Shown piece after piece: positions 1-64,000 of a DNA stretch of 64,000 nucleotides. How positions within the stretch are numbered: position 1 is the stretch's first letter; every line of letters starts with the position of its first letter. The stretch is from Bacteroidetes bacterium GWF2_38_335. Lineage in GTDB: Bacteria > Bacteroidota > Bacteroidia > Bacteroidales > GWF2-38-335. The notes under the pieces are model-generated. The model did not search any database and was not told where the DNA came from. It saw only the letters and a program-made list of their open reading frames with translations. The stretch is from assembly GCA_001769535.1 (NCBI GenBank), contig MEOH01000024.1, positions 62,001 through 126,000 of the forward strand, in the 5' to 3' direction. Position numbers and translations under genes: made by a program.

Positions 1-62
1 TAGGAGGAACTGTTGTTTCTGCAACCAGAGGACAAAAAATATTGGTTGATTTGAGTTACTAA
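1..62 (+). CDS. C-terminal fragment of an unidentified protein
   Basis: An open frame enters from the left edge and ends at the TAA at 60-62. About 19 residues are visible, ending in VDLSY, followed by a strong hairpin terminator. The fragment is too short to assign to a family. It runs convergently toward rpmH. Confidence 0.5.
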   Translation, partial: GGTVVSATRGQKILVDLSY

Positions 63-82
63 TTCAAAATCATTATAAAAAA

Positions 83-113
83 AATGTCCGCCAATTTGGC
101 GGACATTTTTTTT
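83..113. terminator. Bidirectional intrinsic terminator
   Basis: A perfect 10-bp inverted repeat (AATGTCCGCC, 5-nt loop, GGCGGACATT) is flanked by A and T tracts. It lies between the convergent partial gene and rpmH, so it can serve both strands. Confidence 0.85.
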
Positions 114-186
114 ACCCGTAAACCAACGGACAAAAAAAAAGGATATCTATAGAAATCCTTTTACCAATACCTAAAAGTAAAATATA

Positions 187-348
187 CTAGTACTTCTTAC
201 CTTTCTTTTCGTCAGAAACAGTCAGCTTCTTTCTTCCTTTTGCTCTTCTTGAAGCAAGCACTTTTCTGCCATTGGCTGTAGACATTCTTTCTCTGAAACC
301 ATGCTTGTTTCTTCTCTTTCTGTTTGAAGGTTGAAAAGTCCTTTTCAT
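187..348 (-). CDS. rpmH: 50S ribosomal protein L34
   Basis: This 53-residue, Arg/Lys-rich protein starts [20 protein letters not shown], the classic L34 signature, and continues with the family's [11 protein letters not shown] segment. L34 is a small component of the large ribosomal subunit. Its acidic/lysine tail (SDEKKGKKY) is slightly longer than the 44-46 residues usual in Proteobacteria. A good Bacteroidota-type promoter lies about 50 nt upstream and the gene ends before a bidirectional terminator, so it is probably a single-gene unit. rsmG lies immediately upstream on the same strand, which recalls the classical rpmH-rnpA-yidC-gidAB neighbourhood, although rnpA and yidC are absent. Confidence 0.97.
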
Positions 349-395
349 TTTGTTTCTATTTTAATTCTGTTAATACCTTTTTCAAATTCGGACTG

Positions 396-425
396 CAAAA
401 ATAAGGATAAATTTTGAAAATCAAA
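396..425 (-). promoter_or_regulatory. Bacteroidota-type promoter of rpmH
   Basis: Read on the minus strand there is a TTTG -33 box (422-425), 18 bp of spacing and a TATTTTTG -7 box (396-403). This matches the TTTG / TAnnTTTG consensus of the Bacteroidota primary sigma factor. Transcription would start near 389, about 40 nt before the rpmH ATG. It is the most complete promoter I found in the window. Confidence 0.6.
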
Positions 426-504
426 ATAATTAAGGGAAATATTTTATAACTTTATTGGAGATGTTATTCTTATTCGAAAAATTGTTGATAGACACATTTG
501 GATA

Positions 505-1122
505 TTACAGCCCCAAATGAATAATACTCTTAGTCTCAAAAAACTCTTCCTCAAAATAATTTTTGATTGAATGTACCCTGGCTTTTTTAAATTCCTTCAG
601 TTCTTCTGAAAAATCTCCTCCTTTGAGGTAAAGGATTCCGTTTCTTATGCTGTTTCGGTGGCTCAGGCTGACTTTCCCTTTTACAAAAGCAAAGAATTCG
701 GGAAAAGAGGTTACCGCCCTGCTTACAATAAAATCGTATTTTTCCTTCAGATTCTCGGCCCTGCATGCTTCGGCTTTCACATTCTTTAATCCGGTTTCCT
801 TTATTACCTCATTAACAACGGTAATCTTTTTTCCTATGGAATCTACCAGATGGAATTGCGTTTCGGGAAACATGATGGCAAGTGGAATGCCGGGAAATCC
901 TCCGCCTGTGCCCACATCAAGAACCTTGGTGTTAGCTTTAAATTGAACAAGTTTAGCGATGGCCAGCGAGTGCAGTACATGCTTCTCATACAATGAATCA
1001 ATATCCTTGCGCGAAATCAAATTGATTTTTTCGTTCCAGGTACGGTAAATACCTTCCAGTTGCCCAAAACGGACAATCATCTCATCAGTCAGTTCCGGGA
1101 AATATTTATGGATGAGCTCCAT
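505..1122 (-). CDS. rsmG: 16S rRNA (guanine-527-N7)-methyltransferase RsmG
   Basis: A SAM-dependent methyltransferase of the RsmG/GidB family that makes m7G527 in 16S rRNA; loss of this modification typically gives low-level streptomycin resistance. The 205-residue length is normal. The SAM-binding glycine loop VLDVGTGGGFPGIPLA lies near residues 67-82 and the family's N-terminal YRTWNEKINLISRKD segment near residues 26-40. It is the last gene of a glycosyltransferase-sigma-rsmG operon, starting 6 nt after the sigma-factor stop codon. Its closeness to rpmH on the same strand may be a remnant of the ancestral rpmH...gidB cluster. Confidence 0.96.
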   Translation of the reverse strand: MELIHKYFPELTDEMIVRFGQLEGIYRTWNEKINLISRKDIDSLYEKHVLHSLAIAKLVQFKANTKVLDVGTGGGFPGIPLAIMFPETQFHLVDSIGKKITVVNEVIKETGLKNVKAEACRAENLKEKYDFIVSRAVTSFPEFFAFVKGKVSLSHRNSIRNGILYLKGGDFSEELKEFKKARVHSIKNYFEEEFFETKSIIHLGL

Positions 1123-1128
1123 GAAAAA

Positions 1129-1737
1129 TTAAATTTTCTCTGAAGTGTTTTTCAGGGTGTGATAAAGCAGTTCCCTTGCCCTGAAAAGCTGCGCTTTTAC
1201 CGTTCCGATAGGCAGCTCAAGCTCAGCAGCTATTTCTTCGTAGGAATATTCCTTGAAATATCTGAGTTCGATCAGTTTTCTGTAACGGGGCTTTAACTTC
1301 TCAACAATGGTATGCATCAACTTTGTTTTCTGCTCTCTGATAAGATTTTCTTCGGGATCGAGCGTATTTGACTGCAATGGCATCGGACCCGAATCCTGTT
1401 CGGGCAATTCAGATCCTCCCGTATCAAGGGAAATCAGATTGCCTTTTTTCTTTCTCAAAAAATCAATACAATTGTTTGAGGCAATTTTAAACAGCCAGGT
1501 GCTGAATGCGTAGTTGGGCGAGTATTGATCTATATTTTTAAATGCTTTGCCAAATGCCTCAATGGTTAAGTCTTCAGCATCGCTTTTGTTGTTGACCATT
1601 TTGAGCAGCATAAAATAGATGGCGTCACGGTAACGTCCCAGCAAATCGGCATACGCCTTTTGGTCTCCATCCCTTGCAAGTATTACCAACCGGTAATCTT
1701 GTCTGGCTTTTTCTGAAAGATTAGGACTTATTTCCAT
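1129..1737 (-). CDS. ECF-type RNA polymerase sigma factor
   Basis: A 202-residue sigma-70 family protein of the extracytoplasmic-function group. Region 2 (about residues 25-95) has the core-binding and -10 recognition helices with DAEDLTIEAFGKAF and STWLFKIASNNCIDFLRKK. Region 4 (about 140-195) has the helix-turn-helix YEEIAAELELPIGTVKAQLF. A Pro/Gly-rich linker of roughly 30 residues joins them. No anti-sigma factor gene is adjacent; instead the gene overlaps the end of the glycosyltransferase by 10 nt and is followed closely by rsmG. Translational coupling suggests housekeeping expression rather than a classic sigma/anti-sigma module. The target regulon cannot be read from sequence. Confidence 0.92.
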   Translation of the reverse strand: MEISPNLSEKARQDYRLVILARDGDQKAYADLLGRYRDAIYFMLLKMVNNKSDAEDLTIEAFGKAFKNIDQYSPNYAFSTWLFKIASNNCIDFLRKKKGNLISLDTGGSELPEQDSGPMPLQSNTLDPEENLIREQKTKLMHTIVEKLKPRYRKLIELRYFKEYSYEEIAAELELPIGTVKAQLFRARELLYHTLKNTSEKI

Positions 1738-2867
1738 TTATTTTTTTTACCCCTTCTGAATTGGTTTGAAAAATTAACAATTATATAAATTACAGGCAAA
1801 ATTATATCAAACATCAGCGAAAATAACAATAAATCACTTTCATTCAAATGTTTTAACGCTTTTTTAACAATGATAAGTTGTATTAAAAGGCGTAGCGCAA
1901 AGATACTTAAAAGTATTATCCAATTAAAATTTAAAATAAATAATGCTAACAATCCAATGTGAAAAACTGATCGCGAAACCACCTCTGTTCCAAGAACAAA
2001 TCTATGCAGTCTTTTGTACAATGGCCATGTGGTGTGGTGCCTCCTTTTCTGATAAATCCATTCCCCAAAGGTGTGTTTTGGTTCGCTAAGCGTAATGCTC
2101 TCGGGCGACAGTTCAACTGCAGTGTTCCTTGCATTTGCTGTTTCATTCACAAAAAGATCATCATCTCCCGAAAAAATGTGCGAGTGCGAAGCAAACCCCC
2201 GGTTTCTGAAAAACATTTCCTTGCGGTATGAAAGATTCCGTCCTACTCCCATGTATGGCATGCCCAAGGTGGCCAGACCAAGATAGTTCATGGCGGCAAA
2301 AACGGTGTCATACCTGATCAGTTTGTTCAGGAACCCTTTCTTTTTCATGTATCCGCCATAACCCAGGGTAATTTCAATTCCTTGTGAGTAATTGCGCTGC
2401 ATGCTTCTGATCCAGTTTTCGGAAACCGGCTGGCAATCGGCATCAGTCATTAGCAGCAGATCGTTTTTTGCCGCCTTGATGCCTAAAAGCATGGCGAGTT
2501 TTTTCCCGTGCGAAAACTTCTCGTCGGGTTTTATGGTGGTGACTTTTAACCTTGGATATTTTCTTTGCATCTGTTCAAGGATGATATCCGAATTGTCTTC
2601 ACTGCAGTCGTTTACAACTATAACCTCAAAATCCGGATAGTTCTGGTTCAGAATATTGGGAAGGTTCAACTTAAGGTTTTCTTCCTCGTTTTTTGCGCAT
2701 ATTATTATTGAAACTGGCTCGGTTTGGTCAACGATGGTTTTCTTTCGCTTTCCTTTAATCCGACTGTACACAAAAACATAAAAAAACAGCTGAATAAAAA
2801 ATGTTATTGCCAGAACCGATAATAAAATAAGTTCCAATATGCTGATATTCAATCCAAAAATTATCAT
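1728..2867 (-). CDS. Membrane glycosyltransferase, family 2
   Basis: A GT-A fold glycosyltransferase with an N-terminal membrane helix and a C-terminal group of hydrophobic helices, so the catalytic domain probably faces the cytoplasm. Visible motifs are VSIIICAKNEEENL and VIVVNDCSEDNSD (nucleotide-sugar binding), the metal-binding MTDADCQP, a GDDDLFV stretch and a QKRRHHTTW box similar to the QxxRW motif of processive family-2 enzymes. The sugar and acceptor are unknown. I chose the ATG at 2867 because AAAGGAAG lies just before it; an upstream in-frame ATG at 2921 has no such site. The gene overlaps the sigma-factor start. Confidence 0.85.
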   Translation of the reverse strand: MIIFGLNISILELILLSVLAITFFIQLFFYVFVYSRIKGKRKKTIVDQTEPVSIIICAKNEEENLKLNLPNILNQNYPDFEVIVVNDCSEDNSDIILEQMQRKYPRLKVTTIKPDEKFSHGKKLAMLLGIKAAKNDLLLMTDADCQPVSENWIRSMQRNYSQGIEITLGYGGYMKKKGFLNKLIRYDTVFAAMNYLGLATLGMPYMGVGRNLSYRKEMFFRNRGFASHSHIFSGDDDLFVNETANARNTAVELSPESITLSEPKHTFGEWIYQKRRHHTTWPLYKRLHRFVLGTEVVSRSVFHIGLLALFILNFNWIILLSIFALRLLIQLIIVKKALKHLNESDLLLFSLMFDIILPVIYIIVNFSNQFRRGKKNKWK

Positions 2868-2980
2868 ACTTCCTTTAAACGTCAATGTTGCAAGAATAAT
2901 TAAGATTTTACAATACATCAAATATTGATGAATGATTTAATGAGTAACTTATTCACAATTGTTAATTTTAAAATGTTTTG

Positions 2981-3011
2981 CACTCCACACTCCACACTTC
3001 GCACTCCAAAC
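2981..3011. repeat. Short degenerate CACTCCA tandem repeat
   Basis: Three to four degenerate copies of an 8-11 nt CACTCCAC/CACTCCAA unit lie just before the -7 box of tgt. The unit resembles the 14-bp CAACTCCAAACTCC repeat at 5728-5788, so both may belong to the same class of simple intergenic repeat. Confidence 0.5.
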
Positions 3012-3019
3012 TATTTTCC

Positions 3020-3027
3020 TATCTTTG
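3020..3027 (+). promoter_or_regulatory. Promoter -7 box of tgt
   Basis: TATCTTTG matches the Bacteroidota TAnnTTTG -7 consensus exactly and lies 18 nt before the tgt ATG. I see no good -33 TTTG at the expected distance, where the CACTCCA repeat is found instead. Confidence 0.45.
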
Positions 3028-3045
3028 CCCCGAAAATGATTTGGA

Positions 3046-4176
3046 ATGAAATTTAAAATTGAACATGCTGACAATAATTCTAAGGCTCGTGCCGGAGTGG
3101 TTTCAACCGATCATGGACTCATAGAAACACCGATTTTTATGCCCGTTGGAACACTTGGCTCGGTTAAGGGTGTTCACCAGCGCGAACTTTCAGATGATAT
3201 CGACGCAAGGATTATTCTTGGAAATACCTACCACCTGTATCTTCGTCCGGGTACCGATATCCTTAAAGAAGCCGGCGGTTTGCATAAATTTATTAACTGG
3301 AATCGTCCGATACTTACCGACAGTGGTGGTTATCAGGTTTTTTCACTGGCCGAAAACAGAAAACTCAAACCCGAAGGTGCCGAATTCAAATCGCACATTG
3401 ACGGTTCAAAACACATGTTTTCGCCCGAAAAAGTTATGGATATTCAAAGGATCATCGGTGCCGATATTATTATGGCTCTGGATGAATGTACACCTTATCC
3501 CTGTGATTATAAATATGCTGTAAAATCGCTCGAGCTCACCCATCAGTGGCTGGAACGGTGTGTCAGGCATTTCGACGCAGGCGAGGGCTTGTATGGATAC
3601 AGCCAGACTCTCTTTCCCATCGTTCAGGGCAGTGTTTTTAAGGATCTCAGGGAAAAATCAGCCGAATTTATTGCCTCTCTAAATCGTGAAGGAAATGCCA
3701 TTGGCGGTTTATCGGTGGGTGAACCCGAAGAGGAGATGTATTCAATGATTGAAGTGGTTAATAATATTCTTCCAAAAGATAAACCCAGATACTTAATGGG
3801 CGTCGGCACTCCTGTAAATATTCTTGAGGGAATAGCCCGTGGTGTGGATATGTTTGACTGTGTGATGCCTACGCGAAACGGACGAAATGGTATGCTGTTC
3901 ACCATGGAAGGCACCCTGAACATGAAAAATGAAAAGTGGAAAAATGATTTTTCTCCCATTGATGCCGATGGTGTGTCTTTTGTTGACCATCATTATTCAA
4001 AAGCGTATCTTCGTCATCTGATAATTTCGGGCGAAATGCTCGGTGCCCAGATATCCAGCATACACAATCTTGCTTTTTATCTGAGACTGGTGAGGGAAGC
4101 CCGAAAACATATTATTGACGGGGATTTTCATCCCTGGAAAGAAAAAATGGTAAAAATACTTTCTGTAAGATTATAG
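3046..4176 (+). CDS. tgt: Queuine tRNA-ribosyltransferase (tRNA-guanine transglycosylase)
   Basis: Exchanges guanine-34 for the queuosine precursor preQ1 in tRNAs with GUN anticodons. The 376-residue TIM-barrel enzyme keeps the catalytic aspartates (D92 in TDSGGYQVF and D271 in FDCVMPTRNGR) and the GGLSVGEP substrate loop. The structural zinc site is not conserved: the three Cys of the usual CxCxxC correspond to G309, S311 and D314 here, while the fourth ligand H340 (SIHNL) remains. As I recall, other Bacteroidota enzymes share this loss, so it is probably a lineage trait rather than inactivation. An LptF/LptG-type permease follows after 1 nt, so the two are co-transcribed. Confidence 0.96.
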   Translation: MKFKIEHADNNSKARAGVVSTDHGLIETPIFMPVGTLGSVKGVHQRELSDDIDARIILGNTYHLYLRPGTDILKEAGGLHKFINWNRPILTDSGGYQVFSLAENRKLKPEGAEFKSHIDGSKHMFSPEKVMDIQRIIGADIIMALDECTPYPCDYKYAVKSLELTHQWLERCVRHFDAGEGLYGYSQTLFPIVQGSVFKDLREKSAEFIASLNREGNAIGGLSVGEPEEEMYSMIEVVNNILPKDKPRYLMGVGTPVNILEGIARGVDMFDCVMPTRNGRNGMLFTMEGTLNMKNEKWKNDFSPIDADGVSFVDHHYSKAYLRHLIISGEMLGAQISSIHNLAFYLRLVREARKHIIDGDFHPWKEKMVKILSVRL

Positions 4177-4177
4177 A

Positions 4178-5257
4178 ATGTTAAAGAAACTGGATCTATA
4201 TATTATTAAAAAATTCCTCGGCACTTTTTTCTTTGCCATTATCCTCATTATTGGTATTGCAGTAATCTTTGATGCTGCCGAAAATATGGATGACTTTGTG
4301 GATAAAAAGGCCCCGATGAGCAAAATTATTTTTGAATATTACCTGAATTTTGTTCCATATTTTGCCAACCTTTTCTCGGCATTGTTTGTGTTTATTTCAG
4401 TAATTTTTTTCACATCAAAACTTTCATCCAACTCTGAAATCATTGCGATGCTAAGCAGTGGAATAAGTTTCAGACGCCTGCTGGTGCCGTACTTCATTTC
4501 GGCTTTTATCATTGCTGTGTTTTCATATATACTCAGCAATTTTGTGATACCACCCGCTAACCAGACGCGTATTGATTTTGAAAACAAATATCTGAAAAAC
4601 AAATACCAGAACCATGACATGAACATCCACAAGCAAATCAGTCCGGGTTTATATGTATATGTAGAGAGATATCACAACGATGGCAATGTAGGAAACAGGT
4701 TTAGCATAGAAAGAATTGAAGACATGAAACTGGTTTCAAAAACCAATGCCCTCAATATTACCTGGGATACCGTGGCGAAAAAATGGGTTATGGATGTTTA
4801 TTATACCAGAAACCTCAATGGAATGGAGGAAGATCTGATAAAAGGTGCCAAACTTGACACGCTGTTAAATCTTAGTCCGCAGGATTTTATTAACCGCGAC
4901 AATACCAAAGAAACAATGGACTATTGGCAACTTAACGAGCATATTGAAAAATTAAAGCTTGAGGGATCTGATCTGGTAGCCAACTATGTAATTGAAAAGC
5001 ACAAAAGATTATCGATGCCATTTGCCGCGTTTATTCTTGCTCTGATTGGTGTTGCCGTTTCGAGCAGAAAGGTGAGGGGAGGGATAGGGCTTCATTTGGG
5101 TATAGGGCTCGGACTAAGTTTTTCTTACATCATGTTTATGCAGATATCAACAAATATGGCCACAAGCGGAGCAATGGATCCGCTCATCGCTGTATGGATG
5201 CCCAATGTGGTTTTCTCGCTGATTGCCTTTTATATGTATAAACGCGCTCCGAAATAA
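4178..5257 (+). CDS. LptF/LptG (YjgP/YjgQ) family permease
   Basis: A 359-residue inner-membrane protein of the LptF/LptG family, the transmembrane part of the LptBFG transporter that extracts lipopolysaccharide from the inner membrane. It begins LDLYIIKKFLGTFFFA, the typical start of this family, with three helices in the first 125 residues, a soluble periplasmic beta-jellyroll-like region (about 125-270) and three C-terminal helices. I cannot tell LptF from LptG by eye. It starts 1 nt after the tgt stop codon, an arrangement I recall from other Bacteroidota. Confidence 0.9.
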   Translation: MLKKLDLYIIKKFLGTFFFAIILIIGIAVIFDAAENMDDFVDKKAPMSKIIFEYYLNFVPYFANLFSALFVFISVIFFTSKLSSNSEIIAMLSSGISFRRLLVPYFISAFIIAVFSYILSNFVIPPANQTRIDFENKYLKNKYQNHDMNIHKQISPGLYVYVERYHNDGNVGNRFSIERIEDMKLVSKTNALNITWDTVAKKWVMDVYYTRNLNGMEEDLIKGAKLDTLLNLSPQDFINRDNTKETMDYWQLNEHIEKLKLEGSDLVANYVIEKHKRLSMPFAAFILALIGVAVSSRKVRGGIGLHLGIGLGLSFSYIMFMQISTNMATSGAMDPLIAVWMPNVVFSLIAFYMYKRAPK

Positions 5258-5727
5258 GGCGGGATTGTCTTCTGTTGGACTTTGAAAGCAAAGGATATCA
5301 GGCCTGGGTTGCGGAAGAATAAGCTTTAGCGACTTTATGGACTTTCAACTTGACAGACTTTCGACTTGAAGGACTTTCGACTTGAAGGACTTGATAATCT
5401 TACCTTCTGATTAATTTTATCATTCATTTCCGTCGGAATAGTTTTTTTTGTTCTAATGTGTTTGTGGCCGGCGGGCCCCTGGGCAATTGCCCGGGGCTAC
5501 CATAATATAAGCCCTCCAGGCTTATTAACACCCCGACTTGACCGCGTATCGTTGAAGCTTTAACGTTTCACCTACGGCAAGTCTGAAGATAAACCTTTGG
5601 CGAACGAAGGGAGGCACAAAGCCGGGGATGAATTGAATCGGCCCTTTTTAACCTCCAGAGCTAAAGCAAAGGAGGTTAGGTCGTTTGCTTTTTTGGATTT
5701 AAAGAGTTGATCAATACTTCCGACTTT

Positions 5728-5788
5728 CAACTCCAAACTCCCAACTCCAAACTCCCAACTCCAAACTCCCAACTCCAAACTCCCAACT
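5728..5788. repeat. Tandem repeat of a 14-bp unit
   Basis: Four perfect copies of CAACTCCAAACTCC in tandem (5728-5783), followed by a partial fifth copy. A 14-bp period does not keep the reading frame, which argues against coding. Confidence 0.9.
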
Positions 5789-5900
5789 TTACAAACTTTC
5801 GACTTGATGGACTTTCAACTAATTTTGTTATTGATTTGTTAATGCATTCTTAATGCATTCCTAATCCCCGCCAATTCAGATACCACTGTTAATTTTTTCT

Positions 5901-5908
5901 TAATTTTG
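5901..5908 (+). promoter_or_regulatory. Promoter -7 box of the carboxyltransferase operon
   Basis: TAATTTTG matches TAnnTTTG and lies 47 nt before the ATG. No clear -33 box was found. Confidence 0.4.
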
Positions 5909-5955
5909 TGCCTGAAATCTTATAAAAGATTGATTGCTAACTAAAACAAAAACTT

Positions 5956-7500
5956 ATGTCATTAAAAAGAAAAACACTTGAACTTCTAAAACGTAGGGAG
6001 CAGGTTCAGATGGGTGGTGGCGAAGCGGCAATCCAAAAACAAACAGCCATGGGAAAACTTACTGCAAGGGAACGTATCCTTTCTCTTGTTGATAAAGATT
6101 CTTTCCATGAGTATGACTTGTTTGTGGAACATGAAGCACGTGATTTTGATATGGACAAAAAGATTCTGGCCGGTGATGGTGTGATCATTGGTACAGGAAC
6201 TATTTTTGGCGCGCCCATCTGCATTTATGCACAGGATTTTACAGTAGCAGGCGGATCACTTGGTCTGATGCATGCCCGTAAGATTACAAAAATTATGGAC
6301 CACGCCATGAAACTTCAGGTGCCGATTATCGGTATCAACGACTCCGGCGGTGCCCGTATCCAGGAAGGTGTTAACTCACTTGCAGGGTATGGCGAAATTT
6401 TCTACCGCAATACTATGGCATCCGGATTTATTCCCCAGATTTCAGTAATCCTCGGTCCGTGTGCCGGTGGTGCTGTCTATTCTCCCGCTCTTACCGATTA
6501 TGTTTTTGTGGTAGACAAAATTTCGAAAATGTTTATCACTGGTCCCGAGGTGATTAAATCTGTTCTTGGCGAGGAAATTTCTCAGGAAGACCTTGGCGGT
6601 GCCCGCGTTCACAGCGAAATAACCGGTAATGCCCATTTCTTTGCTGAAAGTGAAAAAGAATGTTTTGAGCAAATTAAAAAACTGATCACTTTTATTCCCT
6701 GGAACAATCAGCGCAAAGCCCGTACTTTCAAATCAAAAGAACCACGTAAAAGCTATAAAATTGACGAAATCGTTCCCGGTGATCCCAAACAGCCTTACGA
6801 TGTCAGGGACGTGATTAAATCTGTTGTGGATGATTCAGATTTCTTTGAAATCATGGAAAACTGGGCTAGAAACGTGATTATTGGTTTCGGACGTCTCGAT
6901 GGTGAAACTGTTGGGTTTGTTGCCAACCAGCCTCTTGTTTTGGCCGGTGTTCTTGATGTGGATTCTTCCGATAAAGCCGCACGTTTCATCAGATACTGCG
7001 ATGCTTTTAACATTCCGATTATTACTCTGGTCGATCTGCCTGGTTATCTGCCTGGTGTTGATCAGGAACATGCCGGTGTGATCAGACATGGCGCAAAAAT
7101 GCTTTATGCATATTCTGAAGCTACTGTTGCGAAAATTTCTATTATCCTTAGAAAAGCCTACGGCGGTGGTTATATTGCAATGAACTCACGTCACTTACAT
7201 GCTGATTTTGTATTCGCATGGCCGGGAGCAGAAATTGCCGTTATGGGCCCCGAAGGTGCTGCTAACATCATCTTCAAAAAGGAAATTTCAGAAGCCGAAG
7301 ATCCTGAGAAAATGAGAAAACAAAAAGTTAAGGAGTATAAGGAAAAATTTGCCAATCCTTATGTTGCTGCAGCTAAAGGATACATCGACTCGGTAATTGA
7401 ACCCGAGGAAACCCGTAAGTTCCTTCTTCACGCAATCAAGCTGTCTAGCGATAAAAACGAAGACAGACCAAGGAAAAAACATGGTATACCACCTTTTTAA
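5956..7500 (+). CDS. Acyl-CoA carboxylase carboxyltransferase (beta) subunit
   Basis: A 514-residue biotin-dependent carboxyltransferase of the propionyl-CoA carboxylase beta / methylmalonyl-CoA decarboxylase alpha family. Two crotonase-fold halves are visible: the first with GINDSGGARIQEGV and GPCAGGAVYSPALTDYVF (oxyanion-hole glycines), the second with LVDLPGYLPGVDQE and RKAYGGGYIAMNSRHL. Length and motifs are complete. A free biotin-carrier gene follows after 72 nt, but no biotin carboxylase and no membrane decarboxylase subunit are in the window. The direction (carboxylation of acetyl-, propionyl- or another acyl-CoA, or decarboxylation) cannot be decided from sequence. Confidence 0.93.
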   Translation: MSLKRKTLELLKRREQVQMGGGEAAIQKQTAMGKLTARERILSLVDKDSFHEYDLFVEHEARDFDMDKKILAGDGVIIGTGTIFGAPICIYAQDFTVAGGSLGLMHARKITKIMDHAMKLQVPIIGINDSGGARIQEGVNSLAGYGEIFYRNTMASGFIPQISVILGPCAGGAVYSPALTDYVFVVDKISKMFITGPEVIKSVLGEEISQEDLGGARVHSEITGNAHFFAESEKECFEQIKKLITFIPWNNQRKARTFKSKEPRKSYKIDEIVPGDPKQPYDVRDVIKSVVDDSDFFEIMENWARNVIIGFGRLDGETVGFVANQPLVLAGVLDVDSSDKAARFIRYCDAFNIPIITLVDLPGYLPGVDQEHAGVIRHGAKMLYAYSEATVAKISIILRKAYGGGYIAMNSRHLHADFVFAWPGAEIAVMGPEGAANIIFKKEISEAEDPEKMRKQKVKEYKEKFANPYVAAAKGYIDSVIEPEETRKFLLHAIKLSSDKNEDRPRKKHGIPPF

Positions 7501-7572
7501 CAGATGAAATTCCCCGGGATTCGTTAGTTTAGGGACCATGTAGTCGTTTTAATTAAAAAACACTTGTAAATT

Positions 7573-7884
7573 ATGGAACAGAATTTTAAAACATTAAATA
7601 TTGACAATACCAAGTATAAAACCTTGCTTACTTCAAAATTTGAAAACAGAAAAGCATGGGAAAAACCCGACGAAAATAAAATGCTGAGTTTTATTCCGGG
7701 CACCATCAGAAAGGTATCTGTCGCAGAAGGACAAAAAGTGAAGGAGGGCGAAGTTTTAATTATACTTGAAGCAATGAAAGTAGAAAATAAAATTTTATCC
7801 CCTAAAAACGGAATTATAAAGCTGGTAAATATTAAAACCGGCGATAAAGTTCCCAAAAGTCACTTACTTTTAGAATTTAAATAA
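7573..7884 (+). CDS. Biotin carboxyl carrier protein
   Basis: A 103-residue single-domain biotinyl protein. The biotinylation loop reads EAMKVEN with the modified lysine at K69; a typical loop has EAMKMEN, so the Met-to-Val change is mild. About 35 N-terminal residues precede the domain, and the paired half (GTIRKVSVAEGQKVKEGE) completes the flattened beta-barrel. It presumably shuttles carboxybiotin to the carboxyltransferase encoded upstream. It ends immediately before a strong bidirectional terminator. Confidence 0.92.
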   Translation: MEQNFKTLNIDNTKYKTLLTSKFENRKAWEKPDENKMLSFIPGTIRKVSVAEGQKVKEGEVLIILEAMKVENKILSPKNGIIKLVNIKTGDKVPKSHLLLEFK

Positions 7885-7912
7885 AAAAAACCCGCGAAAG
7901 CGGGTTTTTTTT
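7883..7912. terminator. Bidirectional intrinsic terminator
   Basis: CCCGC-GAAA-GCGGG hairpin with eight A on the left and eight T on the right, between the convergent biotin carrier and ispE genes. Confidence 0.9.
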
Positions 7913-7916
7913 ATTT

Positions 7917-8726
7917 CTAAATTGAAAGTTTCTCGCTGTAATTAAAAGCTTTACTAAAACTAAATTTTTGCGGTAAGTCATCAAAAATTCCATAAACCGA
8001 AGAACCACTTCCACTCATCGATGCATAAATTGCCCCGTCTTTGTATAATTGGTTTTTAATTTTTTCCAACTCAGGAAAAGTAATAAAAATGCTCTTTTCA
8101 AAGTCATTTACTATCAGGTCTTTCCATTTTTCAATTGGTGAATGAATTAGCTTTTTTAAACTTTCTGAAGGTTTTTGTGGTGTTACACCTGAATAAGCAG
8201 TGGCAGTGTTTACTTTTGTTTCAGGACAAACAAGCAACAAATGCTTGTCTTTCAAACTGATTTCTGAGGTCTCTAAAATTTCACCTTTTCCCGATGCGAA
8301 ACATGGAACTTTTTTAATAAAAAATGAACAGTCACTGCCCAATCCTGATGCAATTTCATGTTGTTGTTCATCACTCATTTTTAATCCGAAAAGTGAATTC
8401 AGCAAAACTATTGTTTCGGCAGCATCCGACGAACCTCCGCCAAGTCCCGAACCAAAGGGTATTTTTTTGAACAGATAAATTTCAACCGGTGGAAGTTTGT
8501 ACTTCTTTTCCAAAGCCCTGTATGCTTTCATTACAAGGTTTTTTTCGGGATCACCATCAACTTTTATCCCTTCGTTGAAAAATGCTGTTTTTTTTGAGGG
8601 GATTATTTCCAAAACATCCGAAAGCCCGATAGAATAGAAAACGGTTTCAATATTATGAAATCCGTCAGGTCTTTTTTCTACAATATTCAACCCGATATTA
8701 ATTTTTGCTTTTGGAAATACTACCAT
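7917..8726 (-). CDS. ispE: 4-diphosphocytidyl-2-C-methyl-D-erythritol kinase
   Basis: A GHMP-fold kinase that phosphorylates CDP-methylerythritol in the MEP isoprenoid pathway. The N-terminal FPKAKINIGLNIVEKRPDGFH block and the ATP-binding loop PFGSGLGGGSSDAAE (near residue 95) identify the family, as does the C-terminal MSGSGSSVYGIF. At 269 residues it is near normal length. It follows a lipoprotein gene by 1 nt in an fmt-lipoprotein-ispE operon. ispF of the same pathway lies about 8 kb away. Confidence 0.96.
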   Translation of the reverse strand: MVVFPKAKINIGLNIVEKRPDGFHNIETVFYSIGLSDVLEIIPSKKTAFFNEGIKVDGDPEKNLVMKAYRALEKKYKLPPVEIYLFKKIPFGSGLGGGSSDAAETIVLLNSLFGLKMSDEQQHEIASGLGSDCSFFIKKVPCFASGKGEILETSEISLKDKHLLLVCPETKVNTATAYSGVTPQKPSESLKKLIHSPIEKWKDLIVNDFEKSIFITFPELEKIKNQLYKDGAIYASMSGSGSSVYGIFDDLPQKFSFSKAFNYSEKLSI

Positions 8727-8727
8727 T

Positions 8728-10020
8728 TTACTTGTTGTATAAAAACTCTAAATCTAATATTGCACTACTATTGCTGATTGTTCCTATTAACTCTTTTGTT
8801 GTATAATTGTAAATTTTTAAAATATTGCCACTTACCAGGTACAGTCTGTTTTGCAGGGGTTCATATTTAAGTATGTCTGCACCGGTACTGCTTAAATAGT
8901 CACTGACCGATAAATAATAGGTGTCGTAACTATATATCTTGCTGTTGGTTGCAAAGAGATGAATTTTATCCCCGGTCTTTATTGCGCTGTTAATTTTTTC
9001 TGCTGGAAAACCTTCTGCTTCGTCCACGTGCTGCAGAGAAATATTGAGTGTGCACACTTTACAAACTCCGTCCTTGTTCCCCCAGATAATTATCCTGTTA
9101 TCATCAAAAGATGTGAAATCTTCAATTTCCATATCAATGTTATGATATTGCATTGAACCACCGGTTGATTTATAAAGCAACTCAATGCGGTTTTGTACCG
9201 GACCGGCAGGAATTTCCTCTGCAACTATATAATCCTCATGACTATATAACAGCTTTGGTTGAAAACCGGTACCGGATATGGTAGATGATTTGACTTCTGT
9301 TCCTGTTTCATTTATTCCTGCAATATAACCATTCCGATAGCCTGCATAAATCAGGTTGGAAAAACATCCGATCCGGCCTGTGTAATCAGTCAAATAGTCA
9401 TTCAGACCATTTTTTTGCCATGATAATTCTGATGTTGAAAAATTGAAAGCTATTAGCGTACCCTGCTTTCCAAGCAAGGCAACTTGTCCGGCATACGAAT
9501 ACGTCGCAAAATCATTGAAGTTTTCATTGAATGTAAGAACTTCTGCAAATGTTGAACCGCTTACCTTTTTAATTAATGTGTTCTCTGATTCTTCGCTGGC
9601 TATCAGTACTTCTGATAGTTCAACAGGAATCTCAGAAATAAATATTTTTACAAATTTTTTGCTTGTTCCTTCTTCATCACTCGAACATACCTGAAGGTAA
9701 TATGTGCCGCTTTCAAGGTGAATTTCATTAATGACAAATTCAGTATTCAGAAAATATTTTTTGGAATTTGGGTTAAAGGTGTAGGTTGGGGTAACCGGAA
9801 TGGAATTTGCGTCGGTAATTGCAACCGTTACCGATACAATTTCTTCATCATCGATAATGGTTGCACTCACCAAAATAGTATCTACAGCCGAAATACTGAG
9901 ATTTGTCTCGGGGGCGGAAATGGTAATTTCAGGGAGAAAATTATCGTTTTTTCTACATGAAGTAAGTGCCAATATGATTGGCAATAAAATAATAACTAAA
10001 TGTGTTTTTTTCAGATGCAT
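8728..10020 (-). CDS. Lipoprotein with Ig-like and beta-propeller-like regions, unknown function
   Basis: I do not recognise a named family. The protein (about 430 residues from the ATG at 10020) has a lipoprotein signal ending in a LALTSC lipobox, so it is exported and anchored. Residues 30-130 look like an Ig/cadherin-type beta sandwich (pattern LxVSATIxDDEEIVSVTVAI). The rest contains repeated beta-rich blocks such as TLIAFNFSTSELSWQKNG and YAGYRNGYIAGIN, similar to PQQ-like propeller blades. The start overlaps the fmt end by 10 nt and ispE follows after 1 nt. An upstream TTG at 10026 is a weaker start candidate. Confidence 0.75.
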   Translation of the reverse strand: MHLKKTHLVIILLPIILALTSCRKNDNFLPEITISAPETNLSISAVDTILVSATIIDDEEIVSVTVAITDANSIPVTPTYTFNPNSKKYFLNTEFVINEIHLESGTYYLQVCSSDEEGTSKKFVKIFISEIPVELSEVLIASEESENTLIKKVSGSTFAEVLTFNENFNDFATYSYAGQVALLGKQGTLIAFNFSTSELSWQKNGLNDYLTDYTGRIGCFSNLIYAGYRNGYIAGINETGTEVKSSTISGTGFQPKLLYSHEDYIVAEEIPAGPVQNRIELLYKSTGGSMQYHNIDMEIEDFTSFDDNRIIIWGNKDGVCKVCTLNISLQHVDEAEGFPAEKINSAIKTGDKIHLFATNSKIYSYDTYYLSVSDYLSSTGADILKYEPLQNRLYLVSGNILKIYNYTTKELIGTISNSSAILDLEFLYNK

Positions 10021-10967
10021 TTCCAACTTTCATTAATTTTTGATCCCCTCAGAAATTCTCCGATTGACATTCTTTTTTTTCCTGCTGTCTGAATTTCTGT
10101 AACACTTATTAAACCTCCATCTCCGGTGATATAGAGATGGGTTTTATTATCCGTTAAAATACTTCCCGGCTCTGAACGATGTCTGCCTTGTATCTTTTCC
10201 GATTTATAAATTTTGAATGAAACAATTTCTCTGTCAGGAGTAATGAATTCACTCCAGGCACAGGGATAAGGACTCAGTCCCCTGATCAGATTATTAATAT
10301 CGTCGACATCTTTTGTCCATGAAATCTTACAATCTTCCTTGAAAATTTTTGGAGCCTTTTTCAATAATTCAGGGTCGGCAATAAAAGCAGATTGATCGAT
10401 AGTTTCAAAAGCTCCTGTTTCAATATCCCGGACTGTTTTCAGAACCAGTCTGGCACCCTTGAGCATCAACCGGTCATGGACTTCGCCTGCTGTATCAGTT
10501 TCAGAAATATCTTCATAATCAACACTGATGATTTTTCCAGTGTCAATCTCTTTATCCAGAAAAAATGTTGTAACTCCCGTTCTTTCTTCTCCATTTATAA
10601 TTGCGTGATTTATTGGAGCAGCACCCCGGTACTGAGGAAGAAGTGAAGCATGTAGGTTGAATGTTCCCTTTGTTGGTAAACTCCATACTGCTTCGGGAAG
10701 CATTCTGAATGCTACCACTACCTGCAAATCGGGATTGATTTGCTTGAGCTCATCAAGAAATTGTTCGTCTTTCAGACTTGCCGGTTGTAAAATTCTCAAC
10801 CCTTTTTCCACAGCGTATTTCTTAACAGGCGATTCCTGTATCTGCTGTCCCCTGCCGGCTGGTTTGTCAGGTACTGTTATTACAGCGGCTATTTCATAAT
10901 TGTTTTCTACCAGAATTTTAAGCGATTCCACCGCAAATTCCGGCGTTCCCATAAACACAATGCGCAT
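10011..10967 (-). CDS. fmt: Methionyl-tRNA formyltransferase
   Basis: Formylates initiator Met-tRNA using 10-formyl-THF. The N-terminal Rossmann domain starts MRIVFMGTPEFAVESL and carries the catalytic segment FNLHASLLPQYRGAAPINHA (Asn, His and the later Asp of DTGKII). The C-terminal beta-barrel that binds tRNA occupies about residues 205-318. Length is normal. I start at the ATG at 10967 because the longer frame would begin with TTG. It is the first gene of the fmt-lipoprotein-ispE operon and diverges from the lipoprotein at 11080. Confidence 0.96.
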   Translation of the reverse strand: MRIVFMGTPEFAVESLKILVENNYEIAAVITVPDKPAGRGQQIQESPVKKYAVEKGLRILQPASLKDEQFLDELKQINPDLQVVVAFRMLPEAVWSLPTKGTFNLHASLLPQYRGAAPINHAIINGEERTGVTTFFLDKEIDTGKIISVDYEDISETDTAGEVHDRLMLKGARLVLKTVRDIETGAFETIDQSAFIADPELLKKAPKIFKEDCKISWTKDVDDINNLIRGLSPYPCAWSEFITPDREIVSFKIYKSEKIQGRHRSEPGSILTDNKTHLYITGDGGLISVTEIQTAGKKRMSIGEFLRGSKINESWKCI

Positions 10968-11079
10968 TAATTTAATCAATTAGTTTATATTTTGTAAAGG
11001 TATAAAGATTATAGGCTTTCTTCAAGTTTATAAAGAGAAGTTTTTTGTACCTTGGCACCTGAAAATTCTAATTGACAAA

Positions 11080-11745
11080 ATGAACTGTAAAAACACTCTT
11101 ATCTGGCCTATTGTTACTCTTGTAGCAATGTTTATCCTATCCTGTGAAAGTAAAACAGGAGATAATGATAAAAAGGATGAAACTGACACTGTGAAAACTA
11201 AAAAAGATACTCTTGTTTCAGAGCAGAATCCTCAATCTAAAGCAATTGAATACGAGTTGATTGCAAATGATTTTATTAAAGTTTTCAATGAAAAAAACAC
11301 GGCAGACCTCAATAAGTTTTTACATCCTGCCTATGGAGTTTTCATTTTAAATAATCCGGGTGCTTTTGTGGCTGTTTCGCACTATGAAAGTTTCGGGAAA
11401 GCTTTTGCCGATGATTGGGGTCCTGCTCTTAAAGAGAGAAAAATAAACGGAACAATAAATACCGGAGACTTGCCAAATTTTGATTGTGAAACCAATTCAT
11501 GGGATGCTGAAGGACTTATCATCACTGAAAATCCTCCGGTAAAGCTGCTTGATTTTTTTAAGGCAGGAGTCGAATATGAAGTCATTCAAAAAGATGAGAA
11601 ACTTCAAAAACTGATTCAGGATGTTGAACCTCAGATAGTTTTTTCATTATACGACACAAAATCAACTATTGGCTTGTTTTTTGCTAAAATTGATGATAAA
11701 TGGTATCTGATTTACATTGACAGGGTTGATCCTTGCAGTGCATAA
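11080..11745 (+). CDS. Predicted lipoprotein, unknown function
   Basis: A 221-residue protein with a lipoprotein signal (FILSC lipobox near residue 23), then an acidic/Lys-rich disordered stretch up to about residue 55, then a compact alpha/beta domain with FIKVFNEKNTADLNKFLHP, which resembles the start of an NTF2/SnoaL-like fold. I do not recognise a specific family. A WG-repeat protein follows after 15 nt, so the two are probably co-transcribed. Confidence 0.75.
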   Translation: MNCKNTLIWPIVTLVAMFILSCESKTGDNDKKDETDTVKTKKDTLVSEQNPQSKAIEYELIANDFIKVFNEKNTADLNKFLHPAYGVFILNNPGAFVAVSHYESFGKAFADDWGPALKERKINGTINTGDLPNFDCETNSWDAEGLIITENPPVKLLDFFKAGVEYEVIQKDEKLQKLIQDVEPQIVFSLYDTKSTIGLFFAKIDDKWYLIYIDRVDPCSA

Positions 11746-11760
11746 TAAAATTTGACTTAT

Positions 11761-12390
11761 ATGAAAAATACTTTTATTATTTTCTTTTTTTTCTGTATTA
11801 CAGGAACTGCTCAGCTGGTGCCATTTGAATTTGATGAGCGCTATGGATATAAAGATGAAAATGGAAAGATCATTATTAAGGCTAAATATCAACAGGCACT
11901 TGAATTTCTGGAAACTGAAATCGCTGCGGTTGTTTTTAAGAATAAATGGTGGTATATAAATGTAAAAGGTAAAAAACTGATTTCTCCATACATAGTTGAC
12001 AATGGTCCGGATAATTTTTCAGAAGGACTAGCCCGTTTTGGAAAAGATGGTAAAATGGGTTTTTTCGATCATTTCGGAAAGAAAATGATCAAAGCCAAAC
12101 TCAATTATGCCGAACCTTTTTCAGGGGGATTTGCTCAGTTTAATGTTGGCGGAACCTATCAAATGGAGGGTGAATACAATATGCTCAAAGGTGGAAAATG
12201 GGGGTTTATTGATAGGGATGGAAAAGTCGTTGTCGAAGCAATTTATGACTATACCGGACCTTTTGAAAAGGGCATCGCATGGGTGAAACTTGGTGATAAG
12301 GAGTATTATATTGATGCATCCGGCAAAGAAATTCCCAAAGAAAAAGCAGATTCAATTCTCAATACCGAAGAATTTATCTTTCCCGAATAA
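11761..12390 (+). CDS. Secreted WG-repeat protein
   Basis: A protein of about 209 residues with an N-terminal signal peptide and WG (KWGFID-type) beta-hairpin repeats: YGYKDENGKIIIKAKYQQAL, WWYINVKGKKLI, MGFFDHFGKKMIKAKLNYAE, WGFIDRDGKVVVEAIYDY and EYYIDASGKEI. WG repeats act as binding surfaces; no catalytic residues are evident. I start at the ATG at 11761, since the longer frame begins with TTG. It lies just after a lipoprotein gene on the same strand, so both products are likely envelope-located. Confidence 0.82.
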   Translation: MKNTFIIFFFFCITGTAQLVPFEFDERYGYKDENGKIIIKAKYQQALEFLETEIAAVVFKNKWWYINVKGKKLISPYIVDNGPDNFSEGLARFGKDGKMGFFDHFGKKMIKAKLNYAEPFSGGFAQFNVGGTYQMEGEYNMLKGGKWGFIDRDGKVVVEAIYDYTGPFEKGIAWVKLGDKEYYIDASGKEIPKEKADSILNTEEFIFPE

Positions 12391-12425
12391 GAGTTATTCT
12401 GACAGCTTTGTTGCCAAATAATTAT

Positions 12426-12433
12426 TAATTTTG
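12426..12433 (+). promoter_or_regulatory. Promoter -7 box of the molybdenum-cofactor operon
   Basis: TAATTTTG fits TAnnTTTG, 19 nt before the moeA ATG. A TTTG at 12407-12410 could be the -33 box, but the 15-bp spacing is short. The 61-nt gap leaves no room for a Moco riboswitch. Confidence 0.4.
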
Positions 12434-12451
12434 CATGTTAATTTGTAAAGT

Positions 12452-13627
12452 ATGATTTTACTGCAACAGGCTTTTGATATTGTTATGGGCGCTGCCAGAA
12501 TAAAGGCATCCGAAAATATTGGTTTTTTATCTTCGGCTGGAAGAATTCTTGCAGAGGATGTGATTTCTGATATGAATATGCCTCCTTTTGATAAATCGGC
12601 CATGGATGGTTATGCCTGCCGCAAAGAGGATATTGCCAATCAACTTCATGTTGTCGAAGTGATTCCGGCTGGCAAAACACCCGAAAAAGCCATCGGTAAA
12701 AACCAATGCTCAAAAATCATGACTGGCGCTCCCATACCCGAAGGTGCTGATTGTGTTTTGATGGTTGAACAGACTGAAATTAATCCCGATGGTTCAATTT
12801 CATTTCTGGAGAAAAATACTAAATCAAATATTTGTTTTCTGGGCGAGGATGTGAAGCAAAGCGAGGTAGTACTTAAAAAAGGAACGATTATCAAGCCTGC
12901 CCATATTGCTATTATGGCTTCTGTGGGATGTGTCAACCCTGCGGTTTTTATGAAACCTAAAGTTGCAATATTGTCAACCGGAAATGAAATTATTGAACCT
13001 GAGAACAAACCCGGAATATCGCAAATACGAAATTCAAATGGCTATCAGCTTACTGCCCAGGTTGAACAGACGGGTGCCCTAGCCAATTATTTGGGTATCG
13101 TTGAGGATAGTGAAGATGCAACATATAAAGCCATTATATCTGCCATAGAAACAAATGATATTGTGCTGCTTACAGGAGGTGTATCCATGGGTGATTTTGA
13201 TTTTGTTCCTGAAATTTTAAAAAAAGCCGGAGTAAATATCTTATTTCAAAAAATAGCCGTACAGCCTGGAAAACCTACAACATTCGGGGTTCACGAAAAG
13301 GCTCTGGTTTTTGGATTACCGGGAAATCCGGTTTCCTCTTTTATTCAGTTCGAACTTCTTGTGAAACCCTTATTGTATAAAATGATGGGAAATGAATCCA
13401 AACCCATGCAAATAATACTCCCCATGGACGAGGATTATTCACGAAAACATACCGAGAGAGAGGCTTGGTTTCCTGTGCTGATTACCGATCAGGGAACAGT
13501 TAAACCTTTGGATTACCATGGCTCGGCTCATATTAACGGATTGGGTCCGGCTCATGGAATAATTTCCATTCCCATTGGGGTTTCTGTATTAAAAAAAGGA
13601 GAAAATGTCCATGTTAGACAGATATAA
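12452..13627 (+). CDS. moeA: Molybdopterin molybdenumtransferase MoeA
   Basis: Inserts molybdate (or tungstate) into adenylylated molybdopterin. The 391-residue protein has the four-domain MoeA arrangement: the PPFDKSAMDGYAC start near residue 50, the lasso domain with KIMTGAPIPEGADCVLMVEQTE, and the MPT-binding domain with AILSTGNEIIEP, LTGGVSMGDFDFVPE and FGLPGNPVSSF. It opens an operon with moaA, moaC, a MOSC-MogA fusion and an HD protein, and its end overlaps the moaA start by 23 nt. Whether the organism uses Mo or W is not visible. Confidence 0.96.
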   Translation: MILLQQAFDIVMGAARIKASENIGFLSSAGRILAEDVISDMNMPPFDKSAMDGYACRKEDIANQLHVVEVIPAGKTPEKAIGKNQCSKIMTGAPIPEGADCVLMVEQTEINPDGSISFLEKNTKSNICFLGEDVKQSEVVLKKGTIIKPAHIAIMASVGCVNPAVFMKPKVAILSTGNEIIEPENKPGISQIRNSNGYQLTAQVEQTGALANYLGIVEDSEDATYKAIISAIETNDIVLLTGGVSMGDFDFVPEILKKAGVNILFQKIAVQPGKPTTFGVHEKALVFGLPGNPVSSFIQFELLVKPLLYKMMGNESKPMQIILPMDEDYSRKHTEREAWFPVLITDQGTVKPLDYHGSAHINGLGPAHGIISIPIGVSVLKKGENVHVRQI

Positions 13628-14411
13628 CAGAAAAATCAATTATCTCAGAATTTCTGTTACCGACAGGTGTAATCTTCGATGCACCTATTGCATGCCTGCC
13701 GACGGAGTAAGTCTGCTTTCTCATAATGAGGTACTTTCTTTCGAAGAAATTATTGTGGTGGTAAAGGAGGCAGTGAGGCTTGGAATAGATAAAATCCGGA
13801 TTACCGGTGGGGAACCCCTTGTTAGAAAAGGAATTTCCTCGCTCGTGAAAATGATTGCCGAAGTCCAGGGAGTCCGGGATCTTGCCATGACAACTAACGG
13901 AATTTTATTGGAGAAATTTGCTGAGGATCTTGCGGATGCCGGACTACAGCGGGTAAATGTTAGTCTGGATACCATGAGCCCCCAAAGATTCTACGAGATT
14001 ACCCGTGGCGGAAATATTTCTGATGTTCTGAAAGGTATTGAAGCTGCAAAGAAAGCTGGTTTATCCCCGGTTAAAATTAATTGTGTGGTTAATAATACTC
14101 CCGATGAAGAGGATGCCAGGGCAGTGGCAGAATATTGCCACAAAAACGGACTGGATATCAGGTACATTCATATGATGGATTTGAATGCCGGAAAATTCTC
14201 GGTGGTCGAAGGTGGAGATGGGGGTAACTGTAAAACCTGCAACCGTTTACGTCTTACTGCAAACGGAAAAATTATGCCTTGTCTTTTTTCTGATAAGGAA
14301 ATTGATGTGAGAAGTCTGGGAGCTGAAAATGCCATTAAAAAAGCCATTGAACAAAAACCCGAATGTGGATCAGTTAACAATGACCACCATTTTTACAATA
14401 TAGGAGGTTGA
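13605..14411 (+). CDS. moaA: Short-form GTP 3',8-cyclase MoaA (radical SAM)
   Basis: Converts GTP to 3',8-cyclo-GTP, the first step of molybdopterin synthesis. The radical-SAM cluster CxxxCxxC is present (C22, C26, C29), as are the RITGGEPL loop and the C-terminal cluster CxxC-x13-C (C209, C212, C226) with the substrate-binding NRLRL arginines, and the conserved terminal Gly-Gly. At 268 residues it is about 60 shorter than usual. The missing part is mainly between the IRYIHMMDL strand (about 190) and C209, where E. coli MoaA has roughly 60 residues and this one about 18. All key residues remain, so it is probably active. A second ATG at 13611 has better spacing to GGAG (13598-13601). Confidence 0.93.
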   Translation: MSMLDRYNRKINYLRISVTDRCNLRCTYCMPADGVSLLSHNEVLSFEEIIVVVKEAVRLGIDKIRITGGEPLVRKGISSLVKMIAEVQGVRDLAMTTNGILLEKFAEDLADAGLQRVNVSLDTMSPQRFYEITRGGNISDVLKGIEAAKKAGLSPVKINCVVNNTPDEEDARAVAEYCHKNGLDIRYIHMMDLNAGKFSVVEGGDGGNCKTCNRLRLTANGKIMPCLFSDKEIDVRSLGAENAIKKAIEQKPECGSVNNDHHFYNIGG

Positions 14412-14412
14412 T

Positions 14413-14865
14413 ATGAAAAAATTAAGTCATACCGATAATAAGGGCAAGGCCAATATGGTTGATGTTGGGCAAAAACCTGTTCAAACCAGAACCGCAGTTG
14501 CAACCGGATTTATTTCGCTTTCTAAAGAAACCCTTAAACTGGTGAAAGAAAACGGAATGAAAAAAGGTGATGTGCTAACGATTGCGGAGATAGCTGGTAT
14601 TCAGGCTGCTAAAAAAACCTCTTCACTTATTCCGCTTTGCCATCCCCTCGCAATCACAAAAATTGATGTGAAAGCCAAAATTGAGAAAACCGGCGTCAGT
14701 GTAGTTTGTTCTGCAAAATGTAATGGCCAAACCGGCATTGAAATGGAAGCTCTCACCGGAGTCAGTGTCGCCCTGCTTACCGTTTATGATATGTGCAAAG
14801 CTGTGGACAAAGCAATGGAAATATCTGAAATAAAACTCATTGAAAAGAAAAAGGAGGATATGTAA
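14413..14865 (+). CDS. moaC: Cyclic pyranopterin monophosphate synthase MoaC
   Basis: Rearranges 3',8-cyclo-GTP to cyclic pyranopterin monophosphate. Family marks are KANMVDVGQKPVQTRTAVA at the start, the IPLCHPLAITKI segment near residue 75, and MEALTGVSVALLTVYDMCKA containing the conserved active-site Lys region. Its 150-residue length is slightly below the usual 160. The ribosome-binding site (AGGAGG) lies inside the moaA stop region and the ATG comes 1 nt after the moaA TGA, indicating tight coupling. Confidence 0.96.
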   Translation: MKKLSHTDNKGKANMVDVGQKPVQTRTAVATGFISLSKETLKLVKENGMKKGDVLTIAEIAGIQAAKKTSSLIPLCHPLAITKIDVKAKIEKTGVSVVCSAKCNGQTGIEMEALTGVSVALLTVYDMCKAVDKAMEISEIKLIEKKKEDM

Positions 14866-14866
14866 A

Positions 14867-15796
14867 ATGAAAGAAATCGAAGTGCTGTCAGTAAATATAT
14901 CCGTTAAAAAGGGAACTGTTAAAATTCCTGTCAAAAGCATTGATTTAACTGAAAAAGGTGTAGAAACTGATGCCCACTCTGGTTCGTGGCACCGTCAGGT
15001 AAGTTTACTCGGAAATGAAAGTTTTGAAAAATTCAGCATACAGGCAAAACGAAAAATTAATTTTGGCGAATTTGCTGAAAATATTACCACAAAAGGTGTA
15101 CTGCTTTATGAAACCAGGCCTTTTGACCGGTTTAAAGGTAAATCCGTTGAACTCATGGTTACCCAGATTGGAAAAAAATGCCATGGGGATTCCTGCGCTA
15201 TTTTTAAGGAAGTTGGAAATTGCGTTATGCCAAAAGAAGGAATTTTTGCCAGAGTAATCAAAAACGGGAAACTTAAAGCAGGCGACAAATTAAAATATAT
15301 TCCAAAAGTTTTCAGAATAACTGTCGTCACTTTAAGTGACAGGGCAAGTTCGGGTGAATATGCCGATTTGTCAGGACCAAGAATCAAGGAAATTACAGAA
15401 GAGCATTTTATGAATCTTGGTTACAAAACTGATTTTCATATGAAAATTATTCCCGATGATGTAAAGGAACTTGAAAAAATAATTAAAAAGGAAATAGATA
15501 AATCAGATGTTATTTTCACAACCGGAGGCACAGGAATTGGTCCACGCGATATTACAATTGAAACAGTAAAACCTTTGGTTGGGAAAGAGATTCCGGGAAT
15601 CATGGAATTTATCAGGATGAAATATGGCGCCGAAAAACCCAACGCACTTTTAAGTCGCGGTATAGCTGGTGTTTCAGGCAAATCTTTGATTTACACTTTG
15701 CCCGGTAGTGTTAAAGCTGTGAATGAATATCTTGCTGAAATAAACAAAACAATGTATCATCTTTTTCTGATGATGAGCTCAATTGATTCTCATTAA
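14867..15796 (+). CDS. MOSC domain fused to MogA-type molybdopterin adenylyltransferase
   Basis: A two-domain protein of 309 residues. The N-terminal MOSC domain (about 1-145) has the typical GxxGDxH-like region and the conserved Cys segment CHGDSCAIFKEVGNCVMPKEG, linked to sulfur handling and cofactor delivery. The C-terminal domain (about 150-309) is MogA/MoaB-like, with VVTLSDRASSGEY and the MPT-binding TTGGTGIGPRDITIE motif; it adenylylates molybdopterin before MoeA acts. The start at 14867 follows GGAGG with proper spacing; a longer frame opens with TTG. As I recall, such fusions occur in other anaerobes. Confidence 0.9.
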   Translation: MKEIEVLSVNISVKKGTVKIPVKSIDLTEKGVETDAHSGSWHRQVSLLGNESFEKFSIQAKRKINFGEFAENITTKGVLLYETRPFDRFKGKSVELMVTQIGKKCHGDSCAIFKEVGNCVMPKEGIFARVIKNGKLKAGDKLKYIPKVFRITVVTLSDRASSGEYADLSGPRIKEITEEHFMNLGYKTDFHMKIIPDDVKELEKIIKKEIDKSDVIFTTGGTGIGPRDITIETVKPLVGKEIPGIMEFIRMKYGAEKPNALLSRGIAGVSGKSLIYTLPGSVKAVNEYLAEINKTMYHLFLMMSSIDSH

Positions 15797-15806
15797 TTTA
15801 TATAAT

Positions 15807-16361
15807 ATGACACGGGAAAAAGCATTAGAACTGGTTAAGGAATACATCAAAAATGAAAAAATGGTTTTTCATTGTCTGGCTTCTGAGGTTGTACTAAAAG
15901 CCATTGCCAGAAAACTTGGTCAGGATGAGGAAAAATGGGGATTGGCCGGATTGCTGCACGATCTGGATGTGGAAATTACAAATGCCGACCCAAAAGTTCA
16001 TGGACTAAAAACTGCAGAGATGCTTGCTGATCTGGGCGTTGATAGTGATATTGTCGAAGCAATCAAATTGCACAATGAAGATGCTACTGACATTCCGCGC
16101 TCTAAACCTTTTCACTTTGCACTGGCTGCCGGAGAAACAATAACGGGTTTGATTTTTGCCACCACATATGTTTATCCTGAAAAGAAATTGGCTGTTGTAA
16201 AACCCAAATCAGTGGTTAAGAGAATGAAGGAAAAATCTTTTGCTGCGTCTGTTAAAAGAGAAAATATTATGGAATGCGAAAAAATTGGTATTTCCATTGA
16301 TGAATTTGCAGCATTAAGTATTGCAGCAATGCTTGAAATTTCGGAAGAAGTGGGGCTATAA
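15807..16361 (+). CDS. HD-domain phosphohydrolase
   Basis: A protein of about 184 residues with an HD metal-dependent phosphohydrolase domain: a first His in MVFHCLASE, the HD doublet in GLLHDLDVE, and further His/Asp residues in IKLHNEDATD. It belongs to the 'HDIG / putative nucleotidyltransferase' type seen in many anaerobes. The substrate is unknown. It closes the molybdenum-cofactor operon and is convergent with the thioredoxin gene, only 2 nt away. I start at the ATG at 15807 rather than an upstream TTG. Confidence 0.85.
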   Translation: MTREKALELVKEYIKNEKMVFHCLASEVVLKAIARKLGQDEEKWGLAGLLHDLDVEITNADPKVHGLKTAEMLADLGVDSDIVEAIKLHNEDATDIPRSKPFHFALAAGETITGLIFATTYVYPEKKLAVVKPKSVVKRMKEKSFAASVKRENIMECEKIGISIDEFAALSIAAMLEISEEVGL

Positions 16362-16363
16362 AA

Positions 16364-16681
16364 TCAGCTATTGATAATCTGAAAGGCTTTTTCAATTGCT
16401 GCATTAACTTCTGATACACCAAATACTCGTATAAACCTTTTGTATTCGCTGTTTCGGATATAAACAATTATGGCCGGGGCGGTAAAAATACTGTTTTGTG
16501 CAGCGGCTTCGGGATTTTCCTTAATATCCACATACAGAAAGCCAGATTCAGGAAAATCAGTATGAACCATCGAAATTATTTTTGGCTTAAGCACCTTGCA
16601 AACACTGCAATTTTCGTGTGAAAAGTATACGACTGAAACGGGGTGCTTTGATAAAAACGAGGAAATATCTTCAGCGTTCAT
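16364..16681 (-). CDS. Thioredoxin-like protein
   Basis: A 105-residue single-domain thioredoxin fold with no signal peptide. The active-site loop is YFSHENCSVCKVL, so the redox motif is CSVC rather than the CGPC of classical thioredoxin; this motif is typical of thioredoxin-like proteins with glutaredoxin-like chemistry. The conserved cis-Pro region (FTAPAIIVY) is present. It is the last gene of the porU-porV-ispF unit and starts 2 nt after the ispF stop. Confidence 0.88.
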   Translation of the reverse strand: MNAEDISSFLSKHPVSVVYFSHENCSVCKVLKPKIISMVHTDFPESGFLYVDIKENPEAAAQNSIFTAPAIIVYIRNSEYKRFIRVFGVSEVNAAIEKAFQIINS

Positions 16682-16683
16682 GG

Positions 16684-17172
16684 TTATTCAGGGAATAAAA
16701 GACAGGTGGCAAAAACCGCAACACCTTTTTCCTCTCCAACAAATCCTAGTCTCTCGGTTGTGGTAGCTTTGATGGAAATATTTTCAACATCGGTATCAAG
16801 AACTTCTGCAATTATTTTCTGCATTTCAGGAATATATCCCATAAGTTTGGGTTTTTCCATGCATATGGTCACATCCAGATTGCCTAATGTATATCCTTTA
16901 TCCTTAATAAGTTTGAAGGATTTTTGGAGTAGAATTCTGCTGTCAATATTTTTGAATTCCGACGAATTATCCGGAAAATGAAAACCGATATCTCTTAATG
17001 AAACTGCACCCAGAAGGGCATCGCAAATGGCATGAATCACTACATCTCCATCAGAATGTGCAACAGTACCTTTGTTAAAGGGAATATTTACTCCTCCAAG
17101 AATTAAGCTTTCGCCTTCTTTTAGTTGATGAACATCAAAACCGGAACCAATCCTGATTTTAGTTGGTTTCAT
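16684..17172 (-). CDS. ispF: 2-C-methyl-D-erythritol 2,4-cyclodiphosphate synthase
   Basis: An MEP pathway enzyme forming MEcPP from CDP-ME-2-phosphate; a trimer with zinc. The metal site is in RIGSGFDVHQL (Asp and His near residues 13-15) and in DIGFHFPD; SDGDVVIHAICDALLGA and KATTTERLGFVG are standard family motifs. Its 162 residues are normal. The start overlaps the end of porV by 14 nt. As I recall the Porphyromonas gingivalis genome also has porU, porV and ispF adjacent, so this synteny is old. Confidence 0.96.
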   Translation of the reverse strand: MKPTKIRIGSGFDVHQLKEGESLILGGVNIPFNKGTVAHSDGDVVIHAICDALLGAVSLRDIGFHFPDNSSEFKNIDSRILLQKSFKLIKDKGYTLGNLDVTICMEKPKLMGYIPEMQKIIAEVLDTDVENISIKATTTERLGFVGEEKGVAVFATCLLFPE

Positions 17173-18379
17173 TCTTTAAACCGTCGAAATTGAAAATAAG
17201 GGTAAACCTTAATGTGTTTGCCAGAGGGTTATTTTGTTTTTGCGGAATGAGATATGCAAAATCCAATCCGAAAACCTTTAATCTCAGTCCAAGTCCCAAA
17301 GTGAAATATTTTCTGTTTCCTTTGGTTTCATGTTCATAGAAATATCCTCCGCGGATGGCAAACTGGTCTGAATACCAATACTCAGCACCAACAGCGTAAT
17401 TCATTTCACGCATTTCTTCCTTGAAAACATTTCTTGTACTGTCAGCCATAATTACTCCGGGTGCATCATTAAATGATCTGAACATACCAACCGGAATAGA
17501 AACATTGGGATCTTTGCCTGCAATAATATTTTCAGGTTCTCTTCCAATTCCATCATAAACGGGTGGGGTAGGAACCATCAAACGGTTAATATCCATTGCA
17601 AAAGTCAGTTTGTTATAATCATCCATTTCAGTGGTAAGAGCAGCTCCCAGACGAAGATTTATTGGAATAAAATCACGTTCCTGATTTTCGGTATAGGAAA
17701 TTTTTGAACCAATATTTGAGATGTTTAACCCGAAAGCCATATTTCCATCTCTGTCACCCATTTGAATTTCTTTTGTGTAAAATGTTGAAACATCTGCTGA
17801 AACAGCTTGACCTGCATGTGACTGGATTCCTTGTACAAACTGACCACCTGTTAGGTTGGAGTAGATGTAGCGTAAGGAAACCGAACCTGAAAGATGTTCG
17901 CCAAAAAGTCTTGAATATGCTCCGTCAAGTGAAAATTCGTTTGGTTTAAACTGACCAATTGTACTACCGTTGTTGTCAGTAAAAGTTATATCACCAAGGG
18001 AAAAATATAAAAGGGATACTCCAATAACCTGACGTTTATCCATTTTTTTATAACCCGATACATAGGCCAGATTTATATCGTTTACCAATTGTCTTAACCA
18101 GGGGGTGTAGGAAATGGACAGACTCATATCCTCTTCAGCAAAGGCATATTTTGCCGGATTCCAATGCATTGAATTGGCATCAGGTGAGGTTGCAACTCCA
18201 ACATCTCCCATTGCTCCCGCCCTTGAGTCGGGCGCAATCATAAGGAATGGAACAGCGGTAGTGATGGTGTTTATATCGCCTGTAAAAAATTCACCAGTAA
18301 TATTACTATTGGTATTCTGAGAATTAATAAAGGGTGTAAGTAAAAAAATCAGTACACCGGTTAGAAATAATTTCTGCAT
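17159..18379 (-). CDS. porV: Type IX secretion outer-membrane protein PorV (LptO)
   Basis: A FadL-like outer-membrane beta-barrel that shuttles T9SS cargo from the translocon to the PorU attachment complex. It has a signal peptide (MQKLFLTGVLIFLLTPFINSQ) and the PorV motif region LMIAPDSRAGAMGDVGVATS followed by NSMHWNPAKYAF. The length of about 406 residues fits the family. I start at the ATG at 18379: the longer frame begins with TTG and its first codon overlaps the likely -7 box. It lies directly downstream of porU. Confidence 0.94.
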   Translation of the reverse strand: MQKLFLTGVLIFLLTPFINSQNTNSNITGEFFTGDINTITTAVPFLMIAPDSRAGAMGDVGVATSPDANSMHWNPAKYAFAEEDMSLSISYTPWLRQLVNDINLAYVSGYKKMDKRQVIGVSLLYFSLGDITFTDNNGSTIGQFKPNEFSLDGAYSRLFGEHLSGSVSLRYIYSNLTGGQFVQGIQSHAGQAVSADVSTFYTKEIQMGDRDGNMAFGLNISNIGSKISYTENQERDFIPINLRLGAALTTEMDDYNKLTFAMDINRLMVPTPPVYDGIGREPENIIAGKDPNVSIPVGMFRSFNDAPGVIMADSTRNVFKEEMREMNYAVGAEYWYSDQFAIRGGYFYEHETKGNRKYFTLGLGLRLKVFGLDFAYLIPQKQNNPLANTLRFTLIFNFDGLKNETN

Positions 18380-18400
18380 TTTTATGATTTTAGTAATTTG

Positions 18401-18408
18401 CAAATATA
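18401..18408 (-). promoter_or_regulatory. Possible internal promoter -7 box for porV
   Basis: On the minus strand TATATTTG fits TAnnTTTG, 21 nt before the porV ATG, in the 60-nt gap after porU. No -33 box is evident, so porV may be read both from here and from porU. Confidence 0.35.
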
Positions 18409-18439
18409 ATACAAACTAAACTCTTAAAAAAGAAATTTA

Positions 18440-21400
18440 TTACTTGAGAATGACAAGTTTTTCAAATTTATTTACAACTTTACCTTCTTCTGACCTTACT
18501 TTAATTCGGTAAACATATACTCCACGGCCAATTGGGTCACCATAGTCATCCTTGCCATCCCAATGAATCGGTTCGCTTCTGAACCCATCTGAAAAAATAC
18601 TTGTGTCAATCGTTTTTATCAGTTTTCCTGATACTGTAAACACCTGAATTATAACATCCAGACTAGAATTAGGCTGGTTGTGGTCAAAATAGAAATCGGT
18701 GCTTGTTGTGAAAGGATTGGGGTAGTTGAAAATATGCTCCAAAACCAGTTCGGCCGATTTGGCAACAATAAACTCAATATATTCTTCAGAACTGTTGTTG
18801 TAAACATCCCAAACTTTTAATTTTAATTTATGATGGCCTTCAGTCAGGTCGCTGAAATTGTAACTAACCTTACCAGTTTGATAACTGTCCAGGTCCGATT
18901 CATAATATTCATTTAAAATATAGGTTTCATTGGTGCTTTCATCAATTATCGCAGTGATGTCATGGCCGATTCCATTCCCCACAGTATTTATTCCGCTTGA
19001 ATCGGAAACATAGGCAAGGAGCTTTGGATCTTCATCGGTAATACCTCCGAAAATAAAATTGTCATTGTTCATAAACAGACTAATTTCCGGGCCGGTTTCA
19101 TCATTGGCAACAGAATCGGAAGAGCCACCAATTATTACATTCCGGTAATAACCATGTGCATCGGTATTATCAATCGTCGCATAATAGCTTAATTTACCAT
19201 ATCCGATATTGTATGCAATATCCTTGGGAACAATAAAAGAAAAAGTAAAATCACCATTATTGATGCTCGCTTTTCCTTTATAAAGGATGTTATTCTGGAC
19301 ATCAAAGGTAAAAGCTGTATAAGAATCATTGCTCAATGTGATTACCTGAACTGGCTTATCAAATACAGTTGGGTAAAGAATTCCGGAAGACGGAATTTTA
19401 TTTCCATCCAAATCAACAACTTCACCCGAAATGCTTACCAAACTTAAGGCTTTGAGTGTATCTGGAATATCTGAGACAGCTACATCATTTATTCTTAATG
19501 TGTTAACCTGATGCTCAGGAATGGCAAGCCGAAGCGCAGGATCCCCAAGCAAAGTAAAATTAAGTTTATTTGTTCCGCTGCCAGTAGCTACTTTTGTCAG
19601 TCTCATTATATCACCCAAACGATAATATTCATCATTTTCGTCTCTTTCAAACACAAAGTCATAGAAATTCAGGTTTAAAGTGAAATTTGGAGCAGAATAA
19701 ACAAGTCGGGTGGTTGTTAGCAAACCAATTCCCCCTCCTGCAGGATTAAGCAATATTTGTTCTCCCGCACTGGTTCTTTCATAATCATCAAATCGACTGA
19801 ATTCACAGGTGGCAGTCATGAAAAGTGGCAATTTGTCAAAATTTGTCCAGTTGTTGATATCACTCACTGTCAATATCTGCTCATGTGCCCAGCTAACCTC
19901 GTTTCCATGTCCGGTGTAGTTAATTATAAGTGCTCCTTTTTGCATCTGATTTTCAATGGCCAGATTGGCATCAGGATATTTTTCGCCTGCAGGGGTAGAT
20001 ACCTGTTCATATGCATCAAGAAGAATTTTATTCTGATTATAAACCGGATATAAAGTATCCACTTTAGTTGCCAGTTGATTGGCCTGACTCATGTGCGTGT
20101 TGCTGTCCTCATCATCCCCAATAAAACAGATTGAGTTGCGCCAGTCACCGTATGTTTTCTGATTTGTAATGTAATTTTCAATTTTTGTAACAACCGAAGA
20201 TGCTTCTTCTGCAGTCTTCACCGGCAACCGTCCAATTCCTATGTCAAGGCCTCCAAAATGAGCACCTTCGCCATCATCAAGCAGACCAAAATAATCGTCA
20301 GTTACGAAGGATTCAGTTGCTCTTAAAGATTGAGGAGACTGATAAGTAAGGATAAAATTTGAGTTTTCTGCGGTGTAATTTCTGTTGTCGAATGATCCGT
20401 CTCCCATCAGCAAAAGATATTTTAATGGTCTTGTTGATACGGCGGTTTTATCGTACAACATTTTCATGAAGTATTTTATGGCTGAAACATCAGGTGTTCC
20501 GGATGAAAACTCATTGTAAACCTGCTCATTGGTTGCAACAAGCACAGTAAGGTTATCATTAGTCCGGTGAATGTCTGCCAATCGGTTTGCGCTGGCCAGA
20601 AAGTTAGGATGGGTAACAATTACCAGGTCGATATTTTCGGCACCATGCAGATTTTGATTTGCCACAGCACCATCGGATGATACTGATAAATAAGAATCAC
20701 CATTAAATGCAATAAATTGCTTCAGCGAATCGGTTGGAACAATAAATGAAACAATGCCACCCGAATACTCAGTTGCAATTCTCTTAATATTAACTCGGTC
20801 GGTAATATCCCAAATAATAAGGTCGCTTCCGGGGTAGGTAATATTAAATCTGGTGATGTTTCCGGTTCCAATGCATGAGGTATTTCTAAATTGCATTTGT
20901 GAGCCACTCATAATAAGGTTTCTGGTAACATTTACTGCCACATAATCAATCCAACCTTCCGAAGTTGTAGTTGATTTGTTATAATCAATTTTAATATTAA
21001 ATGTAGATGAAGTCGGGTTTACCGGTGTAACTGTCTTCTCAAAATTTGCATATGGAGCAGTTCCTGAAGTTGTGGTATAACTGATTTCCACATTGTTAAC
21101 CAGTGTGTTGTTCAGAAAGATATCGAAATCACTGTTTTCGGTTGATCTGGCCAGCAGGTAAGTTGTGATATAGGATTGTGAGGTGAGATCAATATTCGGA
21201 AAATTATATGATAAGGTATGGGATAAGTCAAGATCGAAATGTCTCCAAAACCACTGACTTCCAGATTTAATAAGATTTAAGGAGTCTTTTTCATAAACTG
21301 AGTAATCCTGAAATTTATTAACTGTGATTCCCGGAGTGAGTGAAAGATAATTTTCGGTTTCAATTGTTTTACCTTCTGTTGCAGAATTGGTAATAAAATA

Positions 21401-22222
21401 ATAGGAATATTCAGAAAACAAATTATACGTATGTTTAAAAACATATCCTGAGGCGTCATACTCCCAATCTGTTGTACTGGTCCCGTAAAACAAGATGTAA
21501 TCACCCGAGTTAAAAACACCATCGGAACCTTTTACAACCTGAATTGCATTTTCTTCAAGGTCGTCATACCTGAAATCACTGTTATAGACAGGAAGCAATT
21601 TGCCCCCGTTACCATGTATCCTGATATTTTTTATTCCGGTGAATCCCATTGAAATAAGTTCATCATAGGTGATTTTATAAACTCCGTCAGATTTTAATTT
21701 AACTTTTACCCATTGACCAGAATTAAGGACTGAACTTGATCGATATCCTTTAAAGTTAACTATTTGAGGTTCACCTTCATTAATATCATATTCAACGGTA
21801 AAATCAGTAAGAATCTGGTATTGTAAAGTGACGGGATCTTTCCTGACAGGGAGGACATGAAATTCGAGGAATGGAACATTTCTGTCATATATAATATTGC
21901 CTGAAATTTCAAAATCTGAAGAAATTTCATCTATTGAGGCAACGTTTTTTATGTCCGCTGCATTTATAGTTTGATATATTTGGTTTTTAAGTTTTATATT
22001 TGCGATTACAGGGTTTGCTATTTTTATTTGGATTCGTTCAAAATAATAAGGTAGCAGATTATTTTTTGGATAAACAGCGTTATTAAAAAATAAAAGTTCT
22101 TTGTCATTATTATTTATCGTTAAAGTTTTATCCCATTTAATATGGTGTTCTGATGTTGTTTGCGACATCAAAATGTAATTAACAGATAAACAAGCAATAA
22201 GCACAAAAATTATTTTTTTCAT
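18440..22222 (-). CDS. porU: Type IX secretion system sortase PorU
   Basis: A cell-surface C25 (gingipain-type) peptidase that removes the C-terminal signal of T9SS cargo and attaches the cargo to A-LPS. The protein has about 1260 residues with a signal peptide at the start. The C25 catalytic pair is visible: H772 in NYTGHGNEVSW and C806 in MTATCEFSRFDDYE. The C-terminal end is itself a sorting-type beta domain with YPNPFTTSTDFYF and GRGVYVYRIKV. I start at the ATG at 22222; an in-frame extension has no signal-like start. It heads the porU-porV-ispF-thioredoxin unit and diverges from porP. Confidence 0.95.
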   Translation of the reverse strand: MKKIIFVLIACLSVNYILMSQTTSEHHIKWDKTLTINNNDKELLFFNNAVYPKNNLLPYYFERIQIKIANPVIANIKLKNQIYQTINAADIKNVASIDEISSDFEISGNIIYDRNVPFLEFHVLPVRKDPVTLQYQILTDFTVEYDINEGEPQIVNFKGYRSSSVLNSGQWVKVKLKSDGVYKITYDELISMGFTGIKNIRIHGNGGKLLPVYNSDFRYDDLEENAIQVVKGSDGVFNSGDYILFYGTSTTDWEYDASGYVFKHTYNLFSEYSYYFITNSATEGKTIETENYLSLTPGITVNKFQDYSVYEKDSLNLIKSGSQWFWRHFDLDLSHTLSYNFPNIDLTSQSYITTYLLARSTENSDFDIFLNNTLVNNVEISYTTTSGTAPYANFEKTVTPVNPTSSTFNIKIDYNKSTTTSEGWIDYVAVNVTRNLIMSGSQMQFRNTSCIGTGNITRFNITYPGSDLIIWDITDRVNIKRIATEYSGGIVSFIVPTDSLKQFIAFNGDSYLSVSSDGAVANQNLHGAENIDLVIVTHPNFLASANRLADIHRTNDNLTVLVATNEQVYNEFSSGTPDVSAIKYFMKMLYDKTAVSTRPLKYLLLMGDGSFDNRNYTAENSNFILTYQSPQSLRATESFVTDDYFGLLDDGEGAHFGGLDIGIGRLPVKTAEEASSVVTKIENYITNQKTYGDWRNSICFIGDDEDSNTHMSQANQLATKVDTLYPVYNQNKILLDAYEQVSTPAGEKYPDANLAIENQMQKGALIINYTGHGNEVSWAHEQILTVSDINNWTNFDKLPLFMTATCEFSRFDDYERTSAGEQILLNPAGGGIGLLTTTRLVYSAPNFTLNLNFYDFVFERDENDEYYRLGDIMRLTKVATGSGTNKLNFTLLGDPALRLAIPEHQVNTLRINDVAVSDIPDTLKALSLVSISGEVVDLDGNKIPSSGILYPTVFDKPVQVITLSNDSYTAFTFDVQNNILYKGKASINNGDFTFSFIVPKDIAYNIGYGKLSYYATIDNTDAHGYYRNVIIGGSSDSVANDETGPEISLFMNNDNFIFGGITDEDPKLLAYVSDSSGINTVGNGIGHDITAIIDESTNETYILNEYYESDLDSYQTGKVSYNFSDLTEGHHKLKLKVWDVYNNSSEEYIEFIVAKSAELVLEHIFNYPNPFTTSTDFYFDHNQPNSSLDVIIQVFTVSGKLIKTIDTSIFSDGFRSEPIHWDGKDDYGDPIGRGVYVYRIKVRSEEGKVVNKFEKLVILK

Positions 22223-22313
22223 CTTAGAATTAATTTTATTGCTAACAAACAAATGTTTGAAAAAAATATTGTGTAAAGTTACAACAAATAACACCAATAA
22301 ATCAAAAAATCAA

Positions 22314-22321
22314 TATATTTG
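22314..22321 (+). promoter_or_regulatory. Possible promoter -7 box for porP-gldJ
   Basis: TATATTTG fits TAnnTTTG and would leave a leader of about 90 nt before the porP ATG. A near-match (TATAATTG) lies closer at 22380-22387. The choice between them is open. Confidence 0.3.
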
Positions 22322-22418
22322 TCTTTTGTATGGGAAAACATAATAAAATAATAAAGAGTAGAATTAAAAAAAAAATTTGTATAATTGCAAATCGTAGGAT
22401 ATATATATATTCAATAAA

Positions 22419-23408
22419 ATGATAAAACGTTTTATACTTTTATTAATGATTGGAATCTTGGGAGGCACGCAACTGGCCAATGCCCAGGATCCGGAGTTTA
22501 CGCAGTTTTATGCTAATAAACTCTATCTTAACCCGGCTTTTGCCGGAGCACAAAGATGCCCGAGAATTTCACTCAATTACAGAAATCAATGGCCTGCTTT
22601 GGGTTCCACTTATGTGACCTATAATGCTTCCTTTGACAGGTTTGTGAATCCACTCGGTGGTGGTGTTGGGTTATTACTCATGAATGACGTTCAGGGTGAT
22701 GGTGCCATTACTACAACCAGTATTAGTGGTTTGTACTCCTATTCTTTGCATGCAACCCGTTTTTTCACGGTAAGAGCAGGTTTCCAGGCAACTTATTTCC
22801 AGAAAAAGCTTAATTGGGATTTTATCTTCCCGGATATGCTGCATCCTTTGTATGGACCTGTTTTCCCAACATCCGAAATACAACCTGATAATTTATCCAG
22901 AGGATTCTTCGATTTTTCAACCGGTATTGTTGGCTTTAACAGAGATTATTTCTTCGGAATTGCTGTTCACCATCTTACCGAACCACTTGAGTCATTTTAC
23001 GATAGAAGTTTATCCGAATCAGTTCTGCCAAGAAAATATACAGTACATTTTGGAACTAACATTGAATTGCCCAGCAGAAGGTTTAAAAGGGGTGAACTAT
23101 CGCTATCTCCACAATTTATCTTCCAACAACAACAGGATTTCCAACAGGTTAACTATGGTATTTACCTGAACAGAAATAAAATTGTTGCCGGTGCATGGAT
23201 AAGACAAAATTTCGGATTCCATTATGATTCCTTTATTATGCTTGTCGGATTTATGCAGGATAAAATACAATTTGCCTACAGCTACGACTTAACTATATCC
23301 AAACTTAAAAACCAGACCTTGGGTGCTCATGAAGTATCCTACCAGATGGAATTTTATTGCAAAACTGTAAAACGCAAATTCAGAACAATAAGTTGTCCAT
23401 CATTTTAG
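22419..23408 (+). CDS. PorP/SprF family type IX secretion membrane protein
   Basis: A 329-residue outer-membrane beta-barrel of the PorP/SprF family. It has a signal peptide, then the family's opening AQDPEFTQFYANKLYLNPAFAGAQRCP and the NYRNQWPALG block. Proteins of this family either belong to the core T9SS (PorP) or assist secretion and anchoring of one adhesin (SprF with SprB). The neighbour gldJ suggests the core role, but the SprB-type repeats at 53.7-56.7 kb leave an SprF-like role possible. gldJ follows after 31 nt. Confidence 0.92.
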   Translation: MIKRFILLLMIGILGGTQLANAQDPEFTQFYANKLYLNPAFAGAQRCPRISLNYRNQWPALGSTYVTYNASFDRFVNPLGGGVGLLLMNDVQGDGAITTTSISGLYSYSLHATRFFTVRAGFQATYFQKKLNWDFIFPDMLHPLYGPVFPTSEIQPDNLSRGFFDFSTGIVGFNRDYFFGIAVHHLTEPLESFYDRSLSESVLPRKYTVHFGTNIELPSRRFKRGELSLSPQFIFQQQQDFQQVNYGIYLNRNKIVAGAWIRQNFGFHYDSFIMLVGFMQDKIQFAYSYDLTISKLKNQTLGAHEVSYQMEFYCKTVKRKFRTISCPSF

Positions 23409-23439
23409 TTATTTAATAAGAACCTGAAATTTTAGTAGT

Positions 23440-25203
23440 ATGAAAAAGATAATATTTTCGGCTTTGTCCGCCTTTATGCTGGTAATAATGGTTTTGTCAT
23501 CGTGTGACGTCCAAAGATCAAATACTACCGGCTGGAACTATAACGATCCTGATTATGGTGGATTTGAATACGTTGATTATTATGGTCAGGAAACCGGTCC
23601 CGGACTGGTACTCATCGAAGGTGGTACTTTTTCCATGGGTCGTGTTGAACAGGATGTTCTGTATGACTGGAACAACGTTCCCCGCCGCGTTACCGTTTCT
23701 TCATTTTATATGGATGAGACCGAAATCAGAAACGTTGATTACAGGGAATATATGTATTGGCTGAAAAGAGTTTTTGCCACATATCCCGAAGTTGAAAAAC
23801 AAGCCAGACCCGACACAAACGTTTGGAGAAGCAAGCTTGCTTACAATGAACCTTATGTGGAATTGTACCTCAGACATCCCGCTTATCAGGAATATCCTGT
23901 AGTGGGTGTTAGCTGGGTTCAGGCCGACAGATACTGTGTGTGGAGAACCGACAGGGTTAATGAATGGATTCTTATCAGAGAAGGCCTTTTATATAAAGAT
24001 CCTAACCAGGTTGATGCCGGTAACTTCAGTACTGACGCTTATCTTGCTAATAAATTTCAGGAAGGTGCTTATCGTGGCCCTGGTATCGAAGACCTTGACC
24101 CTAACATTGACTTCAGAAATGTTAGAATGGAAGATGGTATCCTGCTTCCACGCTACCGACTCCCGACCGAAGCAGAATGGGAATTCGCAGCACTTGCTCT
24201 CATTGAAAACCATATTGATGAACGTGTTTTCCATAGAAAATTCTTCCCATGGAATGGTCACTATGTCAGAAATGACGGCCAAAAAGAAATGGGTATGATT
24301 ATGGCCAACTCTATTCGTGGAAAAGGTGATATGATGGGTACTGCCGGTTATTTGAACGATAATGCTGACATCACTGCACCTGTTGATGCATATTGGCCTA
24401 ATGATTATGGATTATATTGTATGGCTGGTAATGTAAACGAATGGGTGATGGATATTTATCGTCCACTTACTTTTGAAGATATGGATGAATTCCGTCCATT
24501 CCGTGGTAATGAATATCGCAGAAAAACATTAAATAGTGACGGAACCATTGCTGATAAAATTTCAGAACCCCAGTATAACCTTACAGACATCATGTATTAT
24601 ATGTCAAAACTTGACTCTGTGGTTAGAAACATGAATCCGGCTGAAATTGCCTTGCTCGATCAGATCAGAACAAATCTGACTGTTGCAAAAACAAAATCTG
24701 ATGAAAGAAAATGGGAAGAGGTTCAAATTGAAATTAGAAAATCTGTTGAACTTTTAAAATCACCTGCTGCTGAAGCTAATATTGCCCCAATTTTGTTAGC
24801 AGAATTTTCAAAGTTGAGCGTCTCTATGCCTGGTCAGCTTAAAGATCAGAGAGTTACTGACGAAGAATGTTTCAACAGAAGAAATTATAACACTTCAGAC
24901 AACATTAATTTCCTTGATGGTGATTTTGAATCAAGTACCAGCTATGACAGTGGAACAAGGGCAGGCCATACTTCCGGAAAAATGTACTATCAGGGTAATG
25001 AAGCCAAATTTACTCCAAGAGGGGGTAACGATATGAACTCAATGATCAATGACAGGGTAAGGGTTTATAAAGGTGGCTCATGGAATGATAGGATTTATTG
25101 GATGGTTCCCGGAACCAGAAGATTCCTTGATGAAACACAAGCACGTGCTGATTTAGGTTTCAGATGTGCAATGACCAGAGTAGGTAGCCCCGTTGGTTTC
25201 TAA
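23440..25203 (+). CDS. gldJ: Gliding motility / T9SS lipoprotein GldJ
   Basis: A 587-residue lipoprotein (VLSSC lipobox, Cys22) with an FGE-sulfatase/SUMF1 fold related to GldK. The GldJ type is recognised from the N-terminal TGWNYNDPDYGGF, the block QETGPGLVLIEGGTFSMG, and VSSFYMDETEIRNVDYREY. The C-terminal half has the FGE core motif VRVYKGGSWNDR and LGFRCAM. In Flavobacterium, GldJ is needed for gliding and for GldK stability. A terminator then separates it from murF, an order I recall from flavobacteria. No other gliding genes lie here, so secretion without gliding is possible. Confidence 0.93.
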   Translation: MKKIIFSALSAFMLVIMVLSSCDVQRSNTTGWNYNDPDYGGFEYVDYYGQETGPGLVLIEGGTFSMGRVEQDVLYDWNNVPRRVTVSSFYMDETEIRNVDYREYMYWLKRVFATYPEVEKQARPDTNVWRSKLAYNEPYVELYLRHPAYQEYPVVGVSWVQADRYCVWRTDRVNEWILIREGLLYKDPNQVDAGNFSTDAYLANKFQEGAYRGPGIEDLDPNIDFRNVRMEDGILLPRYRLPTEAEWEFAALALIENHIDERVFHRKFFPWNGHYVRNDGQKEMGMIMANSIRGKGDMMGTAGYLNDNADITAPVDAYWPNDYGLYCMAGNVNEWVMDIYRPLTFEDMDEFRPFRGNEYRRKTLNSDGTIADKISEPQYNLTDIMYYMSKLDSVVRNMNPAEIALLDQIRTNLTVAKTKSDERKWEEVQIEIRKSVELLKSPAAEANIAPILLAEFSKLSVSMPGQLKDQRVTDEECFNRRNYNTSDNINFLDGDFESSTSYDSGTRAGHTSGKMYYQGNEAKFTPRGGNDMNSMINDRVRVYKGGSWNDRIYWMVPGTRRFLDETQARADLGFRCAMTRVGSPVGF

Positions 25204-25220
25204 AAGATAAATTGATATTT

Positions 25221-25249
25221 AAAACCCCATTTTCCGATGGGGTTTTTTT
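25221..25249 (+). terminator. Intrinsic terminator after gldJ
   Basis: AAAACCCCAT - TTTCCG - ATGGGGTTTT hairpin followed by a run of T, 18 nt after the gldJ stop codon. It separates the porP-gldJ unit from murF. Confidence 0.85.
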
Positions 25250-25261
25250 ATATATTTTACC

Positions 25262-26557
25262 ATGGAAAACGGAATAGAAAATTTATACAAAATCCTGCAT
25301 GGCTGTAAGTTTAAAATTGCAACCGACACCAGAGACATCAAAGGAGGAGAGATATTCTTTGCTTTGAAAGGTGATAATTTTAATGGAAATACATTTGTTT
25401 CAGAGGCACTTAGGCAAGGTTGCAGTTATGCAGTTACCGATGAGATAATTAATTCAAAATCTGAAAATGTCATAAAAGTTGAAAATGTACTTCATACCCT
25501 GCAGCAACTTGCAAATTACCATAGAAAAATTCTTAATATACCTATTTTAGCAATTACAGGGACCAATGGTAAAACAACTACCAAGGAACTTTCATTTTGT
25601 GTTCTGTCCAAAAAATATCACACAAGTTGTACAAAGGGCAACCTGAATAATCATATTGGTGTTCCGTTAACCCTTCTCTCGTTTAATTCCATGACCGAAA
25701 TTGGTGTGGTTGAAATGGGTGCCAACCATATTGGTGAAATAGATTTTTTATGCAAAATTGCGGAGCCTGATTATGGATTGATAACAAATATTGGAAAGGC
25801 TCATATTGAAGGGTTTGGATCTTATGAAGGAGTCATTACTGCGAAAAGCGAACTCTATAATTACCTTAACAACATAAAAGCACCTGTTTTTTACAATTCC
25901 GATAACAGCATCTTAAATAAGCTTTATAAATCGAAGCCTGTAGGCTATGCATTATCAGTAAAAGATGGGTTTTATGTGAAAGTGGTTGATAGAAATCCTT
26001 TTTTGGAAGTCGAAATACATAATGAAAAAGGCGAAAAGGTTAAAGTCAGGTCAAACCTTTTTGGAGATTATAATGCCGAAAACATTGCGGCAGCAGCTTG
26101 TATTGGAGATTACTTCAATATCAGTCTGAATGAAATTAAAAGCGCCATTGAATCATATATCCCTAGTAACAACCGGTCGCAAGTATACCAAACCTCAAAA
26201 AACACATTATATCTGGATATGTATAATGCGAATCCGACAAGTATGCATGCAGCTATCAGTAATTTTGCATTTGCCGATGGAGATAAGGTTTTGATTCTTG
26301 GCGACATGCTCGAACTGGGCAAGGTTTCGGCCAATGAGCATAGGGAAATTATTGCTCTGGTAAAAAAACTGAAATTTACGACCGTATTTTTTGCAGGAAA
26401 GGAATTTAAGTCCGTAAAGGATAATCATGAATTCCATTTTTTTTCCTCTTCGGATGAGTTAAAAGAATTTTTAAAAGCAAATCCTATCTCTGGAAAATCT
26501 CTGCTGATTAAAGGTTCCAGAGGAATAAAACTCGAAAAACTGGTGGAAGAATTGTAA
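25262..26557 (+). CDS. murF: UDP-N-acetylmuramoyl-tripeptide--D-alanyl-D-alanine ligase
   Basis: Adds D-Ala-D-Ala to UDP-MurNAc-tripeptide in the cytoplasm. The ATP loop ITGTNGKTTTKEL lies near residue 100, followed by EMGANHIGEI and NIGKAHIEGFGS (Mur-ligase central domain) and the C-terminal domain starting around 310 with LILGDMLELG. The 431-residue length is normal for Bacteroidota. Only 12 nt separate the upstream terminator from the ATG, so its promoter may overlap the terminator, or transcription may partly read through. Confidence 0.95.
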   Translation: MENGIENLYKILHGCKFKIATDTRDIKGGEIFFALKGDNFNGNTFVSEALRQGCSYAVTDEIINSKSENVIKVENVLHTLQQLANYHRKILNIPILAITGTNGKTTTKELSFCVLSKKYHTSCTKGNLNNHIGVPLTLLSFNSMTEIGVVEMGANHIGEIDFLCKIAEPDYGLITNIGKAHIEGFGSYEGVITAKSELYNYLNNIKAPVFYNSDNSILNKLYKSKPVGYALSVKDGFYVKVVDRNPFLEVEIHNEKGEKVKVRSNLFGDYNAENIAAAACIGDYFNISLNEIKSAIESYIPSNNRSQVYQTSKNTLYLDMYNANPTSMHAAISNFAFADGDKVLILGDMLELGKVSANEHREIIALVKKLKFTTVFFAGKEFKSVKDNHEFHFFSSSDELKEFLKANPISGKSLLIKGSRGIKLEKLVEEL

Positions 26558-26558
26558 T

Positions 26559-26584
26559 GTTTTTAACAACGCTTCGTTAAAAAC
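26559..26584 (+). terminator. AT-rich hairpin after murF, possible terminator
   Basis: GTTTTTAAC - 8-nt spacer - GTTAAAAAC, an exact 9-bp inverted repeat starting at the murF stop codon. An inner AACG/CGTT pairing is an alternative. There is no long U-tract, so termination is only likely. Confidence 0.45.
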
Positions 26585-26623
26585 AATGATAACATCCCTG
26601 ACATTTCACACTTGGGTAGTGAG

Positions 26624-26631
26624 TATCTTTG
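26624..26631 (+). promoter_or_regulatory. Promoter -7 box of crcB
   Basis: TATCTTTG is an exact TAnnTTTG match 22 nt before the crcB ATG. I see no fluoride-riboswitch consensus in the 95-nt leader region. Confidence 0.45.
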
Positions 26632-26652
26632 AGAGATTATTGAATTTTACCT

Positions 26653-27018
26653 ATGATAAATATCTTGCTTGTTTTTCTGGGGGGTGGAATAGGAAGTCTT
26701 TTAAGATTTGGAATCTCAAAAGCCGTAACAAGCAATTTTACAGGTATCAATCCGGTCGCCACTTTAGTTTCAAACGTTATAAGCACCGGAATACTTGGTA
26801 TTTTTTTGTATTACCTGTCTGAAAAATATAATTTCACAGATTCAGCAAGATATTTTATTGTCATTGGTATTTGCGGAGGTTTTAGTACTTTTTCGACATT
26901 CAGCTATGAAATCCTTGAACTTTTTAAGTCGGGGTATTTGTTTTATGCAGTGCTTAATATCGTAATAAGCATTTTTGCAGGTATTGGTATATTATTATTA
27001 ATCTCAAAACTGACCTAA
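26653..27018 (+). CDS. crcB: Fluoride exporter CrcB/Fluc
   Basis: A 121-residue protein with four membrane helices that forms dual-topology dimers and exports fluoride. Diagnostic features are GGGIGSLLRFGISK in the first helix, the pore Asn in LVSNVISTGILG, and the phenylalanine-box segment GICGGFSTFSTFSYE. Only one copy is present, as expected for the homodimeric type. The degenerate PafA-like gene starts at the very next base after the stop codon, so the two are co-transcribed. Confidence 0.94.
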   Translation: MINILLVFLGGGIGSLLRFGISKAVTSNFTGINPVATLVSNVISTGILGIFLYYLSEKYNFTDSARYFIVIGICGGFSTFSTFSYEILELFKSGYLFYAVLNIVISIFAGIGILLLISKLT

Positions 27019-28680
27019 ATGATCAGAACTAAAATTGTTTTTGTATTGTTGATATTTATCGCTTCATTTTTTTGTAAAGCACAAAATGACAACGCAATAC
27101 CTTCAGAAAAGCCTAAACTGATTATTGGCATTGTGATTGAACAAATGCGGTATGACTATATTCAGAGGTTCTGGAATAAGTTTGATAAGGATGGGTTTAA
27201 AAAGCTGATTAGTGAGGGAACCTTTTGCAAAAATGCCCAGCTTAGTTATCTCCTGACAAATGATGCTCCCGGAATTGCTACAATATATACCGGAGCCAGT
27301 CCGTCAGCACATGGAATTGTTGGAGATGAATGGTTTGCAAGGTTGAAAAATGAAAAATACTATTGTGTTGAGGATCCGGATCAATCGACCACAGGATGCG
27401 AGTCGGCCGACGGAAAAAAATCACCCAAGTGGCTGCAAACAACGACACTGACTGATGAATTGAAATTGTTTTCCCAAAACAAATCTAAAGTTATTGGGAT
27501 TTCTATTAACGACTACGCAGCAATATTTTCTGCAGGCCATAAGGCTGATGCTGCATATTGGTATGATGATAAAACAGGGCAATGGATTTCCAGTTCATAC
27601 TATTTGAGCGCATTGCCAACATGGGTAGTTGAGTTTAATGAAAAGCGGTTTCCTGAGTTTTATCTGACTATGGAATGGAGTACCATGTATCCCGTTGAAA
27701 CTTACACCGAGTCGAGGAATGATTCCTCAAAATATGAATCAGGCTTTGGAAAAGGCAAAACTACATTTCCATACGTTTTTTACGAAGCAAAAGGAAAACT
27801 ATCTTTCAAAAAGGATGAAATAAATTATAAGCTATTAAGACCCACACCTTTTGCAAATAATCTTACCACTGATTTCGCCATAGCTGCATTGACAAATGAG
27901 AATATGGGAAAGGATGAGCATCCTGATTTTCTTGCAGTGACTTACTCTGCCTCCGATTACCTGGGACATAAATTTGGCCCGAATTCAGTTGAGATTGAAG
28001 ATTTATATCTGCGCCTTGATAAAAATATTGCTCTGTTGTTGGAATATGTGAACACTACATATGGCAAGGAAAATGTACTAATCTTTTTGACCTCCAATCA
28101 CGGGGTTTCAGATAATCCCTCATATCTTAAGGATAATAAAATTCCTGCAGGGTTCTTTAAATACCATTATTCAATTGCATTATTAAAAAGCTATCTGAAT
28201 GCACTATATGGCGAAGGTGAGTGGGTTCAGGAATATCTTAATCAGCAGATTTATTTGAATCGCAGACTTTTGGAGGATGCCAAACTATCCTTAAATGAGG
28301 TGCAGGAAAAAGTATCCAATTTTATGCTGCAGTTCTCGGGAGTTTCAAATTCTATTACTGCAAATTCCTTTGTTACAAGTAATTTCACCTCAGGGTTATT
28401 TCAGAAAATGCAAAAGTGTTTTAACCAGAATCGGTCGGGCGATATTATGATATCACTTCAGCCCGGATGGATACAGGATAAACTTGATGTTGCCGATCAT
28501 GGCTCGGGATACGACTATGATTCACACGTTCCTTTGGTTTGGTATGGCTGGAAAATTAAACGTGGTACAATTTCTGAAAGAGTTTTTCTGGAGCAAATTG
28601 CTCCTACAATTTCTGATTTTATTGGAATTACTTATCCGAATGCCTGTGAAAGCGAGCCTATTGGCAATCTGATGAAATAA
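27019..28680 (+). CDS. Exported PafA-like alkaline phosphatase family protein with lost catalytic residues
   Basis: A 553-residue protein with a signal peptide and the overall plan of the PafA phosphatase branch. Compared from memory with Elizabethkingia PafA, the first metal Asp is E41 (VIEQMR), the nucleophilic Thr is D82 (TNDAPG), the substrate Asn is D103 (GDEW), the phosphate-binding Lys and Arg are N164 and Y166 (ISINDYAA), and the second-metal Asp is N360 (TSNHG). Metal ligands D313, H317, H361 and H503 remain. The frame is intact and framework motifs such as HGIVGDEW and GHKFGPNS persist, so it seems a maintained pseudoenzyme, perhaps binding a ligand in the periplasm, rather than a decaying gene. 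Confidence 0.85.
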   Translation: MIRTKIVFVLLIFIASFFCKAQNDNAIPSEKPKLIIGIVIEQMRYDYIQRFWNKFDKDGFKKLISEGTFCKNAQLSYLLTNDAPGIATIYTGASPSAHGIVGDEWFARLKNEKYYCVEDPDQSTTGCESADGKKSPKWLQTTTLTDELKLFSQNKSKVIGISINDYAAIFSAGHKADAAYWYDDKTGQWISSSYYLSALPTWVVEFNEKRFPEFYLTMEWSTMYPVETYTESRNDSSKYESGFGKGKTTFPYVFYEAKGKLSFKKDEINYKLLRPTPFANNLTTDFAIAALTNENMGKDEHPDFLAVTYSASDYLGHKFGPNSVEIEDLYLRLDKNIALLLEYVNTTYGKENVLIFLTSNHGVSDNPSYLKDNKIPAGFFKYHYSIALLKSYLNALYGEGEWVQEYLNQQIYLNRRLLEDAKLSLNEVQEKVSNFMLQFSGVSNSITANSFVTSNFTSGLFQKMQKCFNQNRSGDIMISLQPGWIQDKLDVADHGSGYDYDSHVPLVWYGWKIKRGTISERVFLEQIAPTISDFIGITYPNACESEPIGNLMK

Positions 28681-28988
28681 AAAAAGGTGACTTTTTAAAG
28701 TCACCAATTTTTTTTTGACCGAATCTTAATCCAAAGACAATTTCTATAACTTCTTTTACATAGAAGTAATAAAATTGATTCATTTAATTGACGAATATCT
28801 GAAAAAATTACATAAATGGGTTTTTTAAGTCGTTAATTTTCAATTTTAACCGTGGGATGGAAGTTTTATATAAGAACTTTAAATAAATAAAATGAAAAGG
28901 AATGATTATTTTTATTGCCACAAATGGAAAAGGTAAATTGCAATATATCATTACTTTCAATTGCTGACCGTCCGGATAAATTATTAGT
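28681..28988. other. Intergenic region between the PafA-like gene and murQ
   Basis: 308 nt without a credible gene. It holds a terminator at 28686-28716 and a weak ACTTCT/AGAAGT hairpin at 28749-28767. The remainder is AT-rich; I see no exact TAnnTTTG box before murQ. Confidence 0.6.
28686..28716 (+). terminator. Intrinsic terminator after the PafA-like gene
   Basis: GGTGACTTT - TT - AAAGTCACC hairpin followed by ten or more T, starting 6 nt after the stop codon. Confidence 0.88.
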
Positions 28989-29792
28989 ATGAAAATAACA
29001 GAAACCGATTCAAACTATCAAAATCTTGAAAACATGAGTTTTCATGATTTATTATTTAATATTAATCAAGAGGATATGCTTGTTCCTGTTGCAGTTGACA
29101 GGGCATTAAATCAGATTGAAAAGCTTGTTGAAGCTGCATTCAGGAAATTGTCCGCGGGAGGGCGGCTTTTTTATATTGGAGCCGGTACCAGCGGTCGTCT
29201 TGGGATTTTGGATTCATCAGAATGTCCTCCAACTTTTGGTGTTTCACCTGATTTGGTAATAGGAATCATTGCCGGGGGGGAAAAAGCCATTAGAAAATCT
29301 GTTGAAAAAGCAGAGGATAATTTTGATGCCGGTTGGTGGGATCTTAAAAAACACAATGTATGCAGCGGGGATTTTGTTATTGGAATTTCCTCCTCTGGCA
29401 CAACACCTTATGTTGTTGGAGCTCTTCAGAACTGTTTTTTTAATGGGATTGAGACTGGCGGGATAACTTCAAATATTGATACGCCTCTTGCGAAGGAGGC
29501 AAGATATCCTGTTGAAGTTGTTGTAGGTCCTGAGTTTGTTACAGGTAGCACAAGAATGAAATCAGGGACAGCTCAAAAACTTGTTCTGAATATGGTTTCT
29601 ACCTCATTGATGATTAAACTGGGAAAAGTGAGGGGAAACAAAATGGTGGATATGCAACTTACAAATACCAAACTTATTAATCGTGGTACTGCAATAATAA
29701 CCGGTCAACTTGGTGTGACAGAAGAGGAAGCCCATGAACTTTTGTTAAAACACGGCAGTGTCAGAAAAGTACTCCTAAGTAATAAAAAGTAG
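28989..29792 (+). CDS. murQ: N-acetylmuramic acid 6-phosphate etherase
   Basis: Cleaves the lactyl ether of MurNAc-6-phosphate to give GlcNAc-6-phosphate, a step in cell-wall recycling. The SIS-domain motifs are clear: YIGAGTSGRLGILDSSECPPT near residue 63, GISSSGTTPYVVGAL, and VGPEFVTGSTRMKSGTAQK. The 267-residue length is at the short end for MurQ; the C-terminal helical part is trimmed. The N-terminus (TDSNYQNLENMS) is the usual one. No MurNAc transporter or kinase lies nearby. It is convergent with the Wzc-type kinase. Confidence 0.94.
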   Translation: MKITETDSNYQNLENMSFHDLLFNINQEDMLVPVAVDRALNQIEKLVEAAFRKLSAGGRLFYIGAGTSGRLGILDSSECPPTFGVSPDLVIGIIAGGEKAIRKSVEKAEDNFDAGWWDLKKHNVCSGDFVIGISSSGTTPYVVGALQNCFFNGIETGGITSNIDTPLAKEARYPVEVVVGPEFVTGSTRMKSGTAQKLVLNMVSTSLMIKLGKVRGNKMVDMQLTNTKLINRGTAIITGQLGVTEEEAHELLLKHGSVRKVLLSNKK

Positions 29793-29804
29793 TTTTTACT
29801 TTTT
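29784..29804. terminator. AT-rich hairpin between convergent murQ and wzc-type genes
   Basis: AAAAAGTA - GTTTT - TACTTTTT, spanning both stop codons in a 3-nt intergenic gap. An 8-bp AT-rich stem is weak, but its position between convergent genes fits a shared terminator. Confidence 0.4.
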
Positions 29805-32231
29805 GAACTTTAAGAATATCAACAATCTGGTCAACAGGTTTGGAGTCTTTTTATCATCATCATAATACCCATACCCGTAGCCATATCCGTAGCCATATCC
29901 ATAGCCGTAACGGTAACCGTAGCCTGTTCTGTATCCATAGTAAGTCGGAGCTTTTACATCATTTATCAGTATGCACAGGTTTTTCATCTGTTTTTCCTCA
30001 TAAAGGTCGTTAACAAATTTCAGAACGGATTTGCTTGAGTAACTTTGACGGATAACAAAAATGTTTGTGTCGCAATATTTTGTAAGGAGTAAGCCATCTG
30101 TTACCAGTGCAACAGGGGGAGTATCCATTATTACATAATCAAAATCTTTTTGAAGTCTGGCAACCAGTTCGTCCATTTTCGGTGTTTCGATAAGTTCGGC
30201 AGGGTTAGGGGGAACAGGTCCCGAGGCAATGAAGAATAAATTTTCATTTTCTGAAGGGAAAATAATGTCTTCATATTTGCTTTTTCCAATTAGGAATGTG
30301 CTTATTCCAACTTCATTGGAAATATTTAATTCTTTATGCAATTTTGGTTTCCTGAGGTCAAGACCAAGCAGTACAGTTTTTTTGCTTGAAATAGCGAAGA
30401 TGGAGGCAAGGTTTATGGCACAAAAGGTTTTTCCTTCACCACTGATTGTTGAGGTAATGCCGATTGTATAAGACCCTTCTTTGCCTTTGCTCATGTACTG
30501 TAAGTTTGTTCGCAATGTTCTGAAAGATTCGGCAATGGATGATTTTGGTTTGTTGTAAACAACCTGTTCGCTTTCTTTGTTATTGTGGCCAACAGCTCCA
30601 AGAATCGGGACTTTCGTATTGTCTTCAACGTCTTTTCTTTCAATTATTTTATCATTGAAAAAATCCCTGAGAATGATTACAAGCAGGGGAATCAGAAAGC
30701 CGATAATAAAAGCAATAATAAAATTAAGGTTCTTTTTGGGAGAAATACTGACAGCATTTTCGGGCATAGCACTGTCAATAACTTTACTGTCTGCAATATT
30801 GGATGCTTTTACAATTTCAGCTTCGGCTCTTTTTTGAAGCAGGTAAGTGTAAATATTGTTGTTAAGATCGAATTTTCTTTTAAACCCAATAAGTTGCTTT
30901 TCAGTTACAGGCAATTTTTGAATTTCAGAATTCATCCTGGCTACGCGGTCTTCAATATTTTTTAAACTGAAATTATTGTTTTCAACGATGTTTAGCAGGT
31001 TTTCTTTAAGTGCATTCATGGTTGACCTGATTTTGGAATTGATCATTTCCAATCCCGGGTCATTGGTTTTTGAGCTTACTTCGTAAATTTTCTTCTCATC
31101 ATAAAGCTGTGCAATTTTTTCAATTATACTGATAAGCAAGGGATCGTTTATTCCCATTACCGAGGGTGCTATTACGTCAGAGAAATCCAGCTTTTTCTCA
31201 ACATATCCCAAAAGATAGTTCAGATACTCTTTTTTAACCATTAGCAGCGATTTTTCTGATTGCATTACTTCAATTTTATCAAAAAGATTTTGCCCTTCAT
31301 AGCTAAGGTCGACTACCTTATTGTTTAATCTGAAATTCTGCAAATCTGTTTCAGTCATTTCCAACGAATCCATAATTGAAAATAGCTGATTGTCAATAAA
31401 TTTTACAGTGTTTACTGCAATCTGGTTTTTTTCCTCTAGTCCCATATTAACATACACATCAAGCAGTTTGTTGAGAAAATCTGCTTCCTTTTGTGGAACA
31501 GTTCCCTGAACAGTTAGAACAAGAATGGAACTTTTTTTATCGGTTGCTTCAACAGATAATTTACCTCTGTAAATGTTGGTAAGCGCGTTTATGTTATTGA
31601 TGATAAAATAATTTTCAGAAGGATATTTAACCTCGGTGGGTTGTGTGTATTCATCTTCTTTACGCAGTCTAATATTAAATCTGAAACTTTTATCAGTGTA
31701 CCATTCACCATACTTCATTTTTTTTGACACCTTAACACTTTCTCCCATATCAAGTTTGTACTCTTCTTCTGAAAGTAATGTAACGTATATCTGCTGACCA
31801 TAACCCTGCAGATGACTTGTATCAATTTCGACAATAAAAGGTGAATTTTTGTATATTTCAGGAGTCCTGATTCGTCCGATTGAAAAGTAACTTATATCAA
31901 AGTCAAGTTCTTCAATGGCTCTTCGCGAAACAGTATAAGATTTCAATATGCCAATTTCATTTTCAACTTCTCTTTTTTGTGTCCTGCGCATTACCCCAAG
32001 GTCTTCAACCAGGCTTTCGACACCACCAACCAAAGCATTTGATTTATCTTTTACCAAAACAGATGCAGAAACTTTATAAATAGGGTCTGAATATCTGTTA
32101 ATATAGTAAGCGAGGGCGAGACAAATGGATATGGTAAGGGCGAACCAATACCAATTCCCGATCATTTTAAAAATGAACTTCTTAATGTCGACTTTGTCTT
32201 CCTGCTTATTAAAATCAGTTTTTGGATCCAT
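29796..32231 (-). CDS. Wzc-type polysaccharide co-polymerase and tyrosine autokinase
   Basis: An 811-residue inner-membrane protein controlling capsule or exopolysaccharide chain length. The first membrane helix is near residues 30-48, followed by a periplasmic Wzz domain with coiled-coil segments and a second helix near 505-525. The cytoplasmic BY-kinase has Walker A (TISGEGKTFCAINLA), Walker A' (VLLGLDLRKPK) and Walker B (DYVIMDTPP). The tail is a cluster of about 14 Tyr in alternating Gly-Tyr, the usual autophosphorylation site, ending in DDDKK. The Wza-type export gene lies 1 nt upstream. No glycosyltransferase, flippase or polymerase genes accompany the pair. Confidence 0.94.
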   Translation of the reverse strand: MDPKTDFNKQEDKVDIKKFIFKMIGNWYWFALTISICLALAYYINRYSDPIYKVSASVLVKDKSNALVGGVESLVEDLGVMRRTQKREVENEIGILKSYTVSRRAIEELDFDISYFSIGRIRTPEIYKNSPFIVEIDTSHLQGYGQQIYVTLLSEEEYKLDMGESVKVSKKMKYGEWYTDKSFRFNIRLRKEDEYTQPTEVKYPSENYFIINNINALTNIYRGKLSVEATDKKSSILVLTVQGTVPQKEADFLNKLLDVYVNMGLEEKNQIAVNTVKFIDNQLFSIMDSLEMTETDLQNFRLNNKVVDLSYEGQNLFDKIEVMQSEKSLLMVKKEYLNYLLGYVEKKLDFSDVIAPSVMGINDPLLISIIEKIAQLYDEKKIYEVSSKTNDPGLEMINSKIRSTMNALKENLLNIVENNNFSLKNIEDRVARMNSEIQKLPVTEKQLIGFKRKFDLNNNIYTYLLQKRAEAEIVKASNIADSKVIDSAMPENAVSISPKKNLNFIIAFIIGFLIPLLVIILRDFFNDKIIERKDVEDNTKVPILGAVGHNNKESEQVVYNKPKSSIAESFRTLRTNLQYMSKGKEGSYTIGITSTISGEGKTFCAINLASIFAISSKKTVLLGLDLRKPKLHKELNISNEVGISTFLIGKSKYEDIIFPSENENLFFIASGPVPPNPAELIETPKMDELVARLQKDFDYVIMDTPPVALVTDGLLLTKYCDTNIFVIRQSYSSKSVLKFVNDLYEEKQMKNLCILINDVKAPTYYGYRTGYGYRYGYGYGYGYGYGYGYYDDDKKTPNLLTRLLIFLKFKK

Positions 32232-32232
32232 T

Positions 32233-33021
32233 TTATTTGTTTAGGAAATTTAATACAACTATCAGGGTAGTAACACCTGACAATAAAATAGAAATATTTG
32301 GCGAATTTAACTTGAAGGCCTTGTATTTCATGGGTTCCACATAGATGATGTCGTTTGGCCGGAGATAATAGTATTCACTGGCCAGTAAGTTTATATCCGT
32401 TATATCGATTCTTTTGGTGGTATTTCCTTCCTCAGTTTGCCTGATTATCAGAATATTTTTCCGGTTTCCGTAAATAGTCAGATCGCTTGCCTTACCCAAT
32501 GCTTCAAAAATTGTAAGGTTGTTGTTGTAATTTTCATACAGTCCGGGATTATTTACTTCACCAAGCACACAAATTGGAAAAGTCATCAGTTTAACAGACA
32601 CGATGGCTCCGTTTAGAAATTCATCAACTCTTTTTTGTATCAGTCTTTCAATAGATAATACTGATAAATTTGAAACTTTCATGTCACCAATAATTGGTAA
32701 ACTTACATATCCTGAATCGTTGATGGAAAAACTGGTAAGATACAAGGAAGCACTATTGTAAGCGTAGTTTGTATTGGTGGTTTGATACGATGAGTTATAA
32801 ATCTTATTAATTTCTTCATTGATACTTGAAACACGTATAAAAAGCATGTCATTGGGCTGAACAAGGTATTCAGATTTTTTTTGAATAAATACCGAATCCA
32901 TGAGATTTGTTTGCTGTTGTTGCAGATATATCATCTTTTTATTCTGAAAACAGGAAGTCAGGAAGACTGTAACAGCTGCGAACAGAATCAGTAGATAAAA
33001 GTTACTTTTCTTAATATTCAT
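32233..33021 (-). CDS. Wza-type polysaccharide export lipoprotein
   Basis: A 262-residue outer-membrane export protein, with a lipoprotein signal (FLTSC, Cys near residue 24) and the polysaccharide-export (SLBB-related) domains: YLVQPNDMLFIRV, GYVSLPIIGDMKV, VLGEVNNPGLYEN and YLRPNDIIYVEP. A C-terminal hydrophobic segment (ISILLSGVTTLIVVLNFL) would span a membrane, as in Bacteroidota Wza proteins. It is co-transcribed with the Wzc-type kinase, which starts after 1 nt. Confidence 0.93.
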   Translation of the reverse strand: MNIKKSNFYLLILFAAVTVFLTSCFQNKKMIYLQQQQTNLMDSVFIQKKSEYLVQPNDMLFIRVSSINEEINKIYNSSYQTTNTNYAYNSASLYLTSFSINDSGYVSLPIIGDMKVSNLSVLSIERLIQKRVDEFLNGAIVSVKLMTFPICVLGEVNNPGLYENYNNNLTIFEALGKASDLTIYGNRKNILIIRQTEEGNTTKRIDITDINLLASEYYYLRPNDIIYVEPMKYKAFKLNSPNISILLSGVTTLIVVLNFLNK

Positions 33022-33039
33022 GGTTTATCTGTAAAAATG

Positions 33040-33047
33040 CAAAAATA
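33040..33047 (-). promoter_or_regulatory. Promoter -7 box of the wza-wzc pair
   Basis: TATTTTTG on the minus strand, 18 nt before the ATG at 33021. No clear -33 box is present. Confidence 0.42.
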
Positions 33048-33107
33048 TTAAAAAATGATGAAGATTAACTAATTTATTGAAAATATGCATTTAAAATAAG
33101 CAGAAAA

Positions 33108-34025
33108 CTACTTTGAAACAGGTTCAACAGTATATCCTTTTTCCCGTAAAAGGCTTAATATTCCTCCTTTTCCGGGTAAATGTAATGCGCCAACTGCAAA
33201 AAACGATGGTTTTTCCATGGCAATTTTTTCAATTTTGCCAATCCAATCATTGTTGCGTCGGGTGAGCAAAATATCTTCATAATCCATTAACCCTGAATCA
33301 GAACTGTCACTCAGATCTTGTAATTTAGAAAGTTCATTGGAAATGTAGAATTTATAGAGATTGGTAAGTTCCTTTTTGGATTCCTGATAGTTTTTTACTG
33401 TTTCAACAAGCATTTCCGCTTGTTTGTCGTATGGAATGCTGTCGAATACAGACATTTGAAATTCAATGGTTTCAAGGCCTTTTATTTCCTTTTTTTTGGT
33501 TTTAGCCCAGGCAGTAAATGTAAGTTCATAAGATTCGGTATTGCCTTTTGAAAAGTTTTCTGCAATCAGGGAACTTATAAAAATGGGTTTCATATTGGAT
33601 GATGTAAAAGTTGCCAGATCCATTTTCAGGGTATCTTTAAAGAACTTTTCTATCATTTTATAATCTTCGGCAGAGATCAGTTTTTTCAGGGTAATATCTT
33701 TGGGCATTGCAATTCCATCCAAACTCGACATATCCAGTTTGCCCATATCTATTTCCAATACAAGTTGCCCGCTTTCATCAAAAGCCTTTTCAAGTTCCTT
33801 AGAGATGAAAAAATCATCTTTGGGAATAATATGCACTGTGCCAAAAATATAAGAAGGTTGCTTTAATCCGTTGCCTGTTACTTTCCAAAGCAGGGAGTCT
33901 GTTTTCCCATACTTGTATTCAACCTGCATTTTTTCAGGTTCTTTGCCTGCTTCTTCATCCTTGGAATTATTGCAAGAAACAATAAACAAGGCGGGTAATA
34001 TCAGTAATAGGAGATTTTTAATCAT
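33108..34025 (-). CDS. TraB/GumN family lipoprotein
   Basis: A 305-residue lipoprotein (FIVSC lipobox near residue 18) with the TraB/GumN fold, related to Tiki metalloproteases. The two signature repeats are visible: YIFGTVHIIPKDD with LVLEIDM near the N-terminus, and FAVGALHLPGKGGILSLL near the C-terminus, each with the conserved GxxH and downstream acidic residues. Peptidase activity is plausible but unproven for bacterial members. It follows two TPR genes on the same strand; the gap to the nearer one is 17 nt. Confidence 0.88.
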   Translation of the reverse strand: MIKNLLLLILPALFIVSCNNSKDEEAGKEPEKMQVEYKYGKTDSLLWKVTGNGLKQPSYIFGTVHIIPKDDFFISKELEKAFDESGQLVLEIDMGKLDMSSLDGIAMPKDITLKKLISAEDYKMIEKFFKDTLKMDLATFTSSNMKPIFISSLIAENFSKGNTESYELTFTAWAKTKKKEIKGLETIEFQMSVFDSIPYDKQAEMLVETVKNYQESKKELTNLYKFYISNELSKLQDLSDSSDSGLMDYEDILLTRRNNDWIGKIEKIAMEKPSFFAVGALHLPGKGGILSLLREKGYTVEPVSK

Positions 34026-34042
34026 ATGGATTTTTTTTAAGT

Positions 34043-35434
34043 TTAATTTTCAAGTTTTTTCTTCATTTCATCTGCTTTTGCTGTTTCGTTGAAAATCAGG
34101 TACAGATTTCTGAGTGTATTGATAATCTTTTTATTGGAAGGGTCATAAGAGTAAGCTTTTTCAAAATAGGGCAGGGCCTTTTTAAATAAAACGATATATT
34201 CTTCTATGCGGCTTTTATCCTGTCCCGAATAAATTTCGGCTCCGGGTTTGTAATAAACTGCGCCCATATTGTTGTATGTATTGAAAAGAAACTGCTTGTC
34301 GGAAGGGTTTTTGGCCAGTACTTTCTGGTAATATACAATGGATTTTTCTCTGTAAACTGATGAATTGGGTTCGTCACCATTTGCAAAATAGGTTTTAGCT
34401 ATTTCGTTTAACGCATTGGCATTCATGAATATCAGTTTAATGTCGCTGTCGTCGATGGATATTGCTTTTTCAAAAGCTTCAGATGCTTTTATGTTATATT
34501 CAAGGGCTGTTTTCATATACCCGCGTTTAACAAACATTTCTGCGGTTTCAAGCAGGTTGTTTCCGAGAATCACAAGTACTTTGTAATTGTCGGGCAGAAC
34601 AAGGGCGGCTCGTTGGAGTATTGTTGTGAGTTCGTCAACTTTTTCGGCTTTTTTATACAAATTCAGGGCGGTAATGAGCATGTCACTGTTTTCGGGTAGT
34701 ACTTGAATTCCTCTTTCAATAACCCTTGAGGCCTCAGAAATGTTGCCCTGTTTTTCAAGCAGATTGCAGTAGTAGATGTAAGCAAGGGGAAGGGCTTTTT
34801 TACGGGCGGTATCAACCGGACTGTTAAAATCTATAACCTTAAGGTAGTATTCCTTTGCTTTATCGTAATTTTCGGTTTGCTGTGAGCAATATCCTGTATA
34901 GACATAAATTGAATTCACATTAATCTTGTTCATTTTAAGGAGGTGCAACACCATTATTGCATCCTCACCAAGAGTTTCAATGGTTTGATAGTATTTTTCG
35001 AATCCTTTCAATGCCGTATTGAAAAATTCTTTATTGCCCGATTCAAGTCCCCGGTTATAATTTTCAATTCCTTCATCATAAAACATTGTTGCGATTTCAA
35101 AAAGCACATTGATACAATCAGAAAGATATTTTCTGTCTGTATCGAGTTTGTAACATTTTTGAATGGCCTGAAGAGAAGTCACACCGGGTTCCGTGGCAAT
35201 TCCCTGATATACCTTGCTTTTGGCAATCTCAGCATAAATATATCCTTTAAGATACCATAGTTGCGGATCTGTTTCACCATTTGGTCCAGCACATTCAGCA
35301 TCAATTGAAGCCTTGGCTTTATCCAGTTTGCCTTCGATCTGTTTAATATAGTTTTCTGCATCTGTCTTATGATCCTGGGCAAAATTGATTTGCAGAAAAA
35401 TAACCAGGAAAAGACCGGTAATAAAGTACTTCAT
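34043..35434 (-). CDS. Secreted tetratricopeptide-repeat protein (paralog 1)
   Basis: A 463-residue protein with a signal peptide (MKYFITGLFLVIFLQINFAQ) and TPR-like helical hairpins through most of its length, for example the pairs around YKLDTDRKYLSDCINVLFE, EYYLKVIDFNSPVDTARK and KALPYFEKAYSYDPSNKKII. It has the same plan as the neighbouring gene at 35438-36682: a matching start (LWYLKGYIYAEIAKSK versus TWYFKGLIYKELAKKD) and a matching last repeat. They are probably ancient tandem duplicates. The partner is unknown; location is likely periplasmic. Confidence 0.85.
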   Translation of the reverse strand: MKYFITGLFLVIFLQINFAQDHKTDAENYIKQIEGKLDKAKASIDAECAGPNGETDPQLWYLKGYIYAEIAKSKVYQGIATEPGVTSLQAIQKCYKLDTDRKYLSDCINVLFEIATMFYDEGIENYNRGLESGNKEFFNTALKGFEKYYQTIETLGEDAIMVLHLLKMNKINVNSIYVYTGYCSQQTENYDKAKEYYLKVIDFNSPVDTARKKALPLAYIYYCNLLEKQGNISEASRVIERGIQVLPENSDMLITALNLYKKAEKVDELTTILQRAALVLPDNYKVLVILGNNLLETAEMFVKRGYMKTALEYNIKASEAFEKAISIDDSDIKLIFMNANALNEIAKTYFANGDEPNSSVYREKSIVYYQKVLAKNPSDKQFLFNTYNNMGAVYYKPGAEIYSGQDKSRIEEYIVLFKKALPYFEKAYSYDPSNKKIINTLRNLYLIFNETAKADEMKKKLEN

Positions 35435-35437
35435 GGG

Positions 35438-36682
35438 TTATTGTTTTTTAAGCTCAGTGATTTTTTCTTTTAACTCAAGTGCTTTATCTTCATTTTCAAG
35501 GATCAGATAAACACGCATCATCATATCGAGCAATTCAATATTTTCGGGTTTTATTTTTCTCGCTTTTTCAAATCTGACAATTGCTTTATTAAAAAAATCC
35601 TTGTAAAATATTTCCAATTCTTCAGATTGTCTTTCGATGTAAACATTATAGGCATCAACAGCCGGATTGAAATATAGAACCCCAAGGTTGTAATTTAGAT
35701 TGTAAGCAATATTTTGGTCCGTAGGATATTGGTCGATAGCCTTAATGTAATTCGTTTCGGCTTTTTCCCTGAAAATTTTGTAATTGGCCTGATCTTTTTG
35801 ATTTTTATATTCAAAGGATATTTTATCATATGCTTCTGCAAGTGCTGATAAAAGGTTAACATTGTTTGGATCGCTGATCAGCGCTTTCTCGATATCATCG
35901 GTAAGAACATTGTTTTTTCCGGTTTGCTGGTAAACCTTAAGTTTCATAAGTTCTATATCATTGTCGGCAGGCCAAAGGATCTTTGCCTGTTCCACAACTT
36001 TGAGTGCCTCATCTTTGTTTCCTTCATTAAGCAGTATTTCGCAGTAATTTGAATAACCTTGCGGCATTCCTTTTTTGGAAAGATATATTTTTGAGTAATA
36101 ATACTTTGCTTTCTCAGTGTTTTTGATCATATCAGCAGAATAACCTGCATAATAGAAAATCACCAGTTCATCCACGCCATTTTTAAGCATGGCATCTTCA
36201 AGAATGGTTTTGTTATCGCCTAACAGTTTAAAAATCTCAAAATAGTTATCAAAATCCATCAGGGCATTTTTGTAACTTTCATCATCCTTGTACTGGATGC
36301 CGTGGTTATATCTGAGAACTCCGTTATTGTAAACAAGTACGGCAATATTAAGCAACACATTCATGGCGTCCTGATAATAGATTTTATCTTTATCCAGGGA
36401 TAAGCTTTTTGAAATGGCTTTCACAGATTCATCGGCCATCAGATCTGACTGCATGCTGTTCTGGTCCTTTTTTGCCAGCTCTTTGTATATTAAACCCTTA
36501 AAATACCAGGTTTTTGCTTCGTTGCTGGTTTCTGCATTGACACAAACCTCATCAATCAATTCCTTTGCTTTAACCAGATCGCCTTCCTTAAAATAATTAT
36601 AGGCGGTTGATCTTTTTGTATCCTGTGAAGAGATATTGAAACTTATGGTAATAAAAACCAAAAAGACAATAGTTTTTTTCAT
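35438..36682 (-). CDS. Secreted tetratricopeptide-repeat protein (paralog 2)
   Basis: A 414-residue protein with a signal peptide (MKKTIVFLVFITISFNISSQ) and repeated TPR helices, including YNYFKEGDLVKAKELIDE, EKAKYYYSKIYLSKKG and NKAIVRFEKARKIKPENIEL. It is the first gene of a unit with its paralog (4 nt gap) and the TraB/GumN lipoprotein. Such secreted TPR proteins in Bacteroidota often scaffold envelope complexes, but nothing here identifies the partner. Confidence 0.85.
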   Translation of the reverse strand: MKKTIVFLVFITISFNISSQDTKRSTAYNYFKEGDLVKAKELIDEVCVNAETSNEAKTWYFKGLIYKELAKKDQNSMQSDLMADESVKAISKSLSLDKDKIYYQDAMNVLLNIAVLVYNNGVLRYNHGIQYKDDESYKNALMDFDNYFEIFKLLGDNKTILEDAMLKNGVDELVIFYYAGYSADMIKNTEKAKYYYSKIYLSKKGMPQGYSNYCEILLNEGNKDEALKVVEQAKILWPADNDIELMKLKVYQQTGKNNVLTDDIEKALISDPNNVNLLSALAEAYDKISFEYKNQKDQANYKIFREKAETNYIKAIDQYPTDQNIAYNLNYNLGVLYFNPAVDAYNVYIERQSEELEIFYKDFFNKAIVRFEKARKIKPENIELLDMMMRVYLILENEDKALELKEKITELKKQ

Positions 36683-36707
36683 TTTCAGGTGTTTTTTTAT
36701 TAAAGAT

Positions 36708-36715
36708 CAAACTTA
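36708..36715 (-). promoter_or_regulatory. Promoter -7 box of the TPR-TPR-GumN unit
   Basis: TAAGTTTG on the minus strand fits TAnnTTTG and lies 25 nt before the ATG at 36682. No -33 box at the expected distance. Confidence 0.4.
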
Positions 36716-36778
36716 CAATTTTTTTTTAATTTCTGAATCAGGTTATCAAGTTCAGTTTTAAAATAAATTCATAAAGCT

Positions 36779-37717
36779 TTACAGTTTTTGTCTGTACAGA
36801 ATTATTGACCCCAAAAATGCAGGAATAGCCAGGTTAACAATCCAGAGTGAAACAGTCGCTGATATGATGCCGGTGGTGTTTTGAGAAAACATTTCAAGAA
36901 AAAACAAGGCAACTGATCCCCTTACTCCGATTTCGGCTATGGTAAAAGTTGGAACAGCAAGAATAACAAGATATCCGGCACCTATGCAAATTAAGGACTC
37001 ATAAATTCCGACACGAACATCAAAAAAGTACAGGAACAGAATATATTGGCTAACGAAAACAACATATCTTAAAACAGAATAGAACAATGTAACGACCAGG
37101 TCCTTTTTACTGTAGTCCTTCAGAATTACAAAATGTTTTCTGTATTTTTTTACAAAGGGAACATATCTGAACATCCACTCGAACCAGCTGATGTTAAAAT
37201 AAAGTAAGGCAGTTATTATCATCATAATGGATAAAAATATCCATGTCCAGATATTATTATATTGAATGAGCGAATCAGTTGCAGATTTGTTTTCAACAAG
37301 AAGGTAAAGTGAGATAATACCAAAAAAAACTGTTGTCAGTATTTGTGCGAAGCTTCCAACGATGGTGGCAAAAATGCCTTTAATTCTGTATTTGTCATCA
37401 AGTACAACTATTCTTCCAAAGTATTCTCCAATCCGGTTAGGCGTAAAAACAGCGGCGGTAAGTCCTGTAAACACTCCTTTTAAAGATGTCCACAAAGAAA
37501 TATTGCTGAATTTTCTGACAAGGTATTTCCATTTTACGGACTCAATGAGCCAGTTAACGGGCATAAGAATGATGATGAGCAAAGGAATTATTAATGAATC
37601 AAAATGGAGTTCGTTGAAATAATTGCGGTTATTGTAGAGGCGGATTGCAATATATGCATATGAGGCTGTTATTATTAACAACTTAAGTAATATCTTTGTG
37701 GTTTTATTCAGCTTCAT
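36779..37717 (-). CDS. LPG-synthase-type (UPF0104) integral membrane protein
   Basis: A 312-residue protein with about eight hydrophobic helices of the lysylphosphatidylglycerol-synthase transmembrane (UPF0104) family, without the C-terminal synthase domain. The family motif region FTPNRIGEYFGRIVVL (after helix 3) and TIAEIGVRGSVALFFLE (near the C-terminus) are clear. Relatives act as lipid flippases or in glycolipid handling; no substrate can be read here. It diverges from rsmA. Confidence 0.88.
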   Translation of the reverse strand: MKLNKTTKILLKLLIITASYAYIAIRLYNNRNYFNELHFDSLIIPLLIIILMPVNWLIESVKWKYLVRKFSNISLWTSLKGVFTGLTAAVFTPNRIGEYFGRIVVLDDKYRIKGIFATIVGSFAQILTTVFFGIISLYLLVENKSATDSLIQYNNIWTWIFLSIMMIITALLYFNISWFEWMFRYVPFVKKYRKHFVILKDYSKKDLVVTLFYSVLRYVVFVSQYILFLYFFDVRVGIYESLICIGAGYLVILAVPTFTIAEIGVRGSVALFFLEMFSQNTTGIISATVSLWIVNLAIPAFLGSIILYRQKL

Positions 37718-37722
37718 TGAAA

Positions 37723-37755
37723 CAAATATACCTGAAATAAAAAATGTTTGTGCAA
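37723..37755 (-). promoter_or_regulatory. Promoter of the UPF0104 membrane protein gene
   Basis: Minus-strand TTG (37753-37755), 22 bp spacing, then TATATTTG (37723-37730). The -7 box is only 6 nt before the ATG at 37717, which would give a nearly leaderless mRNA or point to a start further inside the gene. Confidence 0.4.
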
Positions 37756-37768
37756 TAATACAAATAAA

Positions 37769-38542
37769 ATGTTTATGCAGAAGGTAAGGGCAAAAAAGGA
37801 TTTAGGCCAGCATTTTCTTACAGACAGGAACATTGCCGCAAAGATTGTAAACTCACTTGATACAGGTGCATGCAGCAATGTGATTGAGGTTGGTCCGGGT
37901 ATGGGAATCCTTACCGGTTATCTGTTGAGTATAAATGGAATTACGCTCAGAATTGTTGAAATTGATTCCGAATCAGTTGAATATTTGCATAATGAATTTC
38001 CTGATACTAAGGAAATGGTTTGGCACGCAGACTTTTTAAAGGTTGATTTGAATGAAATTTTTAAGGATAAATTTTCTCTGATTGGAAATTTTCCTTATAA
38101 TATTTCAAGTCAGATTTTTTTTAAAGTCCTTGAAAACAGAAACGCTGTGGTTCAGGTTGTGGGAATGGTGCAGAAAGAGGTAGCCGAGCGGATCAGCGCC
38201 GGTCCGGGTTCAAAAACATACGGAATTTTAAGTGTTCTGCTGCAGACATTTTATAAAATTGAATATTTATTTACTGTGGGTGAAAAAGTATTTTCGCCTC
38301 CTCCAAAAGTTAAATCGGCAGTTATCAGGCTAAAGAGGAATCAGATTGGCGCCTTGCCTTGTGATGAAAAACTGTTTTTTGCCATTATCAAGGCATCCTT
38401 TAATCAACGCAGGAAAATGCTGAGAAATTCACTTTCTGCTTTTCCCGGGATTGAAAAAACCGGTGATTATCTGACCAAAAGACCCGAACAGCTTGGAGTT
38501 GATGATTTTATCAAAATTGCAGTTATAATTGAAAAGAATTGA
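37769..38542 (+). CDS. rsmA: 16S rRNA dimethyladenosine transferase RsmA (KsgA)
   Basis: Dimethylates A1518 and A1519 in the 3' end of 16S rRNA. Marks are the N-terminal KVRAKKDLGQHFLTD, the SAM loop VIEVGPGMGILTGYLL, the catalytic IGNFPYNISSQIFFK (motif NxPY) and VFSPPPKVKSAVIRL. I start at the ATG at 37769 (MFMQKV); ATGs at 37748 and 37775 are alternatives. mgtE follows with no promoter-sized gap, so the pair is probably co-transcribed. Confidence 0.95.
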   Translation: MFMQKVRAKKDLGQHFLTDRNIAAKIVNSLDTGACSNVIEVGPGMGILTGYLLSINGITLRIVEIDSESVEYLHNEFPDTKEMVWHADFLKVDLNEIFKDKFSLIGNFPYNISSQIFFKVLENRNAVVQVVGMVQKEVAERISAGPGSKTYGILSVLLQTFYKIEYLFTVGEKVFSPPPKVKSAVIRLKRNQIGALPCDEKLFFAIIKASFNQRRKMLRNSLSAFPGIEKTGDYLTKRPEQLGVDDFIKIAVIIEKN

Positions 38543-38550
38543 TAAATTTG
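38543..38550 (+). promoter_or_regulatory. Possible promoter -7 box of mgtE
   Basis: TAAATTTG fits TAnnTTTG, 15 nt before the mgtE ATG; TTG at 38517-38519 is a possible -33 box with 23-bp spacing. Both overlap the end of rsmA. Confidence 0.33.
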
Positions 38551-38565
38551 CAAAAAAACAGAAAA

Positions 38566-39921
38566 ATGCAATTTGAGCTCACAAAGGACTTTATCGACCG
38601 TTTAACTGATATTATTGATCGCCAGGATTCAAAGGCTGCAATTTCAATATTGGATGAATTGCATTCGGCTGATATTGCCGAGATTTATAATGAACTGAAT
38701 ATTGAGCAGGCAAAATTTCTGTTTTTATTGCTTGATAATGAAAAAGCTTCGGATGTGTTGGCCGAGATTGAGGAAGACGACAGGGAAGAGTTTTTGCATG
38801 CCTTGCCAAGTGAGGTAATAGCAAGTCATTTTTTGGAAGAGATGGATTCGGATGATGCTGCCGATGTTTTGGGAGATCTTCCTGAGGGAAAAAAGGAAGA
38901 AGTCCTTTCACACATCAAAGATGCTGAACAGGCCGGTGATATTGCTGATTTACTTTCCTATGATGAAGATACTGCCGGCGGTTTAATGGCAAAGGAACTT
39001 GTTTCAGTAAAAGAAGAATGGGATGTTTCACTTTGCATTGAAGAACTGAGAAAGCAGGCTGAAGATGTGGATGAGATTTACAATGTGTATGTGGTTGATG
39101 AACACGATCGGTTAAAGGGATTACTGCCGCTTAAAAAACTGATAATTTCAAAGCCCGATGTGAAAGTTTTTAGTATCAGTGAAGAGGTAATATCTGTTAC
39201 AACTGATATTGATTCTGAGGATGTGGCCAATATTATGAGAAAATATGATTTGGTGGTATTGCCCGTGGTTGATACAGATGGAAAACTGGTGGGGCGTATT
39301 ACTATTGATGATATTGTTGATGTTATTCAGGAGGAAGCCGAAAAGGATTATCAAATGGCATCCGGAATTGTTCAGGATGTTGAATATTCCGACAATATTG
39401 TAACTCAAATGAGAGGCAGACTTCCCTTGCTGCTCATAGGATTATTCGGTGGTGTGCTTGGTGCATTGGTGCTGGGATATTATGAAGGAGATCTGATCAA
39501 ATATGCCGGATTGGCTTTATTTATTCCGCTTATTATGGCTATGGCCGGGAATGTGGGAATTCAGGCTTCAGCTATTGTGGTTCAGGGAATCGCCAGTAAA
39601 TCTATGGGAATAGTCAGTGTGTTTTCTAAGCTTACCCGCGAGTTGTGGCTTGCATTTCTGATTGGTATTATATGTTCCGGACTTATTTTTGCCTACAATA
39701 TTATTTTTAGCGACAGTATTGCTTTATCACTGACGGTAAGCATTGCATTGTTTTCAGTAATTATTTTTACTACCTTGTTGGGAACAGTTATCCCATTGAT
39801 GCTTAATAAAATGAAAATTGATCCTGCTTTGGCAACCGGTCCGTTTATAACTACCCTGAACGATATTATCGGATTGTTGTTGTATCTTGTTTTAGGCAGG
39901 ATACTTTTACCGTTATTCTGA
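38566..39921 (+). CDS. mgtE: Magnesium transporter MgtE
   Basis: A 451-residue Mg2+ channel. The cytoplasmic N domain (about residues 15-130) has the acidic superhelical repeats (LFLLLDNEKASDVLAE, ADVLGDLPEGKKEEVL), two CBS domains follow (about 130-255), then five membrane helices with MAMAGNVGIQASAIVVQGIA and GPFITTLNDIIGLLLYL, which hold the pore and Mg2+ site. Mg2+ binding between the N and CBS domains closes the channel. I start at the ATG at 38566; the longer frame overlaps the end of rsmA. It is convergent with a HAD gene with no gap. Confidence 0.95.
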   Translation: MQFELTKDFIDRLTDIIDRQDSKAAISILDELHSADIAEIYNELNIEQAKFLFLLLDNEKASDVLAEIEEDDREEFLHALPSEVIASHFLEEMDSDDAADVLGDLPEGKKEEVLSHIKDAEQAGDIADLLSYDEDTAGGLMAKELVSVKEEWDVSLCIEELRKQAEDVDEIYNVYVVDEHDRLKGLLPLKKLIISKPDVKVFSISEEVISVTTDIDSEDVANIMRKYDLVVLPVVDTDGKLVGRITIDDIVDVIQEEAEKDYQMASGIVQDVEYSDNIVTQMRGRLPLLLIGLFGGVLGALVLGYYEGDLIKYAGLALFIPLIMAMAGNVGIQASAIVVQGIASKSMGIVSVFSKLTRELWLAFLIGIICSGLIFAYNIIFSDSIALSLTVSIALFSVIIFTTLLGTVIPLMLNKMKIDPALATGPFITTLNDIIGLLLYLVLGRILLPLF

Positions 39922-40614
39922 TTATAAAAAGTTTTTTAATTCAGACAGATCAGAAATTTCATAAGTAGGTTTTTCCGAGTGTTTTTTATTCTCAGTATTA
40001 AAGAGTACCTGATCAATTCCGTATTTTCTTGCCCCTAAAATATCAACTTCGGGATCATCGCCAATCATTAAACATTCTATTTTTTTAGCATTTACTGAAG
40101 AAACCGAATAATGAAAAATTTCAGGATTTGGCTTTTGTACGCCTACATCCTCCGAGGTAATCACCCGGGTAAAAAAACGTTCAAGGTTACTTTTTTTGAG
40201 TTTTGTAAACTGAACTTCCTTAAAACCGTTTGTAATAATATAAAGTTTATACTTTGGGTAAAGATATTCAAGGGTTTCAATGGTGTTGGGAAACAAATTG
40301 TTTTTATACGGACTTAAATTTACATAGTCGTCACCTATATTTTTTGCCAGATTGGCATCCGAAAATCCAAATTCCTCAAGGGTATCAGAAAACCTCTTAT
40401 ATCGGAGTATGTCTTTTTTAATTTTGCCGTGCCTGTATAATTCCCATAAAGCGTCATTATGCTTTTTATAAGTTGTATAAAAAATGTCGAAATCGGGAAA
40501 TATTTTATCCAGTTGGCGGTTTTTAAAAATATCCATAAAAAGCTCAAGGGCATTTTTCTCAAAATCCCATAAAGTGCGGTCCAGATCAAAAAACAGATGC
40601 TTGTATTTTTTCAT
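39922..40614 (-). CDS. YjjG-type HAD nucleotidase
   Basis: A protein of about 230 residues of the HAD superfamily (subfamily IA). The nucleophile loop FFDLDRTLWDFEKNA contains Asp-x-Asp, ITNGFKEVQFTKL gives motif II, and MIGDDPEVDILGARKYGI motif IV. The N-terminal DRTLWDFEKNA is typical of YjjG-family pyrimidine 5'-nucleotidases that clear noncanonical nucleotides. I start at the ATG at 40614, where the HAD sequence begins; 14 extra residues upstream look untranslated. Confidence 0.88.
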   Translation of the reverse strand: MKKYKHLFFDLDRTLWDFEKNALELFMDIFKNRQLDKIFPDFDIFYTTYKKHNDALWELYRHGKIKKDILRYKRFSDTLEEFGFSDANLAKNIGDDYVNLSPYKNNLFPNTIETLEYLYPKYKLYIITNGFKEVQFTKLKKSNLERFFTRVITSEDVGVQKPNPEIFHYSVSSVNAKKIECLMIGDDPEVDILGARKYGIDQVLFNTENKKHSEKPTYEISDLSELKNFL

Positions 40615-40701
40615 TTTGCCAATGTAAAAGTGCGGCAAATATAATATAAAAACCACCGTTGGATTTTATTCAGCGGTGATTGTTCAGCATGCTAAAATGA
40701 A

Positions 40702-41415
40702 TTATTTATTAGTCCAGGTAGTTACAGCGCCATTAAGGATGGTAACTTCTTTATCGGAATATGTCCAGATTTGTTTCGTCCCTGCATCAGTCTTTGCTTC
40801 AGTAGTTTTTACCGGTTTGCCCAGACTTTCCATTAGCATTCCGGGACTCATTCCTTTCCAGACTTCACCGTTAAGAATTTTCATGGCTGTTTCGTGACCA
40901 TAAACATCTTTAAGTCTTTTATACTTTGGGTCTGAAGAGGCTGATGAAGAAGTTGTAGTGGTTTTAGTATCTGCTTTCTGCATCATTTTATCAATTTCGG
41001 CGTTTTGTTCCATGCTTGAGTAGCTCAAATAACCGGATTGACCATTGTAGATGACTTTAAAGTACAGATTGCTGAATTCATTCTGCACATATACTGTGCT
41101 TCCGGCCGGAATTTTTGAAATTTCCGATCCCATGGGCTTGTCTCTGAGCGTTCCGCCTGATGAAATAACCTTTGCTTTTATTCCGGACGTACCTGAAGAT
41201 GCTGTTCCACCAGCCAATTTAGTCTTTTTTTCCTGCCATATTTTAATCAGGTTGTCGGTGCGTTCTTCTTTTTTATCAAGGATTTTTTTCTCATTCAGTA
41301 TTTCCTGCTTAACTTTTTGGAGGCTGTCAATTTTGAAATCAACTTCAGCAAGTGTCTGTGCCTGAAGTATTCCGAAAATAAAGCAAGTTGCGATTGTTAA
41401 AACAAGTACTTTCAT
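40702..41415 (-). CDS. Secreted SH3-domain protein with a BamE/SmpA-like C-terminus
   Basis: A 237-residue protein with a signal peptide, a coiled-coil stretch (about 24-68) and a bacterial SH3 domain (about 80-135: VISSGGTLRDKPMGSEIS, AGSTVYVQNEFSNLYFKV). After a Ser/Thr-rich linker there is a C-terminal block GMSPGMLMESLGKPVKTTE with VTILNGAVTTW, similar to the SmpA/OmlA-like proteins that sense or bind outer-membrane partners. Its role is probably in the periplasm. The surroundings do not suggest a specific pathway. Confidence 0.8.
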   Translation of the reverse strand: MKVLVLTIATCFIFGILQAQTLAEVDFKIDSLQKVKQEILNEKKILDKKEERTDNLIKIWQEKKTKLAGGTASSGTSGIKAKVISSGGTLRDKPMGSEISKIPAGSTVYVQNEFSNLYFKVIYNGQSGYLSYSSMEQNAEIDKMMQKADTKTTTTSSSASSDPKYKRLKDVYGHETAMKILNGEVWKGMSPGMLMESLGKPVKTTEAKTDAGTKQIWTYSDKEVTILNGAVTTWTNK

Positions 41416-41589
41416 TGGTCTGTTTTTTATTGTATTACTATCGTTTGATGTCAGATGCTGGGATTCAAATCATTCTGAATATTAAATTTAATAAATCTGG
41501 GCAATATCTTAAGTCAAAATTTATTCGAAATTATAAAATCCTATTGAAAAATAAAAATTCGGACAATTATTACAAATATATTTTTTTTT

Positions 41590-42498
41590 CTAAGGACAAT
41601 GTTTTCTCATGTCCTCAGCTGCTTCCGGCACCCCAAGTTCAATGGCTTTTAAAAAATCAGCGCAGCCTGTTTTTCCGTTTTTCACCTTCATTAGCCCCCT
41701 CCGGTAAAAAGCCTGGCCATCTTTTGGATTTAATTTCAGAGCTTTCGAATAGTCTTTTAAAGCTTCTTTGTAAAGTTCGGCTTTTTCCTTTGCAAACCCC
41801 CGGCTGTAGTAATAATCACTTATTTTTTTATCGATTTTTATTGCTTTGTTATAGTCGAGTATGGCATCCTGGAATTTTCCCATATTGCCTTTGATTGAAC
41901 CTCTGGAATAATATAAGTCTGATCTTTTCGGCTTTAACCTTACTGCATTATTGATATCCTTTATGGCTCTGTCAAACTCTTCAGCATAAAAATAAATTCC
42001 GGCCCGGTTAAGATACGCCTCAGCATGGGTTGAGTCAACTTTCAATGCTTCATTTAAGTCCTGCAAACCAAGTGATGCATTATTGTTTGCCAGATGCACC
42101 AAAGCTCTTGATGAATATGCGTTTGCAAGTTTCTCATTTAAGCTGATTGCTTTATCAAAGTCCTCTTTGGCTTTTGTAAGATTCTGCAGCTGATAATAAT
42201 ACACACCCCGGTTCAGATAGCAAACCGCATTTTTCGGGTTTAATTCAATGGCCCTGCTAACACATTCCACAGCATCGTAATAGGATCCGGTAAGTCCGAG
42301 TACAGTAGCTTTCATCTGATGATAAGATGAAGAATCATTTTCAAGCAAAACAGCTTTTTCAATAAATGTGATTGCTTTTTTGTAATTTTGCTTTTCGAGA
42401 TATTTCTCGGATTTAAGATAAAAATTATGGGCTTTGTTGTCCTGGCCTGCAACACAGAAATAAAATAAAAGAAAAACAAACGGGATAAAAAGTTTCAT
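41590..42498 (-). CDS. Secreted tetratricopeptide-repeat protein
   Basis: A 302-residue protein with a short signal peptide and seven to eight regular TPR units of 34 residues, for example AIELNPKNAVCYLNRGVYYY, AISLNEKLANAYSSRALVH and ALKLNPKDGQAFYRRGLMK. The repeats are canonical, unlike those in the 34-36.7 kb paralogs, so it is not a recent copy of them. It ends with a Cys-containing cap (TGCADFLKAIELGVPEAAEDM). The partner is unknown. Confidence 0.88.
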   Translation of the reverse strand: MKLFIPFVFLLFYFCVAGQDNKAHNFYLKSEKYLEKQNYKKAITFIEKAVLLENDSSSYHQMKATVLGLTGSYYDAVECVSRAIELNPKNAVCYLNRGVYYYQLQNLTKAKEDFDKAISLNEKLANAYSSRALVHLANNNASLGLQDLNEALKVDSTHAEAYLNRAGIYFYAEEFDRAIKDINNAVRLKPKRSDLYYSRGSIKGNMGKFQDAILDYNKAIKIDKKISDYYYSRGFAKEKAELYKEALKDYSKALKLNPKDGQAFYRRGLMKVKNGKTGCADFLKAIELGVPEAAEDMRKHCP

Positions 42499-42541
42499 AA
42501 AAATATTTTTTTAACTAATTTAGTACATATTTCGTTAGAAA

Positions 42542-43129
42542 ATGGAATTAAATATTGATTTTTTCAAAATAGACCAAAAGCGCAAACCTGCAAAAGGCAA
42601 AATTCTGATTTCAGAACCATACCTTGGTGACCAGTTTTTTGAGCGTTCGGTAATTTATTTGGTAGAGCACAATGAAAAAGGTTCGGTGGGTTATGTGCTG
42701 AATAAACCAACAAAACTTATTGTTGATGAAGTAATTGATGACTTCCCTTCGTTCAGGAGTCAGCTTTCATTGGGCGGACCGGTATCACCCAATACCCTAC
42801 ATTATATTCACACTTTGGGCAGTTTACTTCCCGAATGTGAAGAAATTCAGAAAGGATTATACTGGGGAGGAAATTTTGAAGAGCTCAAATTCCTCATCAA
42901 ACGCAAAGCCGTTAATATAGACCAAATCAGATTTTTCATCGGCTACTCGGGTTGGTCGGTCGGACAGCTTGAAAGAGAGTTGACCGAGAATTCATGGCTG
43001 GTAGGGGAATTGGAAAACAGCATGATTTTAAAAAACTTTGATGAAGAGCTTTGGAAAAAAACACTTCAGAACTTTGACCACAAATACAAGCTTTGGGCTA
43101 ATTTTCCTGAAAACCCGGGGATGAATTAA
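42542..43129 (+). CDS. YqgE/AlgH family protein (UPF0301)
   Basis: A 195-residue cytoplasmic protein of the UPF0301 family. Marks are KGKILISEPYLGDQFFERSV, YLVEHNEKGSVGYVLNKPT, LSLGGPVSPNTLHYIHT and FFIGYSGWSVGQLERELTEN. Its biochemical function is not established; AlgH was linked to alginate regulation in Pseudomonas. It stands alone, followed by the palindrome island. Confidence 0.92.
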   Translation: MELNIDFFKIDQKRKPAKGKILISEPYLGDQFFERSVIYLVEHNEKGSVGYVLNKPTKLIVDEVIDDFPSFRSQLSLGGPVSPNTLHYIHTLGSLLPECEEIQKGLYWGGNFEELKFLIKRKAVNIDQIRFFIGYSGWSVGQLERELTENSWLVGELENSMILKNFDEELWKKTLQNFDHKYKLWANFPENPGMN

Positions 43130-43481
43130 GAGCTTGGCAAAAGTTGGAATGAAAAAGCTATTTATATATTGACCGTAGGTTTCAACCTACGGGTATGATT
43201 AGGCAACCATTTCATGGTTGTGGAAAACTCCCCACCCCACCATGCTCTTTCTATAAACATATAACTCCTCCGGAGTTTTGTCTCCACTAACTTCGAAGAA
43301 GTTCCCCAACCATTACCATAGGTTTCAACCTATGGCAGACAACCCGGGTGACACCTTCCGGAGGATGTCCAGCGGCTTAATTAACGGAATTGTCTATTTG
43401 ATTAGAACCATTACCGCAGGTTTCAACCTGCGGCATTTACCAAAGAAAACCGCCACCCGGCCGGTTCCCTAACCCATAAAC
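43130..43481. repeat. Chain of short palindromes with co-varying arms
   Basis: About 350 gene-free nt with six perfect palindromes: three 20-mers built on AGGTTTCAACCT (43173-43192 CCGT..ACGG; 43316-43335 CCAT..ATGG; 43414-43433 CCGC..GCGG), CAACCAT-TTC-ATGGTTG (43204-43220), AACTCC-TCC-GGAGTT (43263-43277) and AACTTC-GAA-GAAGTT (43289-43303). A seventh, imperfect one lies near 43354. The arms differ between copies but always remain complementary. The spacing is irregular, so it is not a CRISPR array. A short frame here has no protein-like features. Confidence 0.85.
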
Positions 43482-44339
43482 CTATAAACCAATAAACCTC
43501 CCATTCAAAAGCTCCACCAGCTTCTTCGAAACAAAATTGAAATACCGCTTCTGTCTGAACCCCCCAACCCAGCGAATTCCATTGATGACATTGGTTAGAA
43601 AAATCTCATCGGCATAGGCCAGGTCATCCGGAACAAAAGTATAACGGTCGCTGACAACAAAGTTATTCTCGCCCGCCAGTTCAATAATTTTGCTCCGCAT
43701 AATTCCCGGAAGACATCCTTCTGATAGGGGCGGAGTAAATATCTCATTATCTCGTACAATGAAAATATTTGAACTCACAGTTTCTGAAATCCTGTTTTCA
43801 GAATTCATAATAATACACTCATCAAAAAAGTTGGATTTTTTATATATGCCCGCAAGAACAAAAATAAGTGAATTTGCAGATTTAATACCGCAAAATTCAT
43901 TCACCTCCTTTTTATGCTCCAGGTACAATCCCAGCTTTAAGCCCTTTTCGTTTAACTGATATTTATAATCCAAAAGAGGAGCGGACTCAATCAAAAAACT
44001 AAATTCATTGGTCTCGGGCGCAAATAATCCCCCATCTTTCCTGAACACAGTTAGCCTGATTTTTGCCCCTTTCAGAAATTTGTTCCTGTTTAGAAGCTTT
44101 GATATAAGCCGTTCGGTGTATTCTTGCGTGAAATCTGCCGGAATATTCATTTTTAAAAGCTTCATCCCCGCAGTGAGTCTGGAAAAATGTTCAGAGAAAA
44201 ACTGAATTCTGGTTCCGTTCACATGCATCGTTTCAAACAATCCGTCACCATACCTGAAACCGCGGTTTGCTGCTCCGAAGAGTTTTTCATCTTCAGGGTA
44301 AAAATTTCCATCCAGGCAAACTGAAATATTCCGGTCCAT
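43482..44339 (-). CDS. Class IV aminotransferase (PabC / branched-chain type)
   Basis: A 285-residue PLP enzyme of fold-type IV, like aminodeoxychorismate lyase and branched-chain aminotransferases. The N-terminal RGFRYGDGLFETMHV block, the PLP lysine in FCGIKSANSLIFVLAG, and the SENRISETVSSNIFIV and CLPGIMRSKIIELA segments are all present. Substrate specificity cannot be fixed; aminodeoxychorismate lyase in folate synthesis is the likelier reading given the length and GLFETM start. It is the last gene of the seven-gene operon from 48331. Confidence 0.85.
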   Translation of the reverse strand: MDRNISVCLDGNFYPEDEKLFGAANRGFRYGDGLFETMHVNGTRIQFFSEHFSRLTAGMKLLKMNIPADFTQEYTERLISKLLNRNKFLKGAKIRLTVFRKDGGLFAPETNEFSFLIESAPLLDYKYQLNEKGLKLGLYLEHKKEVNEFCGIKSANSLIFVLAGIYKKSNFFDECIIMNSENRISETVSSNIFIVRDNEIFTPPLSEGCLPGIMRSKIIELAGENNFVVSDRYTFVPDDLAYADEIFLTNVINGIRWVGGFRQKRYFNFVSKKLVELLNGRFIGL

Positions 44340-44344
44340 TTTCT

Positions 44345-44824
44345 TTATAGTGATCTGCAGATATTTGTAATATCCTGATTTGACTCAACTTTTATTCCGT
44401 TTACACCTGCATTCTGCGCTGCCATAATATCACGGTCACGGTCTCCGATAAAATAACTTTTCAGGGGATCAATGTTATAAATCGCCAGTGCCTTTTCAAT
44501 GAGCAGTGATCCGGGTTTTCTGCACAGACAGCTTTCATTTTCATGATGGTGCGGGCAGAGAAATATTTTTTCTATACGGATTGCTTCCTTAACAAAAAGA
44601 GAAAGCATGTGCTTGTGAAGTTTTTCAACATCATCCATGGAATAAACACCTTTTGAAATTCCACCCTGATTGGTAATGATAAAAAGCAAATAATTTTTTG
44701 CAGAAAGCAGCCGCATACTGTCAAAAATGCCCTCATTGATAACAAAATCATCAATTCGAAAAGTGTAATCGCCCCTTTCTTTGTTGATGACCCCGTCTCT
44801 GTCAAAAAATACTGCTTTATTCAT
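44345..44824 (-). CDS. gmhB: D-glycero-D-manno-heptose-1,7-bisphosphate 7-phosphatase (HAD-IIIA)
   Basis: A 159-residue HAD phosphatase of the GmhB/histidinol-phosphatase type. The nucleophile loop VFFDRDGVINKERGDY, the ITNQGGISKGVYS loop, the zinc-binding loop CPHHHENESCLCRKP (Cys and His ligands) and IGDRDRDIMAAQNAG are complete. It makes heptose-1-phosphate for the LPS core. Its operon also holds a KdsC-type phosphatase for Kdo, which supports an LPS role. It starts 2 nt after the rhomboid stop codon. Confidence 0.88.
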   Translation of the reverse strand: MNKAVFFDRDGVINKERGDYTFRIDDFVINEGIFDSMRLLSAKNYLLFIITNQGGISKGVYSMDDVEKLHKHMLSLFVKEAIRIEKIFLCPHHHENESCLCRKPGSLLIEKALAIYNIDPLKSYFIGDRDRDIMAAQNAGVNGIKVESNQDITNICRSL

Positions 44825-44826
44825 AA

Positions 44827-45465
44827 TTAAAAGGAATAATGTTTTAATGCATCAAAGAAATGTTCAATCAGCCGGGGTTCAAGTGCCGCCGGAAAAACAA
44901 ACCCAAATATGGCACCCCAGAAATGCGCATCATGTGCAATGTTATCAGTATTCCTTTTTGCCATATAAGCCGAATATAAAAGGTATCCGGCGCCGAAAAT
45001 AATGGCCGGAATTTCCACAGGTAACAGAAAAATATAAATGCCGTTATAGGGATTTATCAAAATGGATGCAAAAAGTACCGCGGAAACAGCCCCGGATGCC
45101 CCCAGTGAATTATATCCCGGATTGTTTTTGTGCTTTACCAATGCAGGAAGAGACGCGAAAAGGAATCCGCCAACATAAAGCAGAACATAGAACAGCATAC
45201 CCGTTTTGCCATAGATTATTTTAAAATCTGCCTCTACACCATACAGTTCGCCTTCAAACATGGATGATCCGAAAAAATACAGCGTAAACATATTGAAAAT
45301 AAGATGGCTCCAGTCCGCATGGATAAAAGCATGTGAAAAAATGCGGTAGTATTGTTTTTTACCATAAACGAGGTAAGGATTTAGCATATACTGATCCTTT
45401 AACCCGGGGTTGTTAAAAGCCAGATAAGAGAATAATACAGTTATGCCGATAATTAGAAATGTCAT
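44827..45465 (-). CDS. Rhomboid family intramembrane serine protease
   Basis: A 212-residue polytopic membrane protein with about six helices. The catalytic serine lies in NSLGASGAVSAVLFAS (S124) and the partner His in AHDAHFWGAIFGF (H181); the helix 2 motif HADWSHLIFNMFTLYFFG with His and Asn supports the oxyanion hole. These residues indicate an active protease, but substrates are unknown. It lies 3 nt after the Maf gene. Confidence 0.9.
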   Translation of the reverse strand: MTFLIIGITVLFSYLAFNNPGLKDQYMLNPYLVYGKKQYYRIFSHAFIHADWSHLIFNMFTLYFFGSSMFEGELYGVEADFKIIYGKTGMLFYVLLYVGGFLFASLPALVKHKNNPGYNSLGASGAVSAVLFASILINPYNGIYIFLLPVEIPAIIFGAGYLLYSAYMAKRNTDNIAHDAHFWGAIFGFVFPAALEPRLIEHFFDALKHYSF

Positions 45466-45468
45466 AAA

Positions 45469-46059
45469 TCAGGAATTGGTAAAATTGCAAAGCTCCTCAT
45501 ATAATTTTTGAACAGGAAGACCGACAACATTGAAATACGATCCTTCAATCCTTCGAACAGCAATGAAGCCGATCCATTCCTGGATACCATAAGCTCCGGC
45601 CTTATCGAAAGGTTTAAAATTATCAATGTAATACTGGATTTCCTCATCAGTAAGATCTTTAAAATACACATCGGTAACCGATTTAAAAGACCGTGATTTC
45701 GATTTGTCAGAAATGCATACTCCCGTAATTACCTCATGTTTTTTCCCCGACAGTTCCCTGAGCATTCTGAAAGCATCTGTTGCATCTGTAGGTTTATTCA
45801 TGATCTGGTCATCAAGCACAACAATGGTGTCAGCAGTTACAAGGATTTCGGATTCTTTCAGTCCGGGTATCAGTCCGGCTGCTTTTTTGCCTGCAAGGTA
45901 TTCAGGTATATCATGTGGATTCATATCTGATGGGTAGGATTCATCAGAATCAATGGGAACCCGAATCTCAAAATTTACGCCCAATTCACCGAGCATTTGT
46001 TTTCTGCGTGGTGAGTTTGATGCAAGTACAATTTTATAGTTGCTGAGTGGACCGGTCAT
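45469..46059 (-). CDS. Maf family nucleotide pyrophosphatase
   Basis: A protein of about 196 residues that hydrolyses noncanonical or canonical NTPs and is linked to septum formation. Marks are IVLASNSPRRKQMLGELG, ESYPSDMNPHDIPEYLAGKKA, VTADTIVVLDDQIMNKP, YYIDNFKPFDKAGAYGIQEW and GSYFNVVGLPVQKLYE, consistent with the YhdE-type dTTP/UTPase. I start at the ATG at 46059, because the longer frame opens with TTG; the start lies just before the end of ubiA. Confidence 0.92.
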   Translation of the reverse strand: MTGPLSNYKIVLASNSPRRKQMLGELGVNFEIRVPIDSDESYPSDMNPHDIPEYLAGKKAAGLIPGLKESEILVTADTIVVLDDQIMNKPTDATDAFRMLRELSGKKHEVITGVCISDKSKSRSFKSVTDVYFKDLTDEEIQYYIDNFKPFDKAGAYGIQEWIGFIAVRRIEGSYFNVVGLPVQKLYEELCNFTNS

Positions 46060-46063
46060 CAGA

Positions 46064-47032
46064 TTAAAATTTTTCAATCATTAAAAAATAAGAAAGCACT
46101 GTGAACAGCAGTCCTGATAACATGATCAGCTTCATGTATTTGCTCAGCTTTTTAAAATCCGGTTGAGTAACTGCACCGATCAATTTAAGAGTGAGAATAA
46201 TTATTGGAACAATGAGACAAAGGATAATATAAGCCAGAATAATCAGGTGACTATCATAGAATCGGATGTGCTGAAGATAATAGAAATAGGAAAACATCAG
46301 TGAAAAAATCATCGAAAAAATGAGAACCATCAATATGATTTTTGAAACAAAATTGCCAAAAACGATGGGTACGGTTTTTCGATTGTTCTCGCGGTCACCT
46401 TTAATATCTTCAAAATCCTTGATAATTTCTCTGATAAAAGTAGTGATGAAGGCAAAAAAGGAGATGCCCAGTGAATAAATAAGCATGTTGTAAGCAGCCT
46501 CATCAAATAAAACTGCAGAATGAAATTTTTCAGATATCGGAGGCAGTTCAAAAAACAGAACCATCATTGTTACGAGTGCGGTCAGCAAAGCGACAATGAA
46601 ATTTCCTGCAAAAACTATTTTTTTATAGGTTGTTGAGTAAAACCAAAGAATTCCGGTAATAAAAAGAAAAACAAAACCAAAATACGGGATATTTATCCTG
46701 AAGGAAAGGTAAACACCAGCGGCAACACCCACAACATTGAGCACTGAATGAAAAACCATGGCTTTCCTGCGAAGGATTTTTGTGCCTACAATAACGCTGT
46801 CGGGTCTGTTTATCAGGTCAGCTTTGCGATCAAAATAATCGTTGATCACATAACCGGCACCGGCAAGGCACATTGTTGAAAGCACAAGGATGGCAAAGTC
46901 GAGATCAGACAGCACCAGGTCAAATCCATAAATTTTCAAAATAGGAAAAAGGATGAGGTATCTCAGTGAATACTGCGACAAGGCAATAATCAGCAGATTT
47001 TTGTATCTGACAAGTTTTAAGTAGTAAGTCAT
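46064..47032 (-). CDS. UbiA prenyltransferase, (di)geranylgeranylglyceryl-phosphate synthase type
   Basis: A 322-residue membrane protein with eight or nine helices. The two Asp-rich motifs are clear: NDYFDRKADLINRP near residue 65 and EIIKDFEDIKGDRENNRKT near residue 205. The pattern matches the geranylgeranylglycerol-phosphate group of UbiA enzymes known in archaea and also found in many Bacteroidota; a prenyl donor from the MEP pathway would suit it. The true product is not known. It overlaps the KdsC-type gene at its start region (ATG at 47032, KdsC stop at 47035). Confidence 0.85.
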   Translation of the reverse strand: MTYYLKLVRYKNLLIIALSQYSLRYLILFPILKIYGFDLVLSDLDFAILVLSTMCLAGAGYVINDYFDRKADLINRPDSVIVGTKILRRKAMVFHSVLNVVGVAAGVYLSFRINIPYFGFVFLFITGILWFYSTTYKKIVFAGNFIVALLTALVTMMVLFFELPPISEKFHSAVLFDEAAYNMLIYSLGISFFAFITTFIREIIKDFEDIKGDRENNRKTVPIVFGNFVSKIILMVLIFSMIFSLMFSYFYYLQHIRFYDSHLIILAYIILCLIVPIIILTLKLIGAVTQPDFKKLSKYMKLIMLSGLLFTVLSYFLMIEKF

Positions 47033-47034
47033 TT

Positions 47035-47556
47035 TTACCAAATAAATGAATCCTTATCCATCCAGCAACCGTGGGCTCTGAGCACCTGTTCTATCACATC
47101 GCGGGCACATCCCTCGCCGCCCCGGATATTGGAAATGTATTTTGAAATAGATTTTATTTCTTCTGAAGCATCCGAAGGACAAACAGGTACTCCGCACTTT
47201 TTCATGACGTTGTAATCAGGAATGTCATCACCCATATACAAAACTTCCGATGCATCCAGGTCATATTTATAGAGAAAATCATCAAAATCTCCCATCTTAT
47301 CATATGATTTCAGGTAAATATCGGTTACCCCAAGCTGTTGGAACCTTTTTTTTACAGCCTCAGAACTGCCGCCGGTTATTATAGCAATGGGGTATTTTTT
47401 TTTAACAGCAAACTGAACAGCATATCCGTCTTTGATATTCATTGTCCTGACCGGCTCCCCGTCATCCATCATATAAACCTGTGAACTGGAAAAAACACCG
47501 TCAACATCAAATGCAAAAGCTTTTACCTTCATCAATTCTTCCTTGAAGTTTCCCAT
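47035..47556 (-). CDS. KdsC-type HAD phosphatase
   Basis: A 173-residue HAD subclass C0 protein, like 3-deoxy-manno-octulosonate 8-phosphatase. The loops AFAFDVDGVFSSSQVYM, IAIITGGSSEAVKKRF, VLYMGDDIPDYNVMKKCG and the C-terminal RGGEGCARDVIEQVL are standard for KdsC. It would make Kdo for LPS. Its neighbours in the order DUF2520-KdsC-UbiA-Maf recur in Bacteroidota as I recall. Confidence 0.88.
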   Translation of the reverse strand: MGNFKEELMKVKAFAFDVDGVFSSSQVYMMDDGEPVRTMNIKDGYAVQFAVKKKYPIAIITGGSSEAVKKRFQQLGVTDIYLKSYDKMGDFDDFLYKYDLDASEVLYMGDDIPDYNVMKKCGVPVCPSDASEEIKSISKYISNIRGGEGCARDVIEQVLRAHGCWMDKDSFIW

Positions 47557-47557
47557 T

Positions 47558-48331
47558 TCATTTACTTTTTAAGTAATACTGCTGCATACATTCAGTTACA
47601 AAGCTATATATTTTTTGATGATCGGGAAAATCATTCAATAAATTAATATGAGATGAGATTGTTTGAACATCATTGCGTATGGCCGGACCAGTTTGCACTG
47701 CTTTAGGATCATTTTTTAATACTTTGTTGGCGGTTTCCAGAATAAGCGGTTTCAGTATTTCAAAGTCAAACCCTTTTTTTTCAGCAAGTTCATTTGCCAA
47801 ACTGTACATGAAATTGGTAAAATTGTTCACCATTACACCGGCAATATGCAGAAACTTTCTTTTTTCAGAATCAACCTGAAAAACGTGGTTTGAAAGCTTG
47901 TTGGCTAATATTTTTATGGTTTTCATTGCGCATTCGTTATTTGCTTCGATGCAAACAGGGATGTCCGAAAATGAAATCTCAGTGTTCTCAGAAATTGTCT
48001 GAAGTGGATATATTACCCCGTAATTATTGGAGCAACCCATCAGAATATTCATGTCAACACTGCCTGCAGTATGCACTACAACTGCATTTCCCAGTTTTAA
48101 TTTTTCTGATATTTTCTGAATGGCTTTGTCAGATACCGCAATAATATATAGGTCTCCGTCTTTTTTTATGGAATCAAGGTTTGTGGTAAAGTCACAACCC
48201 AGCTTTTCGGCCAGCTTTTTTGTTTTATCTGCAGATCTTCCATATAACTGATGAATGCCAAACCCTTTTTTAATAAGGTTTTGTCCAAGTTGCGCGCCCA
48301 TATTTCCGGTGCCTGATAAAACAATTTTCAT
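47558..48331 (-). CDS. Rossmann-like DUF2520 protein
   Basis: A 257-residue protein with an N-terminal NAD(P)-binding Rossmann domain (IVLSGTGNMGAQLGQNLIKK) and a helical DUF2520 C-terminal domain (about 125-250: HIAGVMVNNFTNFMYSLANE, GPAIRNDVQTISSHINLL). The fold resembles pyrroline-5-carboxylate reductase and ketopantoate reductase, but the substrate is unknown. It is the first gene of the seven-gene minus-strand operon and starts close to the repeats described at 48441-48483. Confidence 0.87.
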   Translation of the reverse strand: MKIVLSGTGNMGAQLGQNLIKKGFGIHQLYGRSADKTKKLAEKLGCDFTTNLDSIKKDGDLYIIAVSDKAIQKISEKLKLGNAVVVHTAGSVDMNILMGCSNNYGVIYPLQTISENTEISFSDIPVCIEANNECAMKTIKILANKLSNHVFQVDSEKRKFLHIAGVMVNNFTNFMYSLANELAEKKGFDFEILKPLILETANKVLKNDPKAVQTGPAIRNDVQTISSHINLLNDFPDHQKIYSFVTECMQQYYLKSK

Positions 48332-48440
48332 GTTACCTGTAGTTTCTGTGGTGTAAACTTACTGATTTTGTATAAGTAAAATCTAATGATGTATATTATT
48401 TTTATTTTTTATCTAAAAATTGAGTCTAATTGTTGATTTG

Positions 48441-48483
48441 GTTTTTATAAATGACTAACTTTAGAAATGTTTTTATAAGTGAC
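48441..48483 (+). promoter_or_regulatory. Direct repeat upstream of the M14 peptidase genes
   Basis: Two copies of a 15-mer, GTTTTTATAAATGAC (48441-48455) and GTTTTTATAAGTGAC (48469-48483), differ at one base and are spaced 28 bp start to start. They lie in the 193-nt gap between the divergent DUF2520 gene and the first M14 gene. They may be a regulator site; no protein is implied by the sequence. Confidence 0.4.
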
Positions 48484-48524
48484 CTTATTTACATTGTGGA
48501 TATACATTATTTTTTGACCAGCTG

Positions 48525-51350
48525 ATGAAAAGACTTTTTATTATTGCATTATTTTTTCTACCGGGGTTTTACCTGTGTGCACAGGAACAGATGATTAAGG
48601 CTTTTGAATGTCTTGACAAAAAGGGAGAAGTTTACTTTACTTTTGAAATGGATAATGCTGAAAGTGTTGCAGATCTTACAAGAATTGTTTCAATCGATAA
48701 CATTAAAGACAATCAGGTATTTGCTTATGCAAACCTCAAGGAATTTCTGAAATTTCTGTCTTTTAAAATTGACTACACCGTTTTGGAACATCCGGGCGAC
48801 CGCATTAAAAACCCCGCTATGTATGATGGCAGTAAGGGGATATGGGATTTTGACACATATCCTACCTACACCGAGTACGAAACCATGATGTATTCATTTC
48901 AGACAAATTATCCCGGAATTTGTAAAATTGTTCAGGTTGGAACTTCCGTGGATGGCCGAAAACTATTATACGCTAAAATATCCGACAATGTCAATACCCG
49001 TGAGGCTGAACCCAGATTTATGTACAGCTCCTCAATGCATGGCGATGAAACAACCGGATATGTATTGATGCTCAGATTAATAAATTACCTTCTTGAAAAT
49101 TACGGCGGTGATGCTGAGGTAAACAACCTCGTCAATAATATGGAAATATGGATCATGCCACTGGAAAACCCTGACGGAACTTATGCAGGAGGCAACACCA
49201 CAGTCGCAGGAGCAACCCGGTACAATGCAAACAACGTGGATTTGAACCGCAATTACCCGAATTTTGTTGAGGGTGATCATCCCGATGGTGAAGCATGGCA
49301 ACCCGAAGCCTTGGCATTGATGGGGTTTACCGATACAGTGCATTTTGTTCTATCTGCTAATTTTCACGGGGGTACCGAAGTGGTTAATTATCCCTGGGAC
49401 ACAAAAGCCGGACTGCATGCCGATGATGCATGGTGGTACTACGTTTCGCGCAATTATGCTGATGTTGTTCATAATTATGGTCCTGCCGACTATTTCGAAG
49501 GATATGATGATGGAATAACAAACGGTTATGCATGGTATCAGGCGCTGGGATCACGTCAGGACTATATGACCTACAACCGCTATGGTAGAGAGTTTACCCT
49601 TGAAATATCGGATGTTAAAACTGTTGATGCATCCGAACTACAAAATCATTGGAATTATAATTACCGCTCATTGCTTGCTTATATTAAGGAAGGTCTGTTC
49701 GGACTGAACGGAATAGTTACGGATTCCATTACTCATGAGCCGCTTGAAGCAATGGTTTATATTGATGGCCATGATCTTGACAATTCACATGTTTATTCAG
49801 AACTGCCCCATGGTGATTATTACAGGATGCTCAATGAAGGAAATTATGATGTTACTTATTCCTGTCCCGGCTACCGTTCTAAAACAATCAGCGTAAACAT
49901 TACCAATGGAATTGAAACAATTCTGGATGTGGAACTAGCAAATCTTTCAATGGTTCCGCCTTATGCTAATTTTAATGCCAGTGAAACAAACCTTTCATGC
50001 AGCGGTGAAGTTAGCTTTAACAATCTATCTGAAACCTACGGCACAACTACGTATCTCTGGAATTTCGGTGATGGCACAACTTCTGGTGAAATTAGTCCGG
50101 TGCATGTTTATACCACAAACGGAAACTATACTGTTTCACTTACAGTTTCCAATATAAATGGCAGCAACACCAAAACACGCATTTCTTATATTAATGTGAA
50201 CCTTCCCGTTATTACTGAAGTCAATTCAGCCGCAGTATGTGAAAGTTCAGGCAGCATGACCGTTTCAGCTTATGGAACAGGTACAATTTATTGGTTTGAT
50301 GTTCCTGTCGGAGGAACTTCTTTTCACACGGGAAATACATATACTACACCCGTAATTACTTCAACAGCTACTTATTATGTTGAGGACCATGTATTGCCCG
50401 AAACTGGTTATGTCGGCAAAACTGATAATGCCGGAAGCGGTTCCTATTACAACAACAACAGCGAATGGGGCTTGATTTTCGATTGCCTTGAAGCATGTTT
50501 GCTGAAATCGGTTAAAGTATATACCGGAAGTGCCGGTGAAAGAACTATCAGCATTTACAACAGCTCGGGAACTTTAGTTAATGAAGCAACAGTAAATATT
50601 CCCGAGGGCGAAAGCAGGGTTACCCTGAATTTCAGTCTGGATGCCGGTACAAATTATGAAATTACCTGTTCGGCTAACCCTGATATGTATAGAAATGACG
50701 GTGGAGTGCCTGTTTATCCCTACGTCCTTCCCGGTAAGATAAGCATAAATAAAAGCAACCTCCCCGAATTTTATGGCCCTGAAAATTTTTATTATTTCTT
50801 TTACGACTGGGAAATTAGCGGTGATGAATGTGTCAGCGAGCGGGTTCCTGTTTATGCCGTTATTAATGAAATTCCTGTTGCCCATGCCACTTATACCAAT
50901 GCAGGATATCAGGTTCAGATGCAAAACACCACTGAAAACGGTGTAACCTGGCTGTGGAATTTTGGTGATGGCAGTACATCAACCGATTATGAACCCATTC
51001 ATGATTATCCGGAATCCATTATTTATCATGCTTATTTGATCGCGTATAATGATTGTGGTTCAGATACTTTCTATTTTGATTTGGATTTAACAACTGCAGG
51101 ATTTGAATTTTCAGAAAAAAATAGTTTATTTGTATACCCAAACCCATTGACCGACATTTTAAATATTGGTTTTAACGAAAACAATCTGAAGACTATCAGG
51201 ATATTTGATATTTATGGAAATTTGACCTTCATGGATATCAGAAATGAAAAAATGGTAAGCATTGACCTGAGTTCTTTGGCAAGCGGCGTTTACATTCTGA
51301 CAGTTCAGGATGAAAGCGGCATTTTAAGAAAACAAATTATTAAGGAATAA
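48525..51350 (+). CDS. Secreted M14 zinc carboxypeptidase with PKD and Por sorting domains
   Basis: A 941-residue exported protein. After a signal peptide the M14 domain (about 105-395) has zinc ligands H172 and E175 (MHGDETTG) and H281 (NFHGGTEVVN), plus NRNYPN and a catalytic Glu in TLEISDVK. A carboxypeptidase-regulatory-like beta domain (about 400-475) and PKD domains (from about 479 and about 785) follow. The end (from about 869, FVYPNPLTDILN ... SGVYILTVQ) is a type A T9SS C-terminal domain. It would be cleaved and anchored by PorU. A paralog lies 29 nt downstream. Confidence 0.93.
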   Translation: MKRLFIIALFFLPGFYLCAQEQMIKAFECLDKKGEVYFTFEMDNAESVADLTRIVSIDNIKDNQVFAYANLKEFLKFLSFKIDYTVLEHPGDRIKNPAMYDGSKGIWDFDTYPTYTEYETMMYSFQTNYPGICKIVQVGTSVDGRKLLYAKISDNVNTREAEPRFMYSSSMHGDETTGYVLMLRLINYLLENYGGDAEVNNLVNNMEIWIMPLENPDGTYAGGNTTVAGATRYNANNVDLNRNYPNFVEGDHPDGEAWQPEALALMGFTDTVHFVLSANFHGGTEVVNYPWDTKAGLHADDAWWYYVSRNYADVVHNYGPADYFEGYDDGITNGYAWYQALGSRQDYMTYNRYGREFTLEISDVKTVDASELQNHWNYNYRSLLAYIKEGLFGLNGIVTDSITHEPLEAMVYIDGHDLDNSHVYSELPHGDYYRMLNEGNYDVTYSCPGYRSKTISVNITNGIETILDVELANLSMVPPYANFNASETNLSCSGEVSFNNLSETYGTTTYLWNFGDGTTSGEISPVHVYTTNGNYTVSLTVSNINGSNTKTRISYINVNLPVITEVNSAAVCESSGSMTVSAYGTGTIYWFDVPVGGTSFHTGNTYTTPVITSTATYYVEDHVLPETGYVGKTDNAGSGSYYNNNSEWGLIFDCLEACLLKSVKVYTGSAGERTISIYNSSGTLVNEATVNIPEGESRVTLNFSLDAGTNYEITCSANPDMYRNDGGVPVYPYVLPGKISINKSNLPEFYGPENFYYFFYDWEISGDECVSERVPVYAVINEIPVAHATYTNAGYQVQMQNTTENGVTWLWNFGDGSTSTDYEPIHDYPESIIYHAYLIAYNDCGSDTFYFDLDLTTAGFEFSEKNSLFVYPNPLTDILNIGFNENNLKTIRIFDIYGNLTFMDIRNEKMVSIDLSSLASGVYILTVQDESGILRKQIIKE

Positions 51351-51379
51351 GAAGATTTAATGTACCAAATTCAGATGCT

Positions 51380-54300
51380 ATGAAAAGGATTTTACTATCA
51401 GCGCTTTTCACTATTATTATTGGTTTCGGACTTAATGCCCAAACCGAATTTGAAAAAGCCCAGAATTATCTTCAACAAAAAGGCGAAGTTTATTTTACAT
51501 TTAGTGTCGAATCACCACTAATTCTGCTTAACCTCACGCGTGATATTTCAATTGACAGGGTAGACGGACTGGAAGTAAAAGCTTACGCAAATTCAAAAGA
51601 GTTTACAAAATTCCTTGATTATAATCTGGATTATACGATTCTGACACACCCCGGTGAACTGATACAGGAACCCGATATGTGGGACGAATCAAAAGGTATC
51701 TGGGAGTTTGATACCTATCCGACTTATTCCCAGTTTTTAACTATGATGAACACATTTGTCACAAACTATCCCAATCTGTGCAAATTGCATCAGATAGGGA
51801 CAACAGTTGACGGAAGACAATACCTGTTTTTACAAATTTCTGATAATGTAAACACACGTGAAGCTGAACCGAGGTTCATGTGGACTGGCTCAATGCACGG
51901 GGATGAAACCACCGGATACATTCTTTGTCTACACATGATTGATTACCTGCTTGATAACTATGGTACCAATACAGATGTGACCAATATTATCAACAATACC
52001 GAGTTGTGGATTATGCCTTTGGAAAACCCCGATGGTACCTACGCCGGAGGAGATAATACCGTCTCAGGATCGGTCAGATATAACAGCAATAATGTTGACC
52101 TGAACCGAAACTATAAAAATCAGCTTGACGGGGACCATCCCGACGGCGAAGCATGGCAGCCTGAAACTATGGCCATGATGGGATTGCTTGATACACTTCA
52201 TTTTGTAATGTCGGCAAACTTTCATGGCGGGGCTGAAGTGGTTAATTTCCCTTGGGACAGTTGGGTTAGTACTTCAAATCCACATGCTGATAATGATTGG
52301 TTTTATTTTATTAGCCGCGAATACGCCGATGAAGTGCATCTTCATGCTCCCGCTGCATATATGGATTATCTTGACAACGGAGTTACCCATGGAGGTGACT
52401 GGTATGTGGTAACCGGAAGCAGGCAGGATTATATGACTTGGTACAATAGGGGTAGGGAGGTCTGTCTTGAAGTTTCAGATACAAAAACAATTCCGGCATC
52501 CGAATTGCTCAACCATTGGAATTACAATTACCCATCCATGATAAAATACATGAAGCAGGTTCAATACGGAATCAGAGGAATAATCACCGATGCCTGTACC
52601 GGCCAGCCCATTGTTGCTAATATTTCAATTACAGGTCATGACCAGACCAATGACCAGTCTGATCAATACAGTGAATTGCCCTTGGGCGATTATTACCGGC
52701 CAATTGAAGCTGGTACCTATAGTGTTGTTTATTCTGCTCCCGGATACGTTTCCCAAACATTTTCAGTGACCGCGGCAAATTATGCTACAACAACACGAAA
52801 TGTTGCCCTCCAGCCGGCTGCTCCGGTTTCTGATTTTGAAGCCGATGAAACATCAACATGCTCAGGCACAGTAAACTTTAGCTGCCTGACAACCGGAGTA
52901 ACAACCTGGAGCTGGAACTTTGGCGACGGTCAGACATCAACACTCCAAAACCCATCTCACACCTATACCGCAAGTGGAACCTATACAGTTACACTGACGG
53001 TTACAAATTGTGGCGGACTTGGCACCGATACTGAAGCAAAAACCGCTTATATTACGGTCGATTTGGCCACTGCGCCCACAACTACAGGAGGAAACAGATG
53101 CGGCAGCGGAACCGTAAACCTTTCAGCTTCCGGCTCAGGAACACTTAACTGGTATGCCGGACCAACAGGAGGTACAGTTTTAACAACCGGATCAACCTAT
53201 TCTCCTTCGGTTTCTGCAACCACAACTTACTATGTTGAGGATGTGGTTTCTTCACCTGCCGTAACCTATAACGTAGGGGAAACAATGAGCTCAAGCAATG
53301 GTGCTTACAGAAATGGTTATTATTATCTGATTTTTGATTGTACTACTCCATTTGTTTTGAAATCTGTTGAAATCAATTCCCAAACCGCAGGTGTTACCCA
53401 CACCATACAACTTCAGAATAGTTCAGGAACAATGATTCAAACAATTGACGTAACAGCTGCCACGGCTGGTGTAAGCAGGGTTGACCTTAACTTTAATGTT
53501 CCGGTGGGAACTGATTTGCGATTGGCAAATACCTCTTCAACCTATTTATACCGAAACAATACCACCTTAAGCTACCCTTATGAAGTACCGGGTGTGGTCA
53601 GCATTAAAACAACCAATGCTTCACCCAACCCGACCACATATTATTATTATTTCTTCGATTGGGAAATTGAAGTGCCCGGCGAAACATGCTCTAGTCCGCG
53701 TACTCCGGTAACAGCCACTGTTTATACCGGTCCCACCCTTGCAATGACATCAACCGCTGAAAGCACTCCTGGTGCAAACAACGGAACAGCCACAGCCACC
53801 CCCACAGGATCTTCACCTTATACCTATATATGGAATGACCCGGCTCCGGTTCAGACAACCCAAACGGCAAACGGTCTGGCAGCAGGTACATATTGTTGTA
53901 CAGTAACTGACAGTCACGGTTGCTCAAGTTCATCATGCGTTACTGTTGCTGTTGGTGCATCTCCCCTTAATGCCTCAGTAAGTGCAAGTACTAATGTTGC
54001 ATGTTATGGAGTTTGTACCGGAACTGCAACTGCTGCAGCGTCAGGAGGTACTTCTCCTTACTCATATAACTGGGGAAGTGGTATCACCACACAAACTGCC
54101 AGTAATCTATGTGCAGGAACTTACATTGTTACTGTTACGGATAACGTAGGAAGTACTTCAACTGCTTCCGTTACAATTACTCAACCGGCTTCTGCAGTAA
54201 ACGGAACAACAAGTTCTGTTGCTGTAAGTTGTTTTGGCGGAAGTAACGGACAGGTTTCCGTTACCGGATCAGGTGGAACTTCGCCTTATACATACCTCTG

Positions 54301-56929
54301 GACAGGTGGTTCAACCAGTACTACAGTTACCGGACTTTCAGCCGGCACATATACCGTAACAATTACTGATTTCCGTGGATGTACAACCACAAAAACAGCC
54401 ACTGTTACCCAACCCGCTTCAGCATTGGCAGGAACATCAACCGGCTCGGCCGTTGATTGTTTTGGCGATGCCGATGGCCAGGTTTCTGTTACTGCTACCG
54501 GCGGCACACCAACCTATTCTTACCTTTGGGCACCGGGCGGAGCAACAACTGCAACTGTTACAGGACTTGTTGCCAACACCTATACTGTTACCATTACAGA
54601 TGCCAATGGTTGCACACTCACCCGTACAGCCAATATTACCCAACCCTCTGTTCTGAGTGCAACCAATTCAACCACTCCGGATAATTGCGGACATCACAAC
54701 GGAACAGTCACACTGACCGTTTCAGGCGGAACACCGACTTACTCCTATTTATGGTCTCCTGCCGGTTCCGGGGCATCATTATCAGGTTTAGCTGCCGGCA
54801 GTTACACCTGCACTATAACCGATAGTCATGACTGCACCAGCTCAAATACCGCAATTGTTGCGACAACCGGTAGTGTAACTGCTGCTTTCACATACAGCAC
54901 CAACCAATGCCTTGATGGCAACAGTTTTACCTTTACCAATACAGGTACATCAGGCGTTACATACAGCTGGAACTTTGGAGACGGAACAGGCGTTTCATCT
55001 TTGCAAAGTCCCTCTTATTCATATTCAACTCCCGGATCTTTTACCGTGACACAAAATGTTGTTGACGGAACCTGCACCGATACCGAAACCCACACCGTTT
55101 CAGTTTACCCAATGCCGGTTGTCAGCACTTCAGCAATAAATTCAACCTGTGGAAACAATGACGGATCTGCAACTGCGATTGTTGCAGGAGGAACATCACC
55201 CTATACCTATAACTGGACAGGCGGTGGCAGCTCATCCACAGTCTCAGGTTTATCCTCAGGAACATATTTTGTCACAGTTACCGATTCCCATTCATGTACC
55301 GATATTGCCTCAGTTGCAATCAATGATATCGGCGGACCATCAATTGCCCTTTCCGGTACTGATGCTTCATGCTATGGTTATAATGATGGGTCAGCAACTG
55401 TTAACGTGACAGGCGGAACATCTCCATTTACATATTTATGGTCTGATGGAAGCGGAACTTCATCAGCGAGTGGCTTATTGGCAGGCGATTACAGCTGTCA
55501 GGTTGAGGACGCTTCGGGCTGCATTACCAGTCAGTCCATTACCATTTCAGAACCAACCCAGATCACCACAAGTTTCACCACTACCGGTTCAACATGCGGA
55601 AATTCTGACGGAGCAGCCACTGTGGTTGCCTCAGGAGGATCGGGTACTTATTCTTATAACTGGAGCACAGGTTCAACCACTACAGGCATCACCTCAGTCG
55701 CAGCAGGTACTTATTTTATAACTGTAACCGATGATAATGATTGCAGTTCAATAAGTTCTGTGGTTATTAATGATCTTGGGGCACCGGTAGTTTCTTTCAC
55801 ATCAAATAATGTTACATGTAATGGTGGCGTAAACGGCTCAGCTGCAGCATTTGCATCAGGTGGAACTGCTCCATATTCCTACAACTGGTCTAACAGCAGC
55901 ACAAGCCAGATTCTGGTTAATTTAGCTGCCGGAGTTTACACTGTCACTGTTTCAGATGGTAATGGTTGTGAAACTGTTGAAAGTGTTGAGATTTTGCAGC
56001 CTGAACAAATTATAATATCAGGTTCAGTTACTGATGCCGGTTGTCTGACAAATGACGGGTCAATTGTGCTTTCGGTTACCGGCGGCGTTCCGGGATACAA
56101 CTATGACTGGTTTACCGGTGAAAGTACCTCCACAATCAGCGGACTTGGTTCAGGAGAATACATGGTTACAGTTACAGATGCCAGCGGATGCAATGAAATG
56201 ACTTCATTTTATGTAGCAAATTCCGATGGTCCGGTAATTGAATACTCTCAGGTTGATCTGCTGTGTTATGGCGAATATACCGGCGTACTGGCAGTAAATG
56301 CCAGCGGAGGAACCGGACCGTACACCTATTTATGGTCAATAGGATCGGGTTCCACATTGCTAACCGGATTGAATGCCGGGATTTACACGCTGACAGTTAC
56401 CGACGCCACCGGATGTTCGCAGATAGAGAGTTTTGAATTAACATCTCCATCTCAGATTGTTGTCACTCCGGGTGTTACAAATGAAACCTCATACGGGGCA
56501 GGGAATGGAAGCATTGATCTGATGGTAAGCGGGGGAGTAGCTCCATATACATACCTGTGGAGCAATGGTGCTGAAACCGAAGATATCACGGGACTGACCA
56601 CAGGCAGTTACACCGTAACCGTAACCGATGCCAATGGATGTGAGCACGAACTTGTTGTTCCGGTTACCTATGAAACCTCGATTAATGAAAACACCGGTCT
56701 GGCTGTTAAATTATACCCCAATCCGGCCACAGGATATGTAATAATTGAAAGCGGAATAGAAATAGAATATATAAGTGTATTAAATATTCTTGGAGAAAAT
56801 ATCTTGGAGGTTAAGGATTCAGGAAAATCAATTATAATTAATACAGAGCAAATTGAAGCCGGGGTTTATCTGGTGAGAATTAAATCAGGAGGAGCATCAG
56901 TTACACGACAGTTGATAATCTCAAAATAA
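51380..56929 (+). CDS. Secreted M14 zinc carboxypeptidase with SprB repeats and Por sorting domain
   Basis: A 1849-residue paralog of the upstream gene. The M14 domain has H173, E176 (MHGDETTG) and H282 (NFHGGAEVVN), NRNYKN and LEVSDTKT. A regulatory-like domain, a PKD domain (from about 481), an Ig-like domain (about 565-640, YAGPTGGTVL) and a jelly-roll-like part follow. Residues about 785-1764 are roughly 12 SprB-type repeats of about 75 residues (consensus SGGTSPYTYLWSNG..GLAAGTYTVTVTDANGC) with a PKD domain (about 1164-1245) inserted after the fifth. The end is a T9SS C-terminal domain (LAVKLYPNPATGYV). SprB repeats are known from the gliding adhesin, so a surface or matrix-binding enzyme is likely. 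Confidence 0.93.
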   Translation: MKRILLSALFTIIIGFGLNAQTEFEKAQNYLQQKGEVYFTFSVESPLILLNLTRDISIDRVDGLEVKAYANSKEFTKFLDYNLDYTILTHPGELIQEPDMWDESKGIWEFDTYPTYSQFLTMMNTFVTNYPNLCKLHQIGTTVDGRQYLFLQISDNVNTREAEPRFMWTGSMHGDETTGYILCLHMIDYLLDNYGTNTDVTNIINNTELWIMPLENPDGTYAGGDNTVSGSVRYNSNNVDLNRNYKNQLDGDHPDGEAWQPETMAMMGLLDTLHFVMSANFHGGAEVVNFPWDSWVSTSNPHADNDWFYFISREYADEVHLHAPAAYMDYLDNGVTHGGDWYVVTGSRQDYMTWYNRGREVCLEVSDTKTIPASELLNHWNYNYPSMIKYMKQVQYGIRGIITDACTGQPIVANISITGHDQTNDQSDQYSELPLGDYYRPIEAGTYSVVYSAPGYVSQTFSVTAANYATTTRNVALQPAAPVSDFEADETSTCSGTVNFSCLTTGVTTWSWNFGDGQTSTLQNPSHTYTASGTYTVTLTVTNCGGLGTDTEAKTAYITVDLATAPTTTGGNRCGSGTVNLSASGSGTLNWYAGPTGGTVLTTGSTYSPSVSATTTYYVEDVVSSPAVTYNVGETMSSSNGAYRNGYYYLIFDCTTPFVLKSVEINSQTAGVTHTIQLQNSSGTMIQTIDVTAATAGVSRVDLNFNVPVGTDLRLANTSSTYLYRNNTTLSYPYEVPGVVSIKTTNASPNPTTYYYYFFDWEIEVPGETCSSPRTPVTATVYTGPTLAMTSTAESTPGANNGTATATPTGSSPYTYIWNDPAPVQTTQTANGLAAGTYCCTVTDSHGCSSSSCVTVAVGASPLNASVSASTNVACYGVCTGTATAAASGGTSPYSYNWGSGITTQTASNLCAGTYIVTVTDNVGSTSTASVTITQPASAVNGTTSSVAVSCFGGSNGQVSVTGSGGTSPYTYLWTGGSTSTTVTGLSAGTYTVTITDFRGCTTTKTATVTQPASALAGTSTGSAVDCFGDADGQVSVTATGGTPTYSYLWAPGGATTATVTGLVANTYTVTITDANGCTLTRTANITQPSVLSATNSTTPDNCGHHNGTVTLTVSGGTPTYSYLWSPAGSGASLSGLAAGSYTCTITDSHDCTSSNTAIVATTGSVTAAFTYSTNQCLDGNSFTFTNTGTSGVTYSWNFGDGTGVSSLQSPSYSYSTPGSFTVTQNVVDGTCTDTETHTVSVYPMPVVSTSAINSTCGNNDGSATAIVAGGTSPYTYNWTGGGSSSTVSGLSSGTYFVTVTDSHSCTDIASVAINDIGGPSIALSGTDASCYGYNDGSATVNVTGGTSPFTYLWSDGSGTSSASGLLAGDYSCQVEDASGCITSQSITISEPTQITTSFTTTGSTCGNSDGAATVVASGGSGTYSYNWSTGSTTTGITSVAAGTYFITVTDDNDCSSISSVVINDLGAPVVSFTSNNVTCNGGVNGSAAAFASGGTAPYSYNWSNSSTSQILVNLAAGVYTVTVSDGNGCETVESVEILQPEQIIISGSVTDAGCLTNDGSIVLSVTGGVPGYNYDWFTGESTSTISGLGSGEYMVTVTDASGCNEMTSFYVANSDGPVIEYSQVDLLCYGEYTGVLAVNASGGTGPYTYLWSIGSGSTLLTGLNAGIYTLTVTDATGCSQIESFELTSPSQIVVTPGVTNETSYGAGNGSIDLMVSGGVAPYTYLWSNGAETEDITGLTTGSYTVTVTDANGCEHELVVPVTYETSINENTGLAVKLYPNPATGYVIIESGIEIEYISVLNILGENILEVKDSGKSIIINTEQIEAGVYLVRIKSGGASVTRQLIISK
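53733..56670 (+). repeat. Tandem SprB-type protein repeats (about 12 units)
   Basis: About 12 units of roughly 225 nt within the second M14 gene encode GGTxPYxYxW...GLxAGTYTVTVTDxxGC. Unit divergence is high at DNA level, with only short identical stretches, so expansion is old. A PKD domain (about 54870-55115) interrupts the row after the fifth unit. Confidence 0.88.
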
Positions 56930-56945
56930 AACAGCTTATTCAGTT

Positions 56946-56977
56946 AAAAAAAGCCCTTTACAGAAAGGGCTTTTTTT
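56946..56977. terminator. Intrinsic terminator after the M14 genes
   Basis: AAAGCCCTTT - ACAG - AAAGGGC with flanking A and T runs, 17 nt after the stop codon; symmetric enough to act on both strands. Confidence 0.88.
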
Positions 56978-57089
56978 ATTGCTGTTCCCAGTTTCCCCCT
57001 CCAAGTTGCAAATTCTTTCACGACCAGAGGGAGTAAACTTGAAGCTGTTTCACGGTTTTATTGGAACACTTGGGGGTACAGGGGGTTAT

Positions 57090-57446
57090 TTATTTTGAAT
57101 CATCACATTTTCTTTTATCTCCTTTTTTGTGGCTTGAACCACAGGAGCTTTTCACTTCGGTTTCGGGTTTTGTGAATTCAGTTTTATGACCTGTTTTTTC
57201 AATAGCTGCAATCATTGAATCTTTAGATTGTTTTGCAGGGTCAAATGTAATGGTAACAACTTTTGTTTCCATGTCGGCAACAACGGAATTAACTCCATCA
57301 AGTGCAGCGATTTCTTTTTCAATTTTTGCTTTTCCACCTTCGCAGTGAAATTCAGTTTTGATTTTTACTTCATTATCCTGGGCGTTGCTTTTGGAAACAA
57401 ATCCAGTGATCAAAACAAGGAAAAAAGTCATTTTTAGCAGGTTCAT
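57090..57446 (-). CDS. Secreted heavy-metal-associated (HMA) domain protein with a modified metal site
   Basis: A 118-residue protein with a signal peptide and one HMA (MerP/CopZ-like) ferredoxin fold: TEFHCEGGKAKIEKEIAALD, VNSVVADMETKVVTITFD and SMIAAIEKTGHKTEF. The usual metal loop CxxC is CEGG here (C35, then Gly), so only one Cys remains. A short tail (SSCGSSHKKGDKRKCDD) carries two more Cys. Copper or another metal may still bind in another geometry. The gene appears alone. Confidence 0.85.
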   Translation of the reverse strand: MNLLKMTFFLVLITGFVSKSNAQDNEVKIKTEFHCEGGKAKIEKEIAALDGVNSVVADMETKVVTITFDPAKQSKDSMIAAIEKTGHKTEFTKPETEVKSSCGSSHKKGDKRKCDDSK

Positions 57447-57472
57447 ATTTTTTTATTTTAAGTGTGTTGGGG

Positions 57473-57480
57473 CAAAAATA
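57473..57480 (-). promoter_or_regulatory. Promoter -7 box of the HMA-domain gene
   Basis: TATTTTTG on the minus strand, 26 nt before the ATG at 57446. No -33 box seen. Confidence 0.4.
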
Positions 57481-57551
57481 GATAAAAATTAAAAGTAAAA
57501 AAGGTAACAGGGCTTTTTAACTAAAAATTAACTGAAGGATAAAATATTGGC

Positions 57552-57576
57552 AAAAAAAAAGCCCGCATTTGCGGGC
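57552..57576 (-). terminator. Intrinsic terminator after the M49-like gene
   Basis: On the minus strand GCCCGC - AAAT - GCGGGC followed by nine T, 8 nt after the stop codon of the gene at 57585-59267. Confidence 0.88.
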
Positions 57577-57584
57577 TGTAGGTT

Positions 57585-59267
57585 TTATAATCCAAGAACC
57601 TGAGGTCCCTGTTTAAAATAAATATCTCGTGGAATTCCTGCCTCCATGATTTTCATCAAATCTTTTTGAAGGGTGGGCTGGATATTTCCTTTTTCATCAA
57701 TAAGTTTCTGGGCACCTTTTAAATCACCACTTGTGAATATGGTTAAAACTTCTGTTGCAAACTGGGTAACAGAATTTTTCATTTTTTCCACATTGATTTC
57801 ATATTTTCCGTTTTTATTTCTGTTGATGGCACCGGCATCGGTGAAATAATAGAAACAAATTACGTTGGAAATACCTTGTGCATGAGCTGCGCCAAACCTG
57901 ACCGAGCGAAGGATATTTGAAAAGAAAGTTGCATAATTTGCAGCAAACTCATCTTCAGAAGCTTTGATAGACTTAAGATACTCAGTCATAATATAGAGTC
58001 GGAGAACATCAGCTCTCAGGCCGTTCATGGTATTAAAATTGCCTTTTAGTACATCTTTAACTTTTTCACCTTTAACGGTATTATTGATATCAATGGCGTC
58101 GGCAACTTCGTAGAAAAGGTTATTCAGGAAAAATGCGTCAAAAGTAACTTTATCAGAATTGGCAACAAAAAGGTCGGCAATTGGTTTAAGAATATTATCG
58201 AATTTTGCTTTGGTTGCATTGTAAAACATGAGTTTTTTGTTGCCTTTTTCCATGTGAACCCTTCCGTCGCGCGGGTGGAACAGAGAAATGGTTTTACTGC
58301 CCGCATTGGCATATCCTGCATAGTATACAACGTTGAAAACTTCAATTTCGTTTTTAGAAACAGGGATGAGTTTTTTTGCAGATGCGTCAACGGGAAGATT
58401 TTTAATAATATCAGGAATGCTCTTTTGTATTTCTGAGAGTTTATTTTCCCATTCGGTATCTTTTAACAGAATATAAGCAATATGAGCTGTTTTTGTATTT
58501 AGGAACCTGTCAACCTCGTCGTCTATTGGTCCGGCAATAAAATCAATTTTATTGTTTTTAAGATCCATCCAGGCAAGGTCGCTTTCAAGATAATCGTCAG
58601 TCAAAAAAGATTTTGCTTTCAGTTCGAGGTATTTTTTAAATTGTGGATCATCAGCAACAGCAGCAGCTTTTTTCAGTAAATCTGAAATTTTTTCAACCTG
58701 TGCTTTGAATGCTTTATGGTATGGTAAAGTATAAAGATTCCCTTTATCGTCTCTTTTCAAAACAGTGAACATGCTGTATTTGTCTTCAAATTTCATATCA
58801 ACATATTCAAGATACTTGATGTCTGCCGGATAAAAATTGGCGCCAAGAGGCTGTTTTTCATAGCCTTCAACAAAAGGTTTCATGCCTCTTAGAAAGTCCC
58901 ACGGACCATAATTTATTGCAGCAAATTTTGCTTCAAAGTCATTGGTTATTTTTCCAAAGAGTTCTTTTTTATCACCGTAATTCTCCATCCAGAAAATCTC
59001 ATCGATCAGATCAGCAGCCTGAAACAGAAAACCAAGCATTTTTTTCTGATTGTCGGAAAGACCGGATATATCAGGATTTAAAGTAACTTCCTTATACTCA
59101 TTTACTTTTTCTTCAATGGTGAGTTCTTTTTCCACAATTGCTTCCTGAGAAGTTGTATCAACCTGACCATTATCATTGTCTTTTGCTTCTTTTTTTGAAT
59201 CACCACATGCAAAGAGAATTGTTGAGAAAATCACTAATGCGCTGTAGATTAAGTACTTCTGTTTCAT
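57585..59267 (-). CDS. M49-like (DPP III family) lipoprotein with lost zinc ligands
   Basis: A 560-residue lipoprotein (LFAC lipobox, C21; then an Asp/Lys/Glu-rich linker) resembling the M49-like peptidases of Bacteroidota from residue 65 on. Framework motifs persist: VYYAGYANAGSKTISL (about 324-339), ATKAKFDNILKPIAD and ILRSVRFGAAHAQG. At the zinc site the family, as I recall, has HEVAH and later EExKAD; here this reads YEVAD (386-390) and NGLRAD (415-420), so both His and the third Glu are gone, while E387 remains. The frame is open and long, so a maintained pseudopeptidase is more likely than a dying gene. No operon partner. Confidence 0.75.
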   Translation of the reverse strand: MKQKYLIYSALVIFSTILFACGDSKKEAKDNDNGQVDTTSQEAIVEKELTIEEKVNEYKEVTLNPDISGLSDNQKKMLGFLFQAADLIDEIFWMENYGDKKELFGKITNDFEAKFAAINYGPWDFLRGMKPFVEGYEKQPLGANFYPADIKYLEYVDMKFEDKYSMFTVLKRDDKGNLYTLPYHKAFKAQVEKISDLLKKAAAVADDPQFKKYLELKAKSFLTDDYLESDLAWMDLKNNKIDFIAGPIDDEVDRFLNTKTAHIAYILLKDTEWENKLSEIQKSIPDIIKNLPVDASAKKLIPVSKNEIEVFNVVYYAGYANAGSKTISLFHPRDGRVHMEKGNKKLMFYNATKAKFDNILKPIADLFVANSDKVTFDAFFLNNLFYEVADAIDINNTVKGEKVKDVLKGNFNTMNGLRADVLRLYIMTEYLKSIKASEDEFAANYATFFSNILRSVRFGAAHAQGISNVICFYYFTDAGAINRNKNGKYEINVEKMKNSVTQFATEVLTIFTSGDLKGAQKLIDEKGNIQPTLQKDLMKIMEAGIPRDIYFKQGPQVLGL

Positions 59268-59358
59268 TTGTAATGTTTTATTTTTTATAAAAATAATAAA
59301 TAGTTTTGTATATACGAAAATGGTTAAAAAATGTTTACAGAAAAATGCATGTTATTCA

Positions 59359-60054
59359 TTAAACTGTATCACCATCAGCATAAAATTTAAAACCCAATCT
59401 TTTTCCAGTTTGTATTTTTGATTTATTGATTTTTTCTTTCATCTGAGCAACCGATGTGATGCTTACGTTCTCATAAGGTGGAACAAGTAAATCAAAATCA
59501 AGTGAATACAAAATGGCCGAGTCAACAATGTTTTTTATATGTTCCCGTTCGATAATGGCATTTGCAAAGTCATTATATAGGAATCCAAGTTGTCTTTTGC
59601 CTTCGACAAAATAGTGTTTGTCTTTGTTGATAAAAATTCGGGCAATCAGATAACCCAGGTCATCCATTCTTTCATATTTAAATGAGTCGGCAAGAAAATT
59701 ATATACATTAATAATACCGCAATATGAAGCCATTACATTATTTTGCACATAAGGTGTTTTCCAGACACCATGGCCTTTGTCAAATTCGAAAATATTGGTA
59801 TGCATATTAAAAATCAGCAAATCTCCGGCTATTTTTATTTCAGCTTCGAAAGCACCGCGATCCTTGTATTCAAGGTTGATTGGATTTTTGGAAATTTTTA
59901 TTCCGGTATTTAAGTCATTTACAGTTTCCTGCAGGATTTCCTTAAAGGTATTTAGTGTTTCAACAGTGTTCTGATAAACTTTTTGTTTTATTGCAGCCTT
60001 TTCAGTAAGGGTGTCAACAATTAATTTGCGTGCATTACTTTTTTTTTCTTTCAT
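59359..60054 (-). CDS. Unknown conserved-looking protein
   Basis: A 231-residue soluble protein without a signal peptide. I do not recognise a family. Residues 1-60 are helical and Lys/Glu-rich (coiled-coil-like), then come beta-rich segments: GAFEAEIKIAGDLLIFNMHT, VWKTPYVQNNVMASYCGIIN, MDDLGYLIARIFINKDKHYF and a helix VEGKRQLGFLYNDFANAII. The C-terminus GKRLGFKFYADGDTV is short and polar. It lies between the M49-like gene and proS on the same strand, with more than 90 nt on each side, so probably its own unit. Confidence 0.7.
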   Translation of the reverse strand: MKEKKSNARKLIVDTLTEKAAIKQKVYQNTVETLNTFKEILQETVNDLNTGIKISKNPINLEYKDRGAFEAEIKIAGDLLIFNMHTNIFEFDKGHGVWKTPYVQNNVMASYCGIINVYNFLADSFKYERMDDLGYLIARIFINKDKHYFVEGKRQLGFLYNDFANAIIEREHIKNIVDSAILYSLDFDLLVPPYENVSITSVAQMKEKINKSKIQTGKRLGFKFYADGDTV

Positions 60055-60163
60055 CCTTATAAATAAACTAAAAAATGTTACGTTTTTAAGCGAAAAAAGT
60101 TCTTTATCTTATACAAACCTATATTGTACTAATTTGGAATGCATGAAGAGTTTTTCATTTCCA

Positions 60164-61636
60164 TTAATATGCTCTTGCAAAAATGACCCTTTGATCAGAT
60201 GATTTTCCTGAGTATACACAGTTTCCTTTCTCAAATCCCGAATCTAAAGGAATGCAGCGAATGGTTGCTTTAGTAAGTTCCTTTATTTTTTCTTCTGTTT
60301 CGGTTGTGCCATCCCAATGCGCAGCTATGAAACCACCTTTTTCAATAGCTTCAAGGAATTGATCCCAGGTGTTGACTTCGATGGTGTTTTTTTGTCTGAA
60401 ATCGAAGGCTTTTTTATATATGTTTTCCTGAATTTCATCAAGCAGGGTTGCGATATAATTTACAACATCATTGATGGGTACTGTTACCTTTTCAAGGGTG
60501 TCGCGGCGGGCAACCTCAATGGTATTGTTTTCAATATCTCTTTGTCCGAGTGCTAGTCTGACCGGAACCCCCTTAAGTTCGTATTCAGCAAATTTAAAAC
60601 CTGGTTTATGGGTGTCGCGGTCATCATATTTAACCGAGATGCCTCTTTTCAGGAGTTCTTTTTTAATTTCCTCAGCTTTTACAGCAACATCCCCGAGTTG
60701 TTCTTTCCCTTTATAAATTGGAATTATCACAACCTGAATAGGTGCTAATTTTGGAGGAAGGACCAATCCGTTATCATCAGAGTGTGCCATAATCAATGCG
60801 CCCATCAATCGGGTTGAAACACCCCATGAAGTAGCCCAAACAAAATCAAGTTTCCCTTCCTGGTTCAGAAACTTCACATCAAATGCTTTGGCAAAGTTTT
60901 GGCCCAGAAAATGAGAAGTGCCTGCCTGCAATGCTTTTCCATCCTGCATGAGGGCTTCAATGCAATAAGTGTCAATGGCACCGGCAAACCTTTCGTTGGG
61001 AGATTTTCGTCCCTTAAGTACCGGGATGCCCATATAATTTTCAGCAAATTCGGCATATATATCCAGCATTTTTTTTGTTTCTTCAATCGCCTCCTCGCTG
61101 GTTGCATGAGCGGTATGGCCTTCCTGCCAAAGAAATTCGGCAGTCCTTAAAAACAAACGTGTGCGCATTTCCCACCTGACCACATTTGCCCATTGATTAA
61201 TAAGGATGGGGAGGTCGCGGTACGACTGTATCCAACCTTTATAGGTATTCCATATTATTGTCTCGGAGGTTGGTCTGACTATTAATTCTTCTTCGAGTTT
61301 TGCAGTTTCATCAACAATTACACCTTTACCATCCGGAGAATTTTTCAACCTGTAGTGTGTAACAACCGCACATTCTTTTGCGAATCCTTCAACATGGCTT
61401 GCTTCCTTGCTGAAAAAAGATTTTGGAATAAATAACGGAAAATAGGCGTTTACATGACCTGTGTCTTTAAACATCTTATCAAGTTGTGCCTGTATTTTTT
61501 CCCATATTGCATAACCATATGGTTTTATTACCATACATCCTCTTACTGCTGAGTTTTCTGCGAGGTCTGCTTTTACAACTAAATCATTGTACCATTGTGA
61601 ATAATTCTCGCTTCTGCTAACAATTTCCTTTGCCAT
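60164..61636 (-). CDS. proS: Prolyl-tRNA synthetase, archaeal/eukaryotic type
   Basis: A class II synthetase of the type 3 (ProS-3) group found in archaea, eukaryotes and Bacteroidota, without the bacterial editing insertion. Class II motifs are [17 protein letters not shown] (motif 2 region) and [20 protein letters not shown], with the [18 protein letters not shown] segment (motif 3). The anticodon-binding domain spans about 285-400, and the C-terminal domain ends in the canonical VIFARAY. Length 490 is usual. No editing partner (YbaK/ProXp) lies nearby. Confidence 0.96.
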
Positions 61637-61743
61637 TTTAAGTTTGGTATAATATTTGTTTCAATAATAAAAAACAATTAATAATACAAAAGAACACAAA
61701 ATTTAATAATTTTACTAAAAAAAACGATTTGGAGGAATTAATT

Positions 61744-63354
61744 ATGAAAACAACATTAAAAATATTCGTGGTCATAGCACTTTTCGCAAGTGCCTGCTCT
61801 TCGACCAAGAAAGTAGCTTCCTATGATGATGTCTACTACACCCCAGGAGATGAGCCCGTTGTTACTACTACCACCGTTACTGAAACAACTTCTTCAGTCC
61901 CGGAAAACACCACCAATAATTCAACAACCAGCGAAGGTTATTCTGATGATTATTACGGAAATGAACGTGATTATTCAACTACCGAAACCTACACTGATGA
62001 AGATGGAAATACCTATGTAACCAACAATTATTACGATGATGGTAATGATTATGAAGATTATTACGATTACGCTTATGCTTCAAGAATAAGAAGGTTTCAT
62101 TACAACTATGGATGGAATTACTACGATTCATACTACACAAATTATTACTGGTATGACTATAATCCTTATTACTATGGTGTAAGTATTTACCTCGGATACA
62201 ACTGGTGGTACCCCGGTTACTATTATTACCGTCCTTATTCACCTTACTGCTGGGGACATCATGGATATTATGGCTGGGGAGGATACCCATACTACGGATA
62301 CAGCTATTATGGCAGCGGATACGGACACGGTTACCATGACGGTTACTGGGATGGCTACTACGACGGATACTACGGAAGCAGCTATTATGCCTACGATGAA
62401 CCTTACTACTATAACAGTCATGATGGTTCAGACTTGTACTACGGTCACAGAGATGGTGGAAGCGAATCAGGCGCAAGAGGTCACAGAGAATCATTTATCA
62501 GCTCTTACGAACATTATTCAGCCGAAGCAAGCTCAACACCTGAAAGAGATCCTTCGATCAGACCGAATGATGCCGTTAGACCTACAGATGATAAAAATCC
62601 ATCCGGACTGGGAACCAACAGCAAACCTGAAAATATTGTAAACAGACCTGATAATACCAGTTCAAGTAAACCTGAAATCAGACCTGATGGTATCGGTGAA
62701 AAACCTGATAATACTTACACTAGACCATCTGAGTTAAGTACAAAACCTACAGGAATTAACGAAAAACCTGATAATACTTATACCAGACCAAGTGAGCTGA
62801 GCACTAAACCTAATGGTATCACCAATAAACCTGAAAATACCTATACCAGACCTAGTGAAAGCAACTCAAAACCTGAAAATACTTACACCAGACCTTCAGA
62901 AAGTAATTCAAAACCGAATAATACTTACACAAGGCCAAGTGAAAGCAGCTCAAAACCTGAAAACACCTATACCAGGCCTTCAGAGAGCAGCTCAAAACCT
63001 CAGAATACCTACACAAGGCCTTCTGAAAGCAGCTCAAAACCTGATAGCTACACTAAACCAAGTAGTTCATCTGGTTCATATTCAAGACCCAGCAGTGAAT
63101 CAAGGCCTTCAAACTCAGGAAGCAGCTACACAAAACCCAGCAGCTCAAACAGCGGATCAAGCTATTCACGTCCGAGCAGCAGCGGTAGCAGCAGCTCATC
63201 AAGAGGCAGTTACTCAGGAAGCAGCAGCAGTTCATCAAGAGGCAGCTCTTCAGGCAGCAGCCATTCATCAGGCAGCAGCAGCAGATCAAGTTCAGGTGGA
63301 TCTTCTTCACACAGTTCAGGTGGTTCATCACACAGTTCAGGTGGCAGAAGGTAA
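61744..63354 (+). CDS. Tyr/Gly-rich and Ser-rich repeat lipoprotein, unknown function
   Basis: A protein of about 536 residues with a lipoprotein signal (FASACSS, Cys near residue 18). Residues 90-235 are extremely Tyr/Gly/Asp-rich (GYGWGGYPYYGYSYYG-like), residues 270-365 contain Pro/Lys/Thr repeats, then come five tandem 14-residue units (KPENTYTRPSESNS-type) and a Ser/Gly tail ending SSGGRR. It looks disordered and surface-exposed, perhaps for adhesion or wall binding; no catalytic motif. I start at the ATG at 61744 (GGAGG 8 nt upstream). Other-frame openings here arise from low complexity. Confidence 0.8.
   Translation: MKTTLKIFVVIALFASACSSTKKVASYDDVYYTPGDEPVVTTTTVTETTSSVPENTTNNSTTSEGYSDDYYGNERDYSTTETYTDEDGNTYVTNNYYDDGNDYEDYYDYAYASRIRRFHYNYGWNYYDSYYTNYYWYDYNPYYYGVSIYLGYNWWYPGYYYYRPYSPYCWGHHGYYGWGGYPYYGYSYYGSGYGHGYHDGYWDGYYDGYYGSSYYAYDEPYYYNSHDGSDLYYGHRDGGSESGARGHRESFISSYEHYSAEASSTPERDPSIRPNDAVRPTDDKNPSGLGTNSKPENIVNRPDNTSSSKPEIRPDGIGEKPDNTYTRPSELSTKPTGINEKPDNTYTRPSELSTKPNGITNKPENTYTRPSESNSKPENTYTRPSESNSKPNNTYTRPSESSSKPENTYTRPSESSSKPQNTYTRPSESSSKPDSYTKPSSSSGSYSRPSSESRPSNSGSSYTKPSSSNSGSSYSRPSSSGSSSSSRGSYSGSSSSSSRGSSSGSSHSSGSSSRSSSGGSSSHSSGGSSHSSGGRR
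62827..63036 (+). repeat. Tandem 42-nt repeats inside the lipoprotein gene
   Basis: Five consecutive 42-nt units (KPxNTYTRPSESxS) in frame; a sixth, partial one follows at 63037. Two longer 63-nt units with the same KPDNTYTRPSE core precede them. Unit copies are similar but not identical, so recent slippage has been limited. Confidence 0.88.
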
Positions 63355-63408
63355 TTATTAAAGTTATTAATTCCTCCAAATTTTTAATAACTCAAAAAAC
63401 ATAAGGAA

Positions 63409-64000
63409 ATGAAAACAATATATAGCATATTAGCAATGATTCTGATAACAGCCGGTTATCTGAATGCCCAAAACGAAGACGATGCCCTGAGATACTCTCA
63501 GAACTTCTATGGCGGAACTGCCAGGTCAGTTTCAATGGGCGGGGCATTCGGTTCCCTGGGGGGAGATTTCTCATCGATTAGTTACAATCCGGCCGGACTG
63601 GGTGTTTACAGAAGTTCTGAATTCACTTTCACTCCTTCACTTTATTATGCTCAGGCTGATGCTACCTATCTAAATTCAAATTACAACGATTTTAAATATA
63701 ACTTTAACTTCAATAACATGGGCCTTGTCGGTGCCTATAATTCGGGCAATGACGACGGATGGGTAAGCACAAATTTTGCTTTTGGTTACAACAGGATGAA
63801 CAACTTTCATAACATGATAACCATTCAGGGTGTCAATAACGAAAGTTCTATTACTGATTATTTTGCAAATCAGGCCGATGGCATTCAACCCGATAATCTG
63901 TTTTCAGGCTATAATGCTTTTGAAGCCGGACTGGCATGGGATTCATACCTGATCGATCCGGATATTGCCACAACCGACAGCAATGATTATATCAGCGTGC
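63409..64000 (+). CDS. OmpP1/FadL-like outer-membrane protein (N-terminal part)
   Basis: The gene runs off the right edge; about 197 residues are visible. It has a signal peptide (to about LNAQ) and the FadL/OmpP1 hallmark NFYGGTARSVSMGGAFGSLGG followed by SSISYNPAGLGVYRSSEF, the NPA-type loop of this transport family. As I recall, hydrophobic-compound uptake is the known role of FadL; in Bacteroidota these are often annotated generally as outer-membrane transporters. The gene follows the repeat lipoprotein by 54 nt with an AAGGAAATG start. Confidence 0.85.
   Translation, partial: MKTIYSILAMILITAGYLNAQNEDDALRYSQNFYGGTARSVSMGGAFGSLGGDFSSISYNPAGLGVYRSSEFTFTPSLYYAQADATYLNSNYNDFKYNFNFNNMGLVGAYNSGNDDGWVSTNFAFGYNRMNNFHNMITIQGVNNESSITDYFANQADGIQPDNLFSGYNAFEAGLAWDSYLIDPDIATTDSNDYISV

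Follow-up and report, generated by a model that had tools for sequence, protein, structure and literature searches.

The window analysed here, a stretch of 64,000 nucleotides from Bacteroidetes bacterium GWF2_38_335, carries on its forward strand (27019–28680) an intact open reading frame with an ATG start that encodes a protein of 553 residues. Pfam, alignments with PafA, a structure model and NCBIfam together identify it as a degenerate PafA, that is, a pseudophosphatase. It matches the Pfam family PF01663 with 144.4 bits (cut-off 23), and scores 640.4 bits on the NCBIfam profile NF042991 (alk_phos_PafA), under the equivalog cut-off of 650; L069, an intact relative, reaches 686.6 bits on the same profile. 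The hydrophobic N-terminus (residues ~1–21; 27019–27081, forward strand) is a putative export signal, modelled as a helix at residues 2–21 followed by a low-confidence stretch at 20–25, and the mature protein would presumably be periplasmic. Directly upstream and on the same strand lies crcB (26653–27018; Pfam CRCB, fluoride channel family), the stop codon TAA of which ends at 27018, adjacent to the ATG at 27019. It is preceded by a murF-type Mur ligase gene (25262–26557, forward strand), a gene with an FGE-sulfatase domain, which we take to be GldJ-type, and a PorP_SprF gene. These Pfam assignments agree with the preliminary description, made from the sequence alone, which had placed the gene downstream of porP-gldJ and murF.

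The neighbouring region 17159–25203 is a T9SS cluster with PorV, PorU (Peptidase_C25), PorP and the GldJ-type protein. The presence of the PorP_SprF, FGE-sulfatase, Peptidase_C25 and PorV families in the window could indicate a T9SS-linked factor, as could genes taken to encode GldD and/or GldE, found near the degenerate pafA of other families (L037, L038, L041, L042, L048, L063, L070 and L073, with GldE in L059). However, of all loci examined, only the window and its congener G001 have the porP-gldJ order, and in the Lnb-SecA context described below a neighbour of this kind is seen just in L059 (GldE, at a distance of 5.5 kb); a T9SS-linked function is accordingly most unlikely.

Comparison of the window protein with the PafA alkaline phosphatase of known structure (5tj3) reveals full-length homology (phmmer E-value 2e-113, residues 22–550), and the phmmer and MAFFT alignments are concordant on all ten catalytic columns, D38, T79, N100, K162, R164, D305, H309, D352, H353 and H486 in PafA numbering, which serve as metal ligands, nucleophile and substrate contacts. 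Four of the ten residues are kept. The metal ligand D38 is replaced by E41 (27139–27141), the nucleophile T79 by D82 (27262–27264), N100 by D103 (27325–27327), K162 and R164 by N164 and Y166 (27508–27516), and D352 by N360, which is followed by H361 on the kept H353 column (28096–28101). D313 and H317 occupy the D305 and H309 columns (27955–27969) and, together with H494 on the H486 column (28498–28500; all positions on the forward strand), form a complete Zn1 triad, so that a metal may still bind there. Both alignments confirm the replacement of the Thr, the Asn, the Lys/Arg pair and the two metal-site Asp residues that the preliminary description had proposed. Its list of kept ligands holds for D313, H317 and H361; the fourth, H503, aligns with PafA H495 and is to be exchanged for H494. 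The loss of catalytic residues is near certain, and from this sequence comparison we infer that the window protein is catalytically inactive.

The fold itself appears to be preserved. The AlphaFold2 model, computed from an alignment of 40 sequences, has a pLDDT of 92.7 and a pTM of 0.91, and superimposes on 5tj3 with a Z-score of 63.2 over 513 residues (rmsd 1.6, 36% identity), as expected for a PafA fold. Besides the fold, the window protein has in common with PafA the hydrophobic N-terminus and the crcB-pafA gene order, the latter found in part of both groups, whereas the nucleophile is missing. A close structural parallel is the active-site mutant 5too (T79S/N100A/K162A/R164A according to the PDB title; Z-score 63.7), a folded PafA altered at four sites that are also altered in the window protein; 5too is however engineered, and the window protein is additionally changed at D38 and D352. 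The SPAP/PhoK-type alkaline phosphatases 3q3q, 5xwi and 5xwk share the superfamily fold at a greater distance (Z-scores of 41.0–45.2 to the model, 24–25% identity) and, judging by the title of 5xwi, which refers to a covalent intermediate, are active enzymes.

In order to see how far the degeneration extends, relatives were collected from 60 genomes of the order, including the window genome, 36 of which matched at an E-value of 1e-10, and by a wider pattern scan of 84,980 species genomes, in which at least 578 relatives were confirmed and the best 80 retained. The comparison thus comprises 118 rows: the query, PafA, 36 loci from relatives and 80 named loci. In this set, which includes the best 80 of at least 578, 68 rows keep 9–10 of the catalytic residues (67 of them all ten), 50 rows keep 0–5 and none keeps 6–8, a bimodal split that exceeds chance. 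The named loci, again the best 80 of at least 578, divide into 65 intact sequences, from Flavobacteriaceae, Hymenobacteraceae and Balneolaceae among others, and 15 degenerate ones labelled Bacteroidales, Marinilabiliales, Salinivirgaceae, Prolixibacteraceae, Paludibacteraceae or just Bacteroidetes/Bacteroidota. Two pairs of rows are identical (L035 and L071; L046 and L114), each uniting a locus from the order of the window with a named record, which points to Bacteroidales as that order. The degeneration of PafA is that of a large subfamily and no isolated case. As to whether the substitutions are shared across a clade, a point raised in the preliminary description, the loss is common to this subfamily and the replacements differ from lineage to lineage: 47 different ten-residue strings occur across the 50 degenerate rows (one fragment and a few near-duplicates among them; best 80 of at least 578 included), and the congener G001 has G at the nucleophile column where the query has D. 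When 38 of the 50 degenerate rows are considered, the Lnb-linked and very divergent ones being omitted, the conservation percentiles of the ten catalytic columns, 87th–98th in the active rows, are only 7th–68th, although the mean over all columns is little changed (2.52 bits in active versus 2.32 bits in degenerate rows).

These residue patterns bear on the question of whether the protein could have remained an enzyme whose metal site is rearranged and whose chemistry has changed; in the window genus, a second metal could then be bound by E41, D82, N360 and H361. The complete Zn1 triad of the query (D313, H317, H494) would fit such an enzyme, and T or S is retained at the nucleophile column in 23 of the 50 degenerate rows, and D/E38, D352 and H353 in 10 (counts that include the best 80 of at least 578). 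Yet within the same 50 rows, with the same inclusion, the triad is complete in only three (the query, G001 and L070) and both metal sites are intact in none, the nucleophile column lies at the 19th conservation percentile in the 38-row comparison, and the congener has G there instead of D. Retained catalysis of whatever kind is therefore considered unlikely.

The dN/dS values of the two degenerate pairs with unsaturated dS, out of seven, are 0.078 (dS 0.80) and 0.111 (dS 1.99, near saturation), compared with 0.060–0.101 for four active pairs; purifying selection is thus measured on two related degenerate pairs, the query–G001 pair being among the five with saturated dS. No internal stop is present in 35 of the 36 matching genomes of the order (active copies included), G047 being the exception, and open frames are found across more than 30 family codes. 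A pseudogene in decay, suggested by the lost active site and by a single copy that is broken or partial (G047, L028/L058), is hardly compatible with these open frames, with dN/dS values of 0.08 and 0.11 and with the confidently predicted fold, and is extremely improbable. The combination of lost catalytic residues with purifying selection, the latter as measured on the two related pairs, is that of a pseudoenzyme, and it is very likely that the window gene has been retained by selection in a non-catalytic role. Alignment, model, tree, dN/dS and intact frames all favour the original proposal of an exported PafA-type protein that is dead by sequence but conserved, probably as a scaffold, a sensor or similar.

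Whether catalysis was lost once or several times was addressed with two trees. A quick tree of 117 rows, from which the L058 fragment was left out, unites 49 degenerate rows and the intact L069 with an SH-aLRT support of 100. For a more careful tree of 63 rows, the fragment, the long branches L067, L063, L057 and L056, the near-duplicates L071, L114, L096 and L087, and 46 of the 68 active rows were dropped. Here the query, G001 and G053 are joined by L069 (support 92/89, branch not starred, bootstrap not fully settled), a placement beside the query lineage that would mean repeated losses. The degenerate rows are held together in just 4% of the bootstrap trees; a single degenerate clade is nevertheless not rejected by the AU test (p = 0.566, the tree held to it being 2.27 log units better). 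The gene order pafA-S8 peptidase-outer-membrane protein is common to the intact L069 and the degenerate L035/L071, L048, L049 and L074. Moreover, eleven columns are conserved in the 38 degenerate rows with a residue other than that of active PafA. The subfamily residue is present at nine of these columns in L069, at eight in the query and at fewer in the Lnb-linked clade. Positions conserved in the subfamily include L388, Y392, W402, F435, G441 and W484. The subfamily would therefore appear to have taken on a character of its own prior to the loss of catalysis, or without any connection to it.

The crcB gene had been regarded as coupled to the degenerate pafA. The adjacency of stop and start codons is correct; the link is an old one and not specific. 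Among the 65 named active loci (of the best 80 of at least 578), 14 have crcB upstream on the same strand within ~1.6 kb, seven of these with ychF upstream of crcB, and three more have crcB downstream on the opposite strand. Among the degenerate rows, 50 in all, the link is confined to the window, L040 and L036, the last also with ychF (flank lengths differ between rows), and in G001 murF and the degenerate pafA are 69 bases apart with no crcB between them. As a specific functional partner crcB was consequently discarded. The occurrence of the crcB-pafA order in active and degenerate loci alike suggests that the degenerate gene represents the positional orthologue of PafA and no spare copy, and the window gene looks like one that lost its active site in place. 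The search of the window genome (assembly 96.7% complete) yielded no intact PafA, the sole other PF01663 match being, on inspection of its sequence, a phosphoglycerate mutase; a PhoA-family phosphatase is present elsewhere in the genome. Across families the neighbours of degenerate pafA comprise YchF, an M14 peptidase, PcrB-GldD-GldE, S8 peptidase-OMP, CrcB, Lnt and Lnb-SecA; in some, no gene among those tested is present. Lnt was rejected as a general neighbour, since just a single lineage (G011, to which row L114 is identical) has it beside the gene.

Lnb is the lipoprotein N-acyltransferase of Bacteroides described in a 2024 PNAS report, as cited in PMC13103446 and PMC12345273. By Pfam (Lnb_N, 5TMH_Lnb) it is a different kind of protein from degenerate PafA, to which it is neighbour or fusion partner in other families. 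In eight genomes (L055, L059, L060, L061, L062, L064, L066 and L068), representing eight families of the order, the pafA-like gene lies directly 3' of lnb on the same strand and is followed by secA. The Lnb_N profile matches beside the pafA-like gene in all eight; Pfam hmmscan covered four of the Lnb proteins (L055, L059, L062 and L068) and the SecA of L055. In L067 a single open reading frame of 924 residues combines, according to Pfam, Lnb_N, 5TMH_Lnb and a PafA domain; no SecA was found near this fused gene. Lnb is matched in 58 of the 61 genomes of its family (f41) and a PafA-like protein in 40, each of which also has an Lnb match. In 25 of the 40 the two genes are joined or lie next to each other: fusions without a stop occur in six genomes from five genera (32–45% identity to L067 except for one identical congener), three are in line with one stop and 16 are adjacent; in the remaining 15 they lie apart. 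Three fusions besides L067 are confirmed by hmmscan, the PafA domain of L152 falling below the cut-off; the fused frame of G073 codes for 927 residues. The twelve PafA-like sequences fetched from f41 (one pair identical) are all degenerate, and the other matches in the family may include active paralogues. Four of the five fused proteins scanned (two identical) have six hydrophobic segments and L152 has five; Lnb has five helices, and the sixth segment, which comes after them, is the former signal peptide.

The association extends to gene content. Lnb is present in 25 of the 35 order genomes with degenerate PafA versus 4 of the 25 without it (Fisher p = 2.5e-5, uncorrected for kinship); conversely, degenerate PafA occurs in 25 of the 29 Lnb genomes versus 10 of the 31 others. 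Each thus also occurs alone, degenerate PafA in 10 of its 35 genomes and Lnb in 4 of its 29. Of the 25 order genomes that have both, 9 carry them side by side or as a fusion. The eight adjacent loci fall in one clade of nine rows, the ninth member, L065, keeping secA but not lnb alongside; the arrangement may therefore have arisen once. In G031 the pafA-like gene still precedes secA though Lnb is elsewhere in the genome. The window genome (G000) and G001 have Lnt, that of G000 on a different contig from the window gene. No match to Lnb_N (PF13387) was obtained in either genome with the profile that matched in 29 others, nor to an Lnb alignment in a search run without a positive control; the window assembly is 96.7% complete. 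As the window genome thus has Lnt and no detectable Lnb, we infer the partner of the window copy by analogy. As a side observation, 29 of the 60 genomes have Lnb_N and 34 have Lnt, and the two are nearly exclusive (25 with Lnb only, 30 with Lnt only, 4 with both, 1 with neither).

From these observations we propose, tentatively but as the explanation that we favour, that the protein is a non-catalytic periplasmic partner of envelope machinery, most likely that of lipoprotein N-acylation, kept by purifying selection at the position of PafA. N-acylation is our best single guess at the role, held with a confidence that ranges from doubtful to nearly balanced. The window protein would be exported and PafA-folded and lack phosphomonoesterase chemistry, and purifying selection would keep the dead PafA as a periplasmic domain. 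Its job may be that of a binding or scaffold partner in lipoprotein maturation at the inner membrane, above all in N-acylation, in presumed physical contact with Lnb or other machinery: with Lnb where the genes are joined and, in the window genus, with Lnt by analogy or with some other partner. Given the sixth hydrophobic segment of most of the scanned fusions, the PafA domain would face the periplasm together with the Lnb N-domain, and the dead phosphatase could there hold a substrate lipoprotein, the donor phospholipid or another envelope protein. That the Lnb-linked role also applies to the window copy would be an extrapolation from these relatives. For the subfamily as a whole it is possible, if doubtful, that Bacteroidales PafA proteins gave up catalysis, perhaps several times, after a second, non-catalytic function had taken hold, namely that of a periplasmic N-acylation subunit, fused to Lnb in some lineages.

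A non-catalytic envelope protein unrelated to lipoprotein acylation, the lnb-secA position being one inherited housekeeping operon, is conceivable though rather unlikely. It would agree with neighbours that differ widely by family, with the 10 of 35 genomes that have degenerate PafA and no Lnb, and with the confinement of the eight adjacent loci to one nine-row clade in which L065 has secA and no adjoining lnb. It leaves unexplained the single-ORF fusions with Lnb in five genera, and the Lnb link that persists in f41 with no SecA near the fused L067.

PafA is a well-studied phosphatase that is used for estimating phosphorus cycling. Annotation of homologues by similarity alone may ascribe to Bacteroidales a phosphatase that they do not have. 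The PafA diversity survey of PMC8812569 removed sequences with any point mutation in key residues from its alignment, so that a dead subfamily would presumably not have appeared there. No description of a degenerate PafA subfamily was found in a literature search that covered titles and the beginnings of abstracts, the original Lnb paper being outside its scope. Should the Lnb fusion reflect a shared function, degenerate PafA would be a candidate accessory subunit for the recently found lipoprotein-maturation step of Bacteroidota.

Some further features of these loci may be mentioned. In the secA-linked clade (L055, L059–L062, L064–L066 and L068), STGY is found in six of nine sequences where PafA has ADHG, and all nine PafA-like proteins have RIR-x-P near the C-terminus. 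An S8-type peptidase gene lies within a few bases 3' of pafA in L035, L048, L049, L069, L071, L074 and L075, followed by an outer-membrane-protein gene in all except L075. Finally, the window contains on its forward strand two tandem genes (48525–51350 and 51380–56929) for zinc carboxypeptidases of family M14 that carry PKD domains and a sorting domain of the Por_Secre_tail type, with 11 SprB repeats besides in the second; homologues of the first lie directly 5' of the degenerate pafA in L037, L038, L041, L052, L070 and L096.
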